Source of the DNA: a virus
IMG/VR virus record: IMGVR_UViG_3300042896_001365
Location: 1 to 44,746 of that record
Direction: 5' to 3' (one strand)
Length of the DNA: 44,746 bases
Part shown: positions 1 through 44,746 of the stretch, one piece after another
Position numbering within the stretch: position 1 is the stretch's first letter
How the letters are laid out: the number at the start of each line of letters is the position of its first letter
Notes under the pieces: model-generated
Told to the model about the DNA's origin: nothing
The model's database searches: none
What the model saw: the letters and a program-made list of their open reading frames with translations, nothing else
Program-made: the position numbers and the translations under genes

Positions 1-963
1 TCACCTGATTTTGCGCACGGCGGCCATCAGCGACGCAGAGGACAGATGCGAGTAGCGCGCCGTGCTGCGCTGGTCCTTGTGACCCAACACGGCGCCTACG
101 GTGTGCAGGTCGACATCGTTGTTGATCATCGCACTGGCGGCGCTGTGGCGCAGGTCATGTAAGTGCAGCATCGGGAACCCTGCCGCCGTCATTGCGCCGC
201 GCACCAGGCGTTGCAGCCATATTTTGCTGTGACTGAATGGCAGAAATCCCCGCACACATCGGATGCGATCGTGCATCGGTGCAATCCGATCCGATCCGTT
301 CTTCGTGTCGCGCAACAGAAACCCATCCTCAAGCACCTTGTTTTTCTTGCCCAGATCGAGCATTTCGCTCAAGCGCATGCCTGAATAGAACGCCAGCCGG
401 ATCAGTGCCCGCGCCTGGCGATCCTTGCACATGCGGGCAATCTTGATCATTTCGCGCCGCGTCACGTAGGTTTGCCGCTCATTGCGCACGGTCGGAAGTG
501 AAATGCGGTACTGCGCTTCCGGCTCGCCAATGCCGTGATGCTGCTGCGCATACCGGCACGCGGCCCGCAGGTAGGCCAGCTTGTTGCGGATGCTCGCAGG
601 TGACAACCGATCGCGCTCGGCATCGACGTACTCGCGGGCAACGGCGGCCAGCTCATCCATATACCGGCCATCGTAATACGCGGCCAGCCGCGCGAGTTCG
701 CGCGTGGCACCGTCGCCGTTCTTGAGCGACGGGCATCGCTGCTGAATGTAGAGCTTCACGGCGTCGAGGATCAGCCGCCGCTCTTTGATGACACCAGTTG
801 CAACGGCGTAGAGGCGGGCGACTTCGGTTTGATCGAACGCTTTTGCGGCGTTGCGATCCCAATCGAGCGGAAGAAGCTTTGACTGTCGGATGCGCTGCCC
901 TTGGACAACTTGATCGAATTCGAAGCGCCAGCGACGGTTGCGGTTATCATAACGAATAGACAT
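1..963 (-). CDS. int: Phage integrase, tyrosine recombinase (left-end)
   Basis: This 320-residue site-specific recombinase should integrate and excise the phage genome at the host att site. The C-terminal catalytic domain shows the whole active site: Arg in GMRLSE, Lys in DTKNGSDR, the HxxR box HDLRH, His in GHKDQ and the nucleophile Tyr in STARYSHL. The N-terminal part is an AP2-like and core-binding arm. I place the start at the ATG on 963 (MSIRYDNRNRRW) because that is where homology-like sequence begins. The frame stays open to 1029 upstream and overlaps the excisionase-like gene. The stop codon is the first triplet of the window, so the attachment site would lie just outside. It is the last gene of the leftward operon. 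The A7 run ending in its own start codon could allow a frameshift fusion with the preceding gene. Confidence 0.93.
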   Translation of the reverse strand: MSIRYDNRNRRWRFEFDQVVQGQRIRQSKLLPLDWDRNAAKAFDQTEVARLYAVATGVIKERRLILDAVKLYIQQRCPSLKNGDGATRELARLAAYYDGRYMDELAAVAREYVDAERDRLSPASIRNKLAYLRAACRYAQQHHGIGEPEAQYRISLPTVRNERQTYVTRREMIKIARMCKDRQARALIRLAFYSGMRLSEMLDLGKKNKVLEDGFLLRDTKNGSDRIAPMHDRIRCVRGFLPFSHSKIWLQRLVRGAMTAAGFPMLHLHDLRHSAASAMINNDVDLHTVGAVLGHKDQRSTARYSHLSSASLMAAVRKIR

Positions 964-1124
964 TTTTTTGCGTGATCTTCCACGTCCTTGGAGTTGAATC
1001 GAATGCAGCGTCGGCCAAACCTGACGCACGGTATCGGGCCATCTGGCGCTGCGAGATCATACATGGTGCGCCGACTGACGCCCAGCAAGTGGGCCGCGGC
1101 TTCGGCGTTGATCAGTGTTGTCAT
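771..1124 (-). CDS. Excisionase-like MerR/AlpA-type HTH protein
   Basis: Residues 1-55 form a compact winged HTH of the HTH_17/AlpA excisionase type: AAHLLGVSRRTMYDL is the helix-turn-helix and IPCVRFGRRCIRFNSKDV the wing. The likely role is a recombination directionality factor, or a regulator, for the adjacent integrase. Its ATG overlaps the upstream stop as ATGA (1121-1124), so translation is coupled. The last 60 codons overlap the integrase gene in another frame and encode a low-complexity Ser/Lys-rich tail that looks unselected. Either the protein carries this tail or the functional product uses the A7 slip at 963-969. DNA-binding assignment is firm, excisionase function is inferred from position. 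Confidence 0.7.
   Translation of the reverse strand: MTTLINAEAAAHLLGVSRRTMYDLAAPDGPIPCVRFGRRCIRFNSKDVEDHAKKCLFVMITATVAGASNSIKLSKGSASDSQSFFRSIGIATPQKRSIKPKSPASTPLQLVSSKSGG
963..969 (-). other. A AAA AAA slippery heptamer at the xis/int junction
   Basis: On the minus strand the excisionase-like frame reads GCA AAA AAA TGT. The seven A residues therefore lie exactly in the X XXY YYZ phase of a -1 slippery site. A -1 slip gives AAA AAA ATG, entering the integrase frame at its own Met. The integrase frame has no stop from 1029 down to the slip, so a fusion of about 374 residues (HTH plus recombinase) is possible. Transcriptional slippage on A7 could give the same product. Whether it is used is unknown. 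Confidence 0.5.
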
Positions 1125-2209
1125 TGCGTGGCCTTTTTCCGCGATTCAGAATCAATCAGCGCATGAATATAATCCAGGCACTGCATCGCCATTTTGTCAC
1201 CCTCGAAAACATGAGCGGCCGCCACAAGATGCTTCGGATCAACCATTTCAATGGCGCTGTTGACTTGGTCGACCGTGCGCAGCGGGCTGCCGATCAGATC
1301 GTGGCGCTTGAGATAGTCCATGGCCTTCATCGGCAATTCATGGGCTGGATCAGCTTTTTTCAGTTCGCGCATCAGGCGCGCAACGAGGCGCGACAGGTCC
1401 GGGACTCGCGCATCTGGCAACTTGCGCAATTTCGCAAGTTCTGGCGCCGGCCTGGGAAGTACGCGTAGCACCGCATCGGCAAGCCGGTCAATCTCACGCG
1501 AGTCGCACCAATCCGGCGTCTCTGCGCCGCTGGCAATTTCGTCGTTGATCGCTTGGCCGATGGTGTCGTGCAGGCTATCGTGCAAATTGCTATTTTTCGC
1601 AAGTTCAGGCGCCGGCTGCGCAACATCGAAAATATGTGACAGGTCTGGCGAATTCCTCATTGCCATGCCATGCAACACATTCATCCGCAGGACCAGCGTA
1701 CTCAGTGGTGTGCCTTTCCGGTTTGTACCGGCGCCGATCACCACGTCGCATGGCAGCGCCCAGCCCATAGGGTCGGCGGGCATGACGCTTGATTTTTCGA
1801 GTTCCGCAATGCGAGCCTTCAGTTGCCCAATTTCAGATACTTTGTCGCGCCATCCGGGAATGAAGCCGTCCAGCTCTTGAACGTCAAATCCGCCTCGGCA
1901 ATTTCTGCCCTCTAGGTCGATCATGGCGGGCTGCGGCGCCCATTTCTTGCTGTAAGCGTCATACGCTTCGAGATGCAGCGACCATGGAATGCCTGGTGTG
2001 AATCCTTGCACTGGCGCAATCTTTTCTTTCGGAGCGCTTGCAACTCGCTGGACAGCACTGGAAGCCTTCCATCCAGTCCAAAAGCATTCCGTGTTCAAGT
2101 TCATGTAGCCGTCTGCAAAATTTGCATCGGTCCTATCGCTGCGCGTGGTGTTCTGGTGGCGGCAATCGCACCATGCTTCAAACACCGCCCGCATTTTGTC
2201 GTTGCTCAT
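1121..2209 (-). CDS. Phage hypothetical protein of the leftward operon
   Basis: I do not recognise a defined function. The first 60 residues (RAVFEAWCD, then NTECFWTGWKA) resemble the N-terminal motif common to early proteins of lambdoid phages such as ead/Ea22-like proteins. The middle has a short coiled-coil stretch (IGQLKARIAELEKSS). The motif PAPELAK occurs twice, with matching DNA repeats near 1.44 and 1.60 kb, which suggests internal duplication or recombination. The C-terminus is helical. The start at 2209 has GAGG seven bases upstream and overlaps the rdgC stop by 4 bp, so the genes are translationally coupled. Soluble, no signal peptide or membrane segment seen. Confidence 0.75.
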   Translation of the reverse strand: MSNDKMRAVFEAWCDCRHQNTTRSDRTDANFADGYMNLNTECFWTGWKASSAVQRVASAPKEKIAPVQGFTPGIPWSLHLEAYDAYSKKWAPQPAMIDLEGRNCRGGFDVQELDGFIPGWRDKVSEIGQLKARIAELEKSSVMPADPMGWALPCDVVIGAGTNRKGTPLSTLVLRMNVLHGMAMRNSPDLSHIFDVAQPAPELAKNSNLHDSLHDTIGQAINDEIASGAETPDWCDSREIDRLADAVLRVLPRPAPELAKLRKLPDARVPDLSRLVARLMRELKKADPAHELPMKAMDYLKRHDLIGSPLRTVDQVNSAIEMVDPKHLVAAAHVFEGDKMAMQCLDYIHALIDSESRKKATQ

Positions 2210-3105
2210 GATTTCGCCTCGCCGCCCAGCGCCTCGACCAGGTCGGCCAGCATCCGCGCCAGCTCGCCGGTCATCAGGGCCATGTCGCTGTCGAATCGCT
2301 CGTCGCCGTTTTTCGGGCTCGATTCATTTTCCTTGATGACGTCGAGCGGCTTGATGCCTTTGATCGCCAGCGTTTCGGTCAGCACGAACGAGATTTTGCT
2401 ATCCCACGTCATCGCCAGGTGCGTGCACTGCTTGCCGGCTGCGATGTGGCGCCGCACGTCGTCCGCCTCGAGCGTGTGATTGACGTATTTCACCGTTGCA
2501 TGGCCCTCGCCAGTAGCGCGCATCGTGGCGTCCTGGTCGACCGTGAATCCGGCCGGTGCATCATCCGCCTGCAACCACTCGGTCATCACGGCGACCGGCG
2601 AGCGCTGCACGCGCAAGCTTTCCAGCGGCAACTTGTCGACCGCCTTCAGCAGCAGCTTGACCACTTCATCGGCCTTGCTCGGGCTGGCCGCATCGATCAC
2701 CAGCCAGCCGTTGATCGGATCGATCCAGATCTGGGTGCTCGACTCGATGCCGAACGCACGCGGCAGCAGCTCGTCGGCGACGCGCTCCTTCAATTCCTTC
2801 ATCGCCTTCTTGCCCAGTCCGAAACCCTGGGCTTCTTCCATTTCGATGGCGCGCGCCTTGGCCACCTGGTTGACCACGCTGGCCGGTAGCAGCTTCTTCT
2901 CGGTGCGCAGGTTCAGCAGGAACTGGCCGCCGACGGCGTGCACCAGCGGCGCGCCGGGTCCGCGCGGTGGCGCGAAGCCCTGGCGCAGCAAGTCCATGCT
3001 GGTGCACGGCACGAAAGAGTGGGGCGCCAGTGCATCAGCCAGCTGGTCGACGTTCACGGCCCAAGGTGCGGGAAGGCGGTAGATCTGGAGGTTCTTGAAA
3101 AACAT
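2206..3105 (-). CDS. rdgC: Recombination-associated protein RdgC
   Basis: This 299-residue protein begins with MFFKNLQIYRLP and has the length of the RdgC family. RdgC is a ring-shaped, non-specific double-strand DNA-binding protein that modulates RecA-dependent recombination; phage and plasmid copies are known. I start at 3105 (RBS AAGGA 7 bases upstream), not at the longer 3141 ORF. It lies between kfrA-like (30-bp gap) and the unknown gene at 1121 (4-bp overlap). In this operon it may protect or handle phage DNA during replication and integration, which is inference. The sequence looks intact. Confidence 0.93.
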   Translation of the reverse strand: MFFKNLQIYRLPAPWAVNVDQLADALAPHSFVPCTSMDLLRQGFAPPRGPGAPLVHAVGGQFLLNLRTEKKLLPASVVNQVAKARAIEMEEAQGFGLGKKAMKELKERVADELLPRAFGIESSTQIWIDPINGWLVIDAASPSKADEVVKLLLKAVDKLPLESLRVQRSPVAVMTEWLQADDAPAGFTVDQDATMRATGEGHATVKYVNHTLEADDVRRHIAAGKQCTHLAMTWDSKISFVLTETLAIKGIKPLDVIKENESSPKNGDERFDSDMALMTGELARMLADLVEALGGEAKS

Positions 3106-3134
3106 GTTTTGTCCTTGATTATTTGAGAGATAGT

Positions 3135-4028
3135 TCAGCAATCGTCCAGTTGCGATGCCATCAGCCCCGTCGATTTACTCGGTGGTGGCGTTGAAATTGA
3201 ATCGGCGATGGCCACCGGCATTGGCCTTGGGCCGGGAGTGGCGGACGCTGCCGGCGCCAGCGCTGGCGGCTGAATGGCAGCAACCGGCGCTGCCTGCAAG
3301 GCCTGGACCTGGGCGCGCAGCGCGTCGACCTCCTTTCGTTCCGATCGGGTATCGGCTTCTTCAGCGGCCAGGCGTTGCTGCAGGTCGGCCACCTGCTCAT
3401 CAGTCTTGGCCAGGGTTGCCGCAGCCACCGCCGCGATCTGTTCAGCCTTGACCCGAGCGACGTGCTCCAGCTCAAGCGCAGCCCGCAAGCGATCGATTTC
3501 CGCTTCTAACCGCGGAACGCCTTCGAGCCGCAGCTCGGTCTTCGCCTTTTCCGTTCTGGCCCACTCGGCGGCCAGGCGCTGGGACTGCGCGTCATTGCGC
3601 GATTCATCCAGGTCCGCGCTCAGCTGCGTCAGGCGGCCTGCTAGTTCGGCGTTCGTCGCCTGCAGGGTGTCGATGTCCTGCACTTGGGATTCGATGCTGG
3701 CATCCTGGCGCTCCGATTCCGCGATCAGGTCCGCATTCGATTGCTGGATCGTCACCATGTCCGATTCCAGCGCCGCCCGGGCGCTGGAGACTTCCTGGCC
3801 GATGAACTCCACCAGGGCGCGTTGCAGCGTCGCCGGCAAGATCGTGACGGCGCCGGGCGCCTGCATCTGTCCCGATTGCCATACCTGCAAGAACTTCAAT
3901 ATCGTGCCCATGCTGCCCCGGCCCATCGCCTCGCGCACCGATCTGGCGGCAGGCTTGACGCCAGCGGCGCGGATCTTGTCGGCCGCCGCGTTGACTTCTT
4001 CCTGGCTGATTTTTGCTTCGCGTACCAT
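3135..4028 (-). CDS. KfrA-type DNA-binding coiled-coil protein
   Basis: The N-terminal 60 residues (SQEEVNAAADKIRAAG, then ARSVREAMGRGS and ILKFLQVWQ) match the KfrA N-terminal DNA-binding domain of broad-host-range plasmids. Residues of about 75-235 are a long alanine-rich coiled coil, followed by a Pro/Ala-rich tail. Plasmid KfrA is an autorepressor and nucleoid-like organiser that helps segregation and forms multimers through the coil. The ATG at 4028 is preferred because GGAG lies six bases before it; two in-frame ATGs at 4040 and 4034 are upstream. It follows the actin-like ATPase gene, separated by a stretch rich in GTAACG repeats that is a natural candidate for its binding site. Confidence 0.82.
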   Translation of the reverse strand: MVREAKISQEEVNAAADKIRAAGVKPAARSVREAMGRGSMGTILKFLQVWQSGQMQAPGAVTILPATLQRALVEFIGQEVSSARAALESDMVTIQQSNADLIAESERQDASIESQVQDIDTLQATNAELAGRLTQLSADLDESRNDAQSQRLAAEWARTEKAKTELRLEGVPRLEAEIDRLRAALELEHVARVKAEQIAAVAAATLAKTDEQVADLQQRLAAEEADTRSERKEVDALRAQVQALQAAPVAAIQPPALAPAASATPGPRPMPVAIADSISTPPPSKSTGLMASQLDDC

Positions 4029-4044
4029 GCCCATCTCCATGTTT

Positions 4045-4092
4045 GTAACGTGTAACGTAACGGCTTGTGTAACGTGTTACCTGCGCCGTTAC
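4045..4092. repeat. GTAACG repeat cluster, candidate KfrA operator/centromere
   Basis: Between the actin-like gene and the kfrA-like gene the hexamer GTAACG occurs at 4045, 4052, 4057 and 4069, with inverted copies GTTAC at 4076 and CGTTAC at 4087. GTAAC-GT-GTTAC at 4069-4080 forms a hyphenated inverted pair. KfrA proteins bind repeats near their own promoter, and partition loci need an iterated centromere. This is the only such cluster seen near the two genes. Binding is inferred. Confidence 0.55.
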
Positions 4093-4103
4093 ACCTCACA
4101 TCG

Positions 4104-5156
4104 TTATGCTGCCGCGCGGTATTTTTCGGCCCACATGTGGTGCGCGTACAAGCCAAAGCGGCACAGCCCTTCGGCGATCGACATCGATGGGTTCGAATCG
4201 AGCACGGCATTGGGGAACACGCCCTGGATGCTGTCGATGACCAGCGGCGCGATGCCTCCGGAAACGATGACCCCGTTCAGGCGTTTCGCGGCACTGCCCA
4301 GCAGCGTCTGGGCGCGGTTGATGATCGCGGAGCGCAACGGCTGCACGGCGGCATCGATGATGTCGGACACGTCGATGTGTTTTCCGTAGTGCAGGACCTG
4401 GCCAGTCTTGATCGCTTCGTCGACCGATGCCAGTTCGTCCGAATAGCCGCGCGAATTGAATTCGGCCCTGACTGCCGAATAGACTTTCGATGCGCCGCCG
4501 ATCGAATCGCCGCCCACGGCCTGGAATTCGGTTTTCAGCAGGATCGAAAAATCGGTCGTGAAATGCCCGATGTCGATCACGGCCCATGAGTCGAACGCTT
4601 CGCGGTAGACCAGGTCCGGCAAACCGTCAGGCAAGTGCTGCAAGTTCTTCAGCGGCACCGCTGCTTGCGGCTGCACCAGGATCACCAGTTGCTGGCCAGG
4701 CGCCAGGTAAGCGCGCAGCAACTCCGTCACGCGCAGCTTCAAGGCATCTTTCTGCGTCTTGAAAAATGCGGACGGCAATCCCAGCGCCAGGTGGATCACT
4801 TGCGGACGGCAGTCGATCATCGACATCGCGCGCTGCCAGGCGCCGACGATCAAGACATCATGGACATGAGTGGCGATCCAGTCGCGCGATTCGCCCGAAA
4901 AACCGGCCGGCATCCCTTGCGCAATCGCGCTGTCGCCGAAAATGTAAGCGGCGCCATCGATCATCACGGTATTGAGCGCTACCCGGCGCGCCGTTTCGTC
5001 GTCGGGCATGTCGATGGCGGGAATGACGACGGTCGGGATCGTGGCGACATGGCGCAACGTCGGCCGGTCCAGCATCGCTGCCGCGACCTTGACCGAGCTG
5101 TGGCCGACATCGATGCCGAACGAGGCAAATCCAGCGAGCTGATGCATCTGGTGCAT
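4104..5156 (-). CDS. parM-like: ParM/StbA-type actin-like ATPase
   Basis: All nucleotide-binding motifs of the actin/Hsp70 fold are visible. Phosphate-1 is GIDVGHSSVKV near the N-terminus, phosphate-2 is VIDIGHFTTDF in the middle, and the adenosine motif is VIVSGGIAPL near the C-terminus. FGDSAIAQG is also typical of plasmid StbA/ParM relatives. Such proteins polymerise with ATP and move plasmid or phage DNA. The start at 5156 has AAGGA upstream; the longer reading from 5189 lacks an RBS. A classical ParR adaptor is not obvious: the 44-residue protein upstream and the KfrA-like protein downstream are the only candidates. It belongs to the leftward operon, so expression should follow PL. Confidence 0.85.
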   Translation of the reverse strand: MHQMHQLAGFASFGIDVGHSSVKVAAAMLDRPTLRHVATIPTVVIPAIDMPDDETARRVALNTVMIDGAAYIFGDSAIAQGMPAGFSGESRDWIATHVHDVLIVGAWQRAMSMIDCRPQVIHLALGLPSAFFKTQKDALKLRVTELLRAYLAPGQQLVILVQPQAAVPLKNLQHLPDGLPDLVYREAFDSWAVIDIGHFTTDFSILLKTEFQAVGGDSIGGASKVYSAVRAEFNSRGYSDELASVDEAIKTGQVLHYGKHIDVSDIIDAAVQPLRSAIINRAQTLLGSAAKRLNGVIVSGGIAPLVIDSIQGVFPNAVLDSNPSMSIAEGLCRFGLYAHHMWAEKYRAAA

Positions 5157-5179
5157 GGGGTTTCCTTTTGGTAGGGCAG

Positions 5180-5314
5180 TTATGGGCAAACAGCTTTATC
5201 GGCCAACTGCGCCAGGTATTCGGCAGCCGTCATGTGGACAACCGTCTTGCTGCTGCCGTTGACGATGCCGAGCATCACGCGGCGCAGGGAGGTGGGCTTG
5301 ATTTTGAGTTTCAT
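5180..5314 (-). CDS. 44-residue protein, first gene of the leftward operon
   Basis: The ORF encodes 44 residues beginning MKLKIKPTSLRRVMLG and ending LAQLADKAVCP. It has a strong AGGAG seven bases before the ATG and stops 23 bp before the actin-like gene. It is basic at the N-terminus and helical at the C-terminus (TAAEYLAQLADKA). The family is unknown to me. Its place directly upstream of the actin-like gene makes a small DNA-binding or filament adaptor conceivable, but nothing in the sequence proves that. The good RBS and operon position are the reasons for calling it. Confidence 0.6.
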   Translation of the reverse strand: MKLKIKPTSLRRVMLGIVNGSSKTVVHMTAAEYLAQLADKAVCP

Positions 5315-5358
5315 GAGTTGCTCCTGGTTGTTGCGGATATAGGGTGTTTACACAGCAA

Positions 5359-5403
5359 ACTATACACGAACGAATAGATAAATCAATACGCGAATGGATA
5401 AAT
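5359..5403 (-). promoter_or_regulatory. Leftward early promoter PL with repressor operator
   Basis: On the minus strand TTGATT (5386-5381) and TATAGT (5364-5359) are spaced by 16 bp, a good sigma-70 promoter pointing at the leftward operon. The spacer and -10 are filled by TATACACGAACGAATAGATA (plus strand, 5361-5380). The same 20-mer with one mismatch occurs, inverted, at 8565-8584 in front of the Cro-like gene. CGAATRGATAAAT recurs at 5371 and 5391, suggesting a second operator half. This is the expected lambda-like OL/OR pairing, read directly from sequence. Confidence 0.8.
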
Positions 5404-5440
5404 AAACCTATAATTTCACCATCGCCTGATTTTTATGCGA

Positions 5441-5463
5441 AAAAATGCCCCGACTGGCGGGGT
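5441..5463 (-). terminator. Rho-independent terminator (minus strand), copy 1
   Basis: The minus strand reads CCCCG-loop-CGGGG (5462-5448) followed by CATTTTT. It would stop leftward transcription before it enters the PL region. A near-identical copy is at 6176-6197, so the two flank the 158-residue membrane protein gene. Confidence 0.7.
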
Positions 5464-5501
5464 GATATAGTCGCCAAAGGCGGTGCTAAAGGAGTTCTGG
5501 A

Positions 5502-5978
5502 ATGGGAAGTTTGATTGATTTTATCGAATCGGAAGCGAAGGCAAATGCCGCATTCCATATCGCAAACGGAGAGGCCATGGCGAAGGAGGGAAATACTTTG
5601 TTGGGCTTATTGCTGGCCGGTGCCGGCGGCATGGCGGCGTATTTCGTTGGGCTAGCAGGAAAGGGCGCTCCGAACTGGCAACTGGCGGGGGTTGGGGGGG
5701 CTGCAACTTATCTTTTTATTGTGGCTGGACTGACCTTATGGTCATGTTTGTGGGTCCGGCCAATATGGCCGCCTGCAAACGAGCCAGCCAATTTTCCGCT
5801 GGATGGCTTTGATGTAGATGCTGTTCGTATTGGAGATCTTCCAAATAGGCAGGCATGCATTACCGCGAACAGGGAGCGCAACGACTCTGTTGGCATGTGG
5901 CTAAACCGCTGCCGTGCACTGGCAGCGGCAACTCCAATTATCGCTATCGCTTGCGCGGCGGTTGCGCTGGCGGTTTAG
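5502..5978 (+). CDS. Three-helix membrane protein, probable moron
   Basis: This 158-residue protein has three clear hydrophobic segments at about residues 31-52, 61-85 and 139-158, with a soluble loop of about 50 residues between the second and third. There is no cleavable signal peptide. A strong RBS (AAAGGAG) precedes the ATG. It is a single plus-strand gene bounded by two copies of the same minus-strand terminator, next to a leftward operon and a toxin-antitoxin pair. That is the usual setting of a lysogenic conversion or superinfection-exclusion gene. I do not recognise the family, so exclusion is only a guess from topology and location. Confidence 0.75.
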   Translation: MGSLIDFIESEAKANAAFHIANGEAMAKEGNTLLGLLLAGAGGMAAYFVGLAGKGAPNWQLAGVGGAATYLFIVAGLTLWSCLWVRPIWPPANEPANFPLDGFDVDAVRIGDLPNRQACITANRERNDSVGMWLNRCRALAAATPIIAIACAAVALAV

Positions 5979-6228
5979 GAACGGAATTCCCCGGGGAGTG
6001 ATCTCTTCGTCCCGGGTTTGGCATGGGGATGACTGGAATTTGCCCGGTGGCGGTATTTTTTAATATGGATATTTTCATATTTTCTTTCGTAGTTAAGGGA
6101 TGCGCCCGGAGCCGGGAAGCGACAGGGCGCGTGTCATTGTAGCAATATTGGTAACTAAGTTCTGAACCAAGGCCGAAAAATGCCCCGGCTGGCGGGGTTG
6201 ATCTGCGTAAAAATTCCGCTTGATGGCA
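5979..6228. other. Non-coding gap with AT-rich stretch
   Basis: No convincing gene is seen. The gap holds an AT-rich stretch near 6055-6095 (ATTTTTTAATATGGATATTT and following), which may contain promoters, and the second terminator copy at 6176-6197. A minus-strand ORF across 6093-6317 has no RBS and overlaps the toxin gene, so it was not called. Confidence 0.5.
6176..6197 (-). terminator. Rho-independent terminator (minus strand), copy 2
   Basis: CCCCG (6183-6187) and CGGGG (6193-6197) form the stem, with AAAAA on the plus strand at 6176-6180, giving a T-run on the minus strand. It matches the element at 5441-5463 almost base for base, including flanking GATs. Confidence 0.65.
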
Positions 6229-6246
6229 TGTAATCCATAGATTACA
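6229..6246. promoter_or_regulatory. Perfect inverted repeat, operator of the toxin-antitoxin pair
   Basis: TGTAATC-CATA-GATTACA has two perfect 7-bp arms and ends 8 bp before the toxin ATG. Type II toxin-antitoxin operons of this arrangement are autoregulated by the antitoxin or the complex at such palindromes. Binding is inferred. Confidence 0.65.
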
Positions 6247-6254
6247 CTTGAAGC

Positions 6255-6557
6255 ATGTTCGAAATTATCCAAAGTGACACATTCAAGCACTGGCGGGCGG
6301 GCCTCAAGGACCGTCAAGCTGTTCTGCGCATCAGCGCCCGCATTCGTCGCTTATCCATGGGCAATCCCGGCGACGTGAAGCCCGTTCGGAGTGGCGTCAG
6401 CGAGTTGAGGATCGATTGCGGCCCAGGCTACCGTGTGTATTTCATGCGCAGCGGGCCATTGGTGATCTTGCTGCTGGCCGGTGGCGACAAGCGCACGCAG
6501 GATGCGGACATCGAGCGTGCTATTGCAATTGCAAAAAACTGGAAGGATGAACCATGA
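6255..6557 (+). CDS. RelE/HigB-type toxin (Gp49-like addiction module killer)
   Basis: The 100-residue basic protein has the RelE/ParE-superfamily pattern of phage-derived Gp49-like/HigB toxins. It shows FKHWRAGLKDRQAVLRI near the start, then GVSELRIDCGPGYRVYF in the core and VILLLAGGDKRTQDADI near the end. These toxins are usually ribosome-dependent mRNases. It precedes its antitoxin (reverse order, as in higBA) and overlaps it by ATGA at 6554-6557. A perfect palindrome lies in the promoter. The full length and motifs suggest it is active. It may stabilise the prophage or act against other phages. Confidence 0.88.
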   Translation: MFEIIQSDTFKHWRAGLKDRQAVLRISARIRRLSMGNPGDVKPVRSGVSELRIDCGPGYRVYFMRSGPLVILLLAGGDKRTQDADIERAIAIAKNWKDEP

Positions 6558-6850
6558 CTGAGAAATTTTCCCGCTGGGATGCGGCTGACGACTTGAAAAC
6601 CGATGAAGACGCTGCCGCTTATTTCGACATCTGCGTCGAGGAAGATCCGGGCGACGGTAGCCTGATACGGGCTGCCTTGGGCGACATCGCACGTGCGCGC
6701 AGCATGAGCCAACTGGCCAAGGACACGGGCCTGGCGCGTGAAGGTCTTTACAAGGCGCTGTCTGCCGAAGGCAACCCGGAATTTGCGACGATCATGAAGG
6801 TGATCAAGGCGCTCGGCTTGTCGCTGCATGCGTCACCCCATCACGCGTAG
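6554..6850 (+). CDS. HigA-type antitoxin, HTH (addiction module antidote)
   Basis: The 98-residue protein ends in an XRE-like HTH. MSQLAKDTGLAREGLYKAL is the recognition region, followed by NPEFATIMKVIKALGLSL, the signature of the addiction-module antidote family paired with Gp49-like toxins. The acidic N-terminal half likely wraps the toxin. The start is the ATG coupled to the toxin stop. It should neutralise the toxin and repress the operon at 6229-6246. Confidence 0.88.
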   Translation: MTEKFSRWDAADDLKTDEDAAAYFDICVEEDPGDGSLIRAALGDIARARSMSQLAKDTGLAREGLYKALSAEGNPEFATIMKVIKALGLSLHASPHHA

Positions 6851-6890
6851 ATGCTAGCGGAGGCTATTGGGCCGATAAATTCCTGAGCGT

Positions 6891-6914
6891 AAAAAAGCCC
6901 GCGCGCGGCGGGCT
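6891..6914 (-). terminator. Rho-independent terminator of the leftward Arc operon
   Basis: AGCCCGC (6896-6902) pairs with GCGGGCT (6908-6914). The minus strand continues into TTTTTT (6896-6891). It lies 23 bp past the end of the leftward gene at 6937 and also separates that operon from the convergent toxin-antitoxin genes. Confidence 0.8.
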
Positions 6915-6936
6915 GGTGGTGATGTGCTGATATAAA

Positions 6937-7281
6937 TTACTTGATAAATAGTTTCAGAACTGATGGCAAGAGCTGGGCCAGAACGATAGCGCTCACAACC
7001 CACATAATGATCGTGGTTTTGGCTTCTGCAATATCCGTCTTCGTAGATGCCTTTAGCTCTGCAATGTCGATCTTGGTGGCAGCCTTCAACTCGGCGATGT
7101 CAGACTTGGTGGCCCCATTGGCCTTAATCACCGCAATATCTATTTTGATGGCGGTGAGGTCTGCTTCAAGTTTGGCGACGCGGGTTTCCATGCCCCCATC
7201 ATAGGGCGGTTCTCCGCCGCGTGTCAAATCAGGTCCGGTCGGGCCAAATTCCTGAATCGGGAAAGGTAGGATGTTGCTCAA
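6937..7281 (-). CDS. Membrane-anchored coiled-coil protein with 11-residue repeats
   Basis: This 114-residue protein has a Pro-rich N-terminus, then a coiled coil in which an 11-residue unit (ATKSDIAELKA, ATKIDIAELKA, STKTDIAEAKT) repeats three times, and a C-terminal transmembrane helix (IIMWVVSAIVLAQLLPSVL) with a short tail. The shape resembles the DUF1640/CCDC90-like anchored coils common in bacteria and phages. It starts on TTG at 7281 with AGGGGG upstream, overlapping the previous stop as TTGA. Function is unknown; a tail-anchored oligomeric membrane protein is all that can be said. Confidence 0.72.
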   Translation of the reverse strand: MSNILPFPIQEFGPTGPDLTRGGEPPYDGGMETRVAKLEADLTAIKIDIAVIKANGATKSDIAELKAATKIDIAELKASTKTDIAEAKTTIIMWVVSAIVLAQLLPSVLKLFIK

Positions 7282-7598
7282 GCGTCCCCCTTCTTTGGTA
7301 GCATCGATTGAAGCAAAGTTGCTGAAAAGAAGAGGGTATGCGTGCAGTTCAAGCAGATAAGTCCGTAATAGCGGCGTCCTGCCAGTCGCGTTGCCAAGGT
7401 CTGGCCAGGCGGTGCTCGACTAATATCGAAATCAAAAACGCTGAGAGCGGAATCCGGCTTTGCAGCATGTTGATCCGATGAAGTTCCCCAATGGTCAGCG
7501 CCACAAACGGAGCATTTAATTCCATTTGGAGCCTTGGTTTTTAAAAAGGCACGTAGTTGCTCGGGCTGGATATCATAGTCAATATCTGCAATATTCAT
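7278..7598 (-). CDS. Small protein with two CxxC pairs (zinc-ribbon-like)
   Basis: The 106-residue protein has CSVC near residue 29 and CLNC near residue 84, with a short hydrophobic stretch after the second pair. Two CxxC pairs suggest a zinc ribbon. Its genes before and after are an Arc-type repressor and a membrane-anchored coiled coil, all leftward. No family is recognised. The stop overlaps the next start by 4 bp (TTGA). The region is less GC-rich than the replication genes, which agrees with accessory origin. Confidence 0.65.
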   Translation of the reverse strand: MNIADIDYDIQPEQLRAFLKTKAPNGIKCSVCGADHWGTSSDQHAAKPDSALSVFDFDISRAPPGQTLATRLAGRRYYGLICLNCTHTLFFSATLLQSMLPKKGDA

Positions 7599-7629
7599 TG
7601 TTTTCTTTCCTTTTTTATATCGCTATACA

Positions 7630-7854
7630 TCAACTCTGGTCCAGCAGCGTGCGCATCATGCGCTTCAGGTCGGCCAGTTCGTCCAACACGGTGTCGAGCG
7701 GGCTGGCTTGCAGCCTGGCGACGATCTCCGCGTTCATGCTGCGGCCGTTGTTCTCTGCCGTAGCTTGTATTTCGGCGTGCAGCTCGCGCGGCATTCGTAC
7801 CGCAGTTTGAATGTAATCTGTTTGTGTTTGCTTCTGAGTCGGAGGCATTTTCAT
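7630..7854 (-). CDS. Arc-family ribbon-helix-helix DNA-binding protein
   Basis: Seventy-four residues with the Arc pattern: IQTAVRMPRELHAEIQATAE forms the beta strand and first helix, and NNGRSMNAEIVARLQ the second helix with the conserved SMNAEI. Arc relatives bind as dimers of dimers to short inverted sites and repress their own promoter. It is the first gene of the leftward accessory operon. A 22-bp inverted repeat overlaps the likely -10 region just upstream. No clear RBS precedes ATG 7854; the second ATG at 7848 is an alternative. Confidence 0.88.
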   Translation of the reverse strand: MKMPPTQKQTQTDYIQTAVRMPRELHAEIQATAENNGRSMNAEIVARLQASPLDTVLDELADLKRMMRTLLDQS

Positions 7855-7885
7855 CGCGCGATGATGGCGCAGCGATGTTTTTGTG

Positions 7886-7929
7886 CATACTAAACGTTTT
7901 CAGTATGGAAACGTATTGCTTAAATGCAA
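7886..7929 (-). promoter_or_regulatory. Promoter and inverted-repeat operator of the Arc operon
   Basis: On the minus strand TTGCAT (7929-7924) and CATACT (7907-7902) are spaced by 16 bp. The -10 is one arm of the inverted repeat CATACT (7886-7891) and AGTATG (7902-7907), whose centre contains the self-complementary AAACGTTT. Arc-type autoregulation is the natural reading. A second, smaller inverted pair ATTGC/GCAAT lies at 7914-7929. Confidence 0.6.
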
Positions 7930-7961
7930 TATAGTTATACTTCCAACAAACTGGAGGATGC

Positions 7962-8114
7962 ATGGAAAACTTGCCTAAAATTATTGCCGCCTATATTGCA
8001 ATGGACCAAAGGGCGAAAGATGACAATTTGACGACGATGACGGCTGATGCCATACGGTACCCGGCGCCATGCATCCCCAAATTACGACTTATTGTGGGCG
8101 GAGTCAGGAAATAA
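7962..8114 (+). CDS. Possible 50-residue protein convergent with the repressor gene
   Basis: A 50-codon ORF (MENLPKIIAAYIAMDQRAKD at the start) has a strong GGAGG five bases before ATG 7962 and ends 33 bp inside the 3' end of the repressor gene on the other strand. It is divergent from the Arc gene. No family is recognised, and no transmembrane segment is seen. The RBS is the main support; the overlap and short length keep the call uncertain. Confidence 0.42.
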   Translation: MENLPKIIAAYIAMDQRAKDDNLTTMTADAIRYPAPCIPKLRLIVGGVRK

Positions 8115-8504
8115 TGTCTTTACCGCATCTTTGGCAACATCCTTTATCCGCTCTCTCCCCCGCTGATCAGCGCAGCGATACCAGCTCAAAATGTTGTATT
8201 CATCATCAGTGACAAGCTGAACCCTGGCCGGTGGTGGTGTCTCGATCGCGTCTAGATCGAATCCCTCTGCGTGCCTAAAAGTACTTTTACTGTATTCCCC
8301 TTGACCTTCATGCAACCAGTCAAAGGAGACATTACACGCCTGGGCCAACTTCACTAGCGTGTGTGCTTCTGGCCCCTTCTTGCCTACGCCTTTCAGGATT
8401 CGATTAATCGTCGGCTGAGGTACACCAGATGCCCGGTGCAGGGCACTCTGAGATTCAAACCCTGCCTTCCTCATCGCTTCGTCAAGTCTGCTTGCTATGT
8501 TCAT
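8082..8504 (-). CDS. cI-like: Phage repressor (CI-like HTH, no peptidase domain)
   Basis: Starting at ATG 8504 the protein has 140 residues: an XRE HTH (LDEAMRKAGFESQSALHRA, then VPQPTINRILKG) and a short C-terminal region of about 70 residues. There is no LexA/S24 Ser-Lys autoprotease, so classical RecA-driven cleavage is unlikely and induction must work otherwise. It diverges from the Cro-like gene across a 90-bp operator region. A -10 like TATATT on the minus strand ends 7 bp before the ATG, and no SD sequence is present, so its mRNA may be leaderless as for lambda cI. The longer reading from 8552 would run through the operators and is rejected. Confidence 0.85.
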   Translation of the reverse strand: MNIASRLDEAMRKAGFESQSALHRASGVPQPTINRILKGVGKKGPEAHTLVKLAQACNVSFDWLHEGQGEYSKSTFRHAEGFDLDAIETPPPARVQLVTDDEYNILSWYRCADQRGRERIKDVAKDAVKTLFPDSAHNKS

Positions 8505-8510
8505 GGCTGG

Positions 8511-8588
8511 AATATACATCCGTGTATAGCGTTGATGCCAACGCTTATTCATTCAAGTATTGCTTATCTATTCATTCGTGTATATATT
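8511..8588. promoter_or_regulatory. Lambda-like switch: operators and divergent promoters
   Basis: Four sites are seen. TATACATCCGTGTATA (8513-8528) is a palindrome with perfect 6-bp arms. GCGTTG-ATGC-CAACGC (8529-8544) is a second palindrome. TTATTCATTCAAGTAT (8545-8560) and TATCTATTCATTCGTGTATA (8565-8584) are related sites, the latter matching the PL operator 19/20 in inverse orientation. Rightward promoter: TTGCTT (8560-8565), 17 bp, TATATT (8583-8588). Leftward -10: TATATT on the minus strand (8516-8511). In both directions the predicted start of transcription coincides with the ATG. Confidence 0.78.
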
Positions 8589-8594
8589 GAGCGG

Positions 8595-8840
8595 ATGGAA
8601 AAGAAAATTTCAATCCTCCTCAGGGAAATAAGCTGCAAGTCAGGCTGGAGTCAGCCTCGAATTGCAATCGAACTTGGCACATCGCAGCCAACTGTCAACC
8701 GAATACTTGGCGGTCAAGACGACTGCATGGGAAGGACAAAAAGTGCAATTTTGACCCTGCACAGCAAGTTTTTTTCAGCTGATCAGATGGTCGAACTCAC
8801 GCCATCGCTAATCCCATCGCCGCCCGGCCTCACCTCATAA
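8595..8840 (+). CDS. cro-like: Cro-like HTH regulator
   Basis: The 81-residue protein starts at ATG 8595. Its HTH is SGWSQPRIAIELGTSQPTVN, and PTVNRILGG is almost the same as PTINRILKG in the divergent repressor, as expected for proteins that read the same operators. The -10 of the rightward promoter ends 7 bp upstream, so the transcript may begin at the ATG and be leaderless; no SD is visible. It is the first gene of the rightward early operon. The longer ORF from 8361 would cross the operator and repressor gene and is rejected. Confidence 0.82.
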   Translation: MEKKISILLREISCKSGWSQPRIAIELGTSQPTVNRILGGQDDCMGRTKSAILTLHSKFFSADQMVELTPSLIPSPPGLTS

Positions 8841-8855
8841 CCACTTGGATTCCGC

Positions 8856-9062
8856 ATGTCACTCGAACTGATCGCCACCGATACGAAACTGACCGCTGAA
8901 GACTTGGCCATCGTAGATGCCATGTGCCTGGTCACCGGCGTCAGCAAGTCTGAATTTTTGCGGGGAATCATTCAAGCCGCCCTCAATGCCGAACTCAACA
9001 AGGCCAGAGTAATCGACGACGCCCTGGTTGCGAAGGGATTCAGCAGAGGGATACGGAGGTGA
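8856..9062 (+). CDS. Small helical protein after cro, possible RHH regulator
   Basis: Sixty-eight residues, with a predicted two-helix unit (EDLAIVDAMCLVTGVSKSEF, then LRGIIQAALNAELNKA) reminiscent of ribbon-helix-helix proteins. It sits where lambda has cII, 15 bp after the Cro-like stop. A role as an early regulator is plausible from size and position only. The RBS is weak. Confidence 0.6.
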   Translation: MSLELIATDTKLTAEDLAIVDAMCLVTGVSKSEFLRGIIQAALNAELNKARVIDDALVAKGFSRGIRR

Positions 9063-9130
9063 CCGGGGGCATGCGGCGGTAGCCAGCGGAACGCAGTGCA
9101 AACATTGATATTTATCAATAAAAGGAAACC

Positions 9131-9262
9131 ATGATTCAACAAGAAAAAAAATACGGCGAAGACGATGGCGACGACAGCCGGTCTGCGCTGGGCCTGGCTA
9201 TCGCCATCAACAGCGCGTTCTGGGTGGCGGTGGGCATCGGGTTCGGCCGGTGGCTGGCATGA
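9131..9262 (+). CDS. 43-residue single-span membrane peptide
   Basis: The peptide has a charged head (MIQQEKKYGEDDGDDSR) and one transmembrane helix (ALGLAIAINSAFWVAVGIGF), ending WLA. AAAGGA lies five bases before the ATG. The stop overlaps the next ATG as ATGA (9259-9262). The gene is too short for most gene finders, but RBS, coupling and topology support it. Function is unknown. Confidence 0.62.
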   Translation: MIQQEKKYGEDDGDDSRSALGLAIAINSAFWVAVGIGFGRWLA

Positions 9263-9438
9263 CGGCCCGTCCAGACCTGGGCCATGTGATGACCCGCCAG
9301 CACTACGAGCGCCTGGCGGCCGAACTGGCCGCTGAATTGGCAGGCGGCTTGGTCGTCGAACCCACAGCGCCGTGCCGGCATCGAGCCGGCAAGGCCGCAC
9401 ACACTGGGGCATGCAGCTGCGCAGCGCTCCCGCAATAG
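9259..9438 (+). CDS. 59-residue phage hypothetical protein
   Basis: The product begins MTARPDLGHVMTRQHYERLA and continues with an Ala/Glu-rich helix (AAELAAELAGGLVVE). The C-terminal third has three Cys and several His and Arg residues, possibly metal binding. It is coupled to the preceding membrane peptide by a 4-bp overlap. No family is recognised. Confidence 0.55.
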   Translation: MTARPDLGHVMTRQHYERLAAELAAELAGGLVVEPTAPCRHRAGKAAHTGACSCAALPQ

Positions 9439-9443
9439 AAAAA

Positions 9444-9462
9444 GCCCGCGATCAAGGCGGGC
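9444..9462 (-). terminator. Hairpin with minus-strand T-run
   Basis: GCCCGC (9444-9449) pairs with GCGGGC (9457-9462) around a 7-base loop. Five A residues (9439-9443) precede it on the plus strand, so it would act as an intrinsic terminator only for leftward transcription. On the plus strand it could act as a weak attenuator before the replication operon. Confidence 0.45.
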
Positions 9463-9488
9463 TCCTTACAACCACAACATAAAACAAC

Positions 9489-9866
9489 ATGAAAATCATA
9501 CCACAGTCACGCATCAATATCCCCGCCAAGTCGCTTCGGCGCCACACGCTCTTGATGGCCATGCTCGAAGGCAGCGGCACGATTTACCAAATCTGCGAGC
9601 GCGCCGACATCGACATCGGAACCGTCACCCAGGAGCACGCCGTGCGCCACTTGTTCGAGCTGATGATCCAGTCCGGGCTCGCCCGCATCGATGGCATCGT
9701 TTATTCGATCAGCCGCCATGCGCGCGCCGCGCTGGCGCCAGTTGCGCCCGCACCGCTCGGCCAGGCCGCGACATCGCATTACCGCGGACCGGCCTGCGCC
9801 ATGCCGGTCACGCACACCATCCGCCACGCTTCACAAAAAACAACAACGCAAGGAATCGCAGCATGA
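9489..9866 (+). CDS. Phage protein with winged-helix-like N-terminus
   Basis: This 125-residue protein opens a tightly coupled ten-gene operon. Residues 18-70 (LRRHTLLMAMLEGSGTIYQI, then VRHLFELMIQSGLARI) look like a small winged helix used by phage regulators or replication accessories. The C-terminal half is Ala/Thr-rich and probably disordered. The stop overlaps the ParB-like start by ATGA. Function is unknown. Confidence 0.65.
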   Translation: MKIIPQSRINIPAKSLRRHTLLMAMLEGSGTIYQICERADIDIGTVTQEHAVRHLFELMIQSGLARIDGIVYSISRHARAALAPVAPAPLGQAATSHYRGPACAMPVTHTIRHASQKTTTQGIAA

Positions 9867-11458
9867 ACGACATCAATTTCAGAACCTTGCTGCTGGCCGA
9901 TCTGACGCCATCGCCAACCAACCCGCGCAAGCATTTCGATGCGACCGCGCTGGCCGAGCTGGCCGACAGCATCGCGCAGCAGGGCCTGGCCCAGCCGATC
10001 CTGGTGCGCCCGATTCTGGATACCGGTCGCTATGAAATTGTGGCTGGCGAGCGGCGCTACCGCGCGTCAAGCCTGGCGGGCCTCTCCACCATCATCGCCG
10101 TCGTGCGCAACCTGTCGGACCTGGAAGCGCTCGAGCTGCAAGTGATCGAGAATTTACAGCGCGCCGATCTGCACCCGATGGAAGAGGCGCAGGGATACGC
10201 GCAACTGATGCAGGCGCACAACTTCACCGCCGACCAGTTGGCGGACAAGGTCGGCAAGAGCAAATCCTACATTTACAACCGGCTCAAGCTGCTGGACCTG
10301 GCGCCGGCGGGGCAAGAGGCGTTTTATGCCGGGAAGTTGACGCCGGCCACCGCGCTGCTGGTGGCGCGCATCCCCGTGCCGGAATTGCAGGCGCGCGTGG
10401 TGGCGGAAATCACATCATCTGGCAATTACAACCAGGAGGTGATGACGGCGAAGCAGGCGGCGCACCATATCCATCTGAAATATATGCTGCAGCTGAAGCA
10501 GGCGCCGTTCAAGACCGGCGACGCGACACTGGTGCCGGCCGCCGGCGCCTGCGGTGCATGCCCGAAGCGCACCGGCAACCAGCCGTTGCTGTTCGAGGAC
10601 ATCGAGAGCCTGGACACGTGCACCGATCCGGACTGTTTCGAGCTCAAGCGCGAGGCCGGCAAGCGGCGCACGCTGGCCGATGCCAAGCAGGCCGGGCAGA
10701 ACGTCATCCGCGGCGTAGAGGCCAGGCGGATCATGCCGAACAGCTACAGCGGATGCTCGTTGAGCGAGGGCTATGTCGCGATCACCGATACCTGCTTCGA
10801 CGACGTAAAGAAACGTACCTTCGCGCAGATCCTCGGCAAGTCGCCGGCGGTCAGCCTGATGGAGGACCCGCACCGGGGCACGCTGATCAAGGTGGTCAAG
10901 ATCGACGATATCCGCGCGACGCTGGCAGAAAGCGGCATCCGGCCGCGCGCCAGCGTCGTCAGCGACAACACCAGGCAGCGCGCGCTCGAGGCGAAGGTCA
11001 AGGCCGAGAAGGAATACCGGCGTCGCCTGTTCATTGCGGTGCGCGATCGCGCCGAACCCGTGATCGATCGCGCCATGCTGAACGACGTCGCAACCAGGTT
11101 GTATCTGAATTCGGCTTACACCGAGCGGCCATTCATGGCGGGCCTGTACGAATTCCAGAAAAGCATGGTCGAATATCCCGGCGCATCTGAAAAAACGCAC
11201 GCAGTCATGGCGGCGATGGATGATGCGACGATCAACCGGCTGATCCTCGATTGCATGCTGCTCGATGAGCTGTCGGTCAGCCACCACACACCCGACGGCA
11301 AGCCGGAAAAGCTGCTTGCGGCCGCCGCGCGTGTGGGCGTCGATCCTGGTGATATCAGGGCCTCCATCAAGGCCGAGGTCAAGGCCAAGCTCAGTGCAAA
11401 GGCGGGCGCCAAGAAAAAACCGGCAGCGAAAAAAACAGCATCCACGGTGCCGGCATGA
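9863..11458 (+). CDS. parB-like: Large ParB/RepB/Spo0J-family protein
   Basis: The N-terminal 150 residues are a typical ParB core. LTPSPTNPRKHFD begins the domain, GERRYRA is the CTP-binding box, ENLQRADLHPMEEA is the second box, and TADQLADKVGKSKSYIYNRL is the HTH. It continues to 531 residues, about twice the length of chromosomal ParB. A Cys cluster (CGACPKRTG, then CTDPDCFELK) may bind zinc, and the tail is Lys/Ala-rich. Members of this long type occur in phages and mobile elements and may partition DNA, regulate transcription or, in some relatives, cut DNA. No ParA is next to it; the only cytoskeletal partner in the window is the actin-like ATPase at 4104-5156. ATGA overlaps occur at both ends. 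Confidence 0.85.
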   Translation: MNDINFRTLLLADLTPSPTNPRKHFDATALAELADSIAQQGLAQPILVRPILDTGRYEIVAGERRYRASSLAGLSTIIAVVRNLSDLEALELQVIENLQRADLHPMEEAQGYAQLMQAHNFTADQLADKVGKSKSYIYNRLKLLDLAPAGQEAFYAGKLTPATALLVARIPVPELQARVVAEITSSGNYNQEVMTAKQAAHHIHLKYMLQLKQAPFKTGDATLVPAAGACGACPKRTGNQPLLFEDIESLDTCTDPDCFELKREAGKRRTLADAKQAGQNVIRGVEARRIMPNSYSGCSLSEGYVAITDTCFDDVKKRTFAQILGKSPAVSLMEDPHRGTLIKVVKIDDIRATLAESGIRPRASVVSDNTRQRALEAKVKAEKEYRRRLFIAVRDRAEPVIDRAMLNDVATRLYLNSAYTERPFMAGLYEFQKSMVEYPGASEKTHAVMAAMDDATINRLILDCMLLDELSVSHHTPDGKPEKLLAAAARVGVDPGDIRASIKAEVKAKLSAKAGAKKKPAAKKTASTVPA

Positions 11459-11631
11459 TCCCGGACCTGTCCTTCGTCACCCGCCAGCACCTGGCTATCC
11501 AGCGCGAAACCTGCGTCGGCGCTTATACGCCGAGGCGCCAGTGCAAGGGCGAATGCAAGAAGCGCAAGAGCATCGGCCAGTTCATTGGCGCATCGGCGTT
11601 GTGCATCCGCTGCGCGCGGAGGCTTTCATGA
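11455..11631 (+). CDS. 58-residue Cys-rich zinc-ribbon-like protein
   Basis: The ORF overlaps the ParB-like gene and the replication gene by ATGA at both ends. The product has QCKGECKKR and LCIRCARRL, a CxxxC/CxxC arrangement consistent with one zinc site. This pattern is common for small proteins in phage replication operons. Nothing more specific is recognised. Confidence 0.6.
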   Translation: MIPDLSFVTRQHLAIQRETCVGAYTPRRQCKGECKKRKSIGQFIGASALCIRCARRLS

Positions 11632-12386
11632 GCATCCGCGTCATGACGTCGGTATTTGACCGCTACCCGAACGGGGGCGGCGAGATGCTGCTTGCGCTGG
11701 CCCTGGCTGACCATGCGCACGACGATGGTAGCCATGTCTATCCGTCGATCGAGCAGCTTGCAAAAAAGACGCGCCAGTCCGAGCGCACGGTGCAGTACCA
11801 GTTGCGCAAAATGGAAGAGTCTGGCTGGCTGGTCCTGGAAAATTCAGGCAACGGAGGCCGGAATCAGCGGCGTGAATACCACATTGATGGCGCATGGATA
11901 AAGGGTGCAGAAATTGCACCCTTACAAAAGAGTGCAATCCACGACATAAAGGGTGCAACTGACGACATAAAGGGTGCAACTGACGACGTAAAGGGTGCAA
12001 CTGACGACACTAAAGGGTGCAAACCGTTGCACCCGCATAGAACCATCAGTAAACCATCAGAACCATCAGTAAACCATAAAGCGCCAAGCCCGGCCTTGCC
12101 GGACATGTTCGATGGCATTGCCAAGCAGGTCGTCGAAGATTTCAAGGCGCTGCGCAAAGCCAAGCGGGCGGCGATCACGCCAACGGCGATCAACGGCATC
12201 CGGCGCGAGGCGGCCAAGGCGGGCATCACGCTGGAAGCGGCCCTGGCGATGTGCTGCGAGCGCGGCTGGTCCGGATTCAAAGCCGACTGGGCTGGCGTGC
12301 AACCCCCTGACGCCAGCGCCGCACCCGCCAAGCCGACCAAGTTCGACCCCGTCGCCCACGTCAACCGCAACCGGAAAAAATCATGA
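11628..12386 (+). CDS. O-like: Lambda O-like replication initiator with internal iterons
   Basis: The real start is ATG 11628 (MSIRVMTSVFDRYP), coupled to the upstream stop. The N-terminal 80 residues are a winged helix of phage replication initiators (HVYPSIEQLAKKTRQSERTV, then LRKMEESGWL). The central segment is encoded by 21-bp DNA repeats and reads KGATDD over and over, as in lambda O where the origin iterons lie inside the gene. The C-terminal part (KQVVEDFKALRKAKRAAITP) is the expected partner-binding region. It is followed by the P-like gene with a 4-bp overlap. The assignment rests on domain order, iterons and neighbour. Confidence 0.82.
   Translation: MSIRVMTSVFDRYPNGGGEMLLALALADHAHDDGSHVYPSIEQLAKKTRQSERTVQYQLRKMEESGWLVLENSGNGGRNQRREYHIDGAWIKGAEIAPLQKSAIHDIKGATDDIKGATDDVKGATDDTKGCKPLHPHRTISKPSEPSVNHKAPSPALPDMFDGIAKQVVEDFKALRKAKRAAITPTAINGIRREAAKAGITLEAALAMCCERGWSGFKADWAGVQPPDASAAPAKPTKFDPVAHVNRNRKKS
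11898..12034 (+). repeat. Iteron array, candidate phage replication origin
   Basis: The 10-mer AAAGGGTGCA occurs five times within TAAAGGGTGCA-type units starting near 11898, 11946, 11967, 11988 and 12010. Three are exact 21-bp tandem units (AAAGGGTGCAACTGACGACAT type). Inverted copies TGCACCCTT (11915-11923) and TTGCACCC (12027-12034) bracket the array and can form hairpins. Location inside the initiator gene matches lambda ori. The protein-level repeat (KGATDD) is a by-product of the DNA repeat. Confidence 0.82.
12041..12080 (+). repeat. Two tandem 20-bp AT-richer repeats next to the iterons
   Basis: AACCATCAGTAAACCATCAG at 12041-12060 is repeated at 12061-12080 with 18/20 identity. Each unit itself contains two AACCAT cores. 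It is the least GC-rich patch of the gene and lies directly after the iterons, so it may be the DNA unwinding element. Confidence 0.55.
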
Positions 12387-13147
12387 ACATGCCCCTCACC
12401 GCAGCACAAGCCATGCCGATCGCGGCCACGACCACGCGCCCGCATTCGCGCTGGTTTGAAGTTCATCCGGCGCTTGGCATTTCGATGGTCGATCACCTTT
12501 TCAACCGGCTCGACGGCGCTTATCCGCACAAGTGGCGTTCGGCGTTTTCGACGCAGCAGGCGATCGACAACTGGTCCGAAAGCTGGGTCGAGGCCTTCGA
12601 GGACGAAGGGATCACGCCGGGCGACATCAAGGCCGGGCTCAAGGCGTGCCGCAGTCGATACGAGTGGCCGCCATCGTGCGCCGAATTCATCAAGGCGTGC
12701 AAGCCCTTTGCCGATCCTATGGTCGCTTACCACGAGGCGGTGGCAGGACTGGAAGCACGTGCCAAGGGCGAGATGGGGTTGTGGCCGCATCCGGCCGTGT
12801 ACTGGGCCGCCTCGCTGCTGTCGCGTGAATTACAGGGCCAGACCTACGCGCAGGTCAAGGACCGCTGGGCCGCCGCGCTCAAGGGCCAGCTTGCGCGCAC
12901 CGAGTGGGCTGAGGTTCCGCCGCCCCGGCTGCAGATCGAGGCGCCAGGCAAGGGCGCGCTGTCGAAAGAGGCCGCCGCGCAGATGCTGCACGAACTCGAC
13001 GCGACCGGGATCACCAAGCAATTCATGGACAGGACGAACCACAAGGCATGGGCTGAAAAAATTATGGCGCGCTTGCGCATCGGCGATAAAACGCTGCAGA
13101 TGATCCAGATCAATCTCGCCAAGGAAGCGATGGGAGCAGGGACATGA
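12383..13147 (+). CDS. P-like: Lambda P-like replication protein (helicase loader)
   Basis: The 254-residue protein follows the O-like gene with an ATGA overlap. MVDHLFNRLDGAYPHKWRSA and NWSESWVEAFEDEGITPGDI, then LKACRSRYEWPPSCAEFIKA, are the hallmarks of the phage replication protein P family. These proteins load the host DnaB helicase at the phage origin through the initiator. The C-terminal region (KFMDRTNHKAWAEKI-like) agrees with the family. No truncation is apparent. Confidence 0.85.
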   Translation: MNMPLTAAQAMPIAATTTRPHSRWFEVHPALGISMVDHLFNRLDGAYPHKWRSAFSTQQAIDNWSESWVEAFEDEGITPGDIKAGLKACRSRYEWPPSCAEFIKACKPFADPMVAYHEAVAGLEARAKGEMGLWPHPAVYWAASLLSRELQGQTYAQVKDRWAAALKGQLARTEWAEVPPPRLQIEAPGKGALSKEAAAQMLHELDATGITKQFMDRTNHKAWAEKIMARLRIGDKTLQMIQINLAKEAMGAGT

Positions 13148-13386
13148 AGCCATTCCCCTCCGACACCGATACCCCGATCACTGATGCGCTGATCGCCAAA
13201 GCCATGGCCGAATACCCGACCGATCATTTACCGAACAGCAGCATCAAGCGCGTCATGAATCGGTATTTTGAAGCCGTGCACCAAGACTTGGCGCCGCTGT
13301 GCCGCCAATTTGAGGCCGAGAACCGGGCGCTGCGCGAGCGGCTGTGCTATCCGACTCTCAAGGCGGGCGTTAAGGCGAGCGCATGA
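13144..13386 (+). CDS. 80-residue phage hypothetical protein
   Basis: The product begins MKPFPSDTDTPITDALIAKA and ends in a helical stretch (LCRQFEAENRALRERLCYP). The opening DTPITDA is common in small phage proteins of replication regions. It is translationally coupled on both sides by 4-bp overlaps. Function is unknown. Confidence 0.65.
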   Translation: MKPFPSDTDTPITDALIAKAMAEYPTDHLPNSSIKRVMNRYFEAVHQDLAPLCRQFEAENRALRERLCYPTLKAGVKASA

Positions 13387-13583
13387 AAACTTGCCTCCAG
13401 TGCGACAACCTCGATTTGCAAGCCTTCCCGAAGCATGCCGGCGCCGGGTTCGGGCGCTGCAAGAAGGATCCGACATTGGGCGTGTTCGTCAATCTGCGCT
13501 CGTGCCGGCGCACATGTCCCATTTTCAAGGCGGCCAGCGAGAAGATCGTTCTGGCGCGCGTCACCTGGAGCAAAAAACTATGA
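13383..13583 (+). CDS. 66-residue Cys-rich zinc-finger-like protein
   Basis: The start is MKTCLQCDNLDLQAF, followed by GRCKKDP and SCRRTCPIF. Cys residues at about 4, 7, 26, 41 and 45 could form one zinc site. Such small Cys-rich proteins often sit in phage replication operons. Coupled by ATGA at both ends. Function is unknown. Confidence 0.65.
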   Translation: MKTCLQCDNLDLQAFPKHAGAGFGRCKKDPTLGVFVNLRSCRRTCPIFKAASEKIVLARVTWSKKL

Positions 13584-13930
13584 ACAAAATTCTGGCGCAG
13601 CTGCTGGGTTGGACCGATCTGGTCGAACTGGGCGGGTCGCTGCTGGGCCTGCCGCCCGCTAGCGCGCCGAACTGCCGGGGCCAGGCCCTGGTGCCGGATT
13701 GGCTTGGCGACTGGCGCGACTGCGGGCCGCTGATCGAGATGGCCAACATCGACATTCTGTGCTGGTGGCCTGATCAATTCGAGGTGGATCGAGCAATTGT
13801 AGTTTGTGCCGATCACGCCAGCCGGGATGCAGCATTGCGTCATGCGATCGTGCTAGCCGCGATCGATGTATTTCAAAAATTTGGCATTGAGTACGCCAAT
13901 CTGCAAAAAAATAACGAGGAAACGCCATGA
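13580..13930 (+). CDS. DUF2591-like phage ABA-sandwich protein
   Basis: The gene starts at ATG 13580 (MNKILAQLLGWTDLVEL) and gives 116 residues. The segment WRDCGPLIEMANIDILCWW, followed by SRDAALRHAIVLAAI, matches the phage ABA-sandwich/DUF2591 pattern (a DW-x-GGPLIE-type box, then a C-terminal helix that starts after a small polar turn). The biochemical role of the family is unknown. It is coupled to both neighbours. Confidence 0.6.
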   Translation: MNKILAQLLGWTDLVELGGSLLGLPPASAPNCRGQALVPDWLGDWRDCGPLIEMANIDILCWWPDQFEVDRAIVVCADHASRDAALRHAIVLAAIDVFQKFGIEYANLQKNNEETP

Positions 13931-14679
13931 GCATCGACATCAACCAATTGCTGGCACTGATCGCAGCACGACCGAAAATTCGTACGGTGGAGATTGCCGA
14001 CATCATGGATTGCGATCCCCACCAGGTACAGCCGCTGCTGCAATCCAGCATTGATGCCGGTACGGTCATCCTGCACCTGGTGACGGCGCCCAACGGCAAG
14101 CCGGCGAACGGGTTTGAAATGCGGCCCAGCCCGGCGCCGGCCAAGATCGGCATCGAGGCGCGCGGCGTCGACATCGATTCCGTACACGGCAGCAAGACCC
14201 GCAACCACACGCATGGCTTGCCGTTGACGAAAGTGGACCGCGCCATCGCCTTCGTAGCGGCGCACGGCGGTGCTACCTCCGAGCAGCTGCATGCCGAGAT
14301 GGGGTTGAAGGTTGGTCATTCGGTGGTCAGCTTCTTGCGAGGCCCGGTCGCAGATGGCCGGCTGCTCAAGGATGGCAGTTGCTGGTCGCTGCCGCCCGAG
14401 CGCGGCGCCGCTGTAACTGCTGCATCTGCTGCACCTGTGCCCGTCTCGCCAGCCTTGGTGGTAGTGGCGGATGCTGCGTCAGTTCCGCTGCCAGCTCCCG
14501 TCATTGAGCTTCCTACATTGATTGAGCTTCCTACATTGGACGTCGATGCCTCCGGGTTCCGCTGCGCGATCTGGTCGGATGGTGCGATGGAGTTGCAGCG
14601 TGCCGGCCGCACGCTGGCGACGTTGACGACGATCGAGCAGACGCAGCTGAGCCAGTTTCTGAGGCGCATTGCCGCATGA
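13927..14679 (+). CDS. Phage protein with two winged-helix-like domains
   Basis: Residues 8-60 (IAARPKIRTVEIADIMDCDP) and 100-160 (DRAIAFVAAHGGATSEQLHA, then KVGHSVVSFLRGPVADGRLL) each look like a winged helix. A Pro/Ala/Val linker follows, containing an exact tandem repeat IELPTL-IELPTL, encoded by a duplicated 18-bp unit at about 14504-14539. The C-terminal domain (GFRCAIWSDGAMELQRAGRT) resembles one seen in phage DNA-binding proteins. It may be a regulator. The last gene of the chain, the second recombinase, is coupled to it by ATGA. Confidence 0.7.
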   Translation: MSIDINQLLALIAARPKIRTVEIADIMDCDPHQVQPLLQSSIDAGTVILHLVTAPNGKPANGFEMRPSPAPAKIGIEARGVDIDSVHGSKTRNHTHGLPLTKVDRAIAFVAAHGGATSEQLHAEMGLKVGHSVVSFLRGPVADGRLLKDGSCWSLPPERGAAVTAASAAPVPVSPALVVVADAASVPLPAPVIELPTLIELPTLDVDASGFRCAIWSDGAMELQRAGRTLATLTTIEQTQLSQFLRRIAA

Positions 14680-15719
14680 CATGCCACGTTTTCAAGATCG
14701 GCCCGGTGTGGCATTACCGCTTCCAGGTCGACGGCGTGCGGATCCAGAAATCGACGCGCCAGCGCGTCCGGAAGCTGGCCGAGCCGGTCGCGCAGCGCGC
14801 CTATGCCGATGCGTTGACCAGGTCGAACGGCGGGGCCCCGGTACCCACGCTGGCCGAGCTGATCAAGGATTGGCGCGAAGTCCATGCGCCAGTATCGAGC
14901 GCGGCACATGCGCGCAGCGTCGAGATTTGCGAGCGCCTGCATTTGTACGACCTGGGCGCGATGGCGGTCGATACGATTTCGACCACGCACATCGAGCTTG
15001 CGCGCAACGAACATTTGCTGACGCACAAGCCAGCCAGCGCAAACCACTGGTTGAGGATACTCAAGCTCGTGGCCAACTGGGCCGTCAAGCGCGACATCAT
15101 CGCCCATCTGCCGTGGCGCGCCTCCATGCTCAAGGTCCAGAAGCGTCCGCGCGCGATCTTGCCGATCGATGTCGCCGCAGTGTGGTTCGACGCCATCGAT
15201 GAGGCCTGTTCCGGTACGCCGTCGGTCGGTACCGCGATCCGCATGATGTTCGGCCTCGGTTTACGCGAGTCGGAGTCCGCCAGCGCGCGATGGGAATGGA
15301 TCGACTGGCAGCGTGCGACCTACACGCCGGGCATCACGAAAGGGCGCGAAGCCGAGCCGGTGCCGATGCCAGACTGGCTGGTAGCTCATTTGATGACGCT
15401 GCGCAAAGCCGAGGGCTTGATCGCGACCAGGGCCAACGGCAAGCCGCACCCGCCCGGCTTCGCCCGCAAGGTCATGAATGCGGCGAATGCAGCATGTGCG
15501 ATCAAAGGCATCACGCCGCACAGGCTGCGCGGAACATTTGCTACGTTGCTGTCGGAAGCAGGGGTGCCGATCCAGACGATACAAAAAGTCATGCGGCACA
15601 AAAGCCCGATGACGACGATGGCCTATCTGGAAAAGAATTTGAACACGGCGGCACTGGCGCAAAACATGATCGCCGGCAAGATCGGTTTCAGCGCTCAAGA
15701 TGAAAAACGGGCGCAATAA
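14676..15719 (+). CDS. Second tyrosine recombinase/integrase
   Basis: This 347-residue protein has the complete catalytic set: Arg in GLGLRESE, Lys in GITKGREAEPVPMP, the HxxR box HRLRGTF, His in MRHKSPM and Tyr in TTMAYLEK. The N-terminus is a core-binding domain. It is not a close copy of the left-end integrase. Unusually, it is the last gene of the replication chain, coupled by ATGA to the preceding gene, so it should be made during lytic growth. Directly after its stop lies an 82-bp sequence that recurs 0.97 kb downstream. It may resolve genome multimers, act at the second repeat, or be the integrase of a captured element. Confidence 0.9.
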   Translation: MTCHVFKIGPVWHYRFQVDGVRIQKSTRQRVRKLAEPVAQRAYADALTRSNGGAPVPTLAELIKDWREVHAPVSSAAHARSVEICERLHLYDLGAMAVDTISTTHIELARNEHLLTHKPASANHWLRILKLVANWAVKRDIIAHLPWRASMLKVQKRPRAILPIDVAAVWFDAIDEACSGTPSVGTAIRMMFGLGLRESESASARWEWIDWQRATYTPGITKGREAEPVPMPDWLVAHLMTLRKAEGLIATRANGKPHPPGFARKVMNAANAACAIKGITPHRLRGTFATLLSEAGVPIQTIQKVMRHKSPMTTMAYLEKNLNTAALAQNMIAGKIGFSAQDEKRAQ

Positions 15720-15731
15720 CTATTATTTATT

Positions 15732-15813
15732 GGCGAAGAAGTGGCGAACACCACCCTTCAAACCCGCATGTTTCCTCACTTTCATGATTATTGTGAGTCA
15801 TCGGTTGGTAACG
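15732..15813 (+). repeat. 82-bp imperfect direct repeat, copy 1 (after second integrase)
   Basis: This sequence starts 12 bp after the recombinase stop and matches 16697-16778 at 72 of 82 positions without gaps, including 25 identical bases beginning CACCCTTCAAACCCG. It stays open in the recombinase frame, encoding GEEVANTTLQTRMFP, so copy 1 could be a former extension of that gene. An attachment-site role is possible given the position next to a recombinase gene. Confidence 0.75.
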
Positions 15814-15875
15814 TTTCTCGGAGCCAGGGCGCGGTATTTTTGGTTTATTCACAAAATAATTAATTTAGAAAAATC

Positions 15876-16259
15876 ATGAACATCAGAGATTTTTTCAGCT
15901 TCAAATTACCTTCGACCAGGCGGCGCGAGGCCCGCGAAGCAGCTGAAGCGCTGGCGCAAGCAAAGCGCGAACAAGGCCGCGAGCAGCGCAGCGTTACGGC
16001 GCGAAGAAACTGGACCGGTCAAGGCAGCAGCGCGATGCAGCCGGCGCCGGCATGGGACGGATACGCAGCATCAGCGCCGGCCAGCGCACCAGATCATCGC
16101 ACCGCGCATGCATCGCCGATGTCCGGCCACGGCGGCACGTTCGACGGCGGCGGCGCATCCGGCGACTGGGGTGGAAGCTCCTCCAGCTGCTCGTCATCGA
16201 GTTCCAGCGATTCTGGTTCGAGCTCGTCGGACAGCAGTAGCTGTGGATCGGGAGATTGA
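15876..16259 (+). CDS. Ser/Gly-rich low-complexity phage protein
   Basis: The 127-residue protein has a basic, helical N-terminus (LPSTRRREAREAAEALAQAK) and an Ala/Pro-rich middle. Its C-terminal tail is made of Ser, Gly and Asp with three spaced Cys (SSSSCSSSSSSDSGSS, ending CGSGD). The tail is common in uncharacterised bacterial and phage proteins and is probably disordered. No RBS stands out. Function is unknown. It lies between the two 82-bp repeats. Confidence 0.6.
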   Translation: MNIRDFFSFKLPSTRRREAREAAEALAQAKREQGREQRSVTARRNWTGQGSSAMQPAPAWDGYAASAPASAPDHRTAHASPMSGHGGTFDGGGASGDWGGSSSSCSSSSSSDSGSSSSDSSSCGSGD

Positions 16260-16262
16260 TAA

Positions 16263-16676
16263 ATGGATCATTTTGGTATCGGGCAAGCCATGCAAGGCAT
16301 GGCAAGGATATACATTCAATCGTCGCGTCGATCCGGCCGCACCACATCATTGGTTGAAAGCCTGAAGGATGGAGACCGGGTGTGCTGCGCCACGCAGCGA
16401 GAAGCCAAGCTGTTGCACCAACTGCTGGTTGAGCGCGGGCTGAACGTCGAGTGCATCGCAGTTGATCCGATGTCACCTAGTCGTTTGAGGGAGCGTGGAA
16501 TTTCACATGGCCGCACAGTTTTCGACCACACATGGGTCGAGCAGTACTACATAGCAGCTCTGCAGCGATGCCAGGAAGAAATCGACCATCTGCAGCAGCA
16601 CATGTCTGGTTCCGAAACACACCATATTGAGACCCATCGACAATCGGATTACTTCACCAGGTGGAATGTCGGATGA
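16263..16676 (+). CDS. P-loop-like phage hypothetical protein
   Basis: GGGAG precedes the ATG at 16263. The 137-residue product has SRRSGRTTSLVESLKDGDRV, a Walker-A-like turn followed by a helix, then REAKLLHQLLVERGLNVECI and GRTVFDHTWVEQYY, where the Asp could be a Walker-B remnant. The tail is a short coiled coil. It may be a degenerate P-loop domain; catalytic competence is doubtful because the GxxxxGK[ST] signature is absent. The stop overlaps an ATG at 16673 that opens a frame through the second 82-bp repeat. Confidence 0.6.
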   Translation: MDHFGIGQAMQGMARIYIQSSRRSGRTTSLVESLKDGDRVCCATQREAKLLHQLLVERGLNVECIAVDPMSPSRLRERGISHGRTVFDHTWVEQYYIAALQRCQEEIDHLQQHMSGSETHHIETHRQSDYFTRWNVG

Positions 16677-16696
16677 TCGAATACTTGGATTTGGAC

Positions 16697-16778
16697 GGCG
16701 AGAAAGTGGCGAACGACACCCTTCAAACCCGCATGTTTCCTGACCTTCGTGATTATTGTGAATCATCGGTTAGAAACG
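16697..16778 (+). repeat. 82-bp imperfect direct repeat, copy 2
   Basis: It matches 15732-15813 at 72/82 positions. Here it also encodes the same peptide (GEKVANDTLQTRMFP) in the frame opened by ATG 16673, which runs on into the gene at 16859. The protein-level conservation suggests that one copy arose by duplication of coding sequence or that both mark a recombination junction. Confidence 0.75.
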
Positions 16779-16858
16779 AAAAAAGCGCATGGTGCGGTGA
16801 AGAAATCAGCAGAGAAGCAAGGGGAAATGATGCGCTACATGACAACAGGAGCACCAAC

Positions 16859-17341
16859 ATGAGAACGACGATAACGCGCAACTGGGGCGGAAAATGCGAC
16901 CCGGTACCGGATGTGATTTTTGATGATGCGCCGGATGTGACCGTGATTGCGGTGGCGCCGGCTGTGCGGGTGCTGGTCGTGCCAGTGATCCCAACCTTAT
17001 CCATCGCGCAGCAGCATTATGAAAACATCGTGCTGCTGCTTGACCGGTGGGCCGAATGGACGAGGACGGGTGGCGTCCTGGCTGATGGTGCTCCAACACA
17101 ATCGATGATGGCCCCCGATGCGCGCATCCATTCATTCGAAGACATGGAAATCGAAGTCGACAAGCGCCTGGTCGGGGAAATGAACACCGCCGTATGGGAG
17201 TTGTCGGTCATCGAGCGCGAGGCTGTGATGACGCATTACGGGCTGAATACTCGTAGCGTGTGGCGTGCGCAATTCGTGCTGGTTTTCGATCAGGCCATCG
17301 AAAGCCTGTTCCGCACACTCAAGACAAGAATTTCATGCTGA
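16859..17341 (+). CDS. Possible late regulator (antiterminator Q-like)
   Basis: I prefer ATG 16859 (MRTTITRNWGGKCD) because CAGGAG lies eight bases upstream; an in-frame ATG at 16673 would add 62 residues derived mostly from the direct repeat. The C-terminal third (VDKRLVGEMNTAVWELSVIE, then REAVMTHYGLNTRSVWRA) resembles the sigma-region-4-like end of phage antitermination or late regulatory proteins. Its place at the end of the early region and before the late genes agrees. A tiny 11-codon ORF (16827-16862) after AAGGGG overlaps the start by ATGA and may couple translation. Function is inferred. Confidence 0.55.
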   Translation: MRTTITRNWGGKCDPVPDVIFDDAPDVTVIAVAPAVRVLVVPVIPTLSIAQQHYENIVLLLDRWAEWTRTGGVLADGAPTQSMMAPDARIHSFEDMEIEVDKRLVGEMNTAVWELSVIEREAVMTHYGLNTRSVWRAQFVLVFDQAIESLFRTLKTRISC

Positions 17342-17351
17342 TGGCGACATT

Positions 17352-17777
17352 ATGATCTTCTCTGAACGAAAGAAAATTCGCACTTTGTGCATCAATAGCG
17401 GTCTGCCAGACCCCACGCGCGCCTACAGCCAGCACAGATCAAACTCGAAGAAAAGAGGTATTGAGTTTGAACTTTCATTTGATGAATGGTGGGGAATATG
17501 GAGCACCTACTACCATTTGCGAGGGCTTGGAGCGAATGGTCTTTGTATGGCGCGGCACGGCGATTGTGGTGGGTATGTCGTTGGGAATATATACTTAACA
17601 ACGAATTTAGGTAACCTGCTGGACTACTCGCGAGGAAGTAATGCGAGGCAAAGAAGGGTTGAGAACTACGCATCTCGCGACCATGGGGGCGCGTGGATAA
17701 AAAAAGGACGAGAACAAAATATGGCATTTGATCGGACAGAAAGATGTAATTATGCGGAAGCCCTTGACGATGCATAA
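17352..17777 (+). CDS. HNH-like phage endonuclease family protein
   Basis: From ATG 17352 the product has 141 residues. RSNSKKRGIEFELSFDEWWG, then GLCMARHGDCGGYVVGNIYL and TTNLGN, match a family of small phage proteins in the HNH/homing-endonuclease group, where MxRxxDxGxYxxxNV holds the catalytic-site residues. DNA cutting is possible but not shown. The gene is AT-richer than the replication operon, which suggests lateral acquisition. A strong terminator follows at 17858. Confidence 0.65.
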   Translation: MIFSERKKIRTLCINSGLPDPTRAYSQHRSNSKKRGIEFELSFDEWWGIWSTYYHLRGLGANGLCMARHGDCGGYVVGNIYLTTNLGNLLDYSRGSNARQRRVENYASRDHGGAWIKKGREQNMAFDRTERCNYAEALDDA

Positions 17778-17857
17778 TAAGTCTGACATGATTCTGTCGT
17801 CGGGTGTCTCTGCGCCCGGAAATAAGCTACATTTCAGATAGAATTGAGCACTACGAG

Positions 17858-17885
17858 GCCCGCTCCCACCAGCAGCGGGCTTTTT
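17858..17885 (+). terminator. Rho-independent terminator after the HNH-like gene
   Basis: GCCCGCT (17858-17864) pairs with AGCGGGC (17874-17880) and is followed by TTTTT. It ends the early rightward transcript unless antitermination occurs and lies just before the convergent hicB stop. Confidence 0.8.
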
Positions 17886-17895
17886 GTATTACAGA

Positions 17896-18315
17896 TCAGG
17901 CTAGCGAGACGCTCAACGTCTTGCCAAGTGCTTTGGCAGCTAGTTCGACAAATTCAAATTTCGACGAATGCTTGAGATCGAAAAGTCGATCGATCTGTGG
18001 CATATGCACGTTTAGGCGCCGCGCCAGTTCAGCTTTCCGTATTTTTTGCACGTTCATTTCGTTCCATAGCAATATCTTTGATGTCTCAAGCGCTGGCAGC
18101 GTCACTGTGCGCTGATTCTTGGCAGCCTTGGATGGCATCGGTACCGGACGGCGTTCATCGAAGTAGATTTCAAGCGCAGTCTCAAGGGCATCAACAGCGT
18201 TAAGTAACGCTTCGTCCTCGTCATCGCCTACCGAGTTTGCTTCGGGAAAGTCAGGAAATCCGACAAGGAATGTGCCGTTGGTATCTGGCGTCAGAGTGAT
18301 GGGGTAATTCAACAT
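17896..18315 (-). CDS. hicB: HicB-type antitoxin
   Basis: The N-terminal HicB fold is clear: YPITLTPDTNGTFLVGFPDF, then SVGDDEDEALLNAVDALETA. The C-terminal part is a HTH (RKAELARRLNVHMPQIDRLF). HicB neutralises HicA and represses the operon. It is transcribed with hicA on the minus strand, after a 113-bp gap that contains a hairpin. In a prophage it may serve stabilisation or defence. Confidence 0.92.
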   Translation of the reverse strand: MLNYPITLTPDTNGTFLVGFPDFPEANSVGDDEDEALLNAVDALETALEIYFDERRPVPMPSKAAKNQRTVTLPALETSKILLWNEMNVQKIRKAELARRLNVHMPQIDRLFDLKHSSKFEFVELAAKALGKTLSVSLA

Positions 18316-18405
18316 TTTGTAACCTCTTATATTTCGAATTTATCGAGTTTTCGATTTCTCGTATTAATTGTTGCTGCTGGAAATTCATTGCACTGCGAGT
18401 TGTTC

Positions 18406-18425
18406 AGAAAACCCCTTCCGGGGCC
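18406..18425 (-). terminator. Hairpin/attenuator between hicA and hicB
   Basis: On the minus strand CCCC-GGAA-GGGG (18423-18412) is followed by TTTTCT, directly after the hicA stop at 18429. It could reduce transcription into hicB, which is odd because the antitoxin is usually made in excess. A second promoter for hicB in the 18316-18405 gap is therefore possible. Confidence 0.5.
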
Positions 18426-18428
18426 TTC

Positions 18429-18608
18429 TTACTTCAATCCAAGGTCTTTCTTAATTTTCTCTACCAACCCCGTTCCTATTTCTTTCGATCCATGGTCTGG
18501 GAAGACGGTACTTCTATCGTTAAGAGAGACCTTGTGATGGCTTCCTTTTCCTGGGGTGATTGATGCACCCTGTTTTAGAAGCCATCTCCGGAACTCGCTG
18601 TACTTCAT
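18429..18608 (-). CDS. hicA: HicA-type mRNA interferase toxin
   Basis: Fifty-nine residues, starting MKYSEFRRWLLKQGASITPG. The double-stranded RNA-binding-like HicA fold is recognisable, with the catalytic His in GKGSHHKV and the end EKIKKDLGLK. AGGAG lies seven bases before the ATG. HicA cleaves mRNA independently of the ribosome. The gene is upstream of hicB, as in the standard hicAB order. It is AT-rich compared with phage structural genes, a sign of transfer. Confidence 0.92.
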   Translation of the reverse strand: MKYSEFRRWLLKQGASITPGKGSHHKVSLNDRSTVFPDHGSKEIGTGLVEKIKKDLGLK

Positions 18609-18642
18609 AAATCTCCTTTTGTTGTTTAAGTGCGTTCATTAT

Positions 18643-18658
18643 ACAACAAAAATGTTGT
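18643..18658. promoter_or_regulatory. Inverted repeat upstream of hicAB
   Basis: ACAACA-AAAA-TGTTGT is a perfect inverted repeat 35 bp before the hicA start, with further TTGTTGT copies at about 18618 and 18680. It is the likely HicB operator. The surrounding DNA is very AT-rich and should hold the promoter. Confidence 0.6.
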
Positions 18659-18732
18659 TTTTTAAAATTAAAAAGAAACATATTTGTTGTATTTTATCGT
18701 CTCCGTGCTGGCTACCTGCCGCACTTCGCCTA

Positions 18733-18752
18733 CCCAACCGGTGGGCTTTTTT
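18733..18752 (+). terminator. Short hairpin with T-run before the late genes
   Basis: CCCA (18733-18736) and TGGG (18742-18745) flank a 5-base loop, and CTTTTTT follows. The stem is only 4 bp, so it may be a weak terminator or a target for late antitermination just before the late operon. Confidence 0.5.
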
Positions 18753-18766
18753 ATTTAAGGTCCGCC

Positions 18767-19105
18767 ATGCGCATCCATACCGACCACAACGGCGTTGCTG
18801 TCAACGCCATCTCCACCCTGGCCGATGGCACTGACGTCGAGGGCCACTTTTATCAAGTGCTGGCCGGCGCCAAGTTACTCGGCCTTCGATTCCAGCACGG
18901 CGGTGTTGCTGAAAATGGCGTCAACGGTATTACGAACGAGGCGCTGCTGGCGATCCTCATTCATCGCACCAAGCACCTGAACAACAAATTCGCCTGCGAC
19001 GAGAACGTCCGCGCGATCACGCATATGGAAGAAGCTCTGGTGAATCTCGAAGTGCGCAGCGCCCGCCGTATTGTGCGCGGCGTCGAAGGTAAGGACGGAG
19101 CCTAA
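18767..19105 (+). CDS. Acb2/Tad1-type hairpin protein candidate (anti-defence)
   Basis: The last 60 residues read GVNGITNEALLAILIHRTKH, then FACDENVRAITHMEEALVNL and RGVEGK. From memory this is the conserved pattern of small phage proteins (NGVxNEALLAI..R..C.EN..A......AL...R...RGVEG) that have been grouped with the Acb2/Tad1 helical-hairpin domain, which sponges cyclic nucleotides of CBASS or Thoeris defence. That link is recalled, not tested. The N-terminal 40 residues are probably a separate small sheet. AAGG lies 8 bp upstream of the ATG. It is the first gene of the late region, a place where such genes are often found. Confidence 0.5.
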   Translation: MRIHTDHNGVAVNAISTLADGTDVEGHFYQVLAGAKLLGLRFQHGGVAENGVNGITNEALLAILIHRTKHLNNKFACDENVRAITHMEEALVNLEVRSARRIVRGVEGKDGA

Positions 19106-19108
19106 ATC

Positions 19109-19213
19109 ATGAGCCCGTTCGCCATCATGCTGATTCTGTTCAGCCTGGATCGCCCGGCGCCGGTACCCGCCGCGCCGCGCGTGCCCGTGTCGCGCAATTG
19201 GCCGTATAAATGA
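19109..19213 (+). CDS. 34-residue hydrophobic peptide
   Basis: The peptide MSPFAIMLILFSLD is followed by a Pro/Ala/Arg-rich tail. Its stop overlaps the next ATG as ATGA (19210-19213), and the start lies 4 bp after the previous stop. Coupling supports it; length and lack of a clear RBS do not. A short membrane-inserted N-terminus is possible. Confidence 0.42.
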   Translation: MSPFAIMLILFSLDRPAPVPAAPRVPVSRNWPYK

Positions 19214-19410
19214 ACGTCCGCCATTACCGCGCCATGATCGTCCGCGCTGCTGCTGCGCCAGATGGGCAGATGCTCGACCTGCTGGCCGCGAAGCTGCTCG
19301 ATGCTGAGCGCGCCGCTGAAATCCTGCAGTCCAAGGGTTACCGCAGCGAAGGCAAGTCGGCCAGCGCAACCGCGCGCATGGTGCCGCCGTTCTCCGCTGA
19401 GCGGCCTTGA
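19210..19410 (+). CDS. 66-residue phage hypothetical protein
   Basis: A helical, Ala-rich product (MLDLLAAKLLDAERAAEILQ) with the conserved-looking ending SKGYRSEGKSASATARMVPP. Genes of this size and type often sit beside late-region morphogenesis genes. Coupled to both neighbours (ATGA before, TGATG after). Function is unknown. Confidence 0.62.
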   Translation: MNVRHYRAMIVRAAAAPDGQMLDLLAAKLLDAERAAEILQSKGYRSEGKSASATARMVPPFSAERP

Positions 19411-20075
19411 TGTCATCGTTCGACATCTCAGTCCAAAGCAATATCAGGGAAATGCAGCGCAAGCTGGGCGCGTTCGCCAATCAGCAGCTGCCGTTCGCCA
19501 CATCGCTGGCACTGACGGCGCTTGCGAAGAAGGTCAAGGATGTCGAGGTCAAGAACCTGTCGGCAAAGCTGACCAGCCCTACACCGTTCACGCTGCGATC
19601 GATAGGAACCATCGCCGCCCGCAAGAACACGCCTCAAGCGACTGTCTTCGTGAAGGCAGCAGCAGCCGCATACCTGGCCCCGTTCGAGTTTGGCGGTGTG
19701 CACAAGATGAACGGTCCGAAGATGTTGAATCCGATCGGCGCATCGACCAACGCATACGGCAACCTGCCCAAGGGCACGCTTGCCAAGCTCAGGGCGCGCA
19801 AGGATATTTTCATCGGCATCGTCAAGACGAAATCAGGAGAGCTGATCAACGGCGTATGGCAGCGTCCATATATTCGTGCGACAAAGGTGCGCGGCAGAGG
19901 CGTGGCGCGCGGCGCCAATCGCACGGGCAAGCTCAAGCTGCTGATCAGGCTCGATAGTGAAAAGCAAGTCAGTCAGCGCATCGGATACGTGGCGCTCGCC
20001 CAGCGCACGGTGGCATTGAACTTCAACGCCGAGATGGGCAAGGCCCTGGCCAAGGCGCTGGCGTCGGCCCGGTGA
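19410..20075 (+). CDS. Putative minor tail/tail-completion protein (gpZ-like)
   Basis: Start ATG 19410 overlaps the preceding stop (TGATG). The 221-residue basic protein begins with a long helical region (LPFATSLALTALAKKVKDVE). It then has a beta-rich core (ATVFVKAAAAAYLAPFEFGG) and a basic C-terminal part. The order resembles lambda minor tail protein Z and similar neck or completion proteins, which help connect head and tail. Here it is placed ahead of the terminase genes, away from the tail genes. The family call is tentative. Confidence 0.45.
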   Translation: MSSFDISVQSNIREMQRKLGAFANQQLPFATSLALTALAKKVKDVEVKNLSAKLTSPTPFTLRSIGTIAARKNTPQATVFVKAAAAAYLAPFEFGGVHKMNGPKMLNPIGASTNAYGNLPKGTLAKLRARKDIFIGIVKTKSGELINGVWQRPYIRATKVRGRGVARGANRTGKLKLLIRLDSEKQVSQRIGYVALAQRTVALNFNAEMGKALAKALASAR

Positions 20076-20084
20076 CGGCGGTCA

Positions 20085-20180
20085 TGCACCAAAGTAGGGC
20101 GGAAAAAGGGGGGCAAGGGGCGATGGGTCCCTCCTGGGGCCTCATGCCCCACGGGCATTGCGAGGCTCGGTGTTTCCCTA
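20085..20180 (+). other. GC-rich non-coding block before terminase, candidate cos region
   Basis: The gap 20076-20210 has no gene. It contains purine-rich GGAAAAAGGGGGGCAAGGGG (20100-20119) and a dyad-rich patch (GGGCCTCATGCCCCACGGGC). For lambda-type Nu1/GpA terminases the cos site lies directly upstream of the small subunit gene, which is exactly this position. The cut site itself cannot be defined by eye. Confidence 0.45.
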
Positions 20181-20210
20181 GCTATGAAATTTTGAAATTG
20201 GACTGACGAC

Positions 20211-20780
20211 ATGGCCCTGCTTTCGATGGCAAAGTTCGGCGCGCTGCACGGCGTCGTCAAGCAGTCGGTGGCGCAATGGAAGTCGCGCGGCCTATTGGTG
20301 ATTGTCGACGGAAAGATCGACGTCGACCCATCGAATGCGAATCTGAAAAAGCTGCGCATCGGCGGCGCGCCAGGCGCTGCGCCGACTGACGAAGTTGCAG
20401 GCGAAAACGTCAGGCAACTGACGACTGACGAACAGCGTTCAATTCGCGGCGACGAGTCGGCATCGCGCGCCGCCGAGCGCATCTTGATTGCCTCGGGCGC
20501 CGAGATGACGATCGATGAAGCCCGGCGCCTGAAGGAGAACTACCTGGCGTTGCTCAACCAGCTGGAGTACGACCAAAAATCCGGCCTGGTCGTCCTGGTG
20601 TCCGAGGTGGCCAAGGCTGTCGGTTCCGAGTACGCGAAGGTGCGCACCCGGCTGCTATCCATCCCCGCAGAGCAGGCACCGCGCGTGCACCGGCTGAAAA
20701 CAGTGACCGAGGTGCAGGATGCGTTGCAGGAACTGATTACCGAGGCACTTGAGGAATTAACCCGCGATGGAGGAAACTAG
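20211..20780 (+). CDS. Terminase small subunit (Nu1-like)
   Basis: The N-terminus is a winged HTH (MAKFGALHGVVKQSVAQWKS followed by RGLLVIVDGKIDV), as in lambda Nu1 and the DUF1441 packaging proteins. The middle is linker and the C-terminal half is helical, ending in the region that binds the large subunit. It recognises cos DNA and recruits the large subunit. The gene overlaps the large subunit gene by 14 bp. Start 20211 or 20226 are both possible; neither has a strong RBS. Confidence 0.82.
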   Translation: MALLSMAKFGALHGVVKQSVAQWKSRGLLVIVDGKIDVDPSNANLKKLRIGGAPGAAPTDEVAGENVRQLTTDEQRSIRGDESASRAAERILIASGAEMTIDEARRLKENYLALLNQLEYDQKSGLVVLVSEVAKAVGSEYAKVRTRLLSIPAEQAPRVHRLKTVTEVQDALQELITEALEELTRDGGN

Positions 20781-22734
20781 CCGCTACACGCATGGCCGTG
20801 AGCGGCTTGAGCGCGATCTGCGCATCGCACGCAGAAAGAACATCCAGCCTCCGCCCAAGCTGAGCCTGAGCCAGTGGGCCGAGCGGTATGCCGTGCTGTC
20901 GAAAGAAACCAGTGCGCAGACCGGCCGCTTCCGGGCCTTTGCGTATCAGGTCGGGATCATGGATGCGGTCACCGACCCGGCAGTCACGTTCATCACGGTC
21001 AAAAAAAGCGCGCGTGTCGGCTACACGAAGATTCTTGATCATGTGGTCGGCTACTACATGCATCAAGACCCGTCGCCGATCTTGATGGTGCAGCCGCGCG
21101 TAGAGGATGCCGAGGATTACAGCAAAACGGAGATCAGCCCGATGGTGCGCGACACGCCGGTGCTGTCCGTGCTGGCCGGCGATGTCAAGGCGAAGGACAG
21201 CAACCAGACGATTTTGAAGAAGACCTTCCTGAATGGGTCGAGCCTGTCCCTGGTGGGTGCGAATTCGCCGGGCGGATTTCGGCGCATCACCGCGCGCGTG
21301 GTCCTGTTCGATGAAGTCGACGGCTACCCGTCTGGCGGCGCCGGCAGCGAGGGCGACCAGATCGCATTGGGTACAAAACGTGCAGAGACTTTCTGGAACC
21401 GAAAGATCGTGATTGGATCGACGCCGACAGTCAAGGGTGTGAGCCGGATCGATCGCAGCTGGGAAGAAAGCGACCAGCGGCGCTACTTCGTGCCGTGTCC
21501 GCACTGCGGTGAGATGCAGTCGCTTGAATGGGGCGGGCCAGACACGGCGCACGGCTTCAAGTGGGACAAGGACGAGGCGGACATCGGCTTGCCCGACACC
21601 GTGTATTACGTGTGCCGCGAAAACGGCTGCGTCATCCACGACATCGACAAGCCGGACATGGTTGCCGCCGGCGAGTGGCGCGCGTCGAAGCCATTCAACG
21701 GTCATGCCGGTTTTCATATTTGGGCGGGGTACAGCCTGTTCCCGAATGCGGCATGGAAGAACCTGGTCGCCGAGTGGTTGCGCGTCAAGGACGATCCACT
21801 AGCCCGGCAGACGTTTATCAACCTGGTTCTGGGCGAATGTTACGAGGACCGGGGCGACAAGGCGCTGAACGAAACGCGGCTGCTCGAGCGCTGCGAGGTC
21901 TGGCCAGCCGAAGTGCCTGATGGCGTGGCCGTGCTGACTGTCGGTGTCGACACGCAGGATGATCGGTTTGAAATTGAGGTTACCGGGTGGGGCAAGAATG
22001 AAGAAAACTGGTCGGTCGATTTCGATGTGATCCATGGCGATCTTGAAACGCCCGACCCATGGGACCGGCTGGATGAACATCTGAAGCGCATCTGGTATCG
22101 AGCAGACGGCCGGGGCTTCGAAGCGATGGCCGTTTGCATGGATAGCGGCGGGCACCACACCCAAAAAGTTTACGAGTTCTGCAAGGCACGACTGGGCCGG
22201 CGCGTGTGGGCGATCAAGGGTGAATCCGCGATCGGCGGCAAGCGGTCGCCGGTATGGCCGACGAAAAAACCATCGAGCCGCAACAAGGCAAGTTTTCGGC
22301 CGGTCATTCTCGGTGTCAATGCGGCTAAGGATTCGATCAGGTCGCGCCTGCACATCGAGGCGCATGGCCCTGGATTCATGCACTTCCCGGCCAACCGCGA
22401 TGTAAATTACTTTGCGCAACTGACGGCAGAGCGATCGATTCGCAAAACGTCGGGAGGGCAGCATTACCGGGTATGGGAGCTTCCACCAGGCCGCGCAAAT
22501 GAGGCGCTTGATTGCCGGGTGTATTCCTACGCTGCGCTGTGCGGGCTGCTGCATCTGGGGCTCAAGCTCAACCGACGTGCCGATGAGGTCGCGCTGACGA
22601 TCGCAGAACCGCTGATCATGAAAATGACAGGCGCGCCAGATTTGAAATTCGAACTCGAACTGGAGGAGCGCGCCGCGCATCCGGTCGATGTACAAAAAAC
22701 ATTGAGAAAATCGCTGGCTTCGCGGCTGGCATAA
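20767..22734 (+). CDS. Terminase large subunit, lambda GpA family
   Basis: The 655-residue packaging motor and nuclease shows LSLSQWAERYAVLSKETSAQ near the start. KKSARVGYTK (about residues 79-88) is the Walker-A-like loop, and VVLFDEVDGYP is Walker B with catalytic Glu. GVDTQDDRFEIEVTGWG starts the C-terminal nuclease domain. CPHCGEMQSLEW is a conserved Cys box of the family. It cuts concatemers at cos and drives DNA into the prohead with ATP. Length is typical and no defect is visible. Confidence 0.95.
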   Translation: MEETSRYTHGRERLERDLRIARRKNIQPPPKLSLSQWAERYAVLSKETSAQTGRFRAFAYQVGIMDAVTDPAVTFITVKKSARVGYTKILDHVVGYYMHQDPSPILMVQPRVEDAEDYSKTEISPMVRDTPVLSVLAGDVKAKDSNQTILKKTFLNGSSLSLVGANSPGGFRRITARVVLFDEVDGYPSGGAGSEGDQIALGTKRAETFWNRKIVIGSTPTVKGVSRIDRSWEESDQRRYFVPCPHCGEMQSLEWGGPDTAHGFKWDKDEADIGLPDTVYYVCRENGCVIHDIDKPDMVAAGEWRASKPFNGHAGFHIWAGYSLFPNAAWKNLVAEWLRVKDDPLARQTFINLVLGECYEDRGDKALNETRLLERCEVWPAEVPDGVAVLTVGVDTQDDRFEIEVTGWGKNEENWSVDFDVIHGDLETPDPWDRLDEHLKRIWYRADGRGFEAMAVCMDSGGHHTQKVYEFCKARLGRRVWAIKGESAIGGKRSPVWPTKKPSSRNKASFRPVILGVNAAKDSIRSRLHIEAHGPGFMHFPANRDVNYFAQLTAERSIRKTSGGQHYRVWELPPGRANEALDCRVYSYAALCGLLHLGLKLNRRADEVALTIAEPLIMKMTGAPDLKFELELEERAAHPVDVQKTLRKSLASRLA

Positions 22735-22744
22735 AGGAATTGCC

Positions 22745-22954
22745 ATGGCAGAAATCAAGCACGGTGCGGTGACATTCACGCATGCGGAAAACTTCACCGG
22801 CGAAGTGGAAATTGAACGCGGCGGACTGTCGGTGAAAGTCCCATTTGAGGCGCTGCAAAAAGTCGTTGGCGAGAAAATTCGCCGGAAAATGATCATGACC
22901 ATCGAGGACATGGCTGCAAACGACATTCTGGCACTGGCTGCGGCGAAAAAATGA
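22745..22954 (+). CDS. 69-residue head-region hypothetical protein
   Basis: The product has a beta-rich start (HGAVTFTHAENFTGEVEIER) and a helical end (IRRKMIMTIEDMAANDILAL). It lies between terminase and gpW genes, with AAAGGA upstream and an ATGA overlap with the next gene. Small proteins at this point are common in this head module. Function is unknown. Confidence 0.68.
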   Translation: MAEIKHGAVTFTHAENFTGEVEIERGGLSVKVPFEALQKVVGEKIRRKMIMTIEDMAANDILALAAAKK

Positions 22955-23220
22955 GCAACTACGATCCAACTGATAGCGCGCTATCGGCAATTCCAGTGGA
23001 GACAGTGCGTCAATGGCTTGTCGCCGCCGTAACTGCCGAGCAAGAGCTTGCGATCGGTGCCAAGGTCGTGACAGCTTCATATTCACAGGGCGATGGCTCT
23101 CGCAGCGTCAGCTATTCCGCCGCTGATCGACTGATGCTGAAGGCACGTATTGCGGAACTATCAGCGTTTCTCGGTATCGGTCGACCTGGCCGGCGCGGCC
23201 CGATGCGGGTGATGTTTTGA
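22951..23220 (+). CDS. Head-to-tail joining protein gpW
   Basis: Eighty-nine residues. The part SYSAADRLMLKARIAELSAF is the C-terminal helix typical of gpW, and PVETVRQWLVAAVTAEQELA the first helix. gpW sits at the portal and seals DNA in the filled head. The position between terminase and portal is the same as in lambda (A-W-B). The stop overlaps the portal start as TTGA. Confidence 0.8.
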   Translation: MSNYDPTDSALSAIPVETVRQWLVAAVTAEQELAIGAKVVTASYSQGDGSRSVSYSAADRLMLKARIAELSAFLGIGRPGRRGPMRVMF

Positions 23221-24857
23221 GTGGCATTGTCGACATCAACGGTAAATCGCTGAGTTCGGTACCGCTGCGCCCGTCAGCTTCGCTGACCGGATCGGCGCCC
23301 AGTGTTTTTCCGTACGATGCTGCGAATTGGCAGACTCAGGAGATGGGTGACTGGTTGCCGACGATCCGGTCGCCAGATGCTGAAATCAATTCGTTCCGCG
23401 ATCGCATGGTGGCGCGTTCGCGCGACCTGGTGCGCAATGACGGATGGGCTGCTGGTGGCATCACGCGCATCCTGGATAACACGGTCGGCTCCAATTTCAA
23501 ATTATTTGCGACTCCGGATTACCGCGCCATTGCAGCAATGACTAACAATCCGGCATTCGATGCCGTATGGGCTGAGGAATTCCGCCGCGCCGCCGAGGCG
23601 CGTTGGCGTGGATATGCCGAGGATATTGGCCGCTACAACGATGTTTCGCGCCAGATGACGGTATCGCAGCAAATTCGACTCGCGTTTCGTCACAAGCTGG
23701 TCGACGGCGACTCGCTGATGTTGGCCTATTGGAAGCCTGACCGTGTCAGCTATGGCCGCGCGCGCTACGTCACATCGTTCCTTGTGGTCGATCCCGATCG
23801 TCTGAGCAATCCGTTTCAGATGATGGATTCCAAATACATGCGCGGCGGTGTCGAGATTGACGACGATGGGGTCCCTCTTGCCTATCACATCCGCAAGGCT
23901 GAGCAAAACGACTGGTACAACGCTGTCGAGTCGAACGACTGGGAGCGGGTGCCGCGCGAAGACGACGACGGATTCTTGCGCGTCATCCACGATTTCGAGC
24001 GCGACCGGGCGGGGCAGCATCGCGGCGTCGGTGTTTTTACACCCGTGCTGGCTCGCTTCAAAATGCTGGCCCGCTATTACGGTGTCGAACTGCAGGCCGC
24101 GACCGTAGCGGCGACGTTCGGCACCTATGTCACCAGTCCATATGATCCGGCGCTGGTGCAGGATGCACTCGACGGCGGTAGCGAGGAATTGAACGCCTAC
24201 CAGGGTTTGCGCGCAGATTGGAACAAGGAACGTCCGGCGATGCTCGGCGGTGTGCGCGTGCCAACGCTGGCACCCGGCGAATCCATCAATTCAGTCGCCG
24301 CGGCGCATCCGCATACCGGCTTCGGCGATTTTGCCCACGAAATGCTGCGCACGTTTGCTGCGGCCGCCGGCATATCGGCGGAACAGGTGACGCAGGACTG
24401 GAGCAAGACCAACTATTCTAGCGCCCGGGCTGCACTGCTTGAAAGCTGGAAGACGCTTACGCGGCGCACACAGGAATTCAAAGTTGGTACGGCGACCCCG
24501 ATGTATAGCTGCGTGCTGCACGAGATGATGGACTTGAACGAATTGCCGCTGCCACGCAACGCCCCGGATTTTCTTCAAATGAGAACAGCCTATTCCAAGT
24601 GCGAGTGGCTGGGTGTGGCGCGCGGATGGGTCGATCCTGTCAAAGAAAAGCAGGGGGCAATCCTGGGCATGGATGCCGGACTGTCAACTCTGCAGCGCGA
24701 ATGCGCCGAGCAGGGACTGGACTACGAGGAAGTCATCGACCAGCGAGCGCGCGAAATTGCGATGTTCAAAGAAAAAGGGTTGCCACCGCCGAACTGGTAC
24801 GGCAACGATGATCCGGGCCCCGCAACCGAAACAGAGAAGATCGAAAAGCCAAAATGA
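23217..24857 (+). CDS. Portal protein, lambda gpB family
   Basis: The 546-residue protein shows family hallmarks: RSRDLVRNDGWAAGGITRIL near the N-terminus, the central VVDPDRLSNPFQ and VFTPVLARFKMLARY, and AAAGISAEQVTQDWSKTNYS, ending with a helical region. It forms the dodecameric ring through which DNA enters and to which the tail is attached. The start is TTG at 23217, overlapping the gpW stop, a usual feature of this module. It overlaps the protease gene by ATGA. Confidence 0.93.
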   Translation: MSGIVDINGKSLSSVPLRPSASLTGSAPSVFPYDAANWQTQEMGDWLPTIRSPDAEINSFRDRMVARSRDLVRNDGWAAGGITRILDNTVGSNFKLFATPDYRAIAAMTNNPAFDAVWAEEFRRAAEARWRGYAEDIGRYNDVSRQMTVSQQIRLAFRHKLVDGDSLMLAYWKPDRVSYGRARYVTSFLVVDPDRLSNPFQMMDSKYMRGGVEIDDDGVPLAYHIRKAEQNDWYNAVESNDWERVPREDDDGFLRVIHDFERDRAGQHRGVGVFTPVLARFKMLARYYGVELQAATVAATFGTYVTSPYDPALVQDALDGGSEELNAYQGLRADWNKERPAMLGGVRVPTLAPGESINSVAAAHPHTGFGDFAHEMLRTFAAAAGISAEQVTQDWSKTNYSSARAALLESWKTLTRRTQEFKVGTATPMYSCVLHEMMDLNELPLPRNAPDFLQMRTAYSKCEWLGVARGWVDPVKEKQGAILGMDAGLSTLQRECAEQGLDYEEVIDQRAREIAMFKEKGLPPPNWYGNDDPGPATETEKIEKPK

Positions 24858-25744
24858 AAAACCTCCCATTCCTCGCTCAGCGCATGTTCAACACGCCGTT
24901 GGCCATCACGCCTGGCAAGGCTGAGATCGTGATGGCCGCGCTGGCCGATCGTTTCGGCATCTCCAAGCTATTCCGCGCAAATGGGCAGATGGTTCCACTA
25001 GCTGGCGACGATCACGAGTTCCGCGGTGACGATGAATTCAGTGGGCCAAAATGCTCACCTGTACGAGGCTACGATATCGCCGCCGGCGTGGCCATCATTC
25101 AGGTGCAGGGCACGCTGGTGCAAAAACTCGGAACGCTGCGTCCTTACTCGGGAATGACCGGTTACGATTCGATCCGCGCCAACATGAGCATGGCGCTCAA
25201 CGACCCGGACGTGCGCGCCATCGTGCTGGATATCGACTCCCCTGGTGGCGAGGTCAGCGGTTGTTTTGATGTGGCCGATGCGATCTACCGGGCGCGCGGC
25301 GGCAAGCCCATTCATGCCATTTTGAGTGAGTCCGCCTATTCGGCTGCCTATGCCATCGCCAGCGCATGCGACAAGATTTATGTTCCGCGCACCGGTGGTA
25401 CCGGCAGCGTTGGTGTGATCTGCATGCACGTCGACTTTTCCAAGGCGCTAACTGCCTCGGGCATCGCCGTGACCATGATCCATTACGGCGCACGCAAGGC
25501 TGATGGGCACGCCGAAATCGCGCTATCGAAAGAAGCGCTGGCGCATTTTCAGTCCGACATCGACACGATGGGCGAACTGTTCGTCGCCACCGTCGCGCGC
25601 AATCGCGGCATGGCAGCAGAGATGGTGCGCAGCACAGAGGCCGGAACATTCCTTGGCACTGCCGGCGTAAAAATTGGCTTCGCCGACGCCGTCATGGCAC
25701 CGGACGAGGCTTTTCAATCCCTGCTCAATGAGTTGGGCCAGTAG
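24854..25744 (+). CDS. Prohead protease, S49 family (gpC-like)
   Basis: The 296-residue SppA/S49 peptidase has VAIIQVQGTL, DIDSPGGEVSG as the oxyanion region, the catalytic Ser in ESAYSAAYAIAS and the Lys side in VDFSKALTASG. It processes the portal and scaffold during prohead maturation. In many phages the same polypeptide continues into a scaffold domain; here it stops, and the scaffold is a separate gene 24 bp on. Complete by length for the protease part. Confidence 0.92.
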   Translation: MKNLPFLAQRMFNTPLAITPGKAEIVMAALADRFGISKLFRANGQMVPLAGDDHEFRGDDEFSGPKCSPVRGYDIAAGVAIIQVQGTLVQKLGTLRPYSGMTGYDSIRANMSMALNDPDVRAIVLDIDSPGGEVSGCFDVADAIYRARGGKPIHAILSESAYSAAYAIASACDKIYVPRTGGTGSVGVICMHVDFSKALTASGIAVTMIHYGARKADGHAEIALSKEALAHFQSDIDTMGELFVATVARNRGMAAEMVRSTEAGTFLGTAGVKIGFADAVMAPDEAFQSLLNELGQ

Positions 25745-25768
25745 TCACTTCATCTTTGAAAGTTACAC

Positions 25769-26380
25769 ATGACACTACGTAAAAAAGTGGCGAGCGCCCT
25801 GTCGTTTGCCCATTTGACCGGATTCGCCAAGGCTGAAATTCCGGAGGACGATGACAAGGACAAGAAAGCCGAAGGTGACGATCCGAAGGACCAGGACCGT
25901 GAAAATGGCAATGTGAAAGGTCGTCGGGCTCAAGAAGACGATGAGTCGGACAAGGAGTTTGCCGAGTACAACGACGACGAAGACAAAAAGGATGAGGACA
26001 AGGCCAAAAAAGCCAAGTCCAAAGCCGAAGAAACCGACGATGACGCAGAAGATGACGACTCCGACGAAGAGATGCGCGGCAAGAGCGCATCCGCCGCCGC
26101 GCGGCGCCGCGAGCGTGCCCGCTGCGCTGCAATTTTCGGATCGAAAGCGGCTGCGAAGAATCCTGCTCTGGCTGCAAACCTGGCGTTCAATACCTCGATG
26201 ACTCGCAAAGAAGCGCTGGTTGTGCTGGAAAGCTCGCCCGCCCCAGCATCGGCGGCTTACGGCGATCGCGCAGCACGCAATCCTGGCATCGGCGCGGGTG
26301 GCGAACTGCAAAAAAACTCGCGCCAGGCTACGGCCAGCAATTGGGACAAGGCTTTCGCTAAAGTCGCGCCCCGCCGTTAA
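25769..26380 (+). CDS. Scaffold-like protein, acidic, separate from the protease
   Basis: The first 110 residues are extremely rich in Asp, Glu and Lys (EDDDKDKKAEGDDPKDQD). The C-terminal part (RRRERARCAAIFGSKAAAKN, then LAANLAFNTSMTRKEALVVL) is the segment normally fused at the end of the S49 protease in this module, with the RxRA...GS...A...A..LAF.T.M....A pattern. I infer a scaffold equivalent to lambda Nu3. Charge patterning fits a removable core protein. The RBS is weak (GAAAG). Confidence 0.72.
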   Translation: MTLRKKVASALSFAHLTGFAKAEIPEDDDKDKKAEGDDPKDQDRENGNVKGRRAQEDDESDKEFAEYNDDEDKKDEDKAKKAKSKAEETDDDAEDDDSDEEMRGKSASAAARRRERARCAAIFGSKAAAKNPALAANLAFNTSMTRKEALVVLESSPAPASAAYGDRAARNPGIGAGGELQKNSRQATASNWDKAFAKVAPRR

Positions 26381-26415
26381 TCGTCGACCACCACTCACCA
26401 AGAAGGATTTGAATC

Positions 26416-26796
26416 ATGGGCGTCCCAACCGTAACACCACTTAACGAACAATGGCACGATGGCGGATTTATCGTCAGCGAGGCCAATGGCCACCTGTCGC
26501 GCGATCAAGTCAGCCTTACCGGCGCCGTCAAGATCCTCGCTGGAACCGTTCTCGGTCAAAAAACAACGGGTGGCAAGTTTGCCCCGCTGGCGCCGGCTTC
26601 TGCTGATGGCACGCAAGTTGCTGCCGGCATCCTGTTCGGCACGCGCGATGTGATTGCCGCCGATAAGAACGGCGTCGCAGTTGTCCGTTCGGCCGAAGTC
26701 AATCTGAGCGAGTTGATCTGGCCTGTTGGTGCCACGCAAGCGCAGATCGTGACCGCAACTGCGCAACTGAAAGCACTGAACATCATCACGCGCTGA
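26416..26796 (+). CDS. Head decoration protein (gpD-like)
   Basis: The 126-residue protein has GGFIVSEANGHLSRDQVSLT, then GTQVAAGILFGTRDVIAADK, the head-decoration family pattern. It binds capsid three-fold axes after expansion and stabilises the packed head. Order protease, scaffold, D, E equals lambda. AAGGA precedes the ATG at a short distance. Confidence 0.88.
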   Translation: MGVPTVTPLNEQWHDGGFIVSEANGHLSRDQVSLTGAVKILAGTVLGQKTTGGKFAPLAPASADGTQVAAGILFGTRDVIAADKNGVAVVRSAEVNLSELIWPVGATQAQIVTATAQLKALNIITR

Positions 26797-26816
26797 CCCA
26801 AGCCAAAAAACAATAG

Positions 26817-26834
26817 CCGCATCGCGCGGTTTTT
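26817..26834 (+). terminator. Hairpin with T-run before the capsid gene
   Basis: CCGC (26817-26820) and GCGG (26826-26829) flank a 5-base loop, followed by TTTTT. It lies between decoration and capsid genes, inside the late operon. It is either a leaky terminator or a 5' stabilising hairpin for the highly expressed capsid mRNA. A similar element precedes the tube gene. Confidence 0.6.
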
Positions 26835-26884
26835 ATGTTCAAATTTCCGCCATCGTGCGGATTTTTTCATTTTCAGGAGCCAAA

Positions 26885-27928
26885 ATGGCCGATATTCTCG
26901 ATATTTTTAACAGTGACCCGTTTTCGGCCATCGCGCTGACCGATGCCGTACAACGCAACCCGTTCCAGCCGACCGGCCTGGGCAATTTGAACATCTTCGA
27001 TCCGAACCCGATCCGCACCAAGGCGCTGGCTGTCGAGGAGCGCAACGGCATACTGTCGTTGATCCCGTTCTCGCAACGCGGCGGCGAAGGCCTGCAACGC
27101 ACGACCGAAAAACGCAAAATGCGCTACTTCGATGTTCCGCGCCTGATGCACGACGATACGGTCTATGCCGACGAGCTGCAGTCGATCCGCGAATTCGGCC
27201 AGGAATCGATCTTGATGCAAATCGAAACTGAAGTTGCGCGCCGGATGTCCGGCCCGACCGGCCTGCTGTCGTCCGTCGAGTACACCAAGGAATATCTGCG
27301 CCTGGCGGCGGTGCAGGGCATGGTTCTGGACCCGAAAGACGGATCCGTGATGTACAACTGGTTTGACGAATTTGGCGTCACCCAGGCCTCCGAGATTCCA
27401 TTCAATCTGACAGCTGGCACCGCTAACACGATCCGCCCGATCTGCAATGGCATCACCCGCACGATGGCGCGCAAGGCGCAAGGCGCGTTCACACCATCGA
27501 CCACGGTGGCCGCGCTGTGTGGCGATGTGTTCTATGACGCATTCGTCAATCATCCCGATGTGATCCGCACGTTCGTCAACTGGTCCGATGCTACATCGCT
27601 GCGTGACAACTCGCAGGGCGCCGCATTCTCGTCGTTCGAGTTCGCGGGCATCACGTGGATCAACTACCGCGGTTCGGACGACAACGCGACGATCAAAATC
27701 GCTGACTCGTCGGTGAAGTTTTTCCCGGTCGGTGCGCCCGGCATCTTCCGCGAGGCCAATGCGCCAGGCGAGACGGTCGATTGGGTCAACACACCCGGCA
27801 AGCCGGTGTATATGCTGCCGATCTTCGACGTTCAGCGCCGCATGTGGTGGAAGATGGAAGCGTACAGCTACCCTCTGTTCATCTGCACCCGGCCTGAAGT
27901 CTTGCTGTCCGGCCGCGCCGGCGTCTAA
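26885..27928 (+). CDS. Major capsid protein, lambda gpE family
   Basis: Starting at ATG 26885 after CAGGAG, the protein has 347 residues. Family motifs are FSAIALTDAVQRNPFQPTGL at the N-terminus, VEERNGILSLIPFSQRGGEG, and the C-terminal MEAYSYPLFICTRPEVLL, seen in the E family. The HK97-like shell protein forms the icosahedral head. The longer reading from 26855 lacks an RBS. Confidence 0.95.
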   Translation: MADILDIFNSDPFSAIALTDAVQRNPFQPTGLGNLNIFDPNPIRTKALAVEERNGILSLIPFSQRGGEGLQRTTEKRKMRYFDVPRLMHDDTVYADELQSIREFGQESILMQIETEVARRMSGPTGLLSSVEYTKEYLRLAAVQGMVLDPKDGSVMYNWFDEFGVTQASEIPFNLTAGTANTIRPICNGITRTMARKAQGAFTPSTTVAALCGDVFYDAFVNHPDVIRTFVNWSDATSLRDNSQGAAFSSFEFAGITWINYRGSDDNATIKIADSSVKFFPVGAPGIFREANAPGETVDWVNTPGKPVYMLPIFDVQRRMWWKMEAYSYPLFICTRPEVLLSGRAGV

Positions 27929-27931
27929 GTC

Positions 27932-28264
27932 ATGATCGACTGGGACCAGATGGTCAACGGACCGGTGATGACCGTGTTCGGCGAACGGACGGTATTCCAG
28001 CCGATCTTCGGCACGCCGTTTCCGATCACTGGCACGTTCCATGAAGCCTACAAGAGCGTGGACCTGGTCGGCGGCATGGGCATCACGTCGGAGATGCCGG
28101 CGCTCGGCGTCCAGTTATCGCAGTTTCCCGTTCACCCACGACAAAAGGACGGTGTCGCCATCGTCGCCACGGCGATGCATGGCGGCGGCACCTATGTCGT
28201 CAAGGAAGTACAAGTGAACGGCCTCGGCGGTGCGCTGCTGCTGCTGAACCGGGTGGGTGACTGA
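27932..28264 (+). CDS. Head-tail joining protein (FII/attachment-like)
   Basis: The 110-residue product starts 3 bp after the capsid stop. DWDQMVNGPVMTVFGERTVF and ATAMHGGGTYVVKEVQVNGL agree with the Phage_attach/FII-type head-tail connector family in lambda-like head modules. It adds to the portal after DNA filling. It overlaps the following gene as TGATG. Confidence 0.68.
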   Translation: MIDWDQMVNGPVMTVFGERTVFQPIFGTPFPITGTFHEAYKSVDLVGGMGITSEMPALGVQLSQFPVHPRQKDGVAIVATAMHGGGTYVVKEVQVNGLGGALLLLNRVGD

Positions 28265-28890
28265 TGGCCGACGCAACTACTTCAAGCACGTTGGCGCGGC
28301 GCCGGATCCGCCTGGCCGCGCTGGCGGCCTTGGCTGGCGATGCCTTTGCTGGCGTCGACATCGAATCGCCTGGCGACTGGACCACGCCGCCCGAGGGGCT
28401 GCCGGCGCTGATCCTGCGCGCGCCGGACGAGCGCAAGGATTCGATCACCAAGGGCATGCCCGAGTTCACAACGGTGGTGACGGTCGAGATCGAGATGCGC
28501 GTGGGCGCCATCGATGCGGCCGGCGCGCAGGACGCGATCGAGGCGCTGTGCCTTGCGGTCGAGATGGCGCTGCTGACCAACTACGAGCTGATCCGGATGA
28601 TCAACCAGGTGGCGGCCATCCGTACCACTACCGAGATTTCATCCGACGGGAAGATCCATTTCGCGGCTGCGCTGATGGCGCTCAATTTCGAGTTGCCCGA
28701 AATGTTCGATCCGTTCGCGCAGGGCGACCCGCCGGCGCTGACCAGTTTTGGCTTGCATTTCGATGCCGGCGCGCCGTTCGATGCGAGCGGCACGTATGCC
28801 AACCCGGCATTCCCCGTCAATGCTGCACCGCGCACCTCCGGGCCGGATGGTCGCGACGAGGGCGTGCTTGATATTTTATTGGATCAATAG
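28264..28890 (+). CDS. Tail terminator/completion protein (gpU-like)
   Basis: The 208-residue protein has a conserved alpha/beta core (PALILRAPDERKDSITKGMP, then VTVEIEMRVGAIDAAGAQDA and IEALCLAVEMALLT), typical for small tail terminators that cap the tube and fix its length. The C-terminal 60 residues are a loop-rich extension. It lies at the head/tail module border. Function is inferred from fold pattern and position. Confidence 0.62.
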   Translation: MADATTSSTLARRRIRLAALAALAGDAFAGVDIESPGDWTTPPEGLPALILRAPDERKDSITKGMPEFTTVVTVEIEMRVGAIDAAGAQDAIEALCLAVEMALLTNYELIRMINQVAAIRTTTEISSDGKIHFAAALMALNFELPEMFDPFAQGDPPALTSFGLHFDAGAPFDASGTYANPAFPVNAAPRTSGPDGRDEGVLDILLDQ

Positions 28891-28897
28891 GAGCTTT

Positions 28898-29080
28898 ATG
28901 TACGTGCGCACCGCCCCAGGCATCAAAATCCGCGACCCGGATTTGCTGGACTTCATTCCCGACGAGGGCCGCGAAGTCCCGAATTCGGACTTCTGGCACC
29001 GTCGCCTGCGTGACGGCGACGTCATTCTCGGCACCCCAGCGGCCGCCGAAAAATTAACCGAACGGAGTGATCAGAAATGA
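28898..29080 (+). CDS. DUF2635 protein
   Basis: Sixty residues, starting at ATG 28898 after AATAGGAG. VRTAPGIKIRDPDLLDFIPD, then GREVPNSDFWHRRLRDGDV, is the DUF2635 signature. These proteins are always found directly before the Mu-type tail sheath gene; their role is unknown. ATGA overlaps the sheath start. Confidence 0.88.
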   Translation: MYVRTAPGIKIRDPDLLDFIPDEGREVPNSDFWHRRLRDGDVILGTPAAAEKLTERSDQK

Positions 29081-30555
29081 TTCCATTCAAAAATGTCCCG
29101 GCGAATATCCGGGTCCCGTTGTTTTACGCGGAAGTCGACAATAGCCAGGCCAATTCCGGCCAGGCAAGCCAGCGCGCGCTGATCATCGGGCAAATCACGG
29201 CAGCCGGCACCGCGCTGGCCAACGTGCCGATCATCTCGCAAGGCGTCTCGGATGCGGCCACCGCCGGCGGCGCCGATTCGATGCTGGCGTTGATGACGGC
29301 CGCTTACCGCCTGAATGACAGCTTCGGCGAAGTCTGGTATCTGCCGCTGGCCGACGACGCAGCAGCCATCGCGGCCACCGGCACGGTCACCTTCGCGACC
29401 GCACCCACCGCCAACGGCACGCTGTATCTGTACGTGGGCGGCGTGCGCTATGCGATGGCGGTGCTGACCACGCAAACCGTCGTGCTGCTGGCCAGCGCGC
29501 TGGCGGCGATCATCAACGCCGACCTGGCCTGTCCGGTCAACGCGGTTGCGGCGGCTGGCGTCGTGACACTGACTGCAGTCAACAAGGGACCGGCCGGCAA
29601 CGATATCGATCTGCGCCTCAATTACGCCGGCACGCGCGGCGGCGAGGCGCTGCCGACCGGATTGACGGCGACGATCGTGCAAATGGCATCGGGCGCGACA
29701 GCGCCATCGCTGACGACGGCATTGTCGAACCTGGGCAGCCAGGCCTTCGACTTCATCGTGTGCCCGTACACGGACACGATCTCGCTCGATGCGATGAAGG
29801 CGCTGCTGAACGACACCACCGGCCGCTGGGCATGGAATCTGCAACTGTATGGCCATTATTTCGCGGTCTCGAAAGGCACGTTCGGCGTCCAGGTCACGCT
29901 CGGCACCGCACGCAACGACCAGCACGGTACGATCATGGGCGTCTACGATTCGCCGACGCCGACCTGGTTGTGGGCCGCTGGTCTGGCCGGCGCATCCGCG
30001 GCGAGCTTGCGCGTCGATCCGGCTTTGCCGCTGCAAACCGTGGTGATTCAGGGCGTGCTGGCGCCGCCGCTGCAATCGCGCTTCCAGCTGACGGACCAGA
30101 ACACGCTGCTGTACGACGGCATTTCGACGTTCTCGGTCGCCGATGATGGCACTTGTTCGATCCAGAACCTGATCACCACCTACCAGAAGAATGCGTTCGG
30201 CAGCCCGGACAACAGTTACCTGGAAATCGAAACGATGTTCACGCTGGCCTACGTGCTGCGGACGCTGAAAACGATGGTGACATCGAAATATGCGCGCGTG
30301 AAGCTGGCGGCGGACGGCACGCGCTTTGCTCCCGGGTCTGCCGTGGTGACGCCGAACATCATCCGCGCCGACCTGATCGCGAAATACCGCGAGCTGGAGT
30401 TCGACGGGCTGGTCCAGAACGGTGACGCGTTCAAGCAAGGCTTGATCGTTCAGAAGAACACGCAGAACCCCAACCGCGTCGACGTGCTGTTTCCCGGCAT
30501 CCTGATCAATCAGCTGCGCATCTTTGCGCTGCTGAATCAGTTCCGCCTGCAGTAA
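29077..30555 (+). CDS. Tail sheath protein (Mu gpL family)
   Basis: The 492-residue sheath protein shows the N-terminal FKNVPANIRVPLFYAEVDNS. SLDAMKALLNDTTGRWAWNL is in the middle and IQNLITTYQKNAFGSPDNSY is in the C-terminal sheath domain, which ends with NQLRIFALLNQFRLQ. It forms the contractile outer tube, so the phage is a myovirus. Full length for the family. Confidence 0.95.
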   Translation: MIPFKNVPANIRVPLFYAEVDNSQANSGQASQRALIIGQITAAGTALANVPIISQGVSDAATAGGADSMLALMTAAYRLNDSFGEVWYLPLADDAAAIAATGTVTFATAPTANGTLYLYVGGVRYAMAVLTTQTVVLLASALAAIINADLACPVNAVAAAGVVTLTAVNKGPAGNDIDLRLNYAGTRGGEALPTGLTATIVQMASGATAPSLTTALSNLGSQAFDFIVCPYTDTISLDAMKALLNDTTGRWAWNLQLYGHYFAVSKGTFGVQVTLGTARNDQHGTIMGVYDSPTPTWLWAAGLAGASAASLRVDPALPLQTVVIQGVLAPPLQSRFQLTDQNTLLYDGISTFSVADDGTCSIQNLITTYQKNAFGSPDNSYLEIETMFTLAYVLRTLKTMVTSKYARVKLAADGTRFAPGSAVVTPNIIRADLIAKYRELEFDGLVQNGDAFKQGLIVQKNTQNPNRVDVLFPGILINQLRIFALLNQFRLQ

Positions 30556-30563
30556 CTCAATTT

Positions 30564-30586
30564 AAGCCGCTTTCGGGTGGCTTTTT
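30564..30586 (+). terminator. Hairpin with T-run before the tail-tube gene
   Basis: AAGCCGC (30564-30570) pairs with GTGGCTT (30577-30583, one G-T pair) and is followed by further T residues. The bases behind it (TTTTTCAATTCAGGGAGCCA) resemble the leader of the capsid gene (TTTTTTCATTTTCAGGAGCC). Both high-copy genes therefore share a hairpin-leader design. Confidence 0.62.
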
Positions 30587-30604
30587 CAATTCAGGGAGCC
30601 AAAA

Positions 30605-30973
30605 TTGGCAGATACAACAAACCGACTGGCAGGGATTGCATACCTGTCCGTTGATGGCACCAACTACATGCTGGCTGGCGATTTCGGCTACAGCGTCTCG
30701 AAAGTGACGCGCGAAACGCTCGCTGGCCAGGATCGCATCCACGGCTACAGCGAAAAGCCGCACGCCGGCATGATGTCCGGCTCTTTGCGTGATGCCGGCG
30801 GCCTGAGCGTCGCCAGTTTCAATGCGATGACCAACGTCACCGTGACCTGCGAGTTGGCCAACGGCAAGACGATCATCGGCCGCAACATGTGGACCGTCGA
30901 CGCGCAGGAAGTAAAGACCGCCGAAGCCACATTCGAAGTCAAATGGGAAGGCTTCTCCGTCGAGGAGGCATAA
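30605..30973 (+). CDS. Tail tube protein (Mu gpM family)
   Basis: The 122-residue tube protein starts on TTG at 30605, with AGGGAG nine bases upstream (MADTTNRLAGIAYLSVDGTN). Conserved parts are GDFGYSVSKVTRETLAGQDR, HAGMMSGSLRDAGGLS and the end EATFEVKWEGFSVEE. It builds the inner tail tube within the sheath. The rare TTG start is reproduced in other genes of this phage (portal, DUF6527). Confidence 0.9.
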   Translation: MADTTNRLAGIAYLSVDGTNYMLAGDFGYSVSKVTRETLAGQDRIHGYSEKPHAGMMSGSLRDAGGLSVASFNAMTNVTVTCELANGKTIIGRNMWTVDAQEVKTAEATFEVKWEGFSVEEA

Positions 30974-30980
30974 GGACCAC

Positions 30981-31268
30981 ATGAGCGATCAATACGAAAA
31001 AACCATCAAGCTGCGTAAGCCCGTCGTGCTCGGCGGCGTCACCTACGAAACGCTGGACTTGCGCGAACCGACCGCCAAGGAACTCGACAAGGCGTCGCGC
31101 GAAACCAGCGATGTCAGTGCCGCCATCTGCCTCATTTCCATCGTCGCCAAAGTGCCGCGCGGCGCGATCGACAACCTGTGCCAGCGCGATTTCAAGGAGT
31201 GCTCGGATTTTTTGGCCGGCACCGGGCTGGATGGGGCGACGACTGGCGAGACTGGGTTGCCAGACTAG
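30981..31268 (+). CDS. Tail assembly chaperone, short form (Mu gp41-like)
   Basis: The 95-residue protein (IKLRKPVVLGGVTYETLDLR, then REPTAKELDKASRETSD) is the TAC_7/gp41-type chaperone that coats the tape measure during tail assembly. It lies between tube and tape measure, as expected. A T TTT TTG heptamer at 31208-31214 allows a -1 shift into an overlapping frame, giving the longer form below. Confidence 0.88.
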   Translation: MSDQYEKTIKLRKPVVLGGVTYETLDLREPTAKELDKASRETSDVSAAICLISIVAKVPRGAIDNLCQRDFKECSDFLAGTGLDGATTGETGLPD

Positions 31269-31381
31269 CAAAATACTACGGTTGGGGCCCGCATGAGGCG
31301 TGGTCCCTGACGCTGTCCGAGCTCGACTGGTGGAATCAGCAAGCCGTGCGAATGAACGAGGAGGAAGCCAGTGGCCAATAA
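30981..31381 (+). CDS. Tail assembly chaperone, frameshifted long form
   Basis: The fusion product joins about 78 codons of the upstream frame with 55 codons of the -1 frame through the slip at 31208-31214, giving about 133 residues. The second part (WRDWVARLAKYYGWGPHEAW, then SLTLSELDWWNQQAVRMNEE) is the GpE/gpGT-type C-terminal domain, with its Trp-rich helix that binds the tape measure. Its frame overlaps the tape-measure start by 11 bp. Coordinates span the frameshift and are not one frame. Confidence 0.8.
31208..31214 (+). other. T TTT TTG slippery site of the tail chaperone gene
   Basis: The zero frame reads GAT TTT TTG GCC, so the heptamer is in the correct X XXY YYZ phase. A -1 slip leads into the frame that continues FFGRHRAGWGDDWRDWVARL to a stop at 31381. 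Conserved frameshifting at this position is known for most tailed phages. Confidence 0.82.
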
Positions 31382-33077
31382 TTTTCAAATCACGATCAGC
31401 GCGGTTGACCGGGCAACGAATGTCGTGCGCCGGATCAACAACGAATTTTCGCGCGGATTCCGGCCTCTGGTGAATCTGTACCGCTCAGCCCGTCGACTGG
31501 GCGCAGAAATTAGCCGCAATCCGATTGCCAATGTGCTGATCCGGGTTGCCCGTGTCGCCGGGAACGTGGCTGTCGGATTCACCAAAATTGCCGCCCCATT
31601 GGCTGCATTGATCGGCGTCGGCACCATCGCCAGCATTGTCACGCTGGCCACCGAATGGGGCCGCGTCGGATTTGAAATCACGAAAACCGCGCTTGGCATG
31701 GGCATGGCGGCGACCGACCTGCAATCGCTGCGCGGCGCAGCCGAACTGGCCGGCGTATCTGCCGATGTGCTGACCAACTCGCTGAAGTCGGTCGGTGACA
31801 CGATGCAGGACGCGCTGGGCGGGCGCAATCAGACCGCGCTGGTGATGCTGAACAAGATCGGCGTCAGCATTCACAAGACGGCCGATGGCTCGATCGATGT
31901 GGTGCGCGGATTCAAGGACATCGCGACCTACATCGCGAATATCAAGAGCGCCCAGGTTCAAGGCCTGGTCGCGCGCCAGTTCGGTCTCGAGGGCGCACTG
32001 CCGCTGCTGCGCAAGGGGGCTGCCGGCATTGAGGAGTACCAGCGCAAGATCGCCGAGTTTGGCGGCACATCGACTGCTGCAGGCATCGCTGCCGCCGAAC
32101 AGTTTGGCTTGAGCCTCAATTATTTGATGGCATCCGCCGGCGGCTTGAAGATTGCAATTGGGGCAGCGATCATGCCGGCGCTGCAGCCCATGGTCGCCGA
32201 GTTTACCAAGTTCATCAACTTGAACCGCGAGCCCATCGGCCAGCAAATCGGCGTCTGGGCCAAGCAGGTCGGTGACTGGATCAAGGAGACCGATTTTTCA
32301 AAGGCGGCAGCCAGCGCGATGGAGTTCGGGCGCGCTGTCGTCTATATCGTCGACAGCGTTGCCAAGTTGATTGCGACGCTGTCCAAGCTGCAGATGTCGC
32401 CGATGAAGTATGTTTTTGGCGGCTTTCCCCGGATGGTATTCGATGCCGTAACAGGCAATCCGGACCAGACCGGCCAGGCGCCATCAAAGGCGGCATCGCC
32501 ATCGCAAAGGGGCGTCATCTTGCCGCTCGCATCGGCTGCTGCGACACCAGCAGCGGCGCCAGCGGCATCCGCGCAGCAAAGAAGCGGAACCCCTGTAGGA
32601 ATACGAAATAACAATCCCGGCAATCTTCGGTCGTGGGGATCGGTCCCGCAGCGCGGCGGCTTCGCGGCGTTCGAGACGCCCGAAGCCGGCCTGGCTGCAA
32701 TGATCAGAAATCTGCAGACGCAGCAAAGCAAGCACGGCTTGAACACGATCCAGGGGATCGTCAGCAAGTGGGCGCCCTCGAGCGAAAACGACACCGATGG
32801 CTATGTCAAGAGCGTCGAAAAGCAAACCGGCTTCGGCCGTAACCAAAAGCTCGACTTGAACGATAAAAAAACGGTTGCCCCGTTGGTGTCGGCCATCATC
32901 AAGCAAGAAGGCAACAGCGCCGGGTACAGCAAAAGCATGGTTGAGGACGCGGTGACAAAAGTGGTGGTTGAATTCAAGAATGCGCCATCCGGCACCAGTG
33001 CGGCGTCCAGCGTCAAGGGCGGCGCAATGACGCCCGTGCGCATCAGCTACGCGATGCCGACACTGGCGGCAGGATGA
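31371..33077 (+). CDS. Tape measure protein with C-terminal muralytic domain
   Basis: The start is GTG 31371, with GAGGA upstream. The 568-residue protein has a helical tape region and hydrophobic stretches (about residues 60-100, and a Gly/Ala-rich segment near 260). Near residue 400 comes GIRNNNPGNLRSWG, then GGFAAFETPEAGLAAMIRNL and SKWAPSSENDTDGYV, a domain of structural peptidoglycan hydrolases of the lysozyme/P5 type. The domain should open the cell wall during DNA injection. It sets tail length, and the size implies a fairly short tail. The stop overlaps gpN by ATGA. Confidence 0.88.
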   Translation: MANNFQITISAVDRATNVVRRINNEFSRGFRPLVNLYRSARRLGAEISRNPIANVLIRVARVAGNVAVGFTKIAAPLAALIGVGTIASIVTLATEWGRVGFEITKTALGMGMAATDLQSLRGAAELAGVSADVLTNSLKSVGDTMQDALGGRNQTALVMLNKIGVSIHKTADGSIDVVRGFKDIATYIANIKSAQVQGLVARQFGLEGALPLLRKGAAGIEEYQRKIAEFGGTSTAAGIAAAEQFGLSLNYLMASAGGLKIAIGAAIMPALQPMVAEFTKFINLNREPIGQQIGVWAKQVGDWIKETDFSKAAASAMEFGRAVVYIVDSVAKLIATLSKLQMSPMKYVFGGFPRMVFDAVTGNPDQTGQAPSKAASPSQRGVILPLASAAATPAAAPAASAQQRSGTPVGIRNNNPGNLRSWGSVPQRGGFAAFETPEAGLAAMIRNLQTQQSKHGLNTIQGIVSKWAPSSENDTDGYVKSVEKQTGFGRNQKLDLNDKKTVAPLVSAIIKQEGNSAGYSKSMVEDAVTKVVVEFKNAPSGTSAASSVKGGAMTPVRISYAMPTLAAG

Positions 33078-33961
33078 GCATCGATAGCGCGCTGGGTGCG
33101 CTGCAATCGATCACGACGACCATCGGCAGCGCATCGAACATCGTTGCGCGCACGGCGCTGGACCTGGGCGCAGCAGGGCCGGCCGCCGGCGCATATTGGA
33201 AAGACAGTTTGCGCCCGGCATCGTTTCGGGGTGTACCGTTCGGCGTGCTTGGCGCGACCGGCAAATTTGGCCGGCGCAATGCGGTCCATGAATATCCGTT
33301 CCGGGACAAGACGTGGGTCGAGGATCTGGGCAAGTCGGCGCGCCGGATCAATATTTCCGGCTTCCTGGTGGGCGAGGATTGCATCGCACAGCGCGAGCGC
33401 ATGATCGCGGCCGCAGAAGGTGCAGGCGACGGTGAACTGATCCATCCTACGCTTGGCCGACTCAAGGTCAGCACGATCGAATTCACGACCGAGGAAAAAT
33501 GGGACCGTGGCCGCGTCTTCGAAGTCACATTCGCGTTCATCGAAGCTGGCGACCGGATATTCCCCAGCGTGGCGCCATCAACCGGCGATGCGGTGACGGC
33601 TGCGGCTGCTGCGGCCGACAAAGCCGCCAGCGGCGATTTTGTGGCTTCCACGCTGGCCCTGGTGAAGAAGGGCGCGTCGGTGGTATCGCAAGTTGCCAGC
33701 ACCGCTGCGGCATGGGGTCGCCAGGCGCAGCGCCTGGCCAATGATGCGACGAATCTGCACAACATGGTCGGCTCGCTGTCGGGCGGATTCGGTCGCTATT
33801 TCAAAGGCGGCGGCATCGCCGGTGCGGTCGCTGCCGTCGGAGCGGTCGCCAGCGCATCCAATTCGATATCGGGCTTGATTGCGCTCGGATCGCGGGCGCG
33901 CTCGGCGGTGTCGTCCGCGATCGGCAAGATGACATCGGCAGCAACGGAGATCGGATCATGA
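33074..33961 (+). CDS. DNA circularization/tail protein gpN, N-terminal part
   Basis: The 295-residue protein starts at the ATGA overlap. WKDSLRPASFRGVPFGVLGA, then FPFRDKTWVEDLGKSARR-like and ISGFLVGEDCIAQRERMIAA are the DNA_circ_N signature of Mu gpN. The protein joins the tail hub. Family members usually run to about 430-480 residues. Here the reading frame stops after the N-terminal domain and an Ala-rich linker, and the usual C-terminal domain appears as a separate gene. Confidence 0.85.
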   Translation: MSIDSALGALQSITTTIGSASNIVARTALDLGAAGPAAGAYWKDSLRPASFRGVPFGVLGATGKFGRRNAVHEYPFRDKTWVEDLGKSARRINISGFLVGEDCIAQRERMIAAAEGAGDGELIHPTLGRLKVSTIEFTTEEKWDRGRVFEVTFAFIEAGDRIFPSVAPSTGDAVTAAAAAADKAASGDFVASTLALVKKGASVVSQVASTAAAWGRQAQRLANDATNLHNMVGSLSGGFGRYFKGGGIAGAVAAVGAVASASNSISGLIALGSRARSAVSSAIGKMTSAATEIGS

Positions 33962-34509
33962 GTACAACCGCAGATTTTGCACTGGCCGCGCAAGGCCTGG
34001 CCGGCGCCGTGCTGGCGGCATCGGTCAGGCCATCGGATGCGATACGGCTGCTGGCGGATCTGGCTGCCGTCGTCCCGGTGGCCACTGATGCAACGACTGC
34101 CGACATGGCTGCGATGAGGAGCGCTACCGGTGACCTGTTGCGGCGCGCGGCCGTTGTCGCGCTGGCGCGCGCATCGGCAATGTATCAGCCGACATCGTTC
34201 GATGATGCAGCGGCAGTCCGGGTGCTGGTATGCGATCTGATCGACCGGGAAGTCACGATCGCCGGCGACCAGATGCAGGACGCCACGTTTGCCGCGTTTC
34301 GGGCTCTGCGCGCTGCCGTGGCGCTGGACTTGGCCACGCGCGGCGCCGGCTTGTCATCCGTCGCGACGGTGGCCAGCGGGGCGGTGCCGGCCCCGGTGCT
34401 GGCCCAGCGCCTGTATCGCGACCCGGTGCGCGCCGACGAGCTGGTGACGCAGGCGGCGCCGGTTCATCCGGCGTTCATGCCTGCACAGTTCAAGGCATTG
34501 TCGAGTTAG
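33958..34509 (+). CDS. gpN C-terminal domain as separate gene
   Basis: The 183-residue protein (RRAAVVALARASAMYQPTSF, then AAFRALRAAVALDLATRGAG, LAQRLYRDPVRADELV) corresponds to the C-terminal part of longer gpN-type proteins. It begins with ATGA overlapping the stop of the N-terminal part, so both chains may be made together and assemble as a split protein. I cannot exclude an old frameshift that became fixed. The stop overlaps, tail to tail, the stop of a minus-strand gene. Confidence 0.7.
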   Translation: MSTTADFALAAQGLAGAVLAASVRPSDAIRLLADLAAVVPVATDATTADMAAMRSATGDLLRRAAVVALARASAMYQPTSFDDAAAVRVLVCDLIDREVTIAGDQMQDATFAAFRALRAAVALDLATRGAGLSSVATVASGAVPAPVLAQRLYRDPVRADELVTQAAPVHPAFMPAQFKALSS

Positions 34510-34745
34510 TCGGCTCGGTCCGGGTAGGGCGATTTGTAATGAATGACTTCGACCGGCTCTTTGGAATTTTTGATTAATTCCTTGGTGCAGAAAAACGATG
34601 CCGGGTGGCCGTAGGATTTGTATTGCAGCGCATATTGCGGGCCGGCCTTTTCGCACGCGGCCATGCTTTTCAGATCGCCGATGCGGGTCGATCCGTCCAA
34701 GTATCCATCTGAAAAAATCAACGTGAGGACAAAAATGGTCTTCAT
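34506..34745 (-). CDS. Opposite-strand small secreted protein (moron)
   Basis: The ORF from ATG 34745 encodes 79 residues with a short signal-like N-terminus (MKTIFVLTLIFSDGYLDG) and two Cys (AACEKAG, FFCTKEL), which may form a disulfide in the periplasm. AAGG lies seven bases upstream. It is the only minus-strand gene in the structural region and occupies the 256-bp gap between gpN and gpP genes, with convergent overlapping stops. It is likely expressed in lysogens. Function is unknown. Confidence 0.65.
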   Translation of the reverse strand: MKTIFVLTLIFSDGYLDGSTRIGDLKSMAACEKAGPQYALQYKSYGHPASFFCTKELIKNSKEPVEVIHYKSPYPDRAD

Positions 34746-34765
34746 GACAAACCTTGGCGAAAACA

Positions 34766-35863
34766 ATGAGTGATGATCTTACGCTAATTATTGGTGGCAG
34801 GATGCTATCGGGCTGGACGTCAATTCGCGTCACGCGCGGCATCGAGCGCTGCCCGGCCGACTTCGAAGTGATGATGACCGAGCTGTATCCGGACGAAGTC
34901 GGCGCGTTCGTCATTTTCCCGGGCGACTACTGCCAGGTGCTGCTCGGCGCCGACCTGGTGATCACCGGCTATGTCGATCGCTTTTCGCCGGCATTCACCA
35001 ACGGCAGCCACTCGATCCAGGTGTCCGGCCGCAGCAAATGCGCCGACCTGATCGACTGCGCGGCCGAGTGGCCGAACGGACAGATCAGCGGGTCGAGTGT
35101 GCTGGAGATCGCGCGCAAACTGGCGGAGCCTTATGGCGTGTCGACAAAGGGCGGGGCATCCTATGCGTTGACGGTCAGCTCGGACGCTGTCGATCCCGGC
35201 CCGATCATCCCGCAATTTTCCTTGAGTCTTGGCGAGACGGCATTCGCCATTATCGACCGCATTTGTCGGTACACGGCATTTCTCGCTTATGACAACCCGG
35301 ATGGCAACCTGTTCTTGACACGCGTCGGCACGGTCGCCGCAGCCAGCGGGTTCGAGCAAGGCGTCAACGTGCAGGCGGCATCGATCACGTATGCAATGGA
35401 TGAGCAATATTCCGAGATGCTGGGCTACGTTCTTGCTGTCGATACCTTCCACGACATCAGCGACACCGGAAATTTGCAAATCATTGTCAGCGATGGCGAT
35501 GTGACCCGACATCGCCGCAAGATCATCGTTGCGGAATCAGGCGACAGTGGCTTCGAAGTTCTGAAGAAAAGGGCGTATTGGGAGATCGTCAGAAGGTCCG
35601 GTCGATCGCGTCAACTCAAGGTCACGACCGATGGCTGGCGCGATTCGGCCGGCAAGCTGTACACGCCGAACACGCGGATTCCGGTCAATTTTCCCGCATT
35701 GAAAATTACCCCGGTTTCCTGGCTGATCAGTGAAGTGACGTATCGGCGCGACGGCCAGTCCGGCACGACGTGCGACCTGGTCATCATGCCGCCGGAAGCA
35801 TTCATGCCGCAGCCGTCTCTTCTGTATCGCGTTTATTCGGACGTGCCGGGAGTGTCGCAATGA
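34766..35863 (+). CDS. Tail hub protein gpP (Mu-like baseplate)
   Basis: The start is ATG 34766; TTG 34754 is in frame but has no better RBS. The 365-residue protein has LTLIIGGRMLSGWTSIRVTR and the hub pattern PGDYCQVLLGADLVITGYVD, with VSGRSKCADLIDCAAEW in the middle and WLISEVTYRRDGQSGTTCDL near the end. These are typical for Mu gpP/T4 gp27-like hubs. It is the hub below the tube, contacting gp45. It ends with an ATGA overlap. Confidence 0.88.
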   Translation: MSDDLTLIIGGRMLSGWTSIRVTRGIERCPADFEVMMTELYPDEVGAFVIFPGDYCQVLLGADLVITGYVDRFSPAFTNGSHSIQVSGRSKCADLIDCAAEWPNGQISGSSVLEIARKLAEPYGVSTKGGASYALTVSSDAVDPGPIIPQFSLSLGETAFAIIDRICRYTAFLAYDNPDGNLFLTRVGTVAAASGFEQGVNVQAASITYAMDEQYSEMLGYVLAVDTFHDISDTGNLQIIVSDGDVTRHRRKIIVAESGDSGFEVLKKRAYWEIVRRSGRSRQLKVTTDGWRDSAGKLYTPNTRIPVNFPALKITPVSWLISEVTYRRDGQSGTTCDLVIMPPEAFMPQPSLLYRVYSDVPGVSQ

Positions 35864-36423
35864 TGGCCGATGCCATCGACCGGATTTACCGATGCGTGAT
35901 GCAGGCGTTCGGGCGCGGCCGGGTGACGTTCGTCGATGACAGTGGGCCGGTGCAAATGATCCAGGCCCGCTTCGGTCCGCTGGAAGTCATCGACAACGTG
36001 CCGCTGCCGCACGATTTCGGATTCACGTCGCACCCGCCGGTCGGGTCCGATGTGCTGGCCGCGTTCCTGGGTAGCAATCGCAAGAGCGGCGTCGTCGTCA
36101 CCGTCGGCAGCCAGGCATACCGCATGAAGAATCTGGCATCGGGCGAAGTGGCGATCTACGATGCACTGGGCCAGTCGGTGCACCTGACGACTTCCGGCAT
36201 CATCATCAACGGAGGCGGCTTACCGATGAAAATTACCAACACCCCCGGCATCACGCTGGATTCGCCAGCCGTGCATGTCACCGGCGACCTGACCGTCGAC
36301 GGCATCGTGACGGCGCCCAGCGTGGTCGGCACGACGAATGTCACGTTCGGCGGCATATCTGGCATCGGCCATACGCATTCCGGCGTGCAGGCCGGAAGCA
36401 GCAACACGGGAGCGCCGGCATGA
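35860..36423 (+). CDS. Baseplate assembly protein V/gp45 (puncturing device)
   Basis: From ATG 35860 the 187-residue protein has the OB-fold of Mu gp45 (RIYRCVMQAFGRGRVTFVDD, then VLAAFLGSNRKSGVVVTVGS) and ends in a repetitive beta-helix region (ITNTPGITLDSPAVHVTGDL). The very end GIGHTHSGVQAGSSNTGAPA contains the HxH iron-binding tip motif of membrane-piercing spikes. It forms the central tail spike. Confidence 0.9.
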   Translation: MMADAIDRIYRCVMQAFGRGRVTFVDDSGPVQMIQARFGPLEVIDNVPLPHDFGFTSHPPVGSDVLAAFLGSNRKSGVVVTVGSQAYRMKNLASGEVAIYDALGQSVHLTTSGIIINGGGLPMKITNTPGITLDSPAVHVTGDLTVDGIVTAPSVVGTTNVTFGGISGIGHTHSGVQAGSSNTGAPA

Positions 36424-36866
36424 GCGACACCTCGACAATTTGGGTGCGCGACCTGGGGCGGGGCGATTGGCACCTGACCGGCGCAAACCTGCAAAGCGGC
36501 AACGACCTCGAGACGGCGATCCTGATCAGCCTGTTCAGCGATCGCGAAGCCAACCCGGACGATGTGATTCCGGATGGCACGGGCGACCCGCGCGGCTGGA
36601 TCGGCGACATCGGTCAGCCATACAAGATCGGCTCGCGCATCTGGCTGCTGGCGCGCGCGAAACAGACGCAGGAAACGCTGCGCCGCGCAAACGACTACAT
36701 CGCCGAAGCGCTGCAATGGCTGATAGACGATGGCGTGGTGGCGCGGTTCGACATCACGACCGAATGGACGCGCGCCAGCATGCTGGGCGCCAACGTGGTC
36801 GCGTATCAAAAAAGCGGCGCCGCATCGGCGCTCAACTTCAACTGGGTTTGGAAAGCGATTAACTGA
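36420..36866 (+). CDS. Baseplate protein gp46
   Basis: The 148-residue protein contains LETAILISLFSDREANPDDV, then GDPRGWIGDIGQPYKIGSRI, which are the gp46 family hallmarks. It joins baseplate wedges as in Mu. Coupled at both sides (ATGA, TGATG). Confidence 0.9.
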   Translation: MSDTSTIWVRDLGRGDWHLTGANLQSGNDLETAILISLFSDREANPDDVIPDGTGDPRGWIGDIGQPYKIGSRIWLLARAKQTQETLRRANDYIAEALQWLIDDGVVARFDITTEWTRASMLGANVVAYQKSGAASALNFNWVWKAIN

Positions 36867-37978
36867 TGCCTTACACAAGACCCACCTTGACCACGCTGCG
36901 CGACCAGGTGGCGCAGGATATCGCGATGGGGCTGCCCGGTTCCGATGCGCTGCTAAGATTTTCGAACCTGAATATCATGGGCGTGGCGCAAGCCAACCTG
37001 GCCAATTTGCATTATGGCTACCTGGACTGGATCGCGCGCCAGGCCGTGCCATTCACGTGTACCGATGAGTTTTTGGAAGGCTGGGCGGCGCTGAAGGGCA
37101 TCATCCGCAAACCTGCGACGCAAGCGGCCGGCGCAGTGACATTTGCCAGTTCGGCCGGAACGCTGATACCGGCCGGCGCCAACATGGTGCGCGGCGACGG
37201 CGTCGTTTTCACCGTGCAGGCGGCGGCCGGGAGCATTGGCGGGTCGATCACCGTGTCGGCGCTGGCCAGCCCGGATCTGACGGGCGCAGCCGGCGCCTTC
37301 GGCAACACCGCCGCGGGCGTGGCGATGACGTTGAGCCAGTCCATCGTCGGGGTGCAGTTGAGCGGCGCCGTGAGTACTGCCTTCATCGGCGGCAGCGACA
37401 TCGAGGTCGACGACAGCTTGCGTAACCGGATGCTGACGCAATACCAGACGCCGCCGCGCGGCGGTGCAAAAAACGATTACGAAACCTGGGCCAAGGAAGC
37501 GCCGGGCGTCACGCGGGCCTGGTGCGTGCCCAATTTGCTCGGCATCGGATCGGTCGTCGTCTACATCATGTTCGACAGCAGCGAGGCGGCGCACGGCGGT
37601 TTTCCGCAGGGCGCCAACGGCGTTGCGACCGGCGAGGTGCGCGGAACAGCGGCCACAGGCGAGCAATTGCTGGTGGCGAACCACATCTATTCGCTGCAGC
37701 CGGTGACCGCGTATGTCAGCGTCGCCGGACCGGTGGCCAGCCCGGTGGCCTTCACGATCCAGAATCTGCCGGTCGCCGCGCAAAGCATGGTGCAAAGCGC
37801 GATTGCTGACCTGTTTGTGCGCGACGGCGCGCCGGGCGGGACGATCCCGCTGGCGCACATCTGGTCCGCGATATCGAGTATTTCCGGCGTCGACAGTTTT
37901 GTCATCGCCTCGCCGGTCGTCGGTATTGTCAGCCCGGCTGGCGCGTTGCCGACGGTCGGCGCCATCACTTACATCTGA
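36866..37978 (+). CDS. Baseplate J-like protein gp47
   Basis: The 370-residue wedge protein shows RPTLTTLRDQVAQDIAMGLP, a region with GGSDIEVDDSLRNRMLTQYQ and the Baseplate_J core NDYETWAKEAPGVTRAWCVP. It should form the main wedge arm. Normal length. Confidence 0.92.
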   Translation: MPYTRPTLTTLRDQVAQDIAMGLPGSDALLRFSNLNIMGVAQANLANLHYGYLDWIARQAVPFTCTDEFLEGWAALKGIIRKPATQAAGAVTFASSAGTLIPAGANMVRGDGVVFTVQAAAGSIGGSITVSALASPDLTGAAGAFGNTAAGVAMTLSQSIVGVQLSGAVSTAFIGGSDIEVDDSLRNRMLTQYQTPPRGGAKNDYETWAKEAPGVTRAWCVPNLLGIGSVVVYIMFDSSEAAHGGFPQGANGVATGEVRGTAATGEQLLVANHIYSLQPVTAYVSVAGPVASPVAFTIQNLPVAAQSMVQSAIADLFVRDGAPGGTIPLAHIWSAISSISGVDSFVIASPVVGIVSPAGALPTVGAITYI

Positions 37979-37982
37979 TCCC

Positions 37983-38588
37983 ATGATGCCATCTTATTCT
38001 GCCGCCGATTACCTCGGCGCGATGCAGGCGCTATTGCCGCGCGGGAAAGTCTGGCCACGTGATCCCGACGCTACGCAAACCAAACTGCTGCTGGGCCTGG
38101 TGCAATCCTACGCGCGCAGCGATGCGCGGGCGCGGCAACTGCTGGTCGACGCCTTCCCGATAACCGCCGTCGAGCTGCTGACGGAGTGGGAAGCGTCGCT
38201 CGGCTTGCCCGACAGTTGCGCCGGCAGCCCGGGCACGATTGCGGAGCGTCAGGAACTCGTGCTGGCCAAGCTGCAGGAGCCGGGCGGCATGTCGAAGGTC
38301 TACTTCCTGAACCTGGCCGCCGCCCTTGGCTACCTGGACACGACGATCACCGAGTTCAGCCCGGCCGCATGCGAAATGAGTTGCGAAGCTCCCGTGGTCG
38401 ACGACAGTTGGCGCCTGGTGTGGACCGTGAACTTGCCGCACGAAGGCATCAATCACACATTTTTCTTATCGGATGCACGCTGCGACGGACGCATCGACAG
38501 TTATGCATTCGGTGCGCTGGAATGCCAGTTCATGAGGCTCAAGCCAGCGCACACCTACGTCATTTTCACTTACGAGGCAACAGCATGA
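37983..38588 (+). CDS. Tail protein gp48 (DUF2313/YmfQ)
   Basis: The 201-residue protein starts at ATG 37983, four bases past the gp47 stop. YLGAMQALLPRGKVWPRDPD and LLTEWEASLGLPDSCAGSPG, then TIAERQELVLAKLQEPGGMS, are the YmfQ signature. It ends the baseplate module and connects to fibre proteins. ATGA overlap with the next gene. Confidence 0.92.
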   Translation: MMPSYSAADYLGAMQALLPRGKVWPRDPDATQTKLLLGLVQSYARSDARARQLLVDAFPITAVELLTEWEASLGLPDSCAGSPGTIAERQELVLAKLQEPGGMSKVYFLNLAAALGYLDTTITEFSPAACEMSCEAPVVDDSWRLVWTVNLPHEGINHTFFLSDARCDGRIDSYAFGALECQFMRLKPAHTYVIFTYEATA

Positions 38589-39370
38589 AACGAATAGACG
38601 GACTCGACCGGGCACTGGACCTGTTCGGAACGGGCAAGGATGGCTTCAAGGCTCAGGTGCCCGGGGTCGCGCTGGCGACGCAAGTCAATCCAGCCTGGTT
38701 CAACGGGATACAGGAAGCGATCGTGCGCACGATCGAAGCGGCTGGCCTCGTGCTGTCGGCCAGCGATTACGATCAGTTCACGAGCGCAGTCGACAAAATC
38801 GCGAAGACCCGCGCCGATGAAGTGATCCCCAGCGGCACGCGGATGGTGTTTCACCAGACAGCAGCACCGGTGGGATGGACCAAGGACACGACGCTGAACA
38901 ACCGCGCACTGCGCATCGTCAGTGGCACGGCCGGGTCGGGTGGCACGGTCGATTTCACGACCGCGTTCGCTTCGCGCACGCCGACCGGTACCGTCTCCAC
39001 GACGGGCTCGACGACGGCGGCCGGTACTGTCTCGACGACGGGGTCGACGACCGCCGCCGGCACTGTCGGCAGCACGACGCTGACCATCGCACAGTTGCCG
39101 CCGCATGACCACACGATCACTACGGCAACCGGCGCCGATGGCGGCTCCAGGGTTGGGCGAGATGTCGCGGCAGGGGTCGCAACAGCGACATCGTCGACCG
39201 GCGGCGGCCAAGGACATGACCATGGCTTCACCGGATCCTCGGCCTCGATCTCTGCGACATCGACCTTCAGCGGTTCATCGACCTCGATCTCCGCGACATC
39301 GACCTTCAACGGTACGGCGATGGACTTCGCCGTCAAATACACCGACGTGATCATCGCGAGCAGAGACTGA
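38585..39370 (+). CDS. Tail fibre/collar-type protein with internal repeats
   Basis: The 261-residue protein begins MKRIDGLDRALDLFGTGKDG, sharing its N-terminal 80 residues with the fibre gene at 39701. VIPSGTRMVFHQTAAPVGWT is the phage collar motif and LPPHDHTITTATGADG the usual HxH stretch. Two sets of tandem repeats occur: TGTVSTTGSTTAA twice (about 39.0 kb) and SISATSTF twice (about 39.25 kb). It is probably a fibre or receptor-binding component. Confidence 0.82.
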   Translation: MKRIDGLDRALDLFGTGKDGFKAQVPGVALATQVNPAWFNGIQEAIVRTIEAAGLVLSASDYDQFTSAVDKIAKTRADEVIPSGTRMVFHQTAAPVGWTKDTTLNNRALRIVSGTAGSGGTVDFTTAFASRTPTGTVSTTGSTTAAGTVSTTGSTTAAGTVGSTTLTIAQLPPHDHTITTATGADGGSRVGRDVAAGVATATSSTGGGQGHDHGFTGSSASISATSTFSGSSTSISATSTFNGTAMDFAVKYTDVIIASRD

Positions 39371-39371
39371 C

Positions 39372-39704
39372 ATGGCAAAAATGGAACCCGGCAAATTCTG
39401 CCCGCTGATCAAGAAAGACTGCATCGGCATCGCCTGCAGCTGGTACACCCAGCTGCGCGGCACCAACCCGCAAACGGGCGAAGACGTCGACGACTGGCTG
39501 TGCGCGATCGTCGCGCTGCCGATGTTGCAGATCAACACTGCCAGCGAAGTGCGCCAGGGCGCCGCCGCGACCGAAAGCTTCCGCAACGCGGTCGTCGCCG
39601 ACTCGGCCGCCAGCCGCAGCGCCGCAGCCGCGATCGCGCAGGGGCTGCTGCAGCAGCAGCCGAACACCGCACCGAATATCAAACTGATTGGAGACACACA
39701 ATGA
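39372..39704 (+). CDS. Conserved Cys-containing phage protein in the fibre region
   Basis: The 110-residue protein starts MAKMEPGKFCPLIKKDCIGI, then ACSWYTQLRGTNPQTGEDVD and WLCAIV. Four Cys (C10, C17, C22 and C44) could bind a metal. The second half is an Ala-rich helix. From memory this family is widespread between tail-fibre genes of similar phages, with unknown function. It overlaps the next fibre by ATGA. Confidence 0.68.
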   Translation: MAKMEPGKFCPLIKKDCIGIACSWYTQLRGTNPQTGEDVDDWLCAIVALPMLQINTASEVRQGAAATESFRNAVVADSAASRSAAAAIAQGLLQQQPNTAPNIKLIGDTQ

Positions 39705-41137
39705 AGCGTATCGCAACCGCGAACCGGGCCATCGACCTGTTCGGCGCCGGCAAGGACGGCTTCAAATCCGCCGTGCCCGGCGTGTCTGACCCGACGTATT
39801 GCAGCCCTCAGTGGTTCAATTTTCTGCAGGAGGCGATCGTGCGCACGATCGAGCAAGCGGGGATGACGCCGTCGGATGATTATGACCAGTTTGCCAAGGC
39901 GCTGACGATTGTGACAACGGCCCAGGCGACGCGGGCTGAAGTCGCACTGGTGGCTACTGAACTGGCGCGGGACGCATCATTTGTTACCGGTCCAAAGTAC
40001 GGCACCGAGGCGCTGGGTCGCATTGCTGTAGCCGATGGCGTCAATTACTTGGTGCAGGGTTCTGGCGATGTTGCGGCGTATGAATACCGTCGCACGAATA
40101 GCACGACAAGCATGCTGATTGCGATTTATCCGAGCGCGGCATCAGTCGCAAATATTGATTCAAGGATTTCAAAAATATCTTCGAACGACTATGCACTCGT
40201 ATTCACAGACGCCCAGTTACATATTGCTGCGGCAATCCTGAAAAATGGCGGGTTCGCTATTGCTGATTTACGGGCTACTTCGGCAACGGGTGGTAACTAT
40301 TCCCCGGAAACACTAACAGTTGGCGGTGCACGACTTAAAAGCGATGCCAGTACAGACTATGTAGTACAGATAACAGACTCAGCCGGGAGGATAGCATTTG
40401 GTATCAAGAACACAGGGGAATTAGTGGTAGGGAAAATAACAGCTACCGAAGCTAATATTTCTGGCCTTGGATCGGGGGGGTCTTCTGGACCAACTCTCGA
40501 TCAAATCGGGAGTTACTTTGGCCTATTGAATATTTCCCCAACAGTTGCTTATGCAATTGGTGATAGCACAGTTGCTGCGTATGCCGGAGGTACGGCAATT
40601 CTTGATCTTGTTATCAGCAGCCGTACAAAAAATAGTCTTGCAGTGCCAGGCCAAACAATCGCACAGCAAAAGTCAGTATGGCAATCAGCGACAGTAAATC
40701 CGGTTTTGGTCGGATGGGTTGTTATTCAGATCGGGCTGAATGACCTTGTGCCCTCCGAGGCCGCGTCTGTCGCAATTGCAAGAATCCAAGATCTTGTTGC
40801 AACAGTACGTACAAAAATTGGATCAAGCAAGCCTATTCTTATTTCGCAAATGACGCCATGCCGTCAGAGGCTTACTGATATATACGGTTCAACAAATGGC
40901 CCAATAAGTTATCAAAAATGGCTAGATATAAACTCTGCGATAGCGGGTTCCGGGTCAACTCCGATTACAGGGGTCGAGGGAAGAATTACTTCTCACGTTG
41001 AACTAATGAATGACGGTACTGGAAACTTACTATCTACTTATAATACTGGGGATAACATTCACCCAAATACTGCCGGTCGTCAGATCAATGCAACAGCATG
41101 GGTTAATGGATTACAAGCCGCACGTATTGCATCATAA
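39701..41137 (+). CDS. Tail fibre with C-terminal SGNH hydrolase domain
   Basis: The 478-residue protein starts at ATG 39701. Residues 1-85 copy the fibre anchor of the gene at 38585 (RAIDLFGAGKDGFKSAVPGV). The middle is beta-rich. The last 190 residues form an SGNH/GDSL domain: block I AYAIGDSTVAAY (nucleophile Ser), block III IQIGLND (Asn) and block V DNIHPN (Asp/His). It may de-esterify or deacetylate host surface polysaccharide. From about 40.1 kb on, the DNA is clearly more AT-rich than the upstream anchor, which indicates a swapped receptor-binding domain. Confidence 0.87.
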   Translation: MKRIATANRAIDLFGAGKDGFKSAVPGVSDPTYCSPQWFNFLQEAIVRTIEQAGMTPSDDYDQFAKALTIVTTAQATRAEVALVATELARDASFVTGPKYGTEALGRIAVADGVNYLVQGSGDVAAYEYRRTNSTTSMLIAIYPSAASVANIDSRISKISSNDYALVFTDAQLHIAAAILKNGGFAIADLRATSATGGNYSPETLTVGGARLKSDASTDYVVQITDSAGRIAFGIKNTGELVVGKITATEANISGLGSGGSSGPTLDQIGSYFGLLNISPTVAYAIGDSTVAAYAGGTAILDLVISSRTKNSLAVPGQTIAQQKSVWQSATVNPVLVGWVVIQIGLNDLVPSEAASVAIARIQDLVATVRTKIGSSKPILISQMTPCRQRLTDIYGSTNGPISYQKWLDINSAIAGSGSTPITGVEGRITSHVELMNDGTGNLLSTYNTGDNIHPNTAGRQINATAWVNGLQAARIAS

Positions 41138-41152
41138 ATTAAAGGGAATAAA

Positions 41153-41860
41153 ATGTCTTTGAACATCAATATAGCAGGTGCGAATTTTACTAAGTTTATC
41201 GGGTTAGCTGCCCCATACTCAATTCTTTCTGGGCTTGTCGGACTGTACAAATTTGGAACAAATGGGGGCGTTACTAATCTTTCGGGTGGTAGTAACTTGA
41301 TAGTATTAGGAGCCCCGGTCGTCGGAGTAAATTCATTTGTCGGTGGAATAGCAAATGGATATGATACCGGCCTTTCAGATACTACTGATTTTACGTATAT
41401 CGCAGTCGCCAAACGAATCAGCAGTTCTGCAATGCTGATCGGTAATTTTAATAGTGTATCTACAGATGCTGATATTGGCTCTATTCTCGGTCAGGCGGTT
41501 GGGAGTGCTGCAGTTACCGCTCCGAATGTCAATACAAATCTTGGTACAACTAAAGCAATGACGGGCGTAGTAGGTGATGTTTGCTTCTTTGCTGCGACAT
41601 GCTCTGGCAACACCATTACTGTTTATTTTGGCAATGGAAACGCGCTTATTTCCTCAACATTTACCGGGGGAATCCGATCCCTTGATTCAGCAGAGACAAT
41701 CAAAATTGCAAAGCACAATTATCCTGGTTACTACATTGCAGATGAAGAAATTTATCTTGCTGGTGTGCATAACGTAGGGCTGTCGGGTTCGGATATTGCT
41801 ACTGTGTATCAAGACTTGCGAAGCTACTATTACGGTCTTGGCGTGACAACGACAATGTAG
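41153..41860 (+). CDS. Lectin-like tail-fibre accessory protein
   Basis: The 235-residue protein has a beta-sandwich pattern typical of LamG/concanavalin-like domains (FTYIAVAKRISSSAMLIGNF, then VCFFAATCSGNTITVYFGNG). It is AT-rich like the end of the previous gene, so both were probably acquired together. It may be a second receptor-binding subunit or bind the fibre tip. No chaperone motif is seen. AAAGGG precedes the ATG. Confidence 0.65.
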   Translation: MSLNINIAGANFTKFIGLAAPYSILSGLVGLYKFGTNGGVTNLSGGSNLIVLGAPVVGVNSFVGGIANGYDTGLSDTTDFTYIAVAKRISSSAMLIGNFNSVSTDADIGSILGQAVGSAAVTAPNVNTNLGTTKAMTGVVGDVCFFAATCSGNTITVYFGNGNALISSTFTGGIRSLDSAETIKIAKHNYPGYYIADEEIYLAGVHNVGLSGSDIATVYQDLRSYYYGLGVTTTM

Positions 41861-42069
41861 TTAATGATCCTCTCGACAAACCTGATCCCTCGCGGATTCG
41901 ATGCGGTCACGATCTAGCCCTTCATTTTCATGCGGCCAGATCAGCGCGCTATCTTCTATCGCCATCATTTTGCCTCGCTGCCGAGATTCGGGCATACCGC
42001 CGTCAGATCGAGGTCGGTAGCATCACGCTCGACCAGGCGCTAGCCGTGCTCAAATAAAAAAGGAATCCC
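41861..42069. other. Gap with a possible gene remnant
   Basis: No complete gene is supported. In the plus strand a frame stays open without a usual start codon and ends at 42057. Its last part reads AAEIRAYRRQIEVGSITLDQ, a normal-looking protein end. This may be the tail of a gene whose front was replaced when the AT-rich fibre cassette was acquired. Confidence 0.4.
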
Positions 42070-42399
42070 ATGGCAATCGAACCACCCAGCCCAGCCGACA
42101 GCGTGGCCGGTATCAAATACGCAACGCTGATTTTCGCCTTCGTCGGTGCGGCCGTGTCGCTCAGCTACGCGAAAGAGATGACGCGGCCCCAGGCGCTGAC
42201 CGCGATCATCGTCGGCACTGTCGTAGCCGTGATGGCGACGCCGCTGGCATTGCATTACCTCGGACTGGCAAACGAACTGGAGCGCGCCATCGCTTTCTTC
42301 GCCGGCCTGGCCGCGATGCGCTCGGTGCCGGTCTTCTTTTCACTGATCGACCGCCTGCGCGACATCAAGTTGCCTTGGCTCTCGGATCCAAAGGAGTGA
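42070..42399 (+). CDS. Holin-like membrane protein 1
   Basis: The 109-residue protein has three hydrophobic segments, at about residues 18-36 (ATLIFAFVGAAVSLSYA), 42-62 (ALTAIIVGTVVAVMATPLAL) and 72-92. The charged C-terminus is DIKLPWLSDPKE. It stands directly before the lysis genes, with AAGGA in front of the ATG. A class I type holin is likely. Confidence 0.72.
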   Translation: MAIEPPSPADSVAGIKYATLIFAFVGAAVSLSYAKEMTRPQALTAIIVGTVVAVMATPLALHYLGLANELERAIAFFAGLAAMRSVPVFFSLIDRLRDIKLPWLSDPKE

Positions 42400-42404
42400 G
42401 CATC

Positions 42405-42650
42405 ATGACTGCAGCAATCATCATTCAGGACCTGGCCAGTGCCTATATTTTTTTTGTTGGCACGATGGCGCTTAATCGGATGACCAACAAAACGCGCCAC
42501 GCGGTGCGCTACGCCCATATCGCCCTGGTCGTCGGTAGCGCCGCCGGCATCGCATCCGGTTTCGTCGCGCGCGACATTTTTGAAACCATTTTTGCGGTTG
42601 GGGTGGCGCTGTACCTGGCGGCGAATCAACGCGCTGGAGAAAACGCATGA
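42405..42650 (+). CDS. Holin/antiholin-like membrane protein 2
   Basis: From ATG 42405 (AGGAG nine bases upstream) the 81-residue protein has hydrophobic segments at about residues 5-22, 32-50 and 57-72. It ends in a charged tail overlapping the endolysin start by ATGA. Two adjacent small membrane proteins before the endolysin are typical for holin plus antiholin. Which is which cannot be told. Confidence 0.68.
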   Translation: MTAAIIIQDLASAYIFFVGTMALNRMTNKTRHAVRYAHIALVVGSAAGIASGFVARDIFETIFAVGVALYLAANQRAGENA

Positions 42651-43129
42651 GCCCGAATCTGCAAGCCTTCCTCGACATGCTGGCGGTATCTGAAGGCACG
42701 TCGACCAGCCCGGCCACGCGCTGCGATGGCTACGACGTGATCGTCACTGGCGCCGACCGCAAGCCCGAGATTTTCACCGACTTCAGCGCGCATCCATTCG
42801 CGGGCGGCCGCAAGAGCAAGGTCATCAACAGCCGCGGCTTGACCTCGAACGCATCAGGCCGCTATCAGCATATGCTGCGCGACTGGGCGCATTACCGCGA
42901 CCTGCTCAAGCTGCCAGACTTCGGCCCGGCAGCGCAAGACAAGTGGGCGATCCAGTTGATCCGCGAGCGCCGCGCGCTGCTCGACATCGAAGCGGGGCGC
43001 TTTGCCAACGCAGTCAGCAAGTGCTGCAACATCTGGGCCTCGCTGCCCGGCGCTGGCTACAATCAGCCCGAGCATCCGATCGAGCGCCTGCAGGTGGCGT
43101 TTCTGCGCGCCGGCGGGGTGCTGGCTTGA
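42647..43129 (+). CDS. Endolysin, lambda R-type lytic transglycosylase
   Basis: The 160-residue protein is clearly like lambda R (GH104). It has AFLDMLAVSEGTS with catalytic Glu16, then CDGYDVIVTGADRKPEIFTD, SNASGRYQHMLRDWAHYRD and the end CCNIWASLPGAGYNQPEHPI. It cleaves the glycan strands with formation of anhydro-muramic ends. There is no signal peptide, so release needs a holin. Overlaps the next start (TTGA). Confidence 0.95.
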   Translation: MSPNLQAFLDMLAVSEGTSTSPATRCDGYDVIVTGADRKPEIFTDFSAHPFAGGRKSKVINSRGLTSNASGRYQHMLRDWAHYRDLLKLPDFGPAAQDKWAIQLIRERRALLDIEAGRFANAVSKCCNIWASLPGAGYNQPEHPIERLQVAFLRAGGVLA

Positions 43130-43497
43130 GCGCGCTGTCTCGCGTGCTGCGGCAAGGTCCTGGTGGCTTGTTGATGTTCGAGTGCCCCGGTTGCGATGGT
43201 CCACATGGAATCCATGTAGGTGAGGGTTCCGGTCCGCGCTGGACGTGGGACGGCAATGCCGAACGGCCGACATTTTTACCGTCGATCCTTGTCAGTGGTG
43301 TAATGCCGATGACAGATGCGCAGCATAAGGCATGGATGCGAAAAGAGACACCGGTTCCTCCCGCGATACCGTTTATCTGCCATTCCTTTGTCGTCGATGG
43401 CCAGATCCAGTTTCTGCCCGACTGCACGCATGCGCTCGCTGGTCAGACCGTGCCGATCCCGGATTGGGCTACAACGATGATCGAGGACGCATCGTGA
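43126..43497 (+). CDS. DUF6527 family protein in the lysis cassette
   Basis: The TTG at 43126 gives 123 residues, SRVLRQGPGGLLMFECPGCD at the start, then RWTWDGNAERPTFLPSILVS, CHSFVVDGQIQFLPDCTHAL and AGQTVPIPDW. This is the DUF6527 pattern (often mis-annotated as ammonia monooxygenase), common beside phage lysis genes; its role is unknown. CPGC and the CH/DCTH residues may bind zinc. The ATG at 43174 would remove the conserved VLRQ segment, so TTG is preferred. Confidence 0.78.
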   Translation: MSALSRVLRQGPGGLLMFECPGCDGPHGIHVGEGSGPRWTWDGNAERPTFLPSILVSGVMPMTDAQHKAWMRKETPVPPAIPFICHSFVVDGQIQFLPDCTHALAGQTVPIPDWATTMIEDAS

Positions 43498-43847
43498 GCG
43501 CGCTGGTGCAACGGATCATCGCTGCCTTGCTGCTGGTGGTGCTGGCCGGTACCGGCGCTGGTTGGTGGCTGGCCGCGCGCGATCGTGACCAGGTGCGCAT
43601 CGATCTGGATACCGAGCGCGCAATCAGCAATGTCTTGCGCACCGACATTACCAAGCAGAACACGGCAGTCGATGCGCTGGCCAAGGCCAAGGCAGCAGCG
43701 GATGCGCGCGGTGCGCTGGCGCAGCAGCTGGCCACGGCGAACGGAAAGCGCTTCGATGGCGCGCTGGCGCAGATCGCAGCCGCCCACGCCACCACCTGCG
43801 CCGAGGCCATGCCGGCCGTCAACTTGTTGCTGGAGTCGATTCGATGA
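43494..43847 (+). CDS. Rz-like inner-membrane spanin
   Basis: From GTG 43494 (GTGA overlap) the 117-residue protein has one N-terminal membrane helix (IIAALLLVVLAGTGAGWWLA) and a periplasmic coiled coil (QVRIDLDTERAISNVLRTDI, then DALAKAKAAADARGAL). It should act with the outer-membrane lipoprotein encoded next to fuse inner and outer membranes at lysis. Confidence 0.85.
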   Translation: MSALVQRIIAALLLVVLAGTGAGWWLAARDRDQVRIDLDTERAISNVLRTDITKQNTAVDALAKAKAAADARGALAQQLATANGKRFDGALAQIAAAHATTCAEAMPAVNLLLESIR

Positions 43848-44128
43848 ACACACGAAAAAATTTCGATATTTCGCAATTTCGATATTTCGCAATTTCGGGC
43901 ATTATCCTGCTGGCCGGATGCGCCGGCGCGCCGACGGCGACAGTGCGCGTCGACGTGCCGGTGTTCGTGCCGTGCATCGCCGCGGTGCCGGCCCGGCCGG
44001 TGTTCGAATTCGCGCTACTCGACCCAGCCGCCAGCGATGGCGAGAAGATCCTGGCGCTGGCGCGGGACTGGCCGCGTGGCCGGAAATATGAGGGTGAACT
44101 GGAGGCGGTGGTGGAGGGGTGCCGGTAG
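43844..44128 (+). CDS. Rz1-like outer-membrane spanin lipoprotein
   Basis: The 94-residue protein has a signal sequence with lipobox (IILLAGCAG, Cys26 as lipidation site). The remainder is Pro-, Ala- and Val-rich (TVRVDVPVFVPCIAAVPARP). Unlike lambda Rz1 it is not nested in Rz but overlaps it by only 4 bp (ATGA), a separated spanin pair. The N-terminal positively charged part is encoded by an unusual ATTTCG repeat. Confidence 0.85.
   Translation: MNTRKNFDISQFRYFAISGIILLAGCAGAPTATVRVDVPVFVPCIAAVPARPVFEFALLDPAASDGEKILALARDWPRGRKYEGELEAVVEGCR
43859..43898 (+). repeat. ATTTCG tandem repeat inside the Rz1 signal region
   Basis: Five consecutive 8-bp units of the form ATTTCGNN (ATTTCGAT, ATTTCGCA, alternating) cover codons 6-17 of Rz1. 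The effective 16-bp unit repeats 2.4 times. It encodes DISQFRYFAIS. It is AT-rich within a GC-rich cassette and probably arose by slippage. Confidence 0.8.
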
Positions 44129-44143
44129 TTCAGGCACTCCTTA

Positions 44144-44746
44144 CTAAACAAGTTTTCCGAAAACGGCAGCTAAGACTACGACGCATTGCCTGCGAAGATC
44201 GATGACATCGAGTTCATGGCCCAAGTGCAAGATCTTTCCTTCATCCATCAGATAGCACCGACAGTACTTGATTGCAATGCCTGCTGGTGTGTCAAACTGG
44301 TTTCTTGAATGTATCGCCGAGTCAATGTACCAACCCACATTTGGTTCTTTTGTTAATATTTGACCAAGTCGTTCGTCTATGTGAGTTAGCGCATTTCGCA
44401 CATCCCTATCTTTAAGAGTCAAAATTGACAGATTCTGTGCCGCACATAACGCGAAAACATACTGCTTCCTTTCTATTCGAATGGCATATGCTATTTGACT
44501 TTCCTTAGACCCTTTGGGTGAGTCGTTAAAAAGAATGGTCGATGCCAAGCCAGCCTGATAGCAGATGTCACTGAGCGTCGGAGCCATCTCCGGACTGACG
44601 ACGGTAAGTTGGCGAAGACGATCAATATGCCGAATTGTAGAAATCAAGGCTGATGCGCCTTGTGACAGGATCACATTTTGTGTACTGCTAATTTCCCGAT
44701 CGAATACGATACGATTCATACTCCAGATGGCAGCAGGTTCATACAT
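44144..44746 (-). CDS. Opposite-strand HEPN-like candidate cargo gene
   Basis: The 200-residue ORF starts at the last base of the window (an ATG, but a longer gene is possible). KDRDVRNALTHIDERLGQIL contains RNALTH, the R-N-x3-H motif of HEPN RNases. The surrounding helices (ICYQAGLASTILFNDSPKGS, then ESQIAYAIRIERKQYVFALC) fit an all-helical HEPN fold. The DNA is AT-rich, on the opposite strand, and located after the lysis genes at the prophage edge, a common spot for defence or conversion genes. It could be an abortive-infection RNase or a host gene next to attR. Function is inferred. Confidence 0.55.
   Translation of the reverse strand: MYEPAAIWSMNRIVFDREISSTQNVILSQGASALISTIRHIDRLRQLTVVSPEMAPTLSDICYQAGLASTILFNDSPKGSKESQIAYAIRIERKQYVFALCAAQNLSILTLKDRDVRNALTHIDERLGQILTKEPNVGWYIDSAIHSRNQFDTPAGIAIKYCRCYLMDEGKILHLGHELDVIDLRRQCVVVLAAVFGKLV

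Follow-up and report, generated by a model that had tools for sequence, protein, structure and literature searches.

A KfrA-type protein in the ParR position behind a phage ParM: a tentative DNA-positioning cassette

What couples a ParM-type actin to phage DNA when no ParR is found beside it and a kfrA gene fills the slot downstream? The question is raised by the window, the whole 44,746-nucleotide stretch analyzed here (IMGVR_UViG_3300042896_001365), which comes from a contractile-tailed temperate phage. Its leftward operon (5314 to 1, minus strand) carries a 44-residue ORF, a ParM-family actin gene, kfrA, rdgC and int (Table 1). The preliminary description had placed a ParM-type actin and KfrA next to each other in an operon with rdgC, xis and int, and the three frames were found as it stated, on the minus strand.

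Table 1. Features of the leftward operon and its putative control region
Feature	Position	Strand	Remarks
rdgC	2206..3105	-	next operon gene; RdgC match 1.3e-110 over the whole frame 2206-3141
KfrA-type protein	3135..4040	-	predicted helical head, ~185-residue helix, disordered tail; ATG 4040, more likely 4028
KfrA C-terminal segment	3138..3302	-	Pro/Ala-rich linker and ...MASQLDDC tail, ParR-like
GTAACG/GTTAC repeat cluster	4044..4100		immediately before kfrA; resembles a KfrA operator; candidate DNA handle
ParM-family actin-like ATPase, 350 aa	4104..5156	-	ATG 5156 likely start; in-frame TTG 5189 possible
44-residue ORF	5180..5314	-	ATG 5314; ribosome-binding site AGGAGC; no homologue found
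Promoter-like match	5359..5386	-	start of leftward operon; overlaps 21-nt operator-like site 5361-5381
Repressor-like HTH protein	8082..8552	-	HTH_3 4.2e-09; second operator-like copy just beyond its start

Results

The operon is likely under repressor control, because the 21-nt site at its start has a second copy, with one base different, next to the repressor-like gene (8564-8584; 0 of 100 shuffles). From this shared operator-like site we infer the repressor-controlled promoter that had been suggested earlier; promoter-like matches at the operon start occur at chance frequency (5 found versus 3.7 expected). Sequences resembling ribosome-binding sites precede parM, kfrA and the 44-residue ORF.

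Is the actin a ParM? The motifs singled out in the preliminary description (GIDVGHSSVKV, VIDIGHFTTDF and VIVSGGIAPL) are all present in its translation, phosphate-1, phosphate-2 and adenosine motifs occur together with a predicted actin fold, and residues invariant across 26 ParMs are retained. The Pfam models MreB-like_C (8e-12) and ALP_N (8.5e-10) both match above cut-off, PHROG_691, "partition protein", matches at 1.9e-32, and pCBH ParM matches at 2.6e-26. The score is below cut-off with the curated Pfam ParM model PF21523 (19.8 bits versus 27.4) and with the NCBIfam models PRTRC_D (61.1 versus 214.8) and ParM NF010498 (18.8 versus 417), all of which cover other branches. The best Foldseek matches of the AlphaFold model (pLDDT 88.6, pTM 0.88) are ParMs, with structural Z values of 24.9-26.9 against ParMs, 27.6 against Ta0583 and up to 25.0 against Hsp70 chains. 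The likely start codon is preceded by AAGGAAA. The closest ParM that we found, 64% identical, lies in the phage contig IMGVR_UViG_3300046007_006556 (hereafter L147); relative to it, the window parM frame is intact with a dN/dS of ~0.37.

In L147, and in the plasmid and genome ParM loci with a readable downstream gene, a small ParR-like gene directly follows parM; in the window, that slot is occupied by kfrA. The L147 partner can be called ParR-like from its position, its profile match and its tail; Pfam gave no match for it, to an RHH family or any other. The L147 pair has a moron-like location, flanked by tape-measure and baseplate genes, and no KfrA was found in that 19.8-kb contig. Consistent with the earlier remark that no ParR homologue is seen, a profile built from 20 ParR-like proteins had no convincing hit in the window (lowest E 0.09), while leave-one-out controls were recovered in three of three cases (L147, 1.1e-5; L003, 4.9e-19; L152, 9.5e-27), the sensitivity of the profile being limited because ParRs diverge fast. 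Two window proteins have real RHH matches, an Arc-type protein (7630-7854) and a CopG-type protein (8856-9062). We rejected both as ParR candidates: neither is beside parM, and both lack the linker and tail and any ParR-profile match. A scan for parC iterons upstream of parM yielded nothing beyond the pair of operator-like repeats and families with two copies; the scan is not sensitive, since the same regions of L147, L003 and L148 also show no clear array, only two- or three-copy families.

The protein in the ParR slot has a KfrA N-terminal domain, as had been claimed (KfrA_N, 1.1e-16, 62 bits versus a cut-off of 26.1). AlphaFold predicts helices at residues 13-55, one long helix at 70-254 (pLDDT mostly >90), in keeping with the long alpha-helical coiled coil of KfrA, and disorder at 255-301. 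Of the two possible start codons, ATG 4028 is preceded by GGAG, and relatives begin M.REA. The frame is intact, with a dN/dS of ~0.22 for head and coil against the plasmid KfrA of L218.

Directly upstream of kfrA lie short, operator-like repeats. The 44.7 kb contain nine GTAACG (10.5 expected), five of which fall within 4045-4092. Plasmid kfrA genes without a neighbouring parM are preceded by TAAC/GTAAC repeats of the same kind. With a loose motif set picked after the sequences had been read, and with guessed start codons, at least two operator-motif matches were counted within 80 nt in 24 of 24 KfrA rows with E <1e-60 (the window included), and at most one in 17 of 17 members of a chromosomal KfrA-like clade. 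A TTGnnn-16/17-TATCAT pair spans the repeats in seven of the 24 strong rows and TTGnnn-17-TAACAT in three more; in the window cluster, a consensus scan detected nothing promoter-like. Because kfrA genes without parM carry the same kind of repeats, the cluster is, to judge from its sequence, first of all a KfrA operator. We therefore rejected an actin-specific centromere, the role for which the cluster had earlier been put forward, as the first reading. Should KfrA act as the adaptor, the cluster could still provide the attachment point on the DNA.

What distinguishes this KfrA is its C-terminus. The last 60 residues contain 11 prolines (0-6 in each of 23 other KfrA rows), and the last 12 carry a charge of -2, not a basic tip as in RA3; among 41 other distinct KfrA tails, 31 are positive, six neutral and four negative (L227 is also -2). 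The L147 ParR-like protein ends ...SRMQLDDS. When the last 55 residues of the window KfrA were aligned with the last 60 of that protein, the score of 54 was reached by none of 1306 control C-termini (maximum 45) and none of 65 Pro-rich ones; among 43 other KfrAs the highest score was 37, and the window's own next best frame (33043-33765, minus strand) scored 46. The score of the last 12 residues against the L147 tail was reached by two of 1212 controls and is the highest among 42 distinct KfrA tails. These tests were framed after the window tail had been seen, and their controls are the longest non-overlapping open frames of at least 150 aa in loci L006-L137, some of which may not be genes. 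The preliminary description had overlooked both the ParR-like look of this C-terminus and the ParR-like gene in the same slot of L147.

With the window excluded, similarity among ParR-like tails follows similarity among their ParMs (Mantel r 0.78, reached in 0 of 2000 permutations). Of 27 tails, the one most like the window's belongs to the partner of its nearest ParM, L147; when the same comparison is made for each of the 27 ParR-like proteins, the partner of the nearest ParM comes out best in only 15 cases. The tails were picked by eye (28 kept, 27 distinct), and ParM loci that lay at a contig end, were nearly identical to a kept one or had no obvious frame downstream were excluded. Scored as the best of 27 tails, 63 of 1212 controls equal the window and the KfrA of L256 (23) beats it (21); when the mean over tails is used, nine of 1212 controls equal the window. 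Relative to shuffles that preserve composition, the linker match has a z of only 2.7 (equalled by 3 of 300), and the other 19 ParR-like proteins reach 1.3 or less against the window linker. Composition accounts for part of the resemblance between the KfrA and L147 tails. Compositional BLASTP between the two proteins gave no significant match, and no DNA-level similarity to L147 that would trace a KfrA-ParR fusion was found. The KfrAs of L227, L231 and L233 end MDLC, ARLC and AQLC, and no ParM lies in the ~20 kb stretches examined, so hydrophobic, Cys-terminated tails can exist in the absence of ParM.

Could the 44-residue protein be the missing partner? Its ORF ends 24 nt before the parM ATG and has a good ribosome site, a position that would suit an adaptor or regulator of ParM. 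Pfam, NCBIfam and the ParR profile gave no match, however, nor did tblastn of phage records; the best PHROG hit (E 0.26) is at chance level, and by eye the L147 ORF listing holds nothing similar. Nothing ties the protein to ParR or to segregation, contrary to the module role first proposed for it. We rejected it as a ParR and regard either function as highly improbable.

Does the arrangement recur? The ParM-KfrA locus is known from one genome only. Across 63 KfrA-frame loci (mostly 1.5 kb each side), ParM is present solely in the window, and no KfrA was found near the ParMs of loci L205-L214. ParM was absent from 50 relative virus records, drawn from 132 terminase and rdgC relatives, in a search without a positive control; a single-sequence ParM query did recover L147. 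Neither ParM nor KfrA was found in 80 terminase and 52 rdgC relative loci (flanks of up to 10 or 8 kb), and 50,697 phage records gave no match to either. No second pair appeared in viral_contigs or, among the matches listed, in 392 + 349 + 230 genomes searched for ParM and 392 + 349 searched for KfrA; neighbours were examined for those matches only, and the genome counts are lower bounds because only five to nine candidates per genome were scored. Judged by titles and the opening lines of abstracts, none of the open papers found for KfrA with ParM, actin, prophage or ParR, or for phage-encoded ParM/ParR, deals with a ParM-KfrA pair, and nothing on CorM/CorR emerged. The actin, KfrA and 44-residue protein, earlier imagined as a possible new segregation module, were not found together elsewhere, either in the 63 KfrA loci or in the 50 relatives.

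Discussion

We tentatively propose that the locus is a temperate-phage ParM-type DNA-positioning cassette in which KfrA, perhaps as a KfrA-ParR chimera, replaces the ParR adaptor and, once the phage is induced, links ParM filaments to phage DNA. Lifting of the repressor, as the shared operator-like site suggests, would allow transcription of the leftward operon, and ParM, given its predicted fold, would form filaments. The KfrA head may bind the GTAACG cluster upstream of its own gene, as the conserved place and motif indicate, and KfrA would then polymerize via its coiled coil, as plasmid KfrAs do on operator DNA (PMC7821693), so that the disordered C-terminal tails are clustered. ParM has a hydrophobic pocket to which the C-terminal tails of ParRs bind (PMC5016525); the acidic-hydrophobic ...MASQLDDC, given its likeness to the end of the L147 ParR-like protein, might grip the ParM filament end in the same way. 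The filament could then move, space or concentrate excised phage circles during replication, as AlpC/AlpA, an actin system acting on prophage DNA, does for CGP3 (PMC4446434). The C-terminal segment may derive from a ParR once present in this slot, or may be convergent. The more specific version, a natural chimera of KfrA head and coil joined to a ParR linker and tail, which would direct the actin motor to a KfrA operator instead of a parC-type site and allow the phage to move or gather its excised DNA after induction, we consider rather unlikely.

The main rival, which we rate as almost equally probable, treats the genes as independent: ParM has lost ParR and works alone or with a host or unrecognized partner, and KfrA is a separate, autoregulated, nucleoid-like DNA-binding protein that came into the operon together with its operator and has a variable end. 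The absence of ParM beside KfrA in all 62 other KfrA-frame loci fits this account, as do the operator-like repeats that every strong KfrA row possesses, the free variation of KfrA tails, the missing BLASTP support for tail homology and chromosomal ParM systems apparently without ParR (reported in PMC12270681). It leaves aside that kfrA occupies the parR slot and that its C-terminus differs from 43 other KfrA ends and most resembles that of the nearest ParM's partner; the lack of a promoter-like pair in the window cluster, unlike in 7 + 3 of the 24 strong rows, argues weakly in the same direction. Alternatively, parM and kfrA could be decaying plasmid cargo without function in the phage, as their rarity among relative virus and phage records and the moron-like placement of the L147 pair might suggest. 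The intact frames, their dN/dS values (~0.37 and ~0.22), the ribosome-site-like sequences and the preserved invariant ParM residues make such a passenger improbable.

Were the replacement of ParR by KfrA correct, a ParM motor could be sent to a new DNA site through exchange of the DNA-binding half of its adaptor, provided that the short tail is kept, which would explain the spread of actin cassettes among replicons with unrelated centromeres. The prediction is then that an adaptor's choice of actin is decided by a peptide of ~12 residues. KfrA, which has an accessory role in ParAB plasmids, would gain a second motor partner, and a further integrating phage beside CGP3 would bring its own actin for DNA positioning.

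How does the locus compare with known systems? As in ParMRC (type II plasmid partition; R1, pSK41 and pCBH ParM), an actin-fold ATPase with ParM-type motifs is followed directly by a candidate adaptor gene whose product has a disordered linker leading to a short, acidic and hydrophobic C-terminus. Unlike in ParMRC, KfrA takes the slot of the RHH adaptor, the repeats lie between parM and kfrA with no iteron array seen upstream of parM, and the setting is a phage leftward operon instead of a plasmid. With the KfrAs of IncU RA3 and IncP-1 R751 the window protein shares the KfrA_N head, the long predicted coiled coil and the repeats directly upstream; it differs in sitting behind an actin gene without an adjoining ParA/ParB pair, and in an acidic C-terminus with a Pro-rich linker where RA3 has a basic tip (PMC7783346). 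AlpA/AlpC of CGP3 (PMC4446434) combines a prophage actin and a DNA-binding candidate adaptor in one operon with repeats by the operon and expected expression on induction; there the adaptor gene comes first, here second, and 24 alpS repeats compare with about five GTAACG units, the comparison being one of gene arrangement. Finally, the L147 pair has the closest ParM and a partner with a similar end, whereas its ParR-like gene follows parM among tail genes and the window pair belongs to a leftward operon. Sequence comparison suggests that what is new here is KfrA in the ParR slot after ParM, with a C-terminus resembling the ParR-like tail that accompanies the closest ParM.

The phage and its leftward operon

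Which protein, if any, links the ParM-type actin of this phage to DNA? The window, a 44.7-kb virus record, belongs to a contractile-tailed, temperate phage encoding integrase, terminase, portal, sheath and tape measure. The preliminary description reported an actin and a KfrA in its leftward operon, and gene content and order confirm this (see the table). The parM and kfrA frames are intact, with dN/dS of about 0.37 and 0.22, respectively, by a simple counting method. At the operon start, where promoter-like matches occur no more often than chance predicts, one such match overlaps a 21-nt sequence whose repetition was reproduced in none of 100 shuffles. Because its second copy lies beside a repressor-like gene, repressor control of the operon appears likely. 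Elsewhere the window encodes a ParB-domain protein and a second tyrosine integrase; no ParA match was found among the window proteins scanned, which cover part of the ORFs. Two overlapping rightward ORFs are presumably a HigB/RelE-type toxin and an HTH antitoxin, their translations having been read by eye.

Coordinates of features in the window and, where named, in comparison contigs
Feature	Position	Strand	Remarks
Leftward operon	5314 to 1	-	44-residue ORF, ParM-type actin, KfrA-type protein, RdgC, 362-residue protein, HTH/excisionase-like protein, integrase
Integrase of this operon	1-1029		
GTAACG cluster	4045-4092		48 nt
Promoter-like match	5386-5359		at operon start
21-nt sequence, second copy	8564-8584		adjoins repressor-like gene
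Two overlapping ORFs	6255-6850	+	100 and 98 aa
ParB-domain protein	9863-11458	+	531 aa; rightward operon; ParB_N 5.3e-29
Second tyrosine integrase	14676-15719	+	rightward replication region; Phage_integrase 3.4e-17
parM and 138-residue gene	L147 8013-9469 (L215)		between tape-measure and baseplate-hub genes
ORF of about 360 aa	L297 8382-9476		beside distant kfrA
ORF of about 360 aa	L299 8380-9456		beside distant kfrA
Shorter NWKGEL frame	L298 13100-13450		

The actin and the partners of its relatives

The actin exceeds the Pfam cut-offs for ALP_N and MreB-like_C, falls below that for ParM and far under those of the NCBIfam PRTRC_D and ParM models, and matches PHROG_691 ('partition protein') at 1.9e-32. 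A profile built from 26 relatives finds pCBH ParM (2.6e-26) and R1 ParM chains (2e-6 to 8e-6), and D16, G18, S20, K23, D202 and G300-G301 are invariant across 26 ParM sequences. Foldseek places its AlphaFold model (pLDDT 88.6, pTM 0.88) nearest to the pCBH, B. thuringiensis and pSK41 ParMs. VIA-align ranks Ta0583 first (Z 27.6, rmsd 3.4, 302 aligned), with pCBH ParM at Z 26.9 (rmsd 4.6, 313 aligned) and R1 ParM at 24.9 (rmsd 3.4, 286 aligned); since Hsp70 chains reach 25.0, these scores do not distinguish ParM from other actin-fold ATPases.

No match to this ParM occurs among 50,697 phage records. Plasmids yield 93 matching records, all below 60% identity, and the genome contigs 34 relatives of at most 37%. 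Matches occur in at least 18 of 392 genomes from the family of a Noviherbaspirillum genome (34-39% identity for the stronger ones), at least 63 of 349 from that of a Paraburkholderia genome (32-37%), and at least 14 of 230 from the order of the first match. The one relative among viral contigs, at 64% identity, is on L147, another contractile-tailed phage, where parM and a 138-residue gene form a moron-like insert.

In plasmids and genomes, wherever the gene downstream of parM is readable (several loci show no clear frame there, or the contig ends), it is small and encodes a protein with a linker and a short tail at its end. One such gene carries a ParR annotation, and we call these products ParR-like. 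Their profile recovers three of three left-out members; none of the three proteins tested has an RHH match in Pfam, and no ParR was found in the window. In loci L205-L211 the ParR-like tails take the form SPIARWLQT or SPSMRRWLTD; some of these loci are probably chromosomal, since they come from contigs longer than 6 Mb (L207, L209).

KfrA and the GTAACG cluster

The KfrA-type protein matches KfrA_N at 1.1e-16. It has no match in phage records; its relatives are found in 142 plasmid records, in at least 89 of 392 and 39 of 349 genomes (part of the candidates scored), and in two virus-classified contigs (L216, L217) with RepA, ParA and ParB genes nearby, possibly phage-plasmids with a plasmid-type KfrA. 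Does KfrA recur with ParM, as a new segregation module would lead one to expect? Across 66 neighbourhoods (the window, 3 plasmid loci, 2 virus contigs and 60 genome loci, mostly 1.5 kb each side), 63 contain a KfrA frame at E <1e-10 and the window alone has ParM; it is also absent from nine longer stretches of up to 20 kb.

The GTAACG cluster had been put forward as a candidate centromere. The hexamer occurs 9 times in the window, where 10.5 copies are expected, but five of these copies fall within the cluster. Similar TAAC/GTAAC/TATC repeats lie directly 5' of other mobile-type kfrA genes, and the RA3 KfrA operator is described as five 9-bp repeats across the kfrA promoter (PMC7783346); for these reasons we read the cluster as first of all a predicted KfrA operator rather than an actin-type centromere. 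With a loose motif set picked after inspecting the repeats, and guessed start codons, all 24 KfrA rows at E <1e-60 (including the window and three near-duplicates) have at least two matches within 80 nt upstream, none of the 17 rows of a chromosomal KfrA-like clade has more than one, and the other 22 have 0 to 6. A TTGnnn-16/17-TATCAT pair spans the repeats in seven of the 24 rows, and TTGnnn-17-TAACAT in three more. The window cluster contains neither, which is weakly consistent with kfrA transcription from the phage promoter.

The KfrA tail

AlphaFold gives the window KfrA helices at 13-55, a single helix at 70-254 and disorder at 255-301, from three aligned sequences (mean pLDDT 74.6, pTM 0.32, head only about 40-60). 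Its last 60 residues hold 11 prolines, against 0-6 in 23 other rows compared. Positive charge marks 31 of 41 other distinct KfrA tails, and the RA3 KfrA tip is reported to be basic (PMC7783346). The window KfrA ends in MASQLDDC; the L147 ParR-like protein ends, after a Pro/Ala-rich linker, in SRMQLDDS.

This likeness was spotted before its tests were designed, and the C-terminal 55-mer scores 54 (BLOSUM62) against the L147 60-mer, a value reached by none of 1306 C-termini taken as controls from loci of related phages (maximum 45) and none of 65 Pro-rich ones. Among 43 other KfrAs the next best score is 37; the remaining 19 ParR-like proteins give 25-44 against L147, and the window's own next frame gives 46. 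Relative to shuffles that keep the composition, z is 2.7 for the linker match (3 of 300 shuffles reach it) and 1.3 or less for the other 19 ParR-like proteins. Scored against the L147 tail over the last 12 residues, the window is equalled or exceeded by two of 1212 controls and ranks first of 42 KfrA tails. L147's is also its best match among 27 tails; when each sequence is scored on its best match in the whole set of 27, the window is equalled or beaten by 63 of 1212 controls and by one other KfrA (L256). With the window omitted, similarity among ParR-like tails tracks that among their ParMs (Mantel r 0.78, 0 of 2000 permutations); for only 15 of the 27 ParR-like proteins does the best tail belong to the nearest ParM's partner. 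Compositional BLASTP between the window KfrA and the L147 ParR-like protein gives no meaningful match, and there is none at the DNA level. Judged on sequence, the resemblance is real but short. Fusion of a KfrA with a ParR could possibly account for it; it may also be convergent. Three KfrAs with no ParM in the surrounding stretches read, up to 20 kb, also end in LC. In L297 and L299, ORFs with similar beginnings, around DWKQEL/DWKGEL, adjoin two distant kfrA genes whose tails end in LC.

Discussion

The preliminary interpretation thus stands in part: a ParM-type actin accompanies KfrA and no ParR was found, while the repeats are operator-like first. From the gene content and order, intact frames, operator-like repeats and tail resemblance observed in the window, we tentatively favor, as the most likely reading of a single example, a ParM cassette in which KfrA would be the adaptor. 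Nearly as likely, ParR was lost and KfrA is independent; the finding that no more than 7 of 24 rows (plus 3) carry the kfrA promoter pattern, together with the missing RHH match in the L147 partner, counts toward this explanation and weakens both the adaptor reading and a chimera of KfrA with a ParR tail, which we consider rather unlikely.

If KfrA is the adaptor, relief of repression would lead to transcription of the operon, ParM would form filaments and KfrA would bind the GTAACG cluster. Plasmid KfrAs are reported to polymerize on operator DNA (PMC7821693); such a polymer could display many tails together, like a ParR ring. ParR tails are described as occupying a hydrophobic pocket of ParM, with the segrosome at the growing filament end (PMC5016525), and KfrA may contact ParM likewise. 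An analogue is prophage CGP3, whose actin AlpC and its adaptor AlpA, a product of the same transcript that binds repeats near the operon, are reported to be required for efficient phage replication (PMC4446434). By analogy, we propose that the window cassette would position or gather excised phage DNA.

Follow-up and report, generated by a model that had tools for sequence, protein, structure and literature searches.

The window, by which we mean the whole 44,746-base IMG/VR record analyzed here, carries two genes for tyrosine recombinases, int1 at the left end of the record and int2 at the end of a replication operon (Table 1). As the earlier note had stated, both are complete and they are different proteins: their products align over 144 amino acids with 22% identity, and the R, K, HxxR, H, and Y residues are in register. 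Int1 is probably the lysogeny integrase. The same note had described int2 as the tenth gene of an overlapping chain, and this description holds, as ten ORFs run from 9489 to 15719 with int2 as the last, all nine junctions are ATGA overlaps, and there are no internal stops. Within the O-like initiator gene of this chain, 21-bp units (AAAGGGTGCAACTGACGACAT and variants) are arranged head-to-tail at 11927-12010, and these are possibly the replication origin, as in lambda O.

Table 1. Features of the int2 region and of two related islands; coordinates are those of the window unless a locus is named.
Feature	Position	Strand	Basis or remark
int1, left-end tyrosine recombinase	1-1029	-	PF00589, 2.4e-18; at record end
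Nine chain genes upstream of int2	9489-14679	+	ATGA junctions; family matches for some, the rest without function
ParB	9863-11458	+	in int2 chain
O-like initiator	11628-12386	+	in int2 chain
lambda P-like helicase loader	12383-13147	+	in int2 chain
int2	14676-15719	+	347 aa; lambda-Int-type tyrosine recombinase; PF00589, 3.4e-17; PHROG_1 integrase, 3.7e-48
Site 1, paired arm motif TGGCGAAGAAGTGGCGA	15731-15747	+	sequence; position shared by 50 of 53 sites
Site 1, whole first 82-bp repeat	15732-15813	+	element model 15730-15807, E 5.9e-18 (site among the model's training sites)
Site 1, core GATT-ATTGTG-AGTCATCGG	15786-15804	+	sequence, site alignment; variable centre ATTGTG at 15790-15795
Inter-site segment	15814-16696	+	ORFs 15876-16259 (127 aa) and 16263-16676 (137 aa), no Pfam family for either
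Site 2, second 82-bp repeat	16697-16778	+	arms 16696-16712, core 16751-16769; element model 16693-16772, E 1.2e-18 (training site)
Related islands of ~9 kb	L112:187-9176; L110:8296-17552		int2 site present, int2 absent

Int2 belongs to the tyrosine recombinases, scoring 63.2 bits against the Phage_integrase model PF00589 (cut-off 27.1). Among 60 full-length int2 proteins, 58 have the R..K..HRLR..H..Y set, including those of the window and of a plasmid-borne relative; the exceptions are L039, which fits the first two patterns only and whose tblastn match is split over two frames, and L064, which fails the R pattern alone. In the predicted structure (pLDDT 76.8, pTM 0.48), an N terminus of b-b-b-a topology spanning residues 4-50, as in arm-binding domains, is followed by core-binding and catalytic domains. 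The model aligned with lambda Int (1z1b) over 349 columns with an E value of 2.3e-6, and with a TM score of 0.31 and an r.m.s.d. of 12 this match supports the order of the domains rather than their arrangement. The best structural match of the model was the Int of Tn1549. By its sequence and predicted fold, Int2 would be classed as a heterobivalent integrase of the lambda Int type, with a paired arm motif beside its core site.

The 82-bp repeats mentioned in the earlier note are real, being two direct copies that are 88% identical, and they lie just downstream of int2 and appear to belong to it. The first copy begins 12 bp after the int2 stop codon, and the second lies 965 bp further downstream. 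Alignment of the element with those of relatives revealed a paired arm motif (approximately TGGCG(A/C)GAAAGTGGCGA, with two TGGCG units 11 bp apart), then ~30-40 nt of linker and a core of the form RATKAT-YNNN-RRTCATCSG, in which both sides hold and the centre varies. In 50 of 53 sites the arm pair has a fixed place, 62-71 bp ahead of where the TCAT of the core ends. Other arm pairs with one mismatch near int2 sites are scattered or lie within int2, and no second pair recurs outside the gene.

Relatives of int2 were collected from two sources. In IMG/VR, 43 loci matched, with an identity of 58-72% for 41 of these; three (L006, L021, and L027) are the same as bacterial-genome loci over their shared length and L019 is the same as L018 over 2500 bp, and removal of these left 37 distinct viral loci. 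Bacterial genomes contributed 25 loci, of which 24 showed 51-71% identity and one (L071) spans 66 residues only. The hosts are Janthinobacterium, Duganella, Massilia, and other Oxalobacteraceae, together with Paraburkholderia and Trinickia. Isolate phages yielded no close relative, the 37 records with a match all falling below 60% identity. The plasmid relative (L072:20001-21065, 54.6% identity) is carried on an 87-kb Massilia plasmid. The ORFs of the relatives come from automatic gene calling, which places many on the wrong strand in GC-rich DNA, and they were used for coordinates only, after confirmation by Pfam, and were excluded from counts. The phages that carry int2 differ in their packaging genes, which comprise a lambda-type GpA terminase (the window), a PF03354 terminase, Terminase_3 with a P22-like portal, and Terminase_6 with an SU10-like portal.

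The element accompanies int2 across this sample. Reading of the DNA revealed a common motif after the int2 stop codon in 39 of 42 loci, duplicates counted, and an element profile matched 36 of the 37 distinct viral loci and, in bacterial genomes, 20 of 24, always on the strand of int2. The profile was trained on most of these sites; among 14 loci outside the training set, nine match at E<1e-3. It did not recognize the element at five of 61 loci (L040, L060, L067, L068, and L069) or in the plasmid relative L072, and an inserted sequence displaces the element in L052 and L056. A diverged arm-like motif can be made out by eye after the recombinase gene of L072, and this plasmid may carry its own version of the recombinase/site pair. 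One query each against isolate phages and plasmids gave no match to the element. Most whole viral records (22 of 27) contain a single copy; four (including the window) have two, and one has none. Relative to the int2 reading frame, the arm motif of 53 sites falls in frame 0 in 23, in frame 1 in 25, in frame 2 in one, and after the stop in three, with one unscored, these counts including sites of the same clade that are not independent. Because the motif is kept across different reading frames, selection would appear to act on the DNA and not on a peptide. The possibility of an RNA element was discarded, RNAalifold finding only four weak pairs in 43 sites, none changed on both sides.

The element is very probably the recombination site of int2 itself, a view that draws on comparison with two more distant integrases. 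In L121 (48% identity) and L157 (37%), the motif TGGCG-N6-TGGCGA occurs twice, 217-218 bp apart, with one copy in L157 differing between the TGGCG units, and between the two pairs we read, by eye, a 3' tRNA half with its T-loop and CCA end. Two arm sets around a core are the classic plan of an attP, and the int2 site looks like an attP from which one arm and the host core have been removed. The tree joins the two tRNA integrases with each other without fixing their place among the int2 proteins, so that the direction of change, from a two-arm attP to a one-arm site, is one that we infer.

The kinship with tRNA integrases raises the question of whether int2 is an alternative or ancestral integrase that uses an attB in a host, prophage, or satellite. 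L121 and L157 do resemble tRNA integrases whose attP has two arms, copies of the site lie in other resident elements, and eight of 26 relatives' viral records (26 examined, out of 41 loci) have no second recombinase over the cut-off, with one sub-threshold match among them; these records may be fragments. The other 18 of the 26 do carry another tyrosine recombinase, within 3 kb of a contig end in 15. TerL (PF03354) was found in 14 records, and in all 14 it lies downstream of int2 and its site on the same strand, at 2.8 to 10.5 kb in 12, and in the other two, across the record ends, only if the record is circular. A search of 20 host genomes with the core pattern GATTATNNNNARTCATCNG gave 26 places, against none for a reversed-pattern control; 24 of these are known elements, the two outside them being G034:C6:703682 and G343:C55:7889. 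No attB with the phage's own centre was found in these genomes for cores of the GATTAT type, which the pattern covers, AATTAT and AATGAT types falling outside it. Where a lysogeny integrase has arms on both sides, a host attB, and a site at the boundary of the prophage, the int2 locus shows a single recurring arm pair, no attB in this search, and a terminase downstream. Int2 is probably not the lysogeny integrase, and we regard the alternative-integrase explanation as distinctly unlikely. Of the roles proposed in the earlier note, one other than ordinary lysogenic integration is supported by the second recombinase of the 18 records, the outcome of the attB search with GATTAT-type cores, and the position of TerL, and DNA inversion is not supported, as the window's copies are direct repeats; an inversion system was rejected more generally, the copies being on the same strand in all 16 two-site loci and all four two-site records. 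That note had also reasoned that int2 would be a simple remnant if its relatives served as the only integrase of similar phages, which is not what the 18 records show, the remaining eight having no second match over the cut-off.

Taken together, these data suggest a role for Int2 in which its partner would be the compact site beside its own gene (arm pair plus core), and not a host attB. Int2 would be derived from a phage integrase and, being co-produced with the replication proteins, would act in lytic growth. There it would recombine copies of the site on separate phage circles or within one multimeric circle, and the circles would be joined, resolved, or both, a task like that of Cre/lox performed with parts like those of lambda Int. 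We give the proposal that Int2 recombines site with site on phage circles in the lytic phase, joining or resolving them, about an even chance. In its favor are the tie between element and gene, the conservation at the DNA level, the usually single copy, and the paired motif around tRNA-end cores in relatives; against it are the five loci and L072 in which the element is not recognizable. We infer the element's part as a recombination site, the site-by-site recombination, its timing, its direction, and its benefit from these patterns.

Multimer resolution by Int2 is possible and lies close to this reading. The architecture (an adjacent site, with one copy in 22 of the 27 records) is consistent with resolution of the Cre/lox type. 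Phages that package from cos need concatemers, and int2 is present in phages with a lambda-type GpA terminase as well as in phages with a P22-like portal, so that the use of an enzyme that did no more than resolve circles to monomers is not evident. The operon position suggests a further role, in which int2 would replace a Holliday-junction resolvase, RusA or Rap/NinG often being the last product encoded in operons of this kind. RusA (PF05866) was found in none of the 27 records, whereas three of 14 control genomes were positive, and the resolvase search covered this family. Tyrosine recombinases act at specific sites, and a substitute resolvase would leave the conserved cognate element unexplained; we consider this role highly improbable.

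Two sites frame an interval of 0.9-2.0 kb at 16 loci, and this arrangement bears on what recombination between sites might achieve. The small genes in these intervals include ones for proteins that resemble dATP/dGTP diphosphohydrolase and for DUF4406 and DUF7220 proteins; in the window, the 127-aa ORF at 15876-16259 has an unusual C-terminal tail rich in Ser, Cys, and Gly. In the sites of other tyrosine recombinases the centre is the crossover region. The central six bases of sites 1 and 2 are different in 15 of the 16 loci, and the window alone has identical centres (ATTGTG twice). If the centre is the crossover region here too, the window's interval is predicted to be excisable as a circle of ~965 bp, and the intervals of the 15 other loci would not be excisable in this way. 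These 15 loci represent two lineages (12 with ATCATC/ATTGTG and three with ATCATC/ATTATG) and count as two observations rather than fifteen. Differing centres are the pattern to be expected if identical sites lead to deletion of the interval.

The differing centres would also fit a system selected for module exchange, in which a double site-specific crossover swaps the accessory block between co-infecting phages, a natural form of recombinase-mediated cassette exchange. The 12 Janthinobacterium-type loci provide a view of such shuffling, as site 2 is bordered by two left flank types and three shared right types in all six combinations, with a private right flank in three of the loci. Homology on one side of site 2 does not go with homology on the other (phi -0.07, 66 pairs), whereas 17 of 20 control positions gave values of 0.29-1.00 and the other three gave -0.13, 0.07, and 0.17. 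In 55 close pairs, identity drops from 0.90 in the element to 0.85, 0.55, 0.46, and 0.38 downstream of it, the last by 68-128 nt after. Reassortment at site 2 might seem decisive for site-specific recombination, but the flanks of a conserved 240-bp ORF block in the same interval proved just as independent (phi 0.08), and homologous recombination of the ordinary kind at conserved patches accounts for the reassortment equally well. Variants within site 2 track neither flank cleanly, identity just upstream of int2 is often broken too (means 0.53-0.63), and 22 of the 27 records have a single site. Selection for module exchange is therefore, in our judgment, rather unlikely. Somewhat less likely again is its fuller form, a lytic-phase recombinase with two direct sites of different centre framing an accessory block that co-infecting phages swap precisely, and with satellites carrying a matching site by which they trade in, or parasitize, this exchange.

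Copies of the element also occur apart from the enzyme. Among 343 genomes of one family, the element was detected at E<=0.001 in 14, at 24 places, and at three of these (L110, L112, and L113) there is no int2 inside about 8.5-9 kb. L110 and L112 are related islands that share an order of an integrase by a tRNA-Leu, primase/helicase, a capsid gene near the right end, the element, and a repeated att-like sequence; in L113 the element comes after genes for a DNA helicase and a capsid protein, and the borders of L113 were not found. Two of the three host genomes lack a close int2 (one with no match and one with a 26% match). The centre ATTGAG is common to L110, L112, and the int2 phages L136, L141, L148, and L128. 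From their gene content, L110 and L112 resemble capsid-encoding satellites, and we call them satellite-like on that basis. On the preferred reading, in which Int2 recombines site with site, these islands carry the same site and it is plausibly a substrate for the Int2 of a helper.

Such enzyme-free copies could indicate a different role for the element. In P2 and P4, late-promoter or cos sequences are common to helper and satellite, and the element could likewise be a regulatory signal in DNA or RNA (promoter, antitermination, or packaging) whose link to int2 is incidental. Its presence without int2 in satellite-like elements would then be expected. The lack of a conserved RNA structure in the aligned sites argues otherwise, as does the lasting association of element and int2 across phages whose terminase families differ; attP-like regions of related integrases contain the arm motif as well, and two copies per genome argue against cos. 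We consider the regulatory-signal explanation very unlikely.

Comparison with known systems helps to place the pair. With the lambda-type integrases that have a two-arm attP (lambda Int, L121, and L157), int2 shares the domain order, the catalytic set, and an arm-plus-core site by the gene, and with L121 and L157 also the paired arm motif. It differs from them in its one arm pair, in a core that is not recognized as the end of a host gene, in the failure of the 20-genome search with GATTAT-type cores to find an attB, in its place within a replication chain, and in the company of another recombinase in 18 of 26 records. Phage P1 encodes Cre, which with lox forms a phage recombinase and site pair, and Nigri/nox and Panto/pox are reportedly similar pairs. 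Like these, int2 is a phage recombinase with an adjacent, mostly single-copy site and no host target found; unlike them, it has arm motifs and a predicted arm-binding fold, most of its relatives look like integrated rather than plasmid prophages, and its site is found in satellite-like elements too. The plasmid multimer-resolution sites cer and psi, used by XerCD, have accessory DNA on one side, and the int2 site similarly combines a core with an accessory binding sequence on one side, but here the enzyme is self-encoded and of the integrase type, and there are no known accessory proteins.

Integrons (IntI with attI/attC) resemble the locus in that a site and small variable genes come after a tyrosine recombinase gene, whereas the second int2 site is a full copy and not an attC-like hairpin, and sites are mostly single. 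An integron was rejected, as the integron-integrase model TIGR02249 gave 47.7 bits against a cut-off of 265, and no conserved fold of the element was found with RNA parameters. The helper-satellite system of P2 and P4 is alike in that satellite-like elements carry a cis element also present in phages, and differs in that the shared element here looks like a recombinase site and not a cos or late promoter. Part of the published account of a Pseudomonas helper/satellite pair names one integrase per element (PMC4936722). We found no description of the present recombinase/site pair in the titles and abstract beginnings of the open-access PMC literature. A phage recombinase with its site is a known kind of system; what appears to be new is the present variant, which combines a one-arm integrase-type site with a replication operon and with copies borne by satellites. 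Second integrases in phages are easily dismissed as remnants; int2 is conserved with its own element across four terminase types and, in the window, lies in an operon for lytic replication. This suggests that the lytic cycle of Oxalobacteraceae and Paraburkholderia phages includes a step of site-specific recombination, and that a cis element is common to these phages and satellite-like islands.

The suggestion in the earlier note that the recombinase forms part of a plasmid-type maintenance kit with the ParB-like and actin-like genes was not borne out. ALP_N and ParB_N were each found in one of 27 records, the window both times, and the 26 records of int2-bearing relatives contain no actin-like gene of the ALP_N family; of the window's two genes, ParB belongs to the int2 chain, whereas the actin-like one is on the opposite strand, in the left arm. 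There, genes for RdgC, a KfrA_N protein, and the actin-like protein are consecutive on the minus strand (2206-5189). Genes found directly after the int2 site in other phages, in the accessory position, include an RdgC homologue with 65% identity to that of the window (L013:7128-8036) and a homologue of the window ORF at 13927-14679 with 33% identity (L012:7177-7911).
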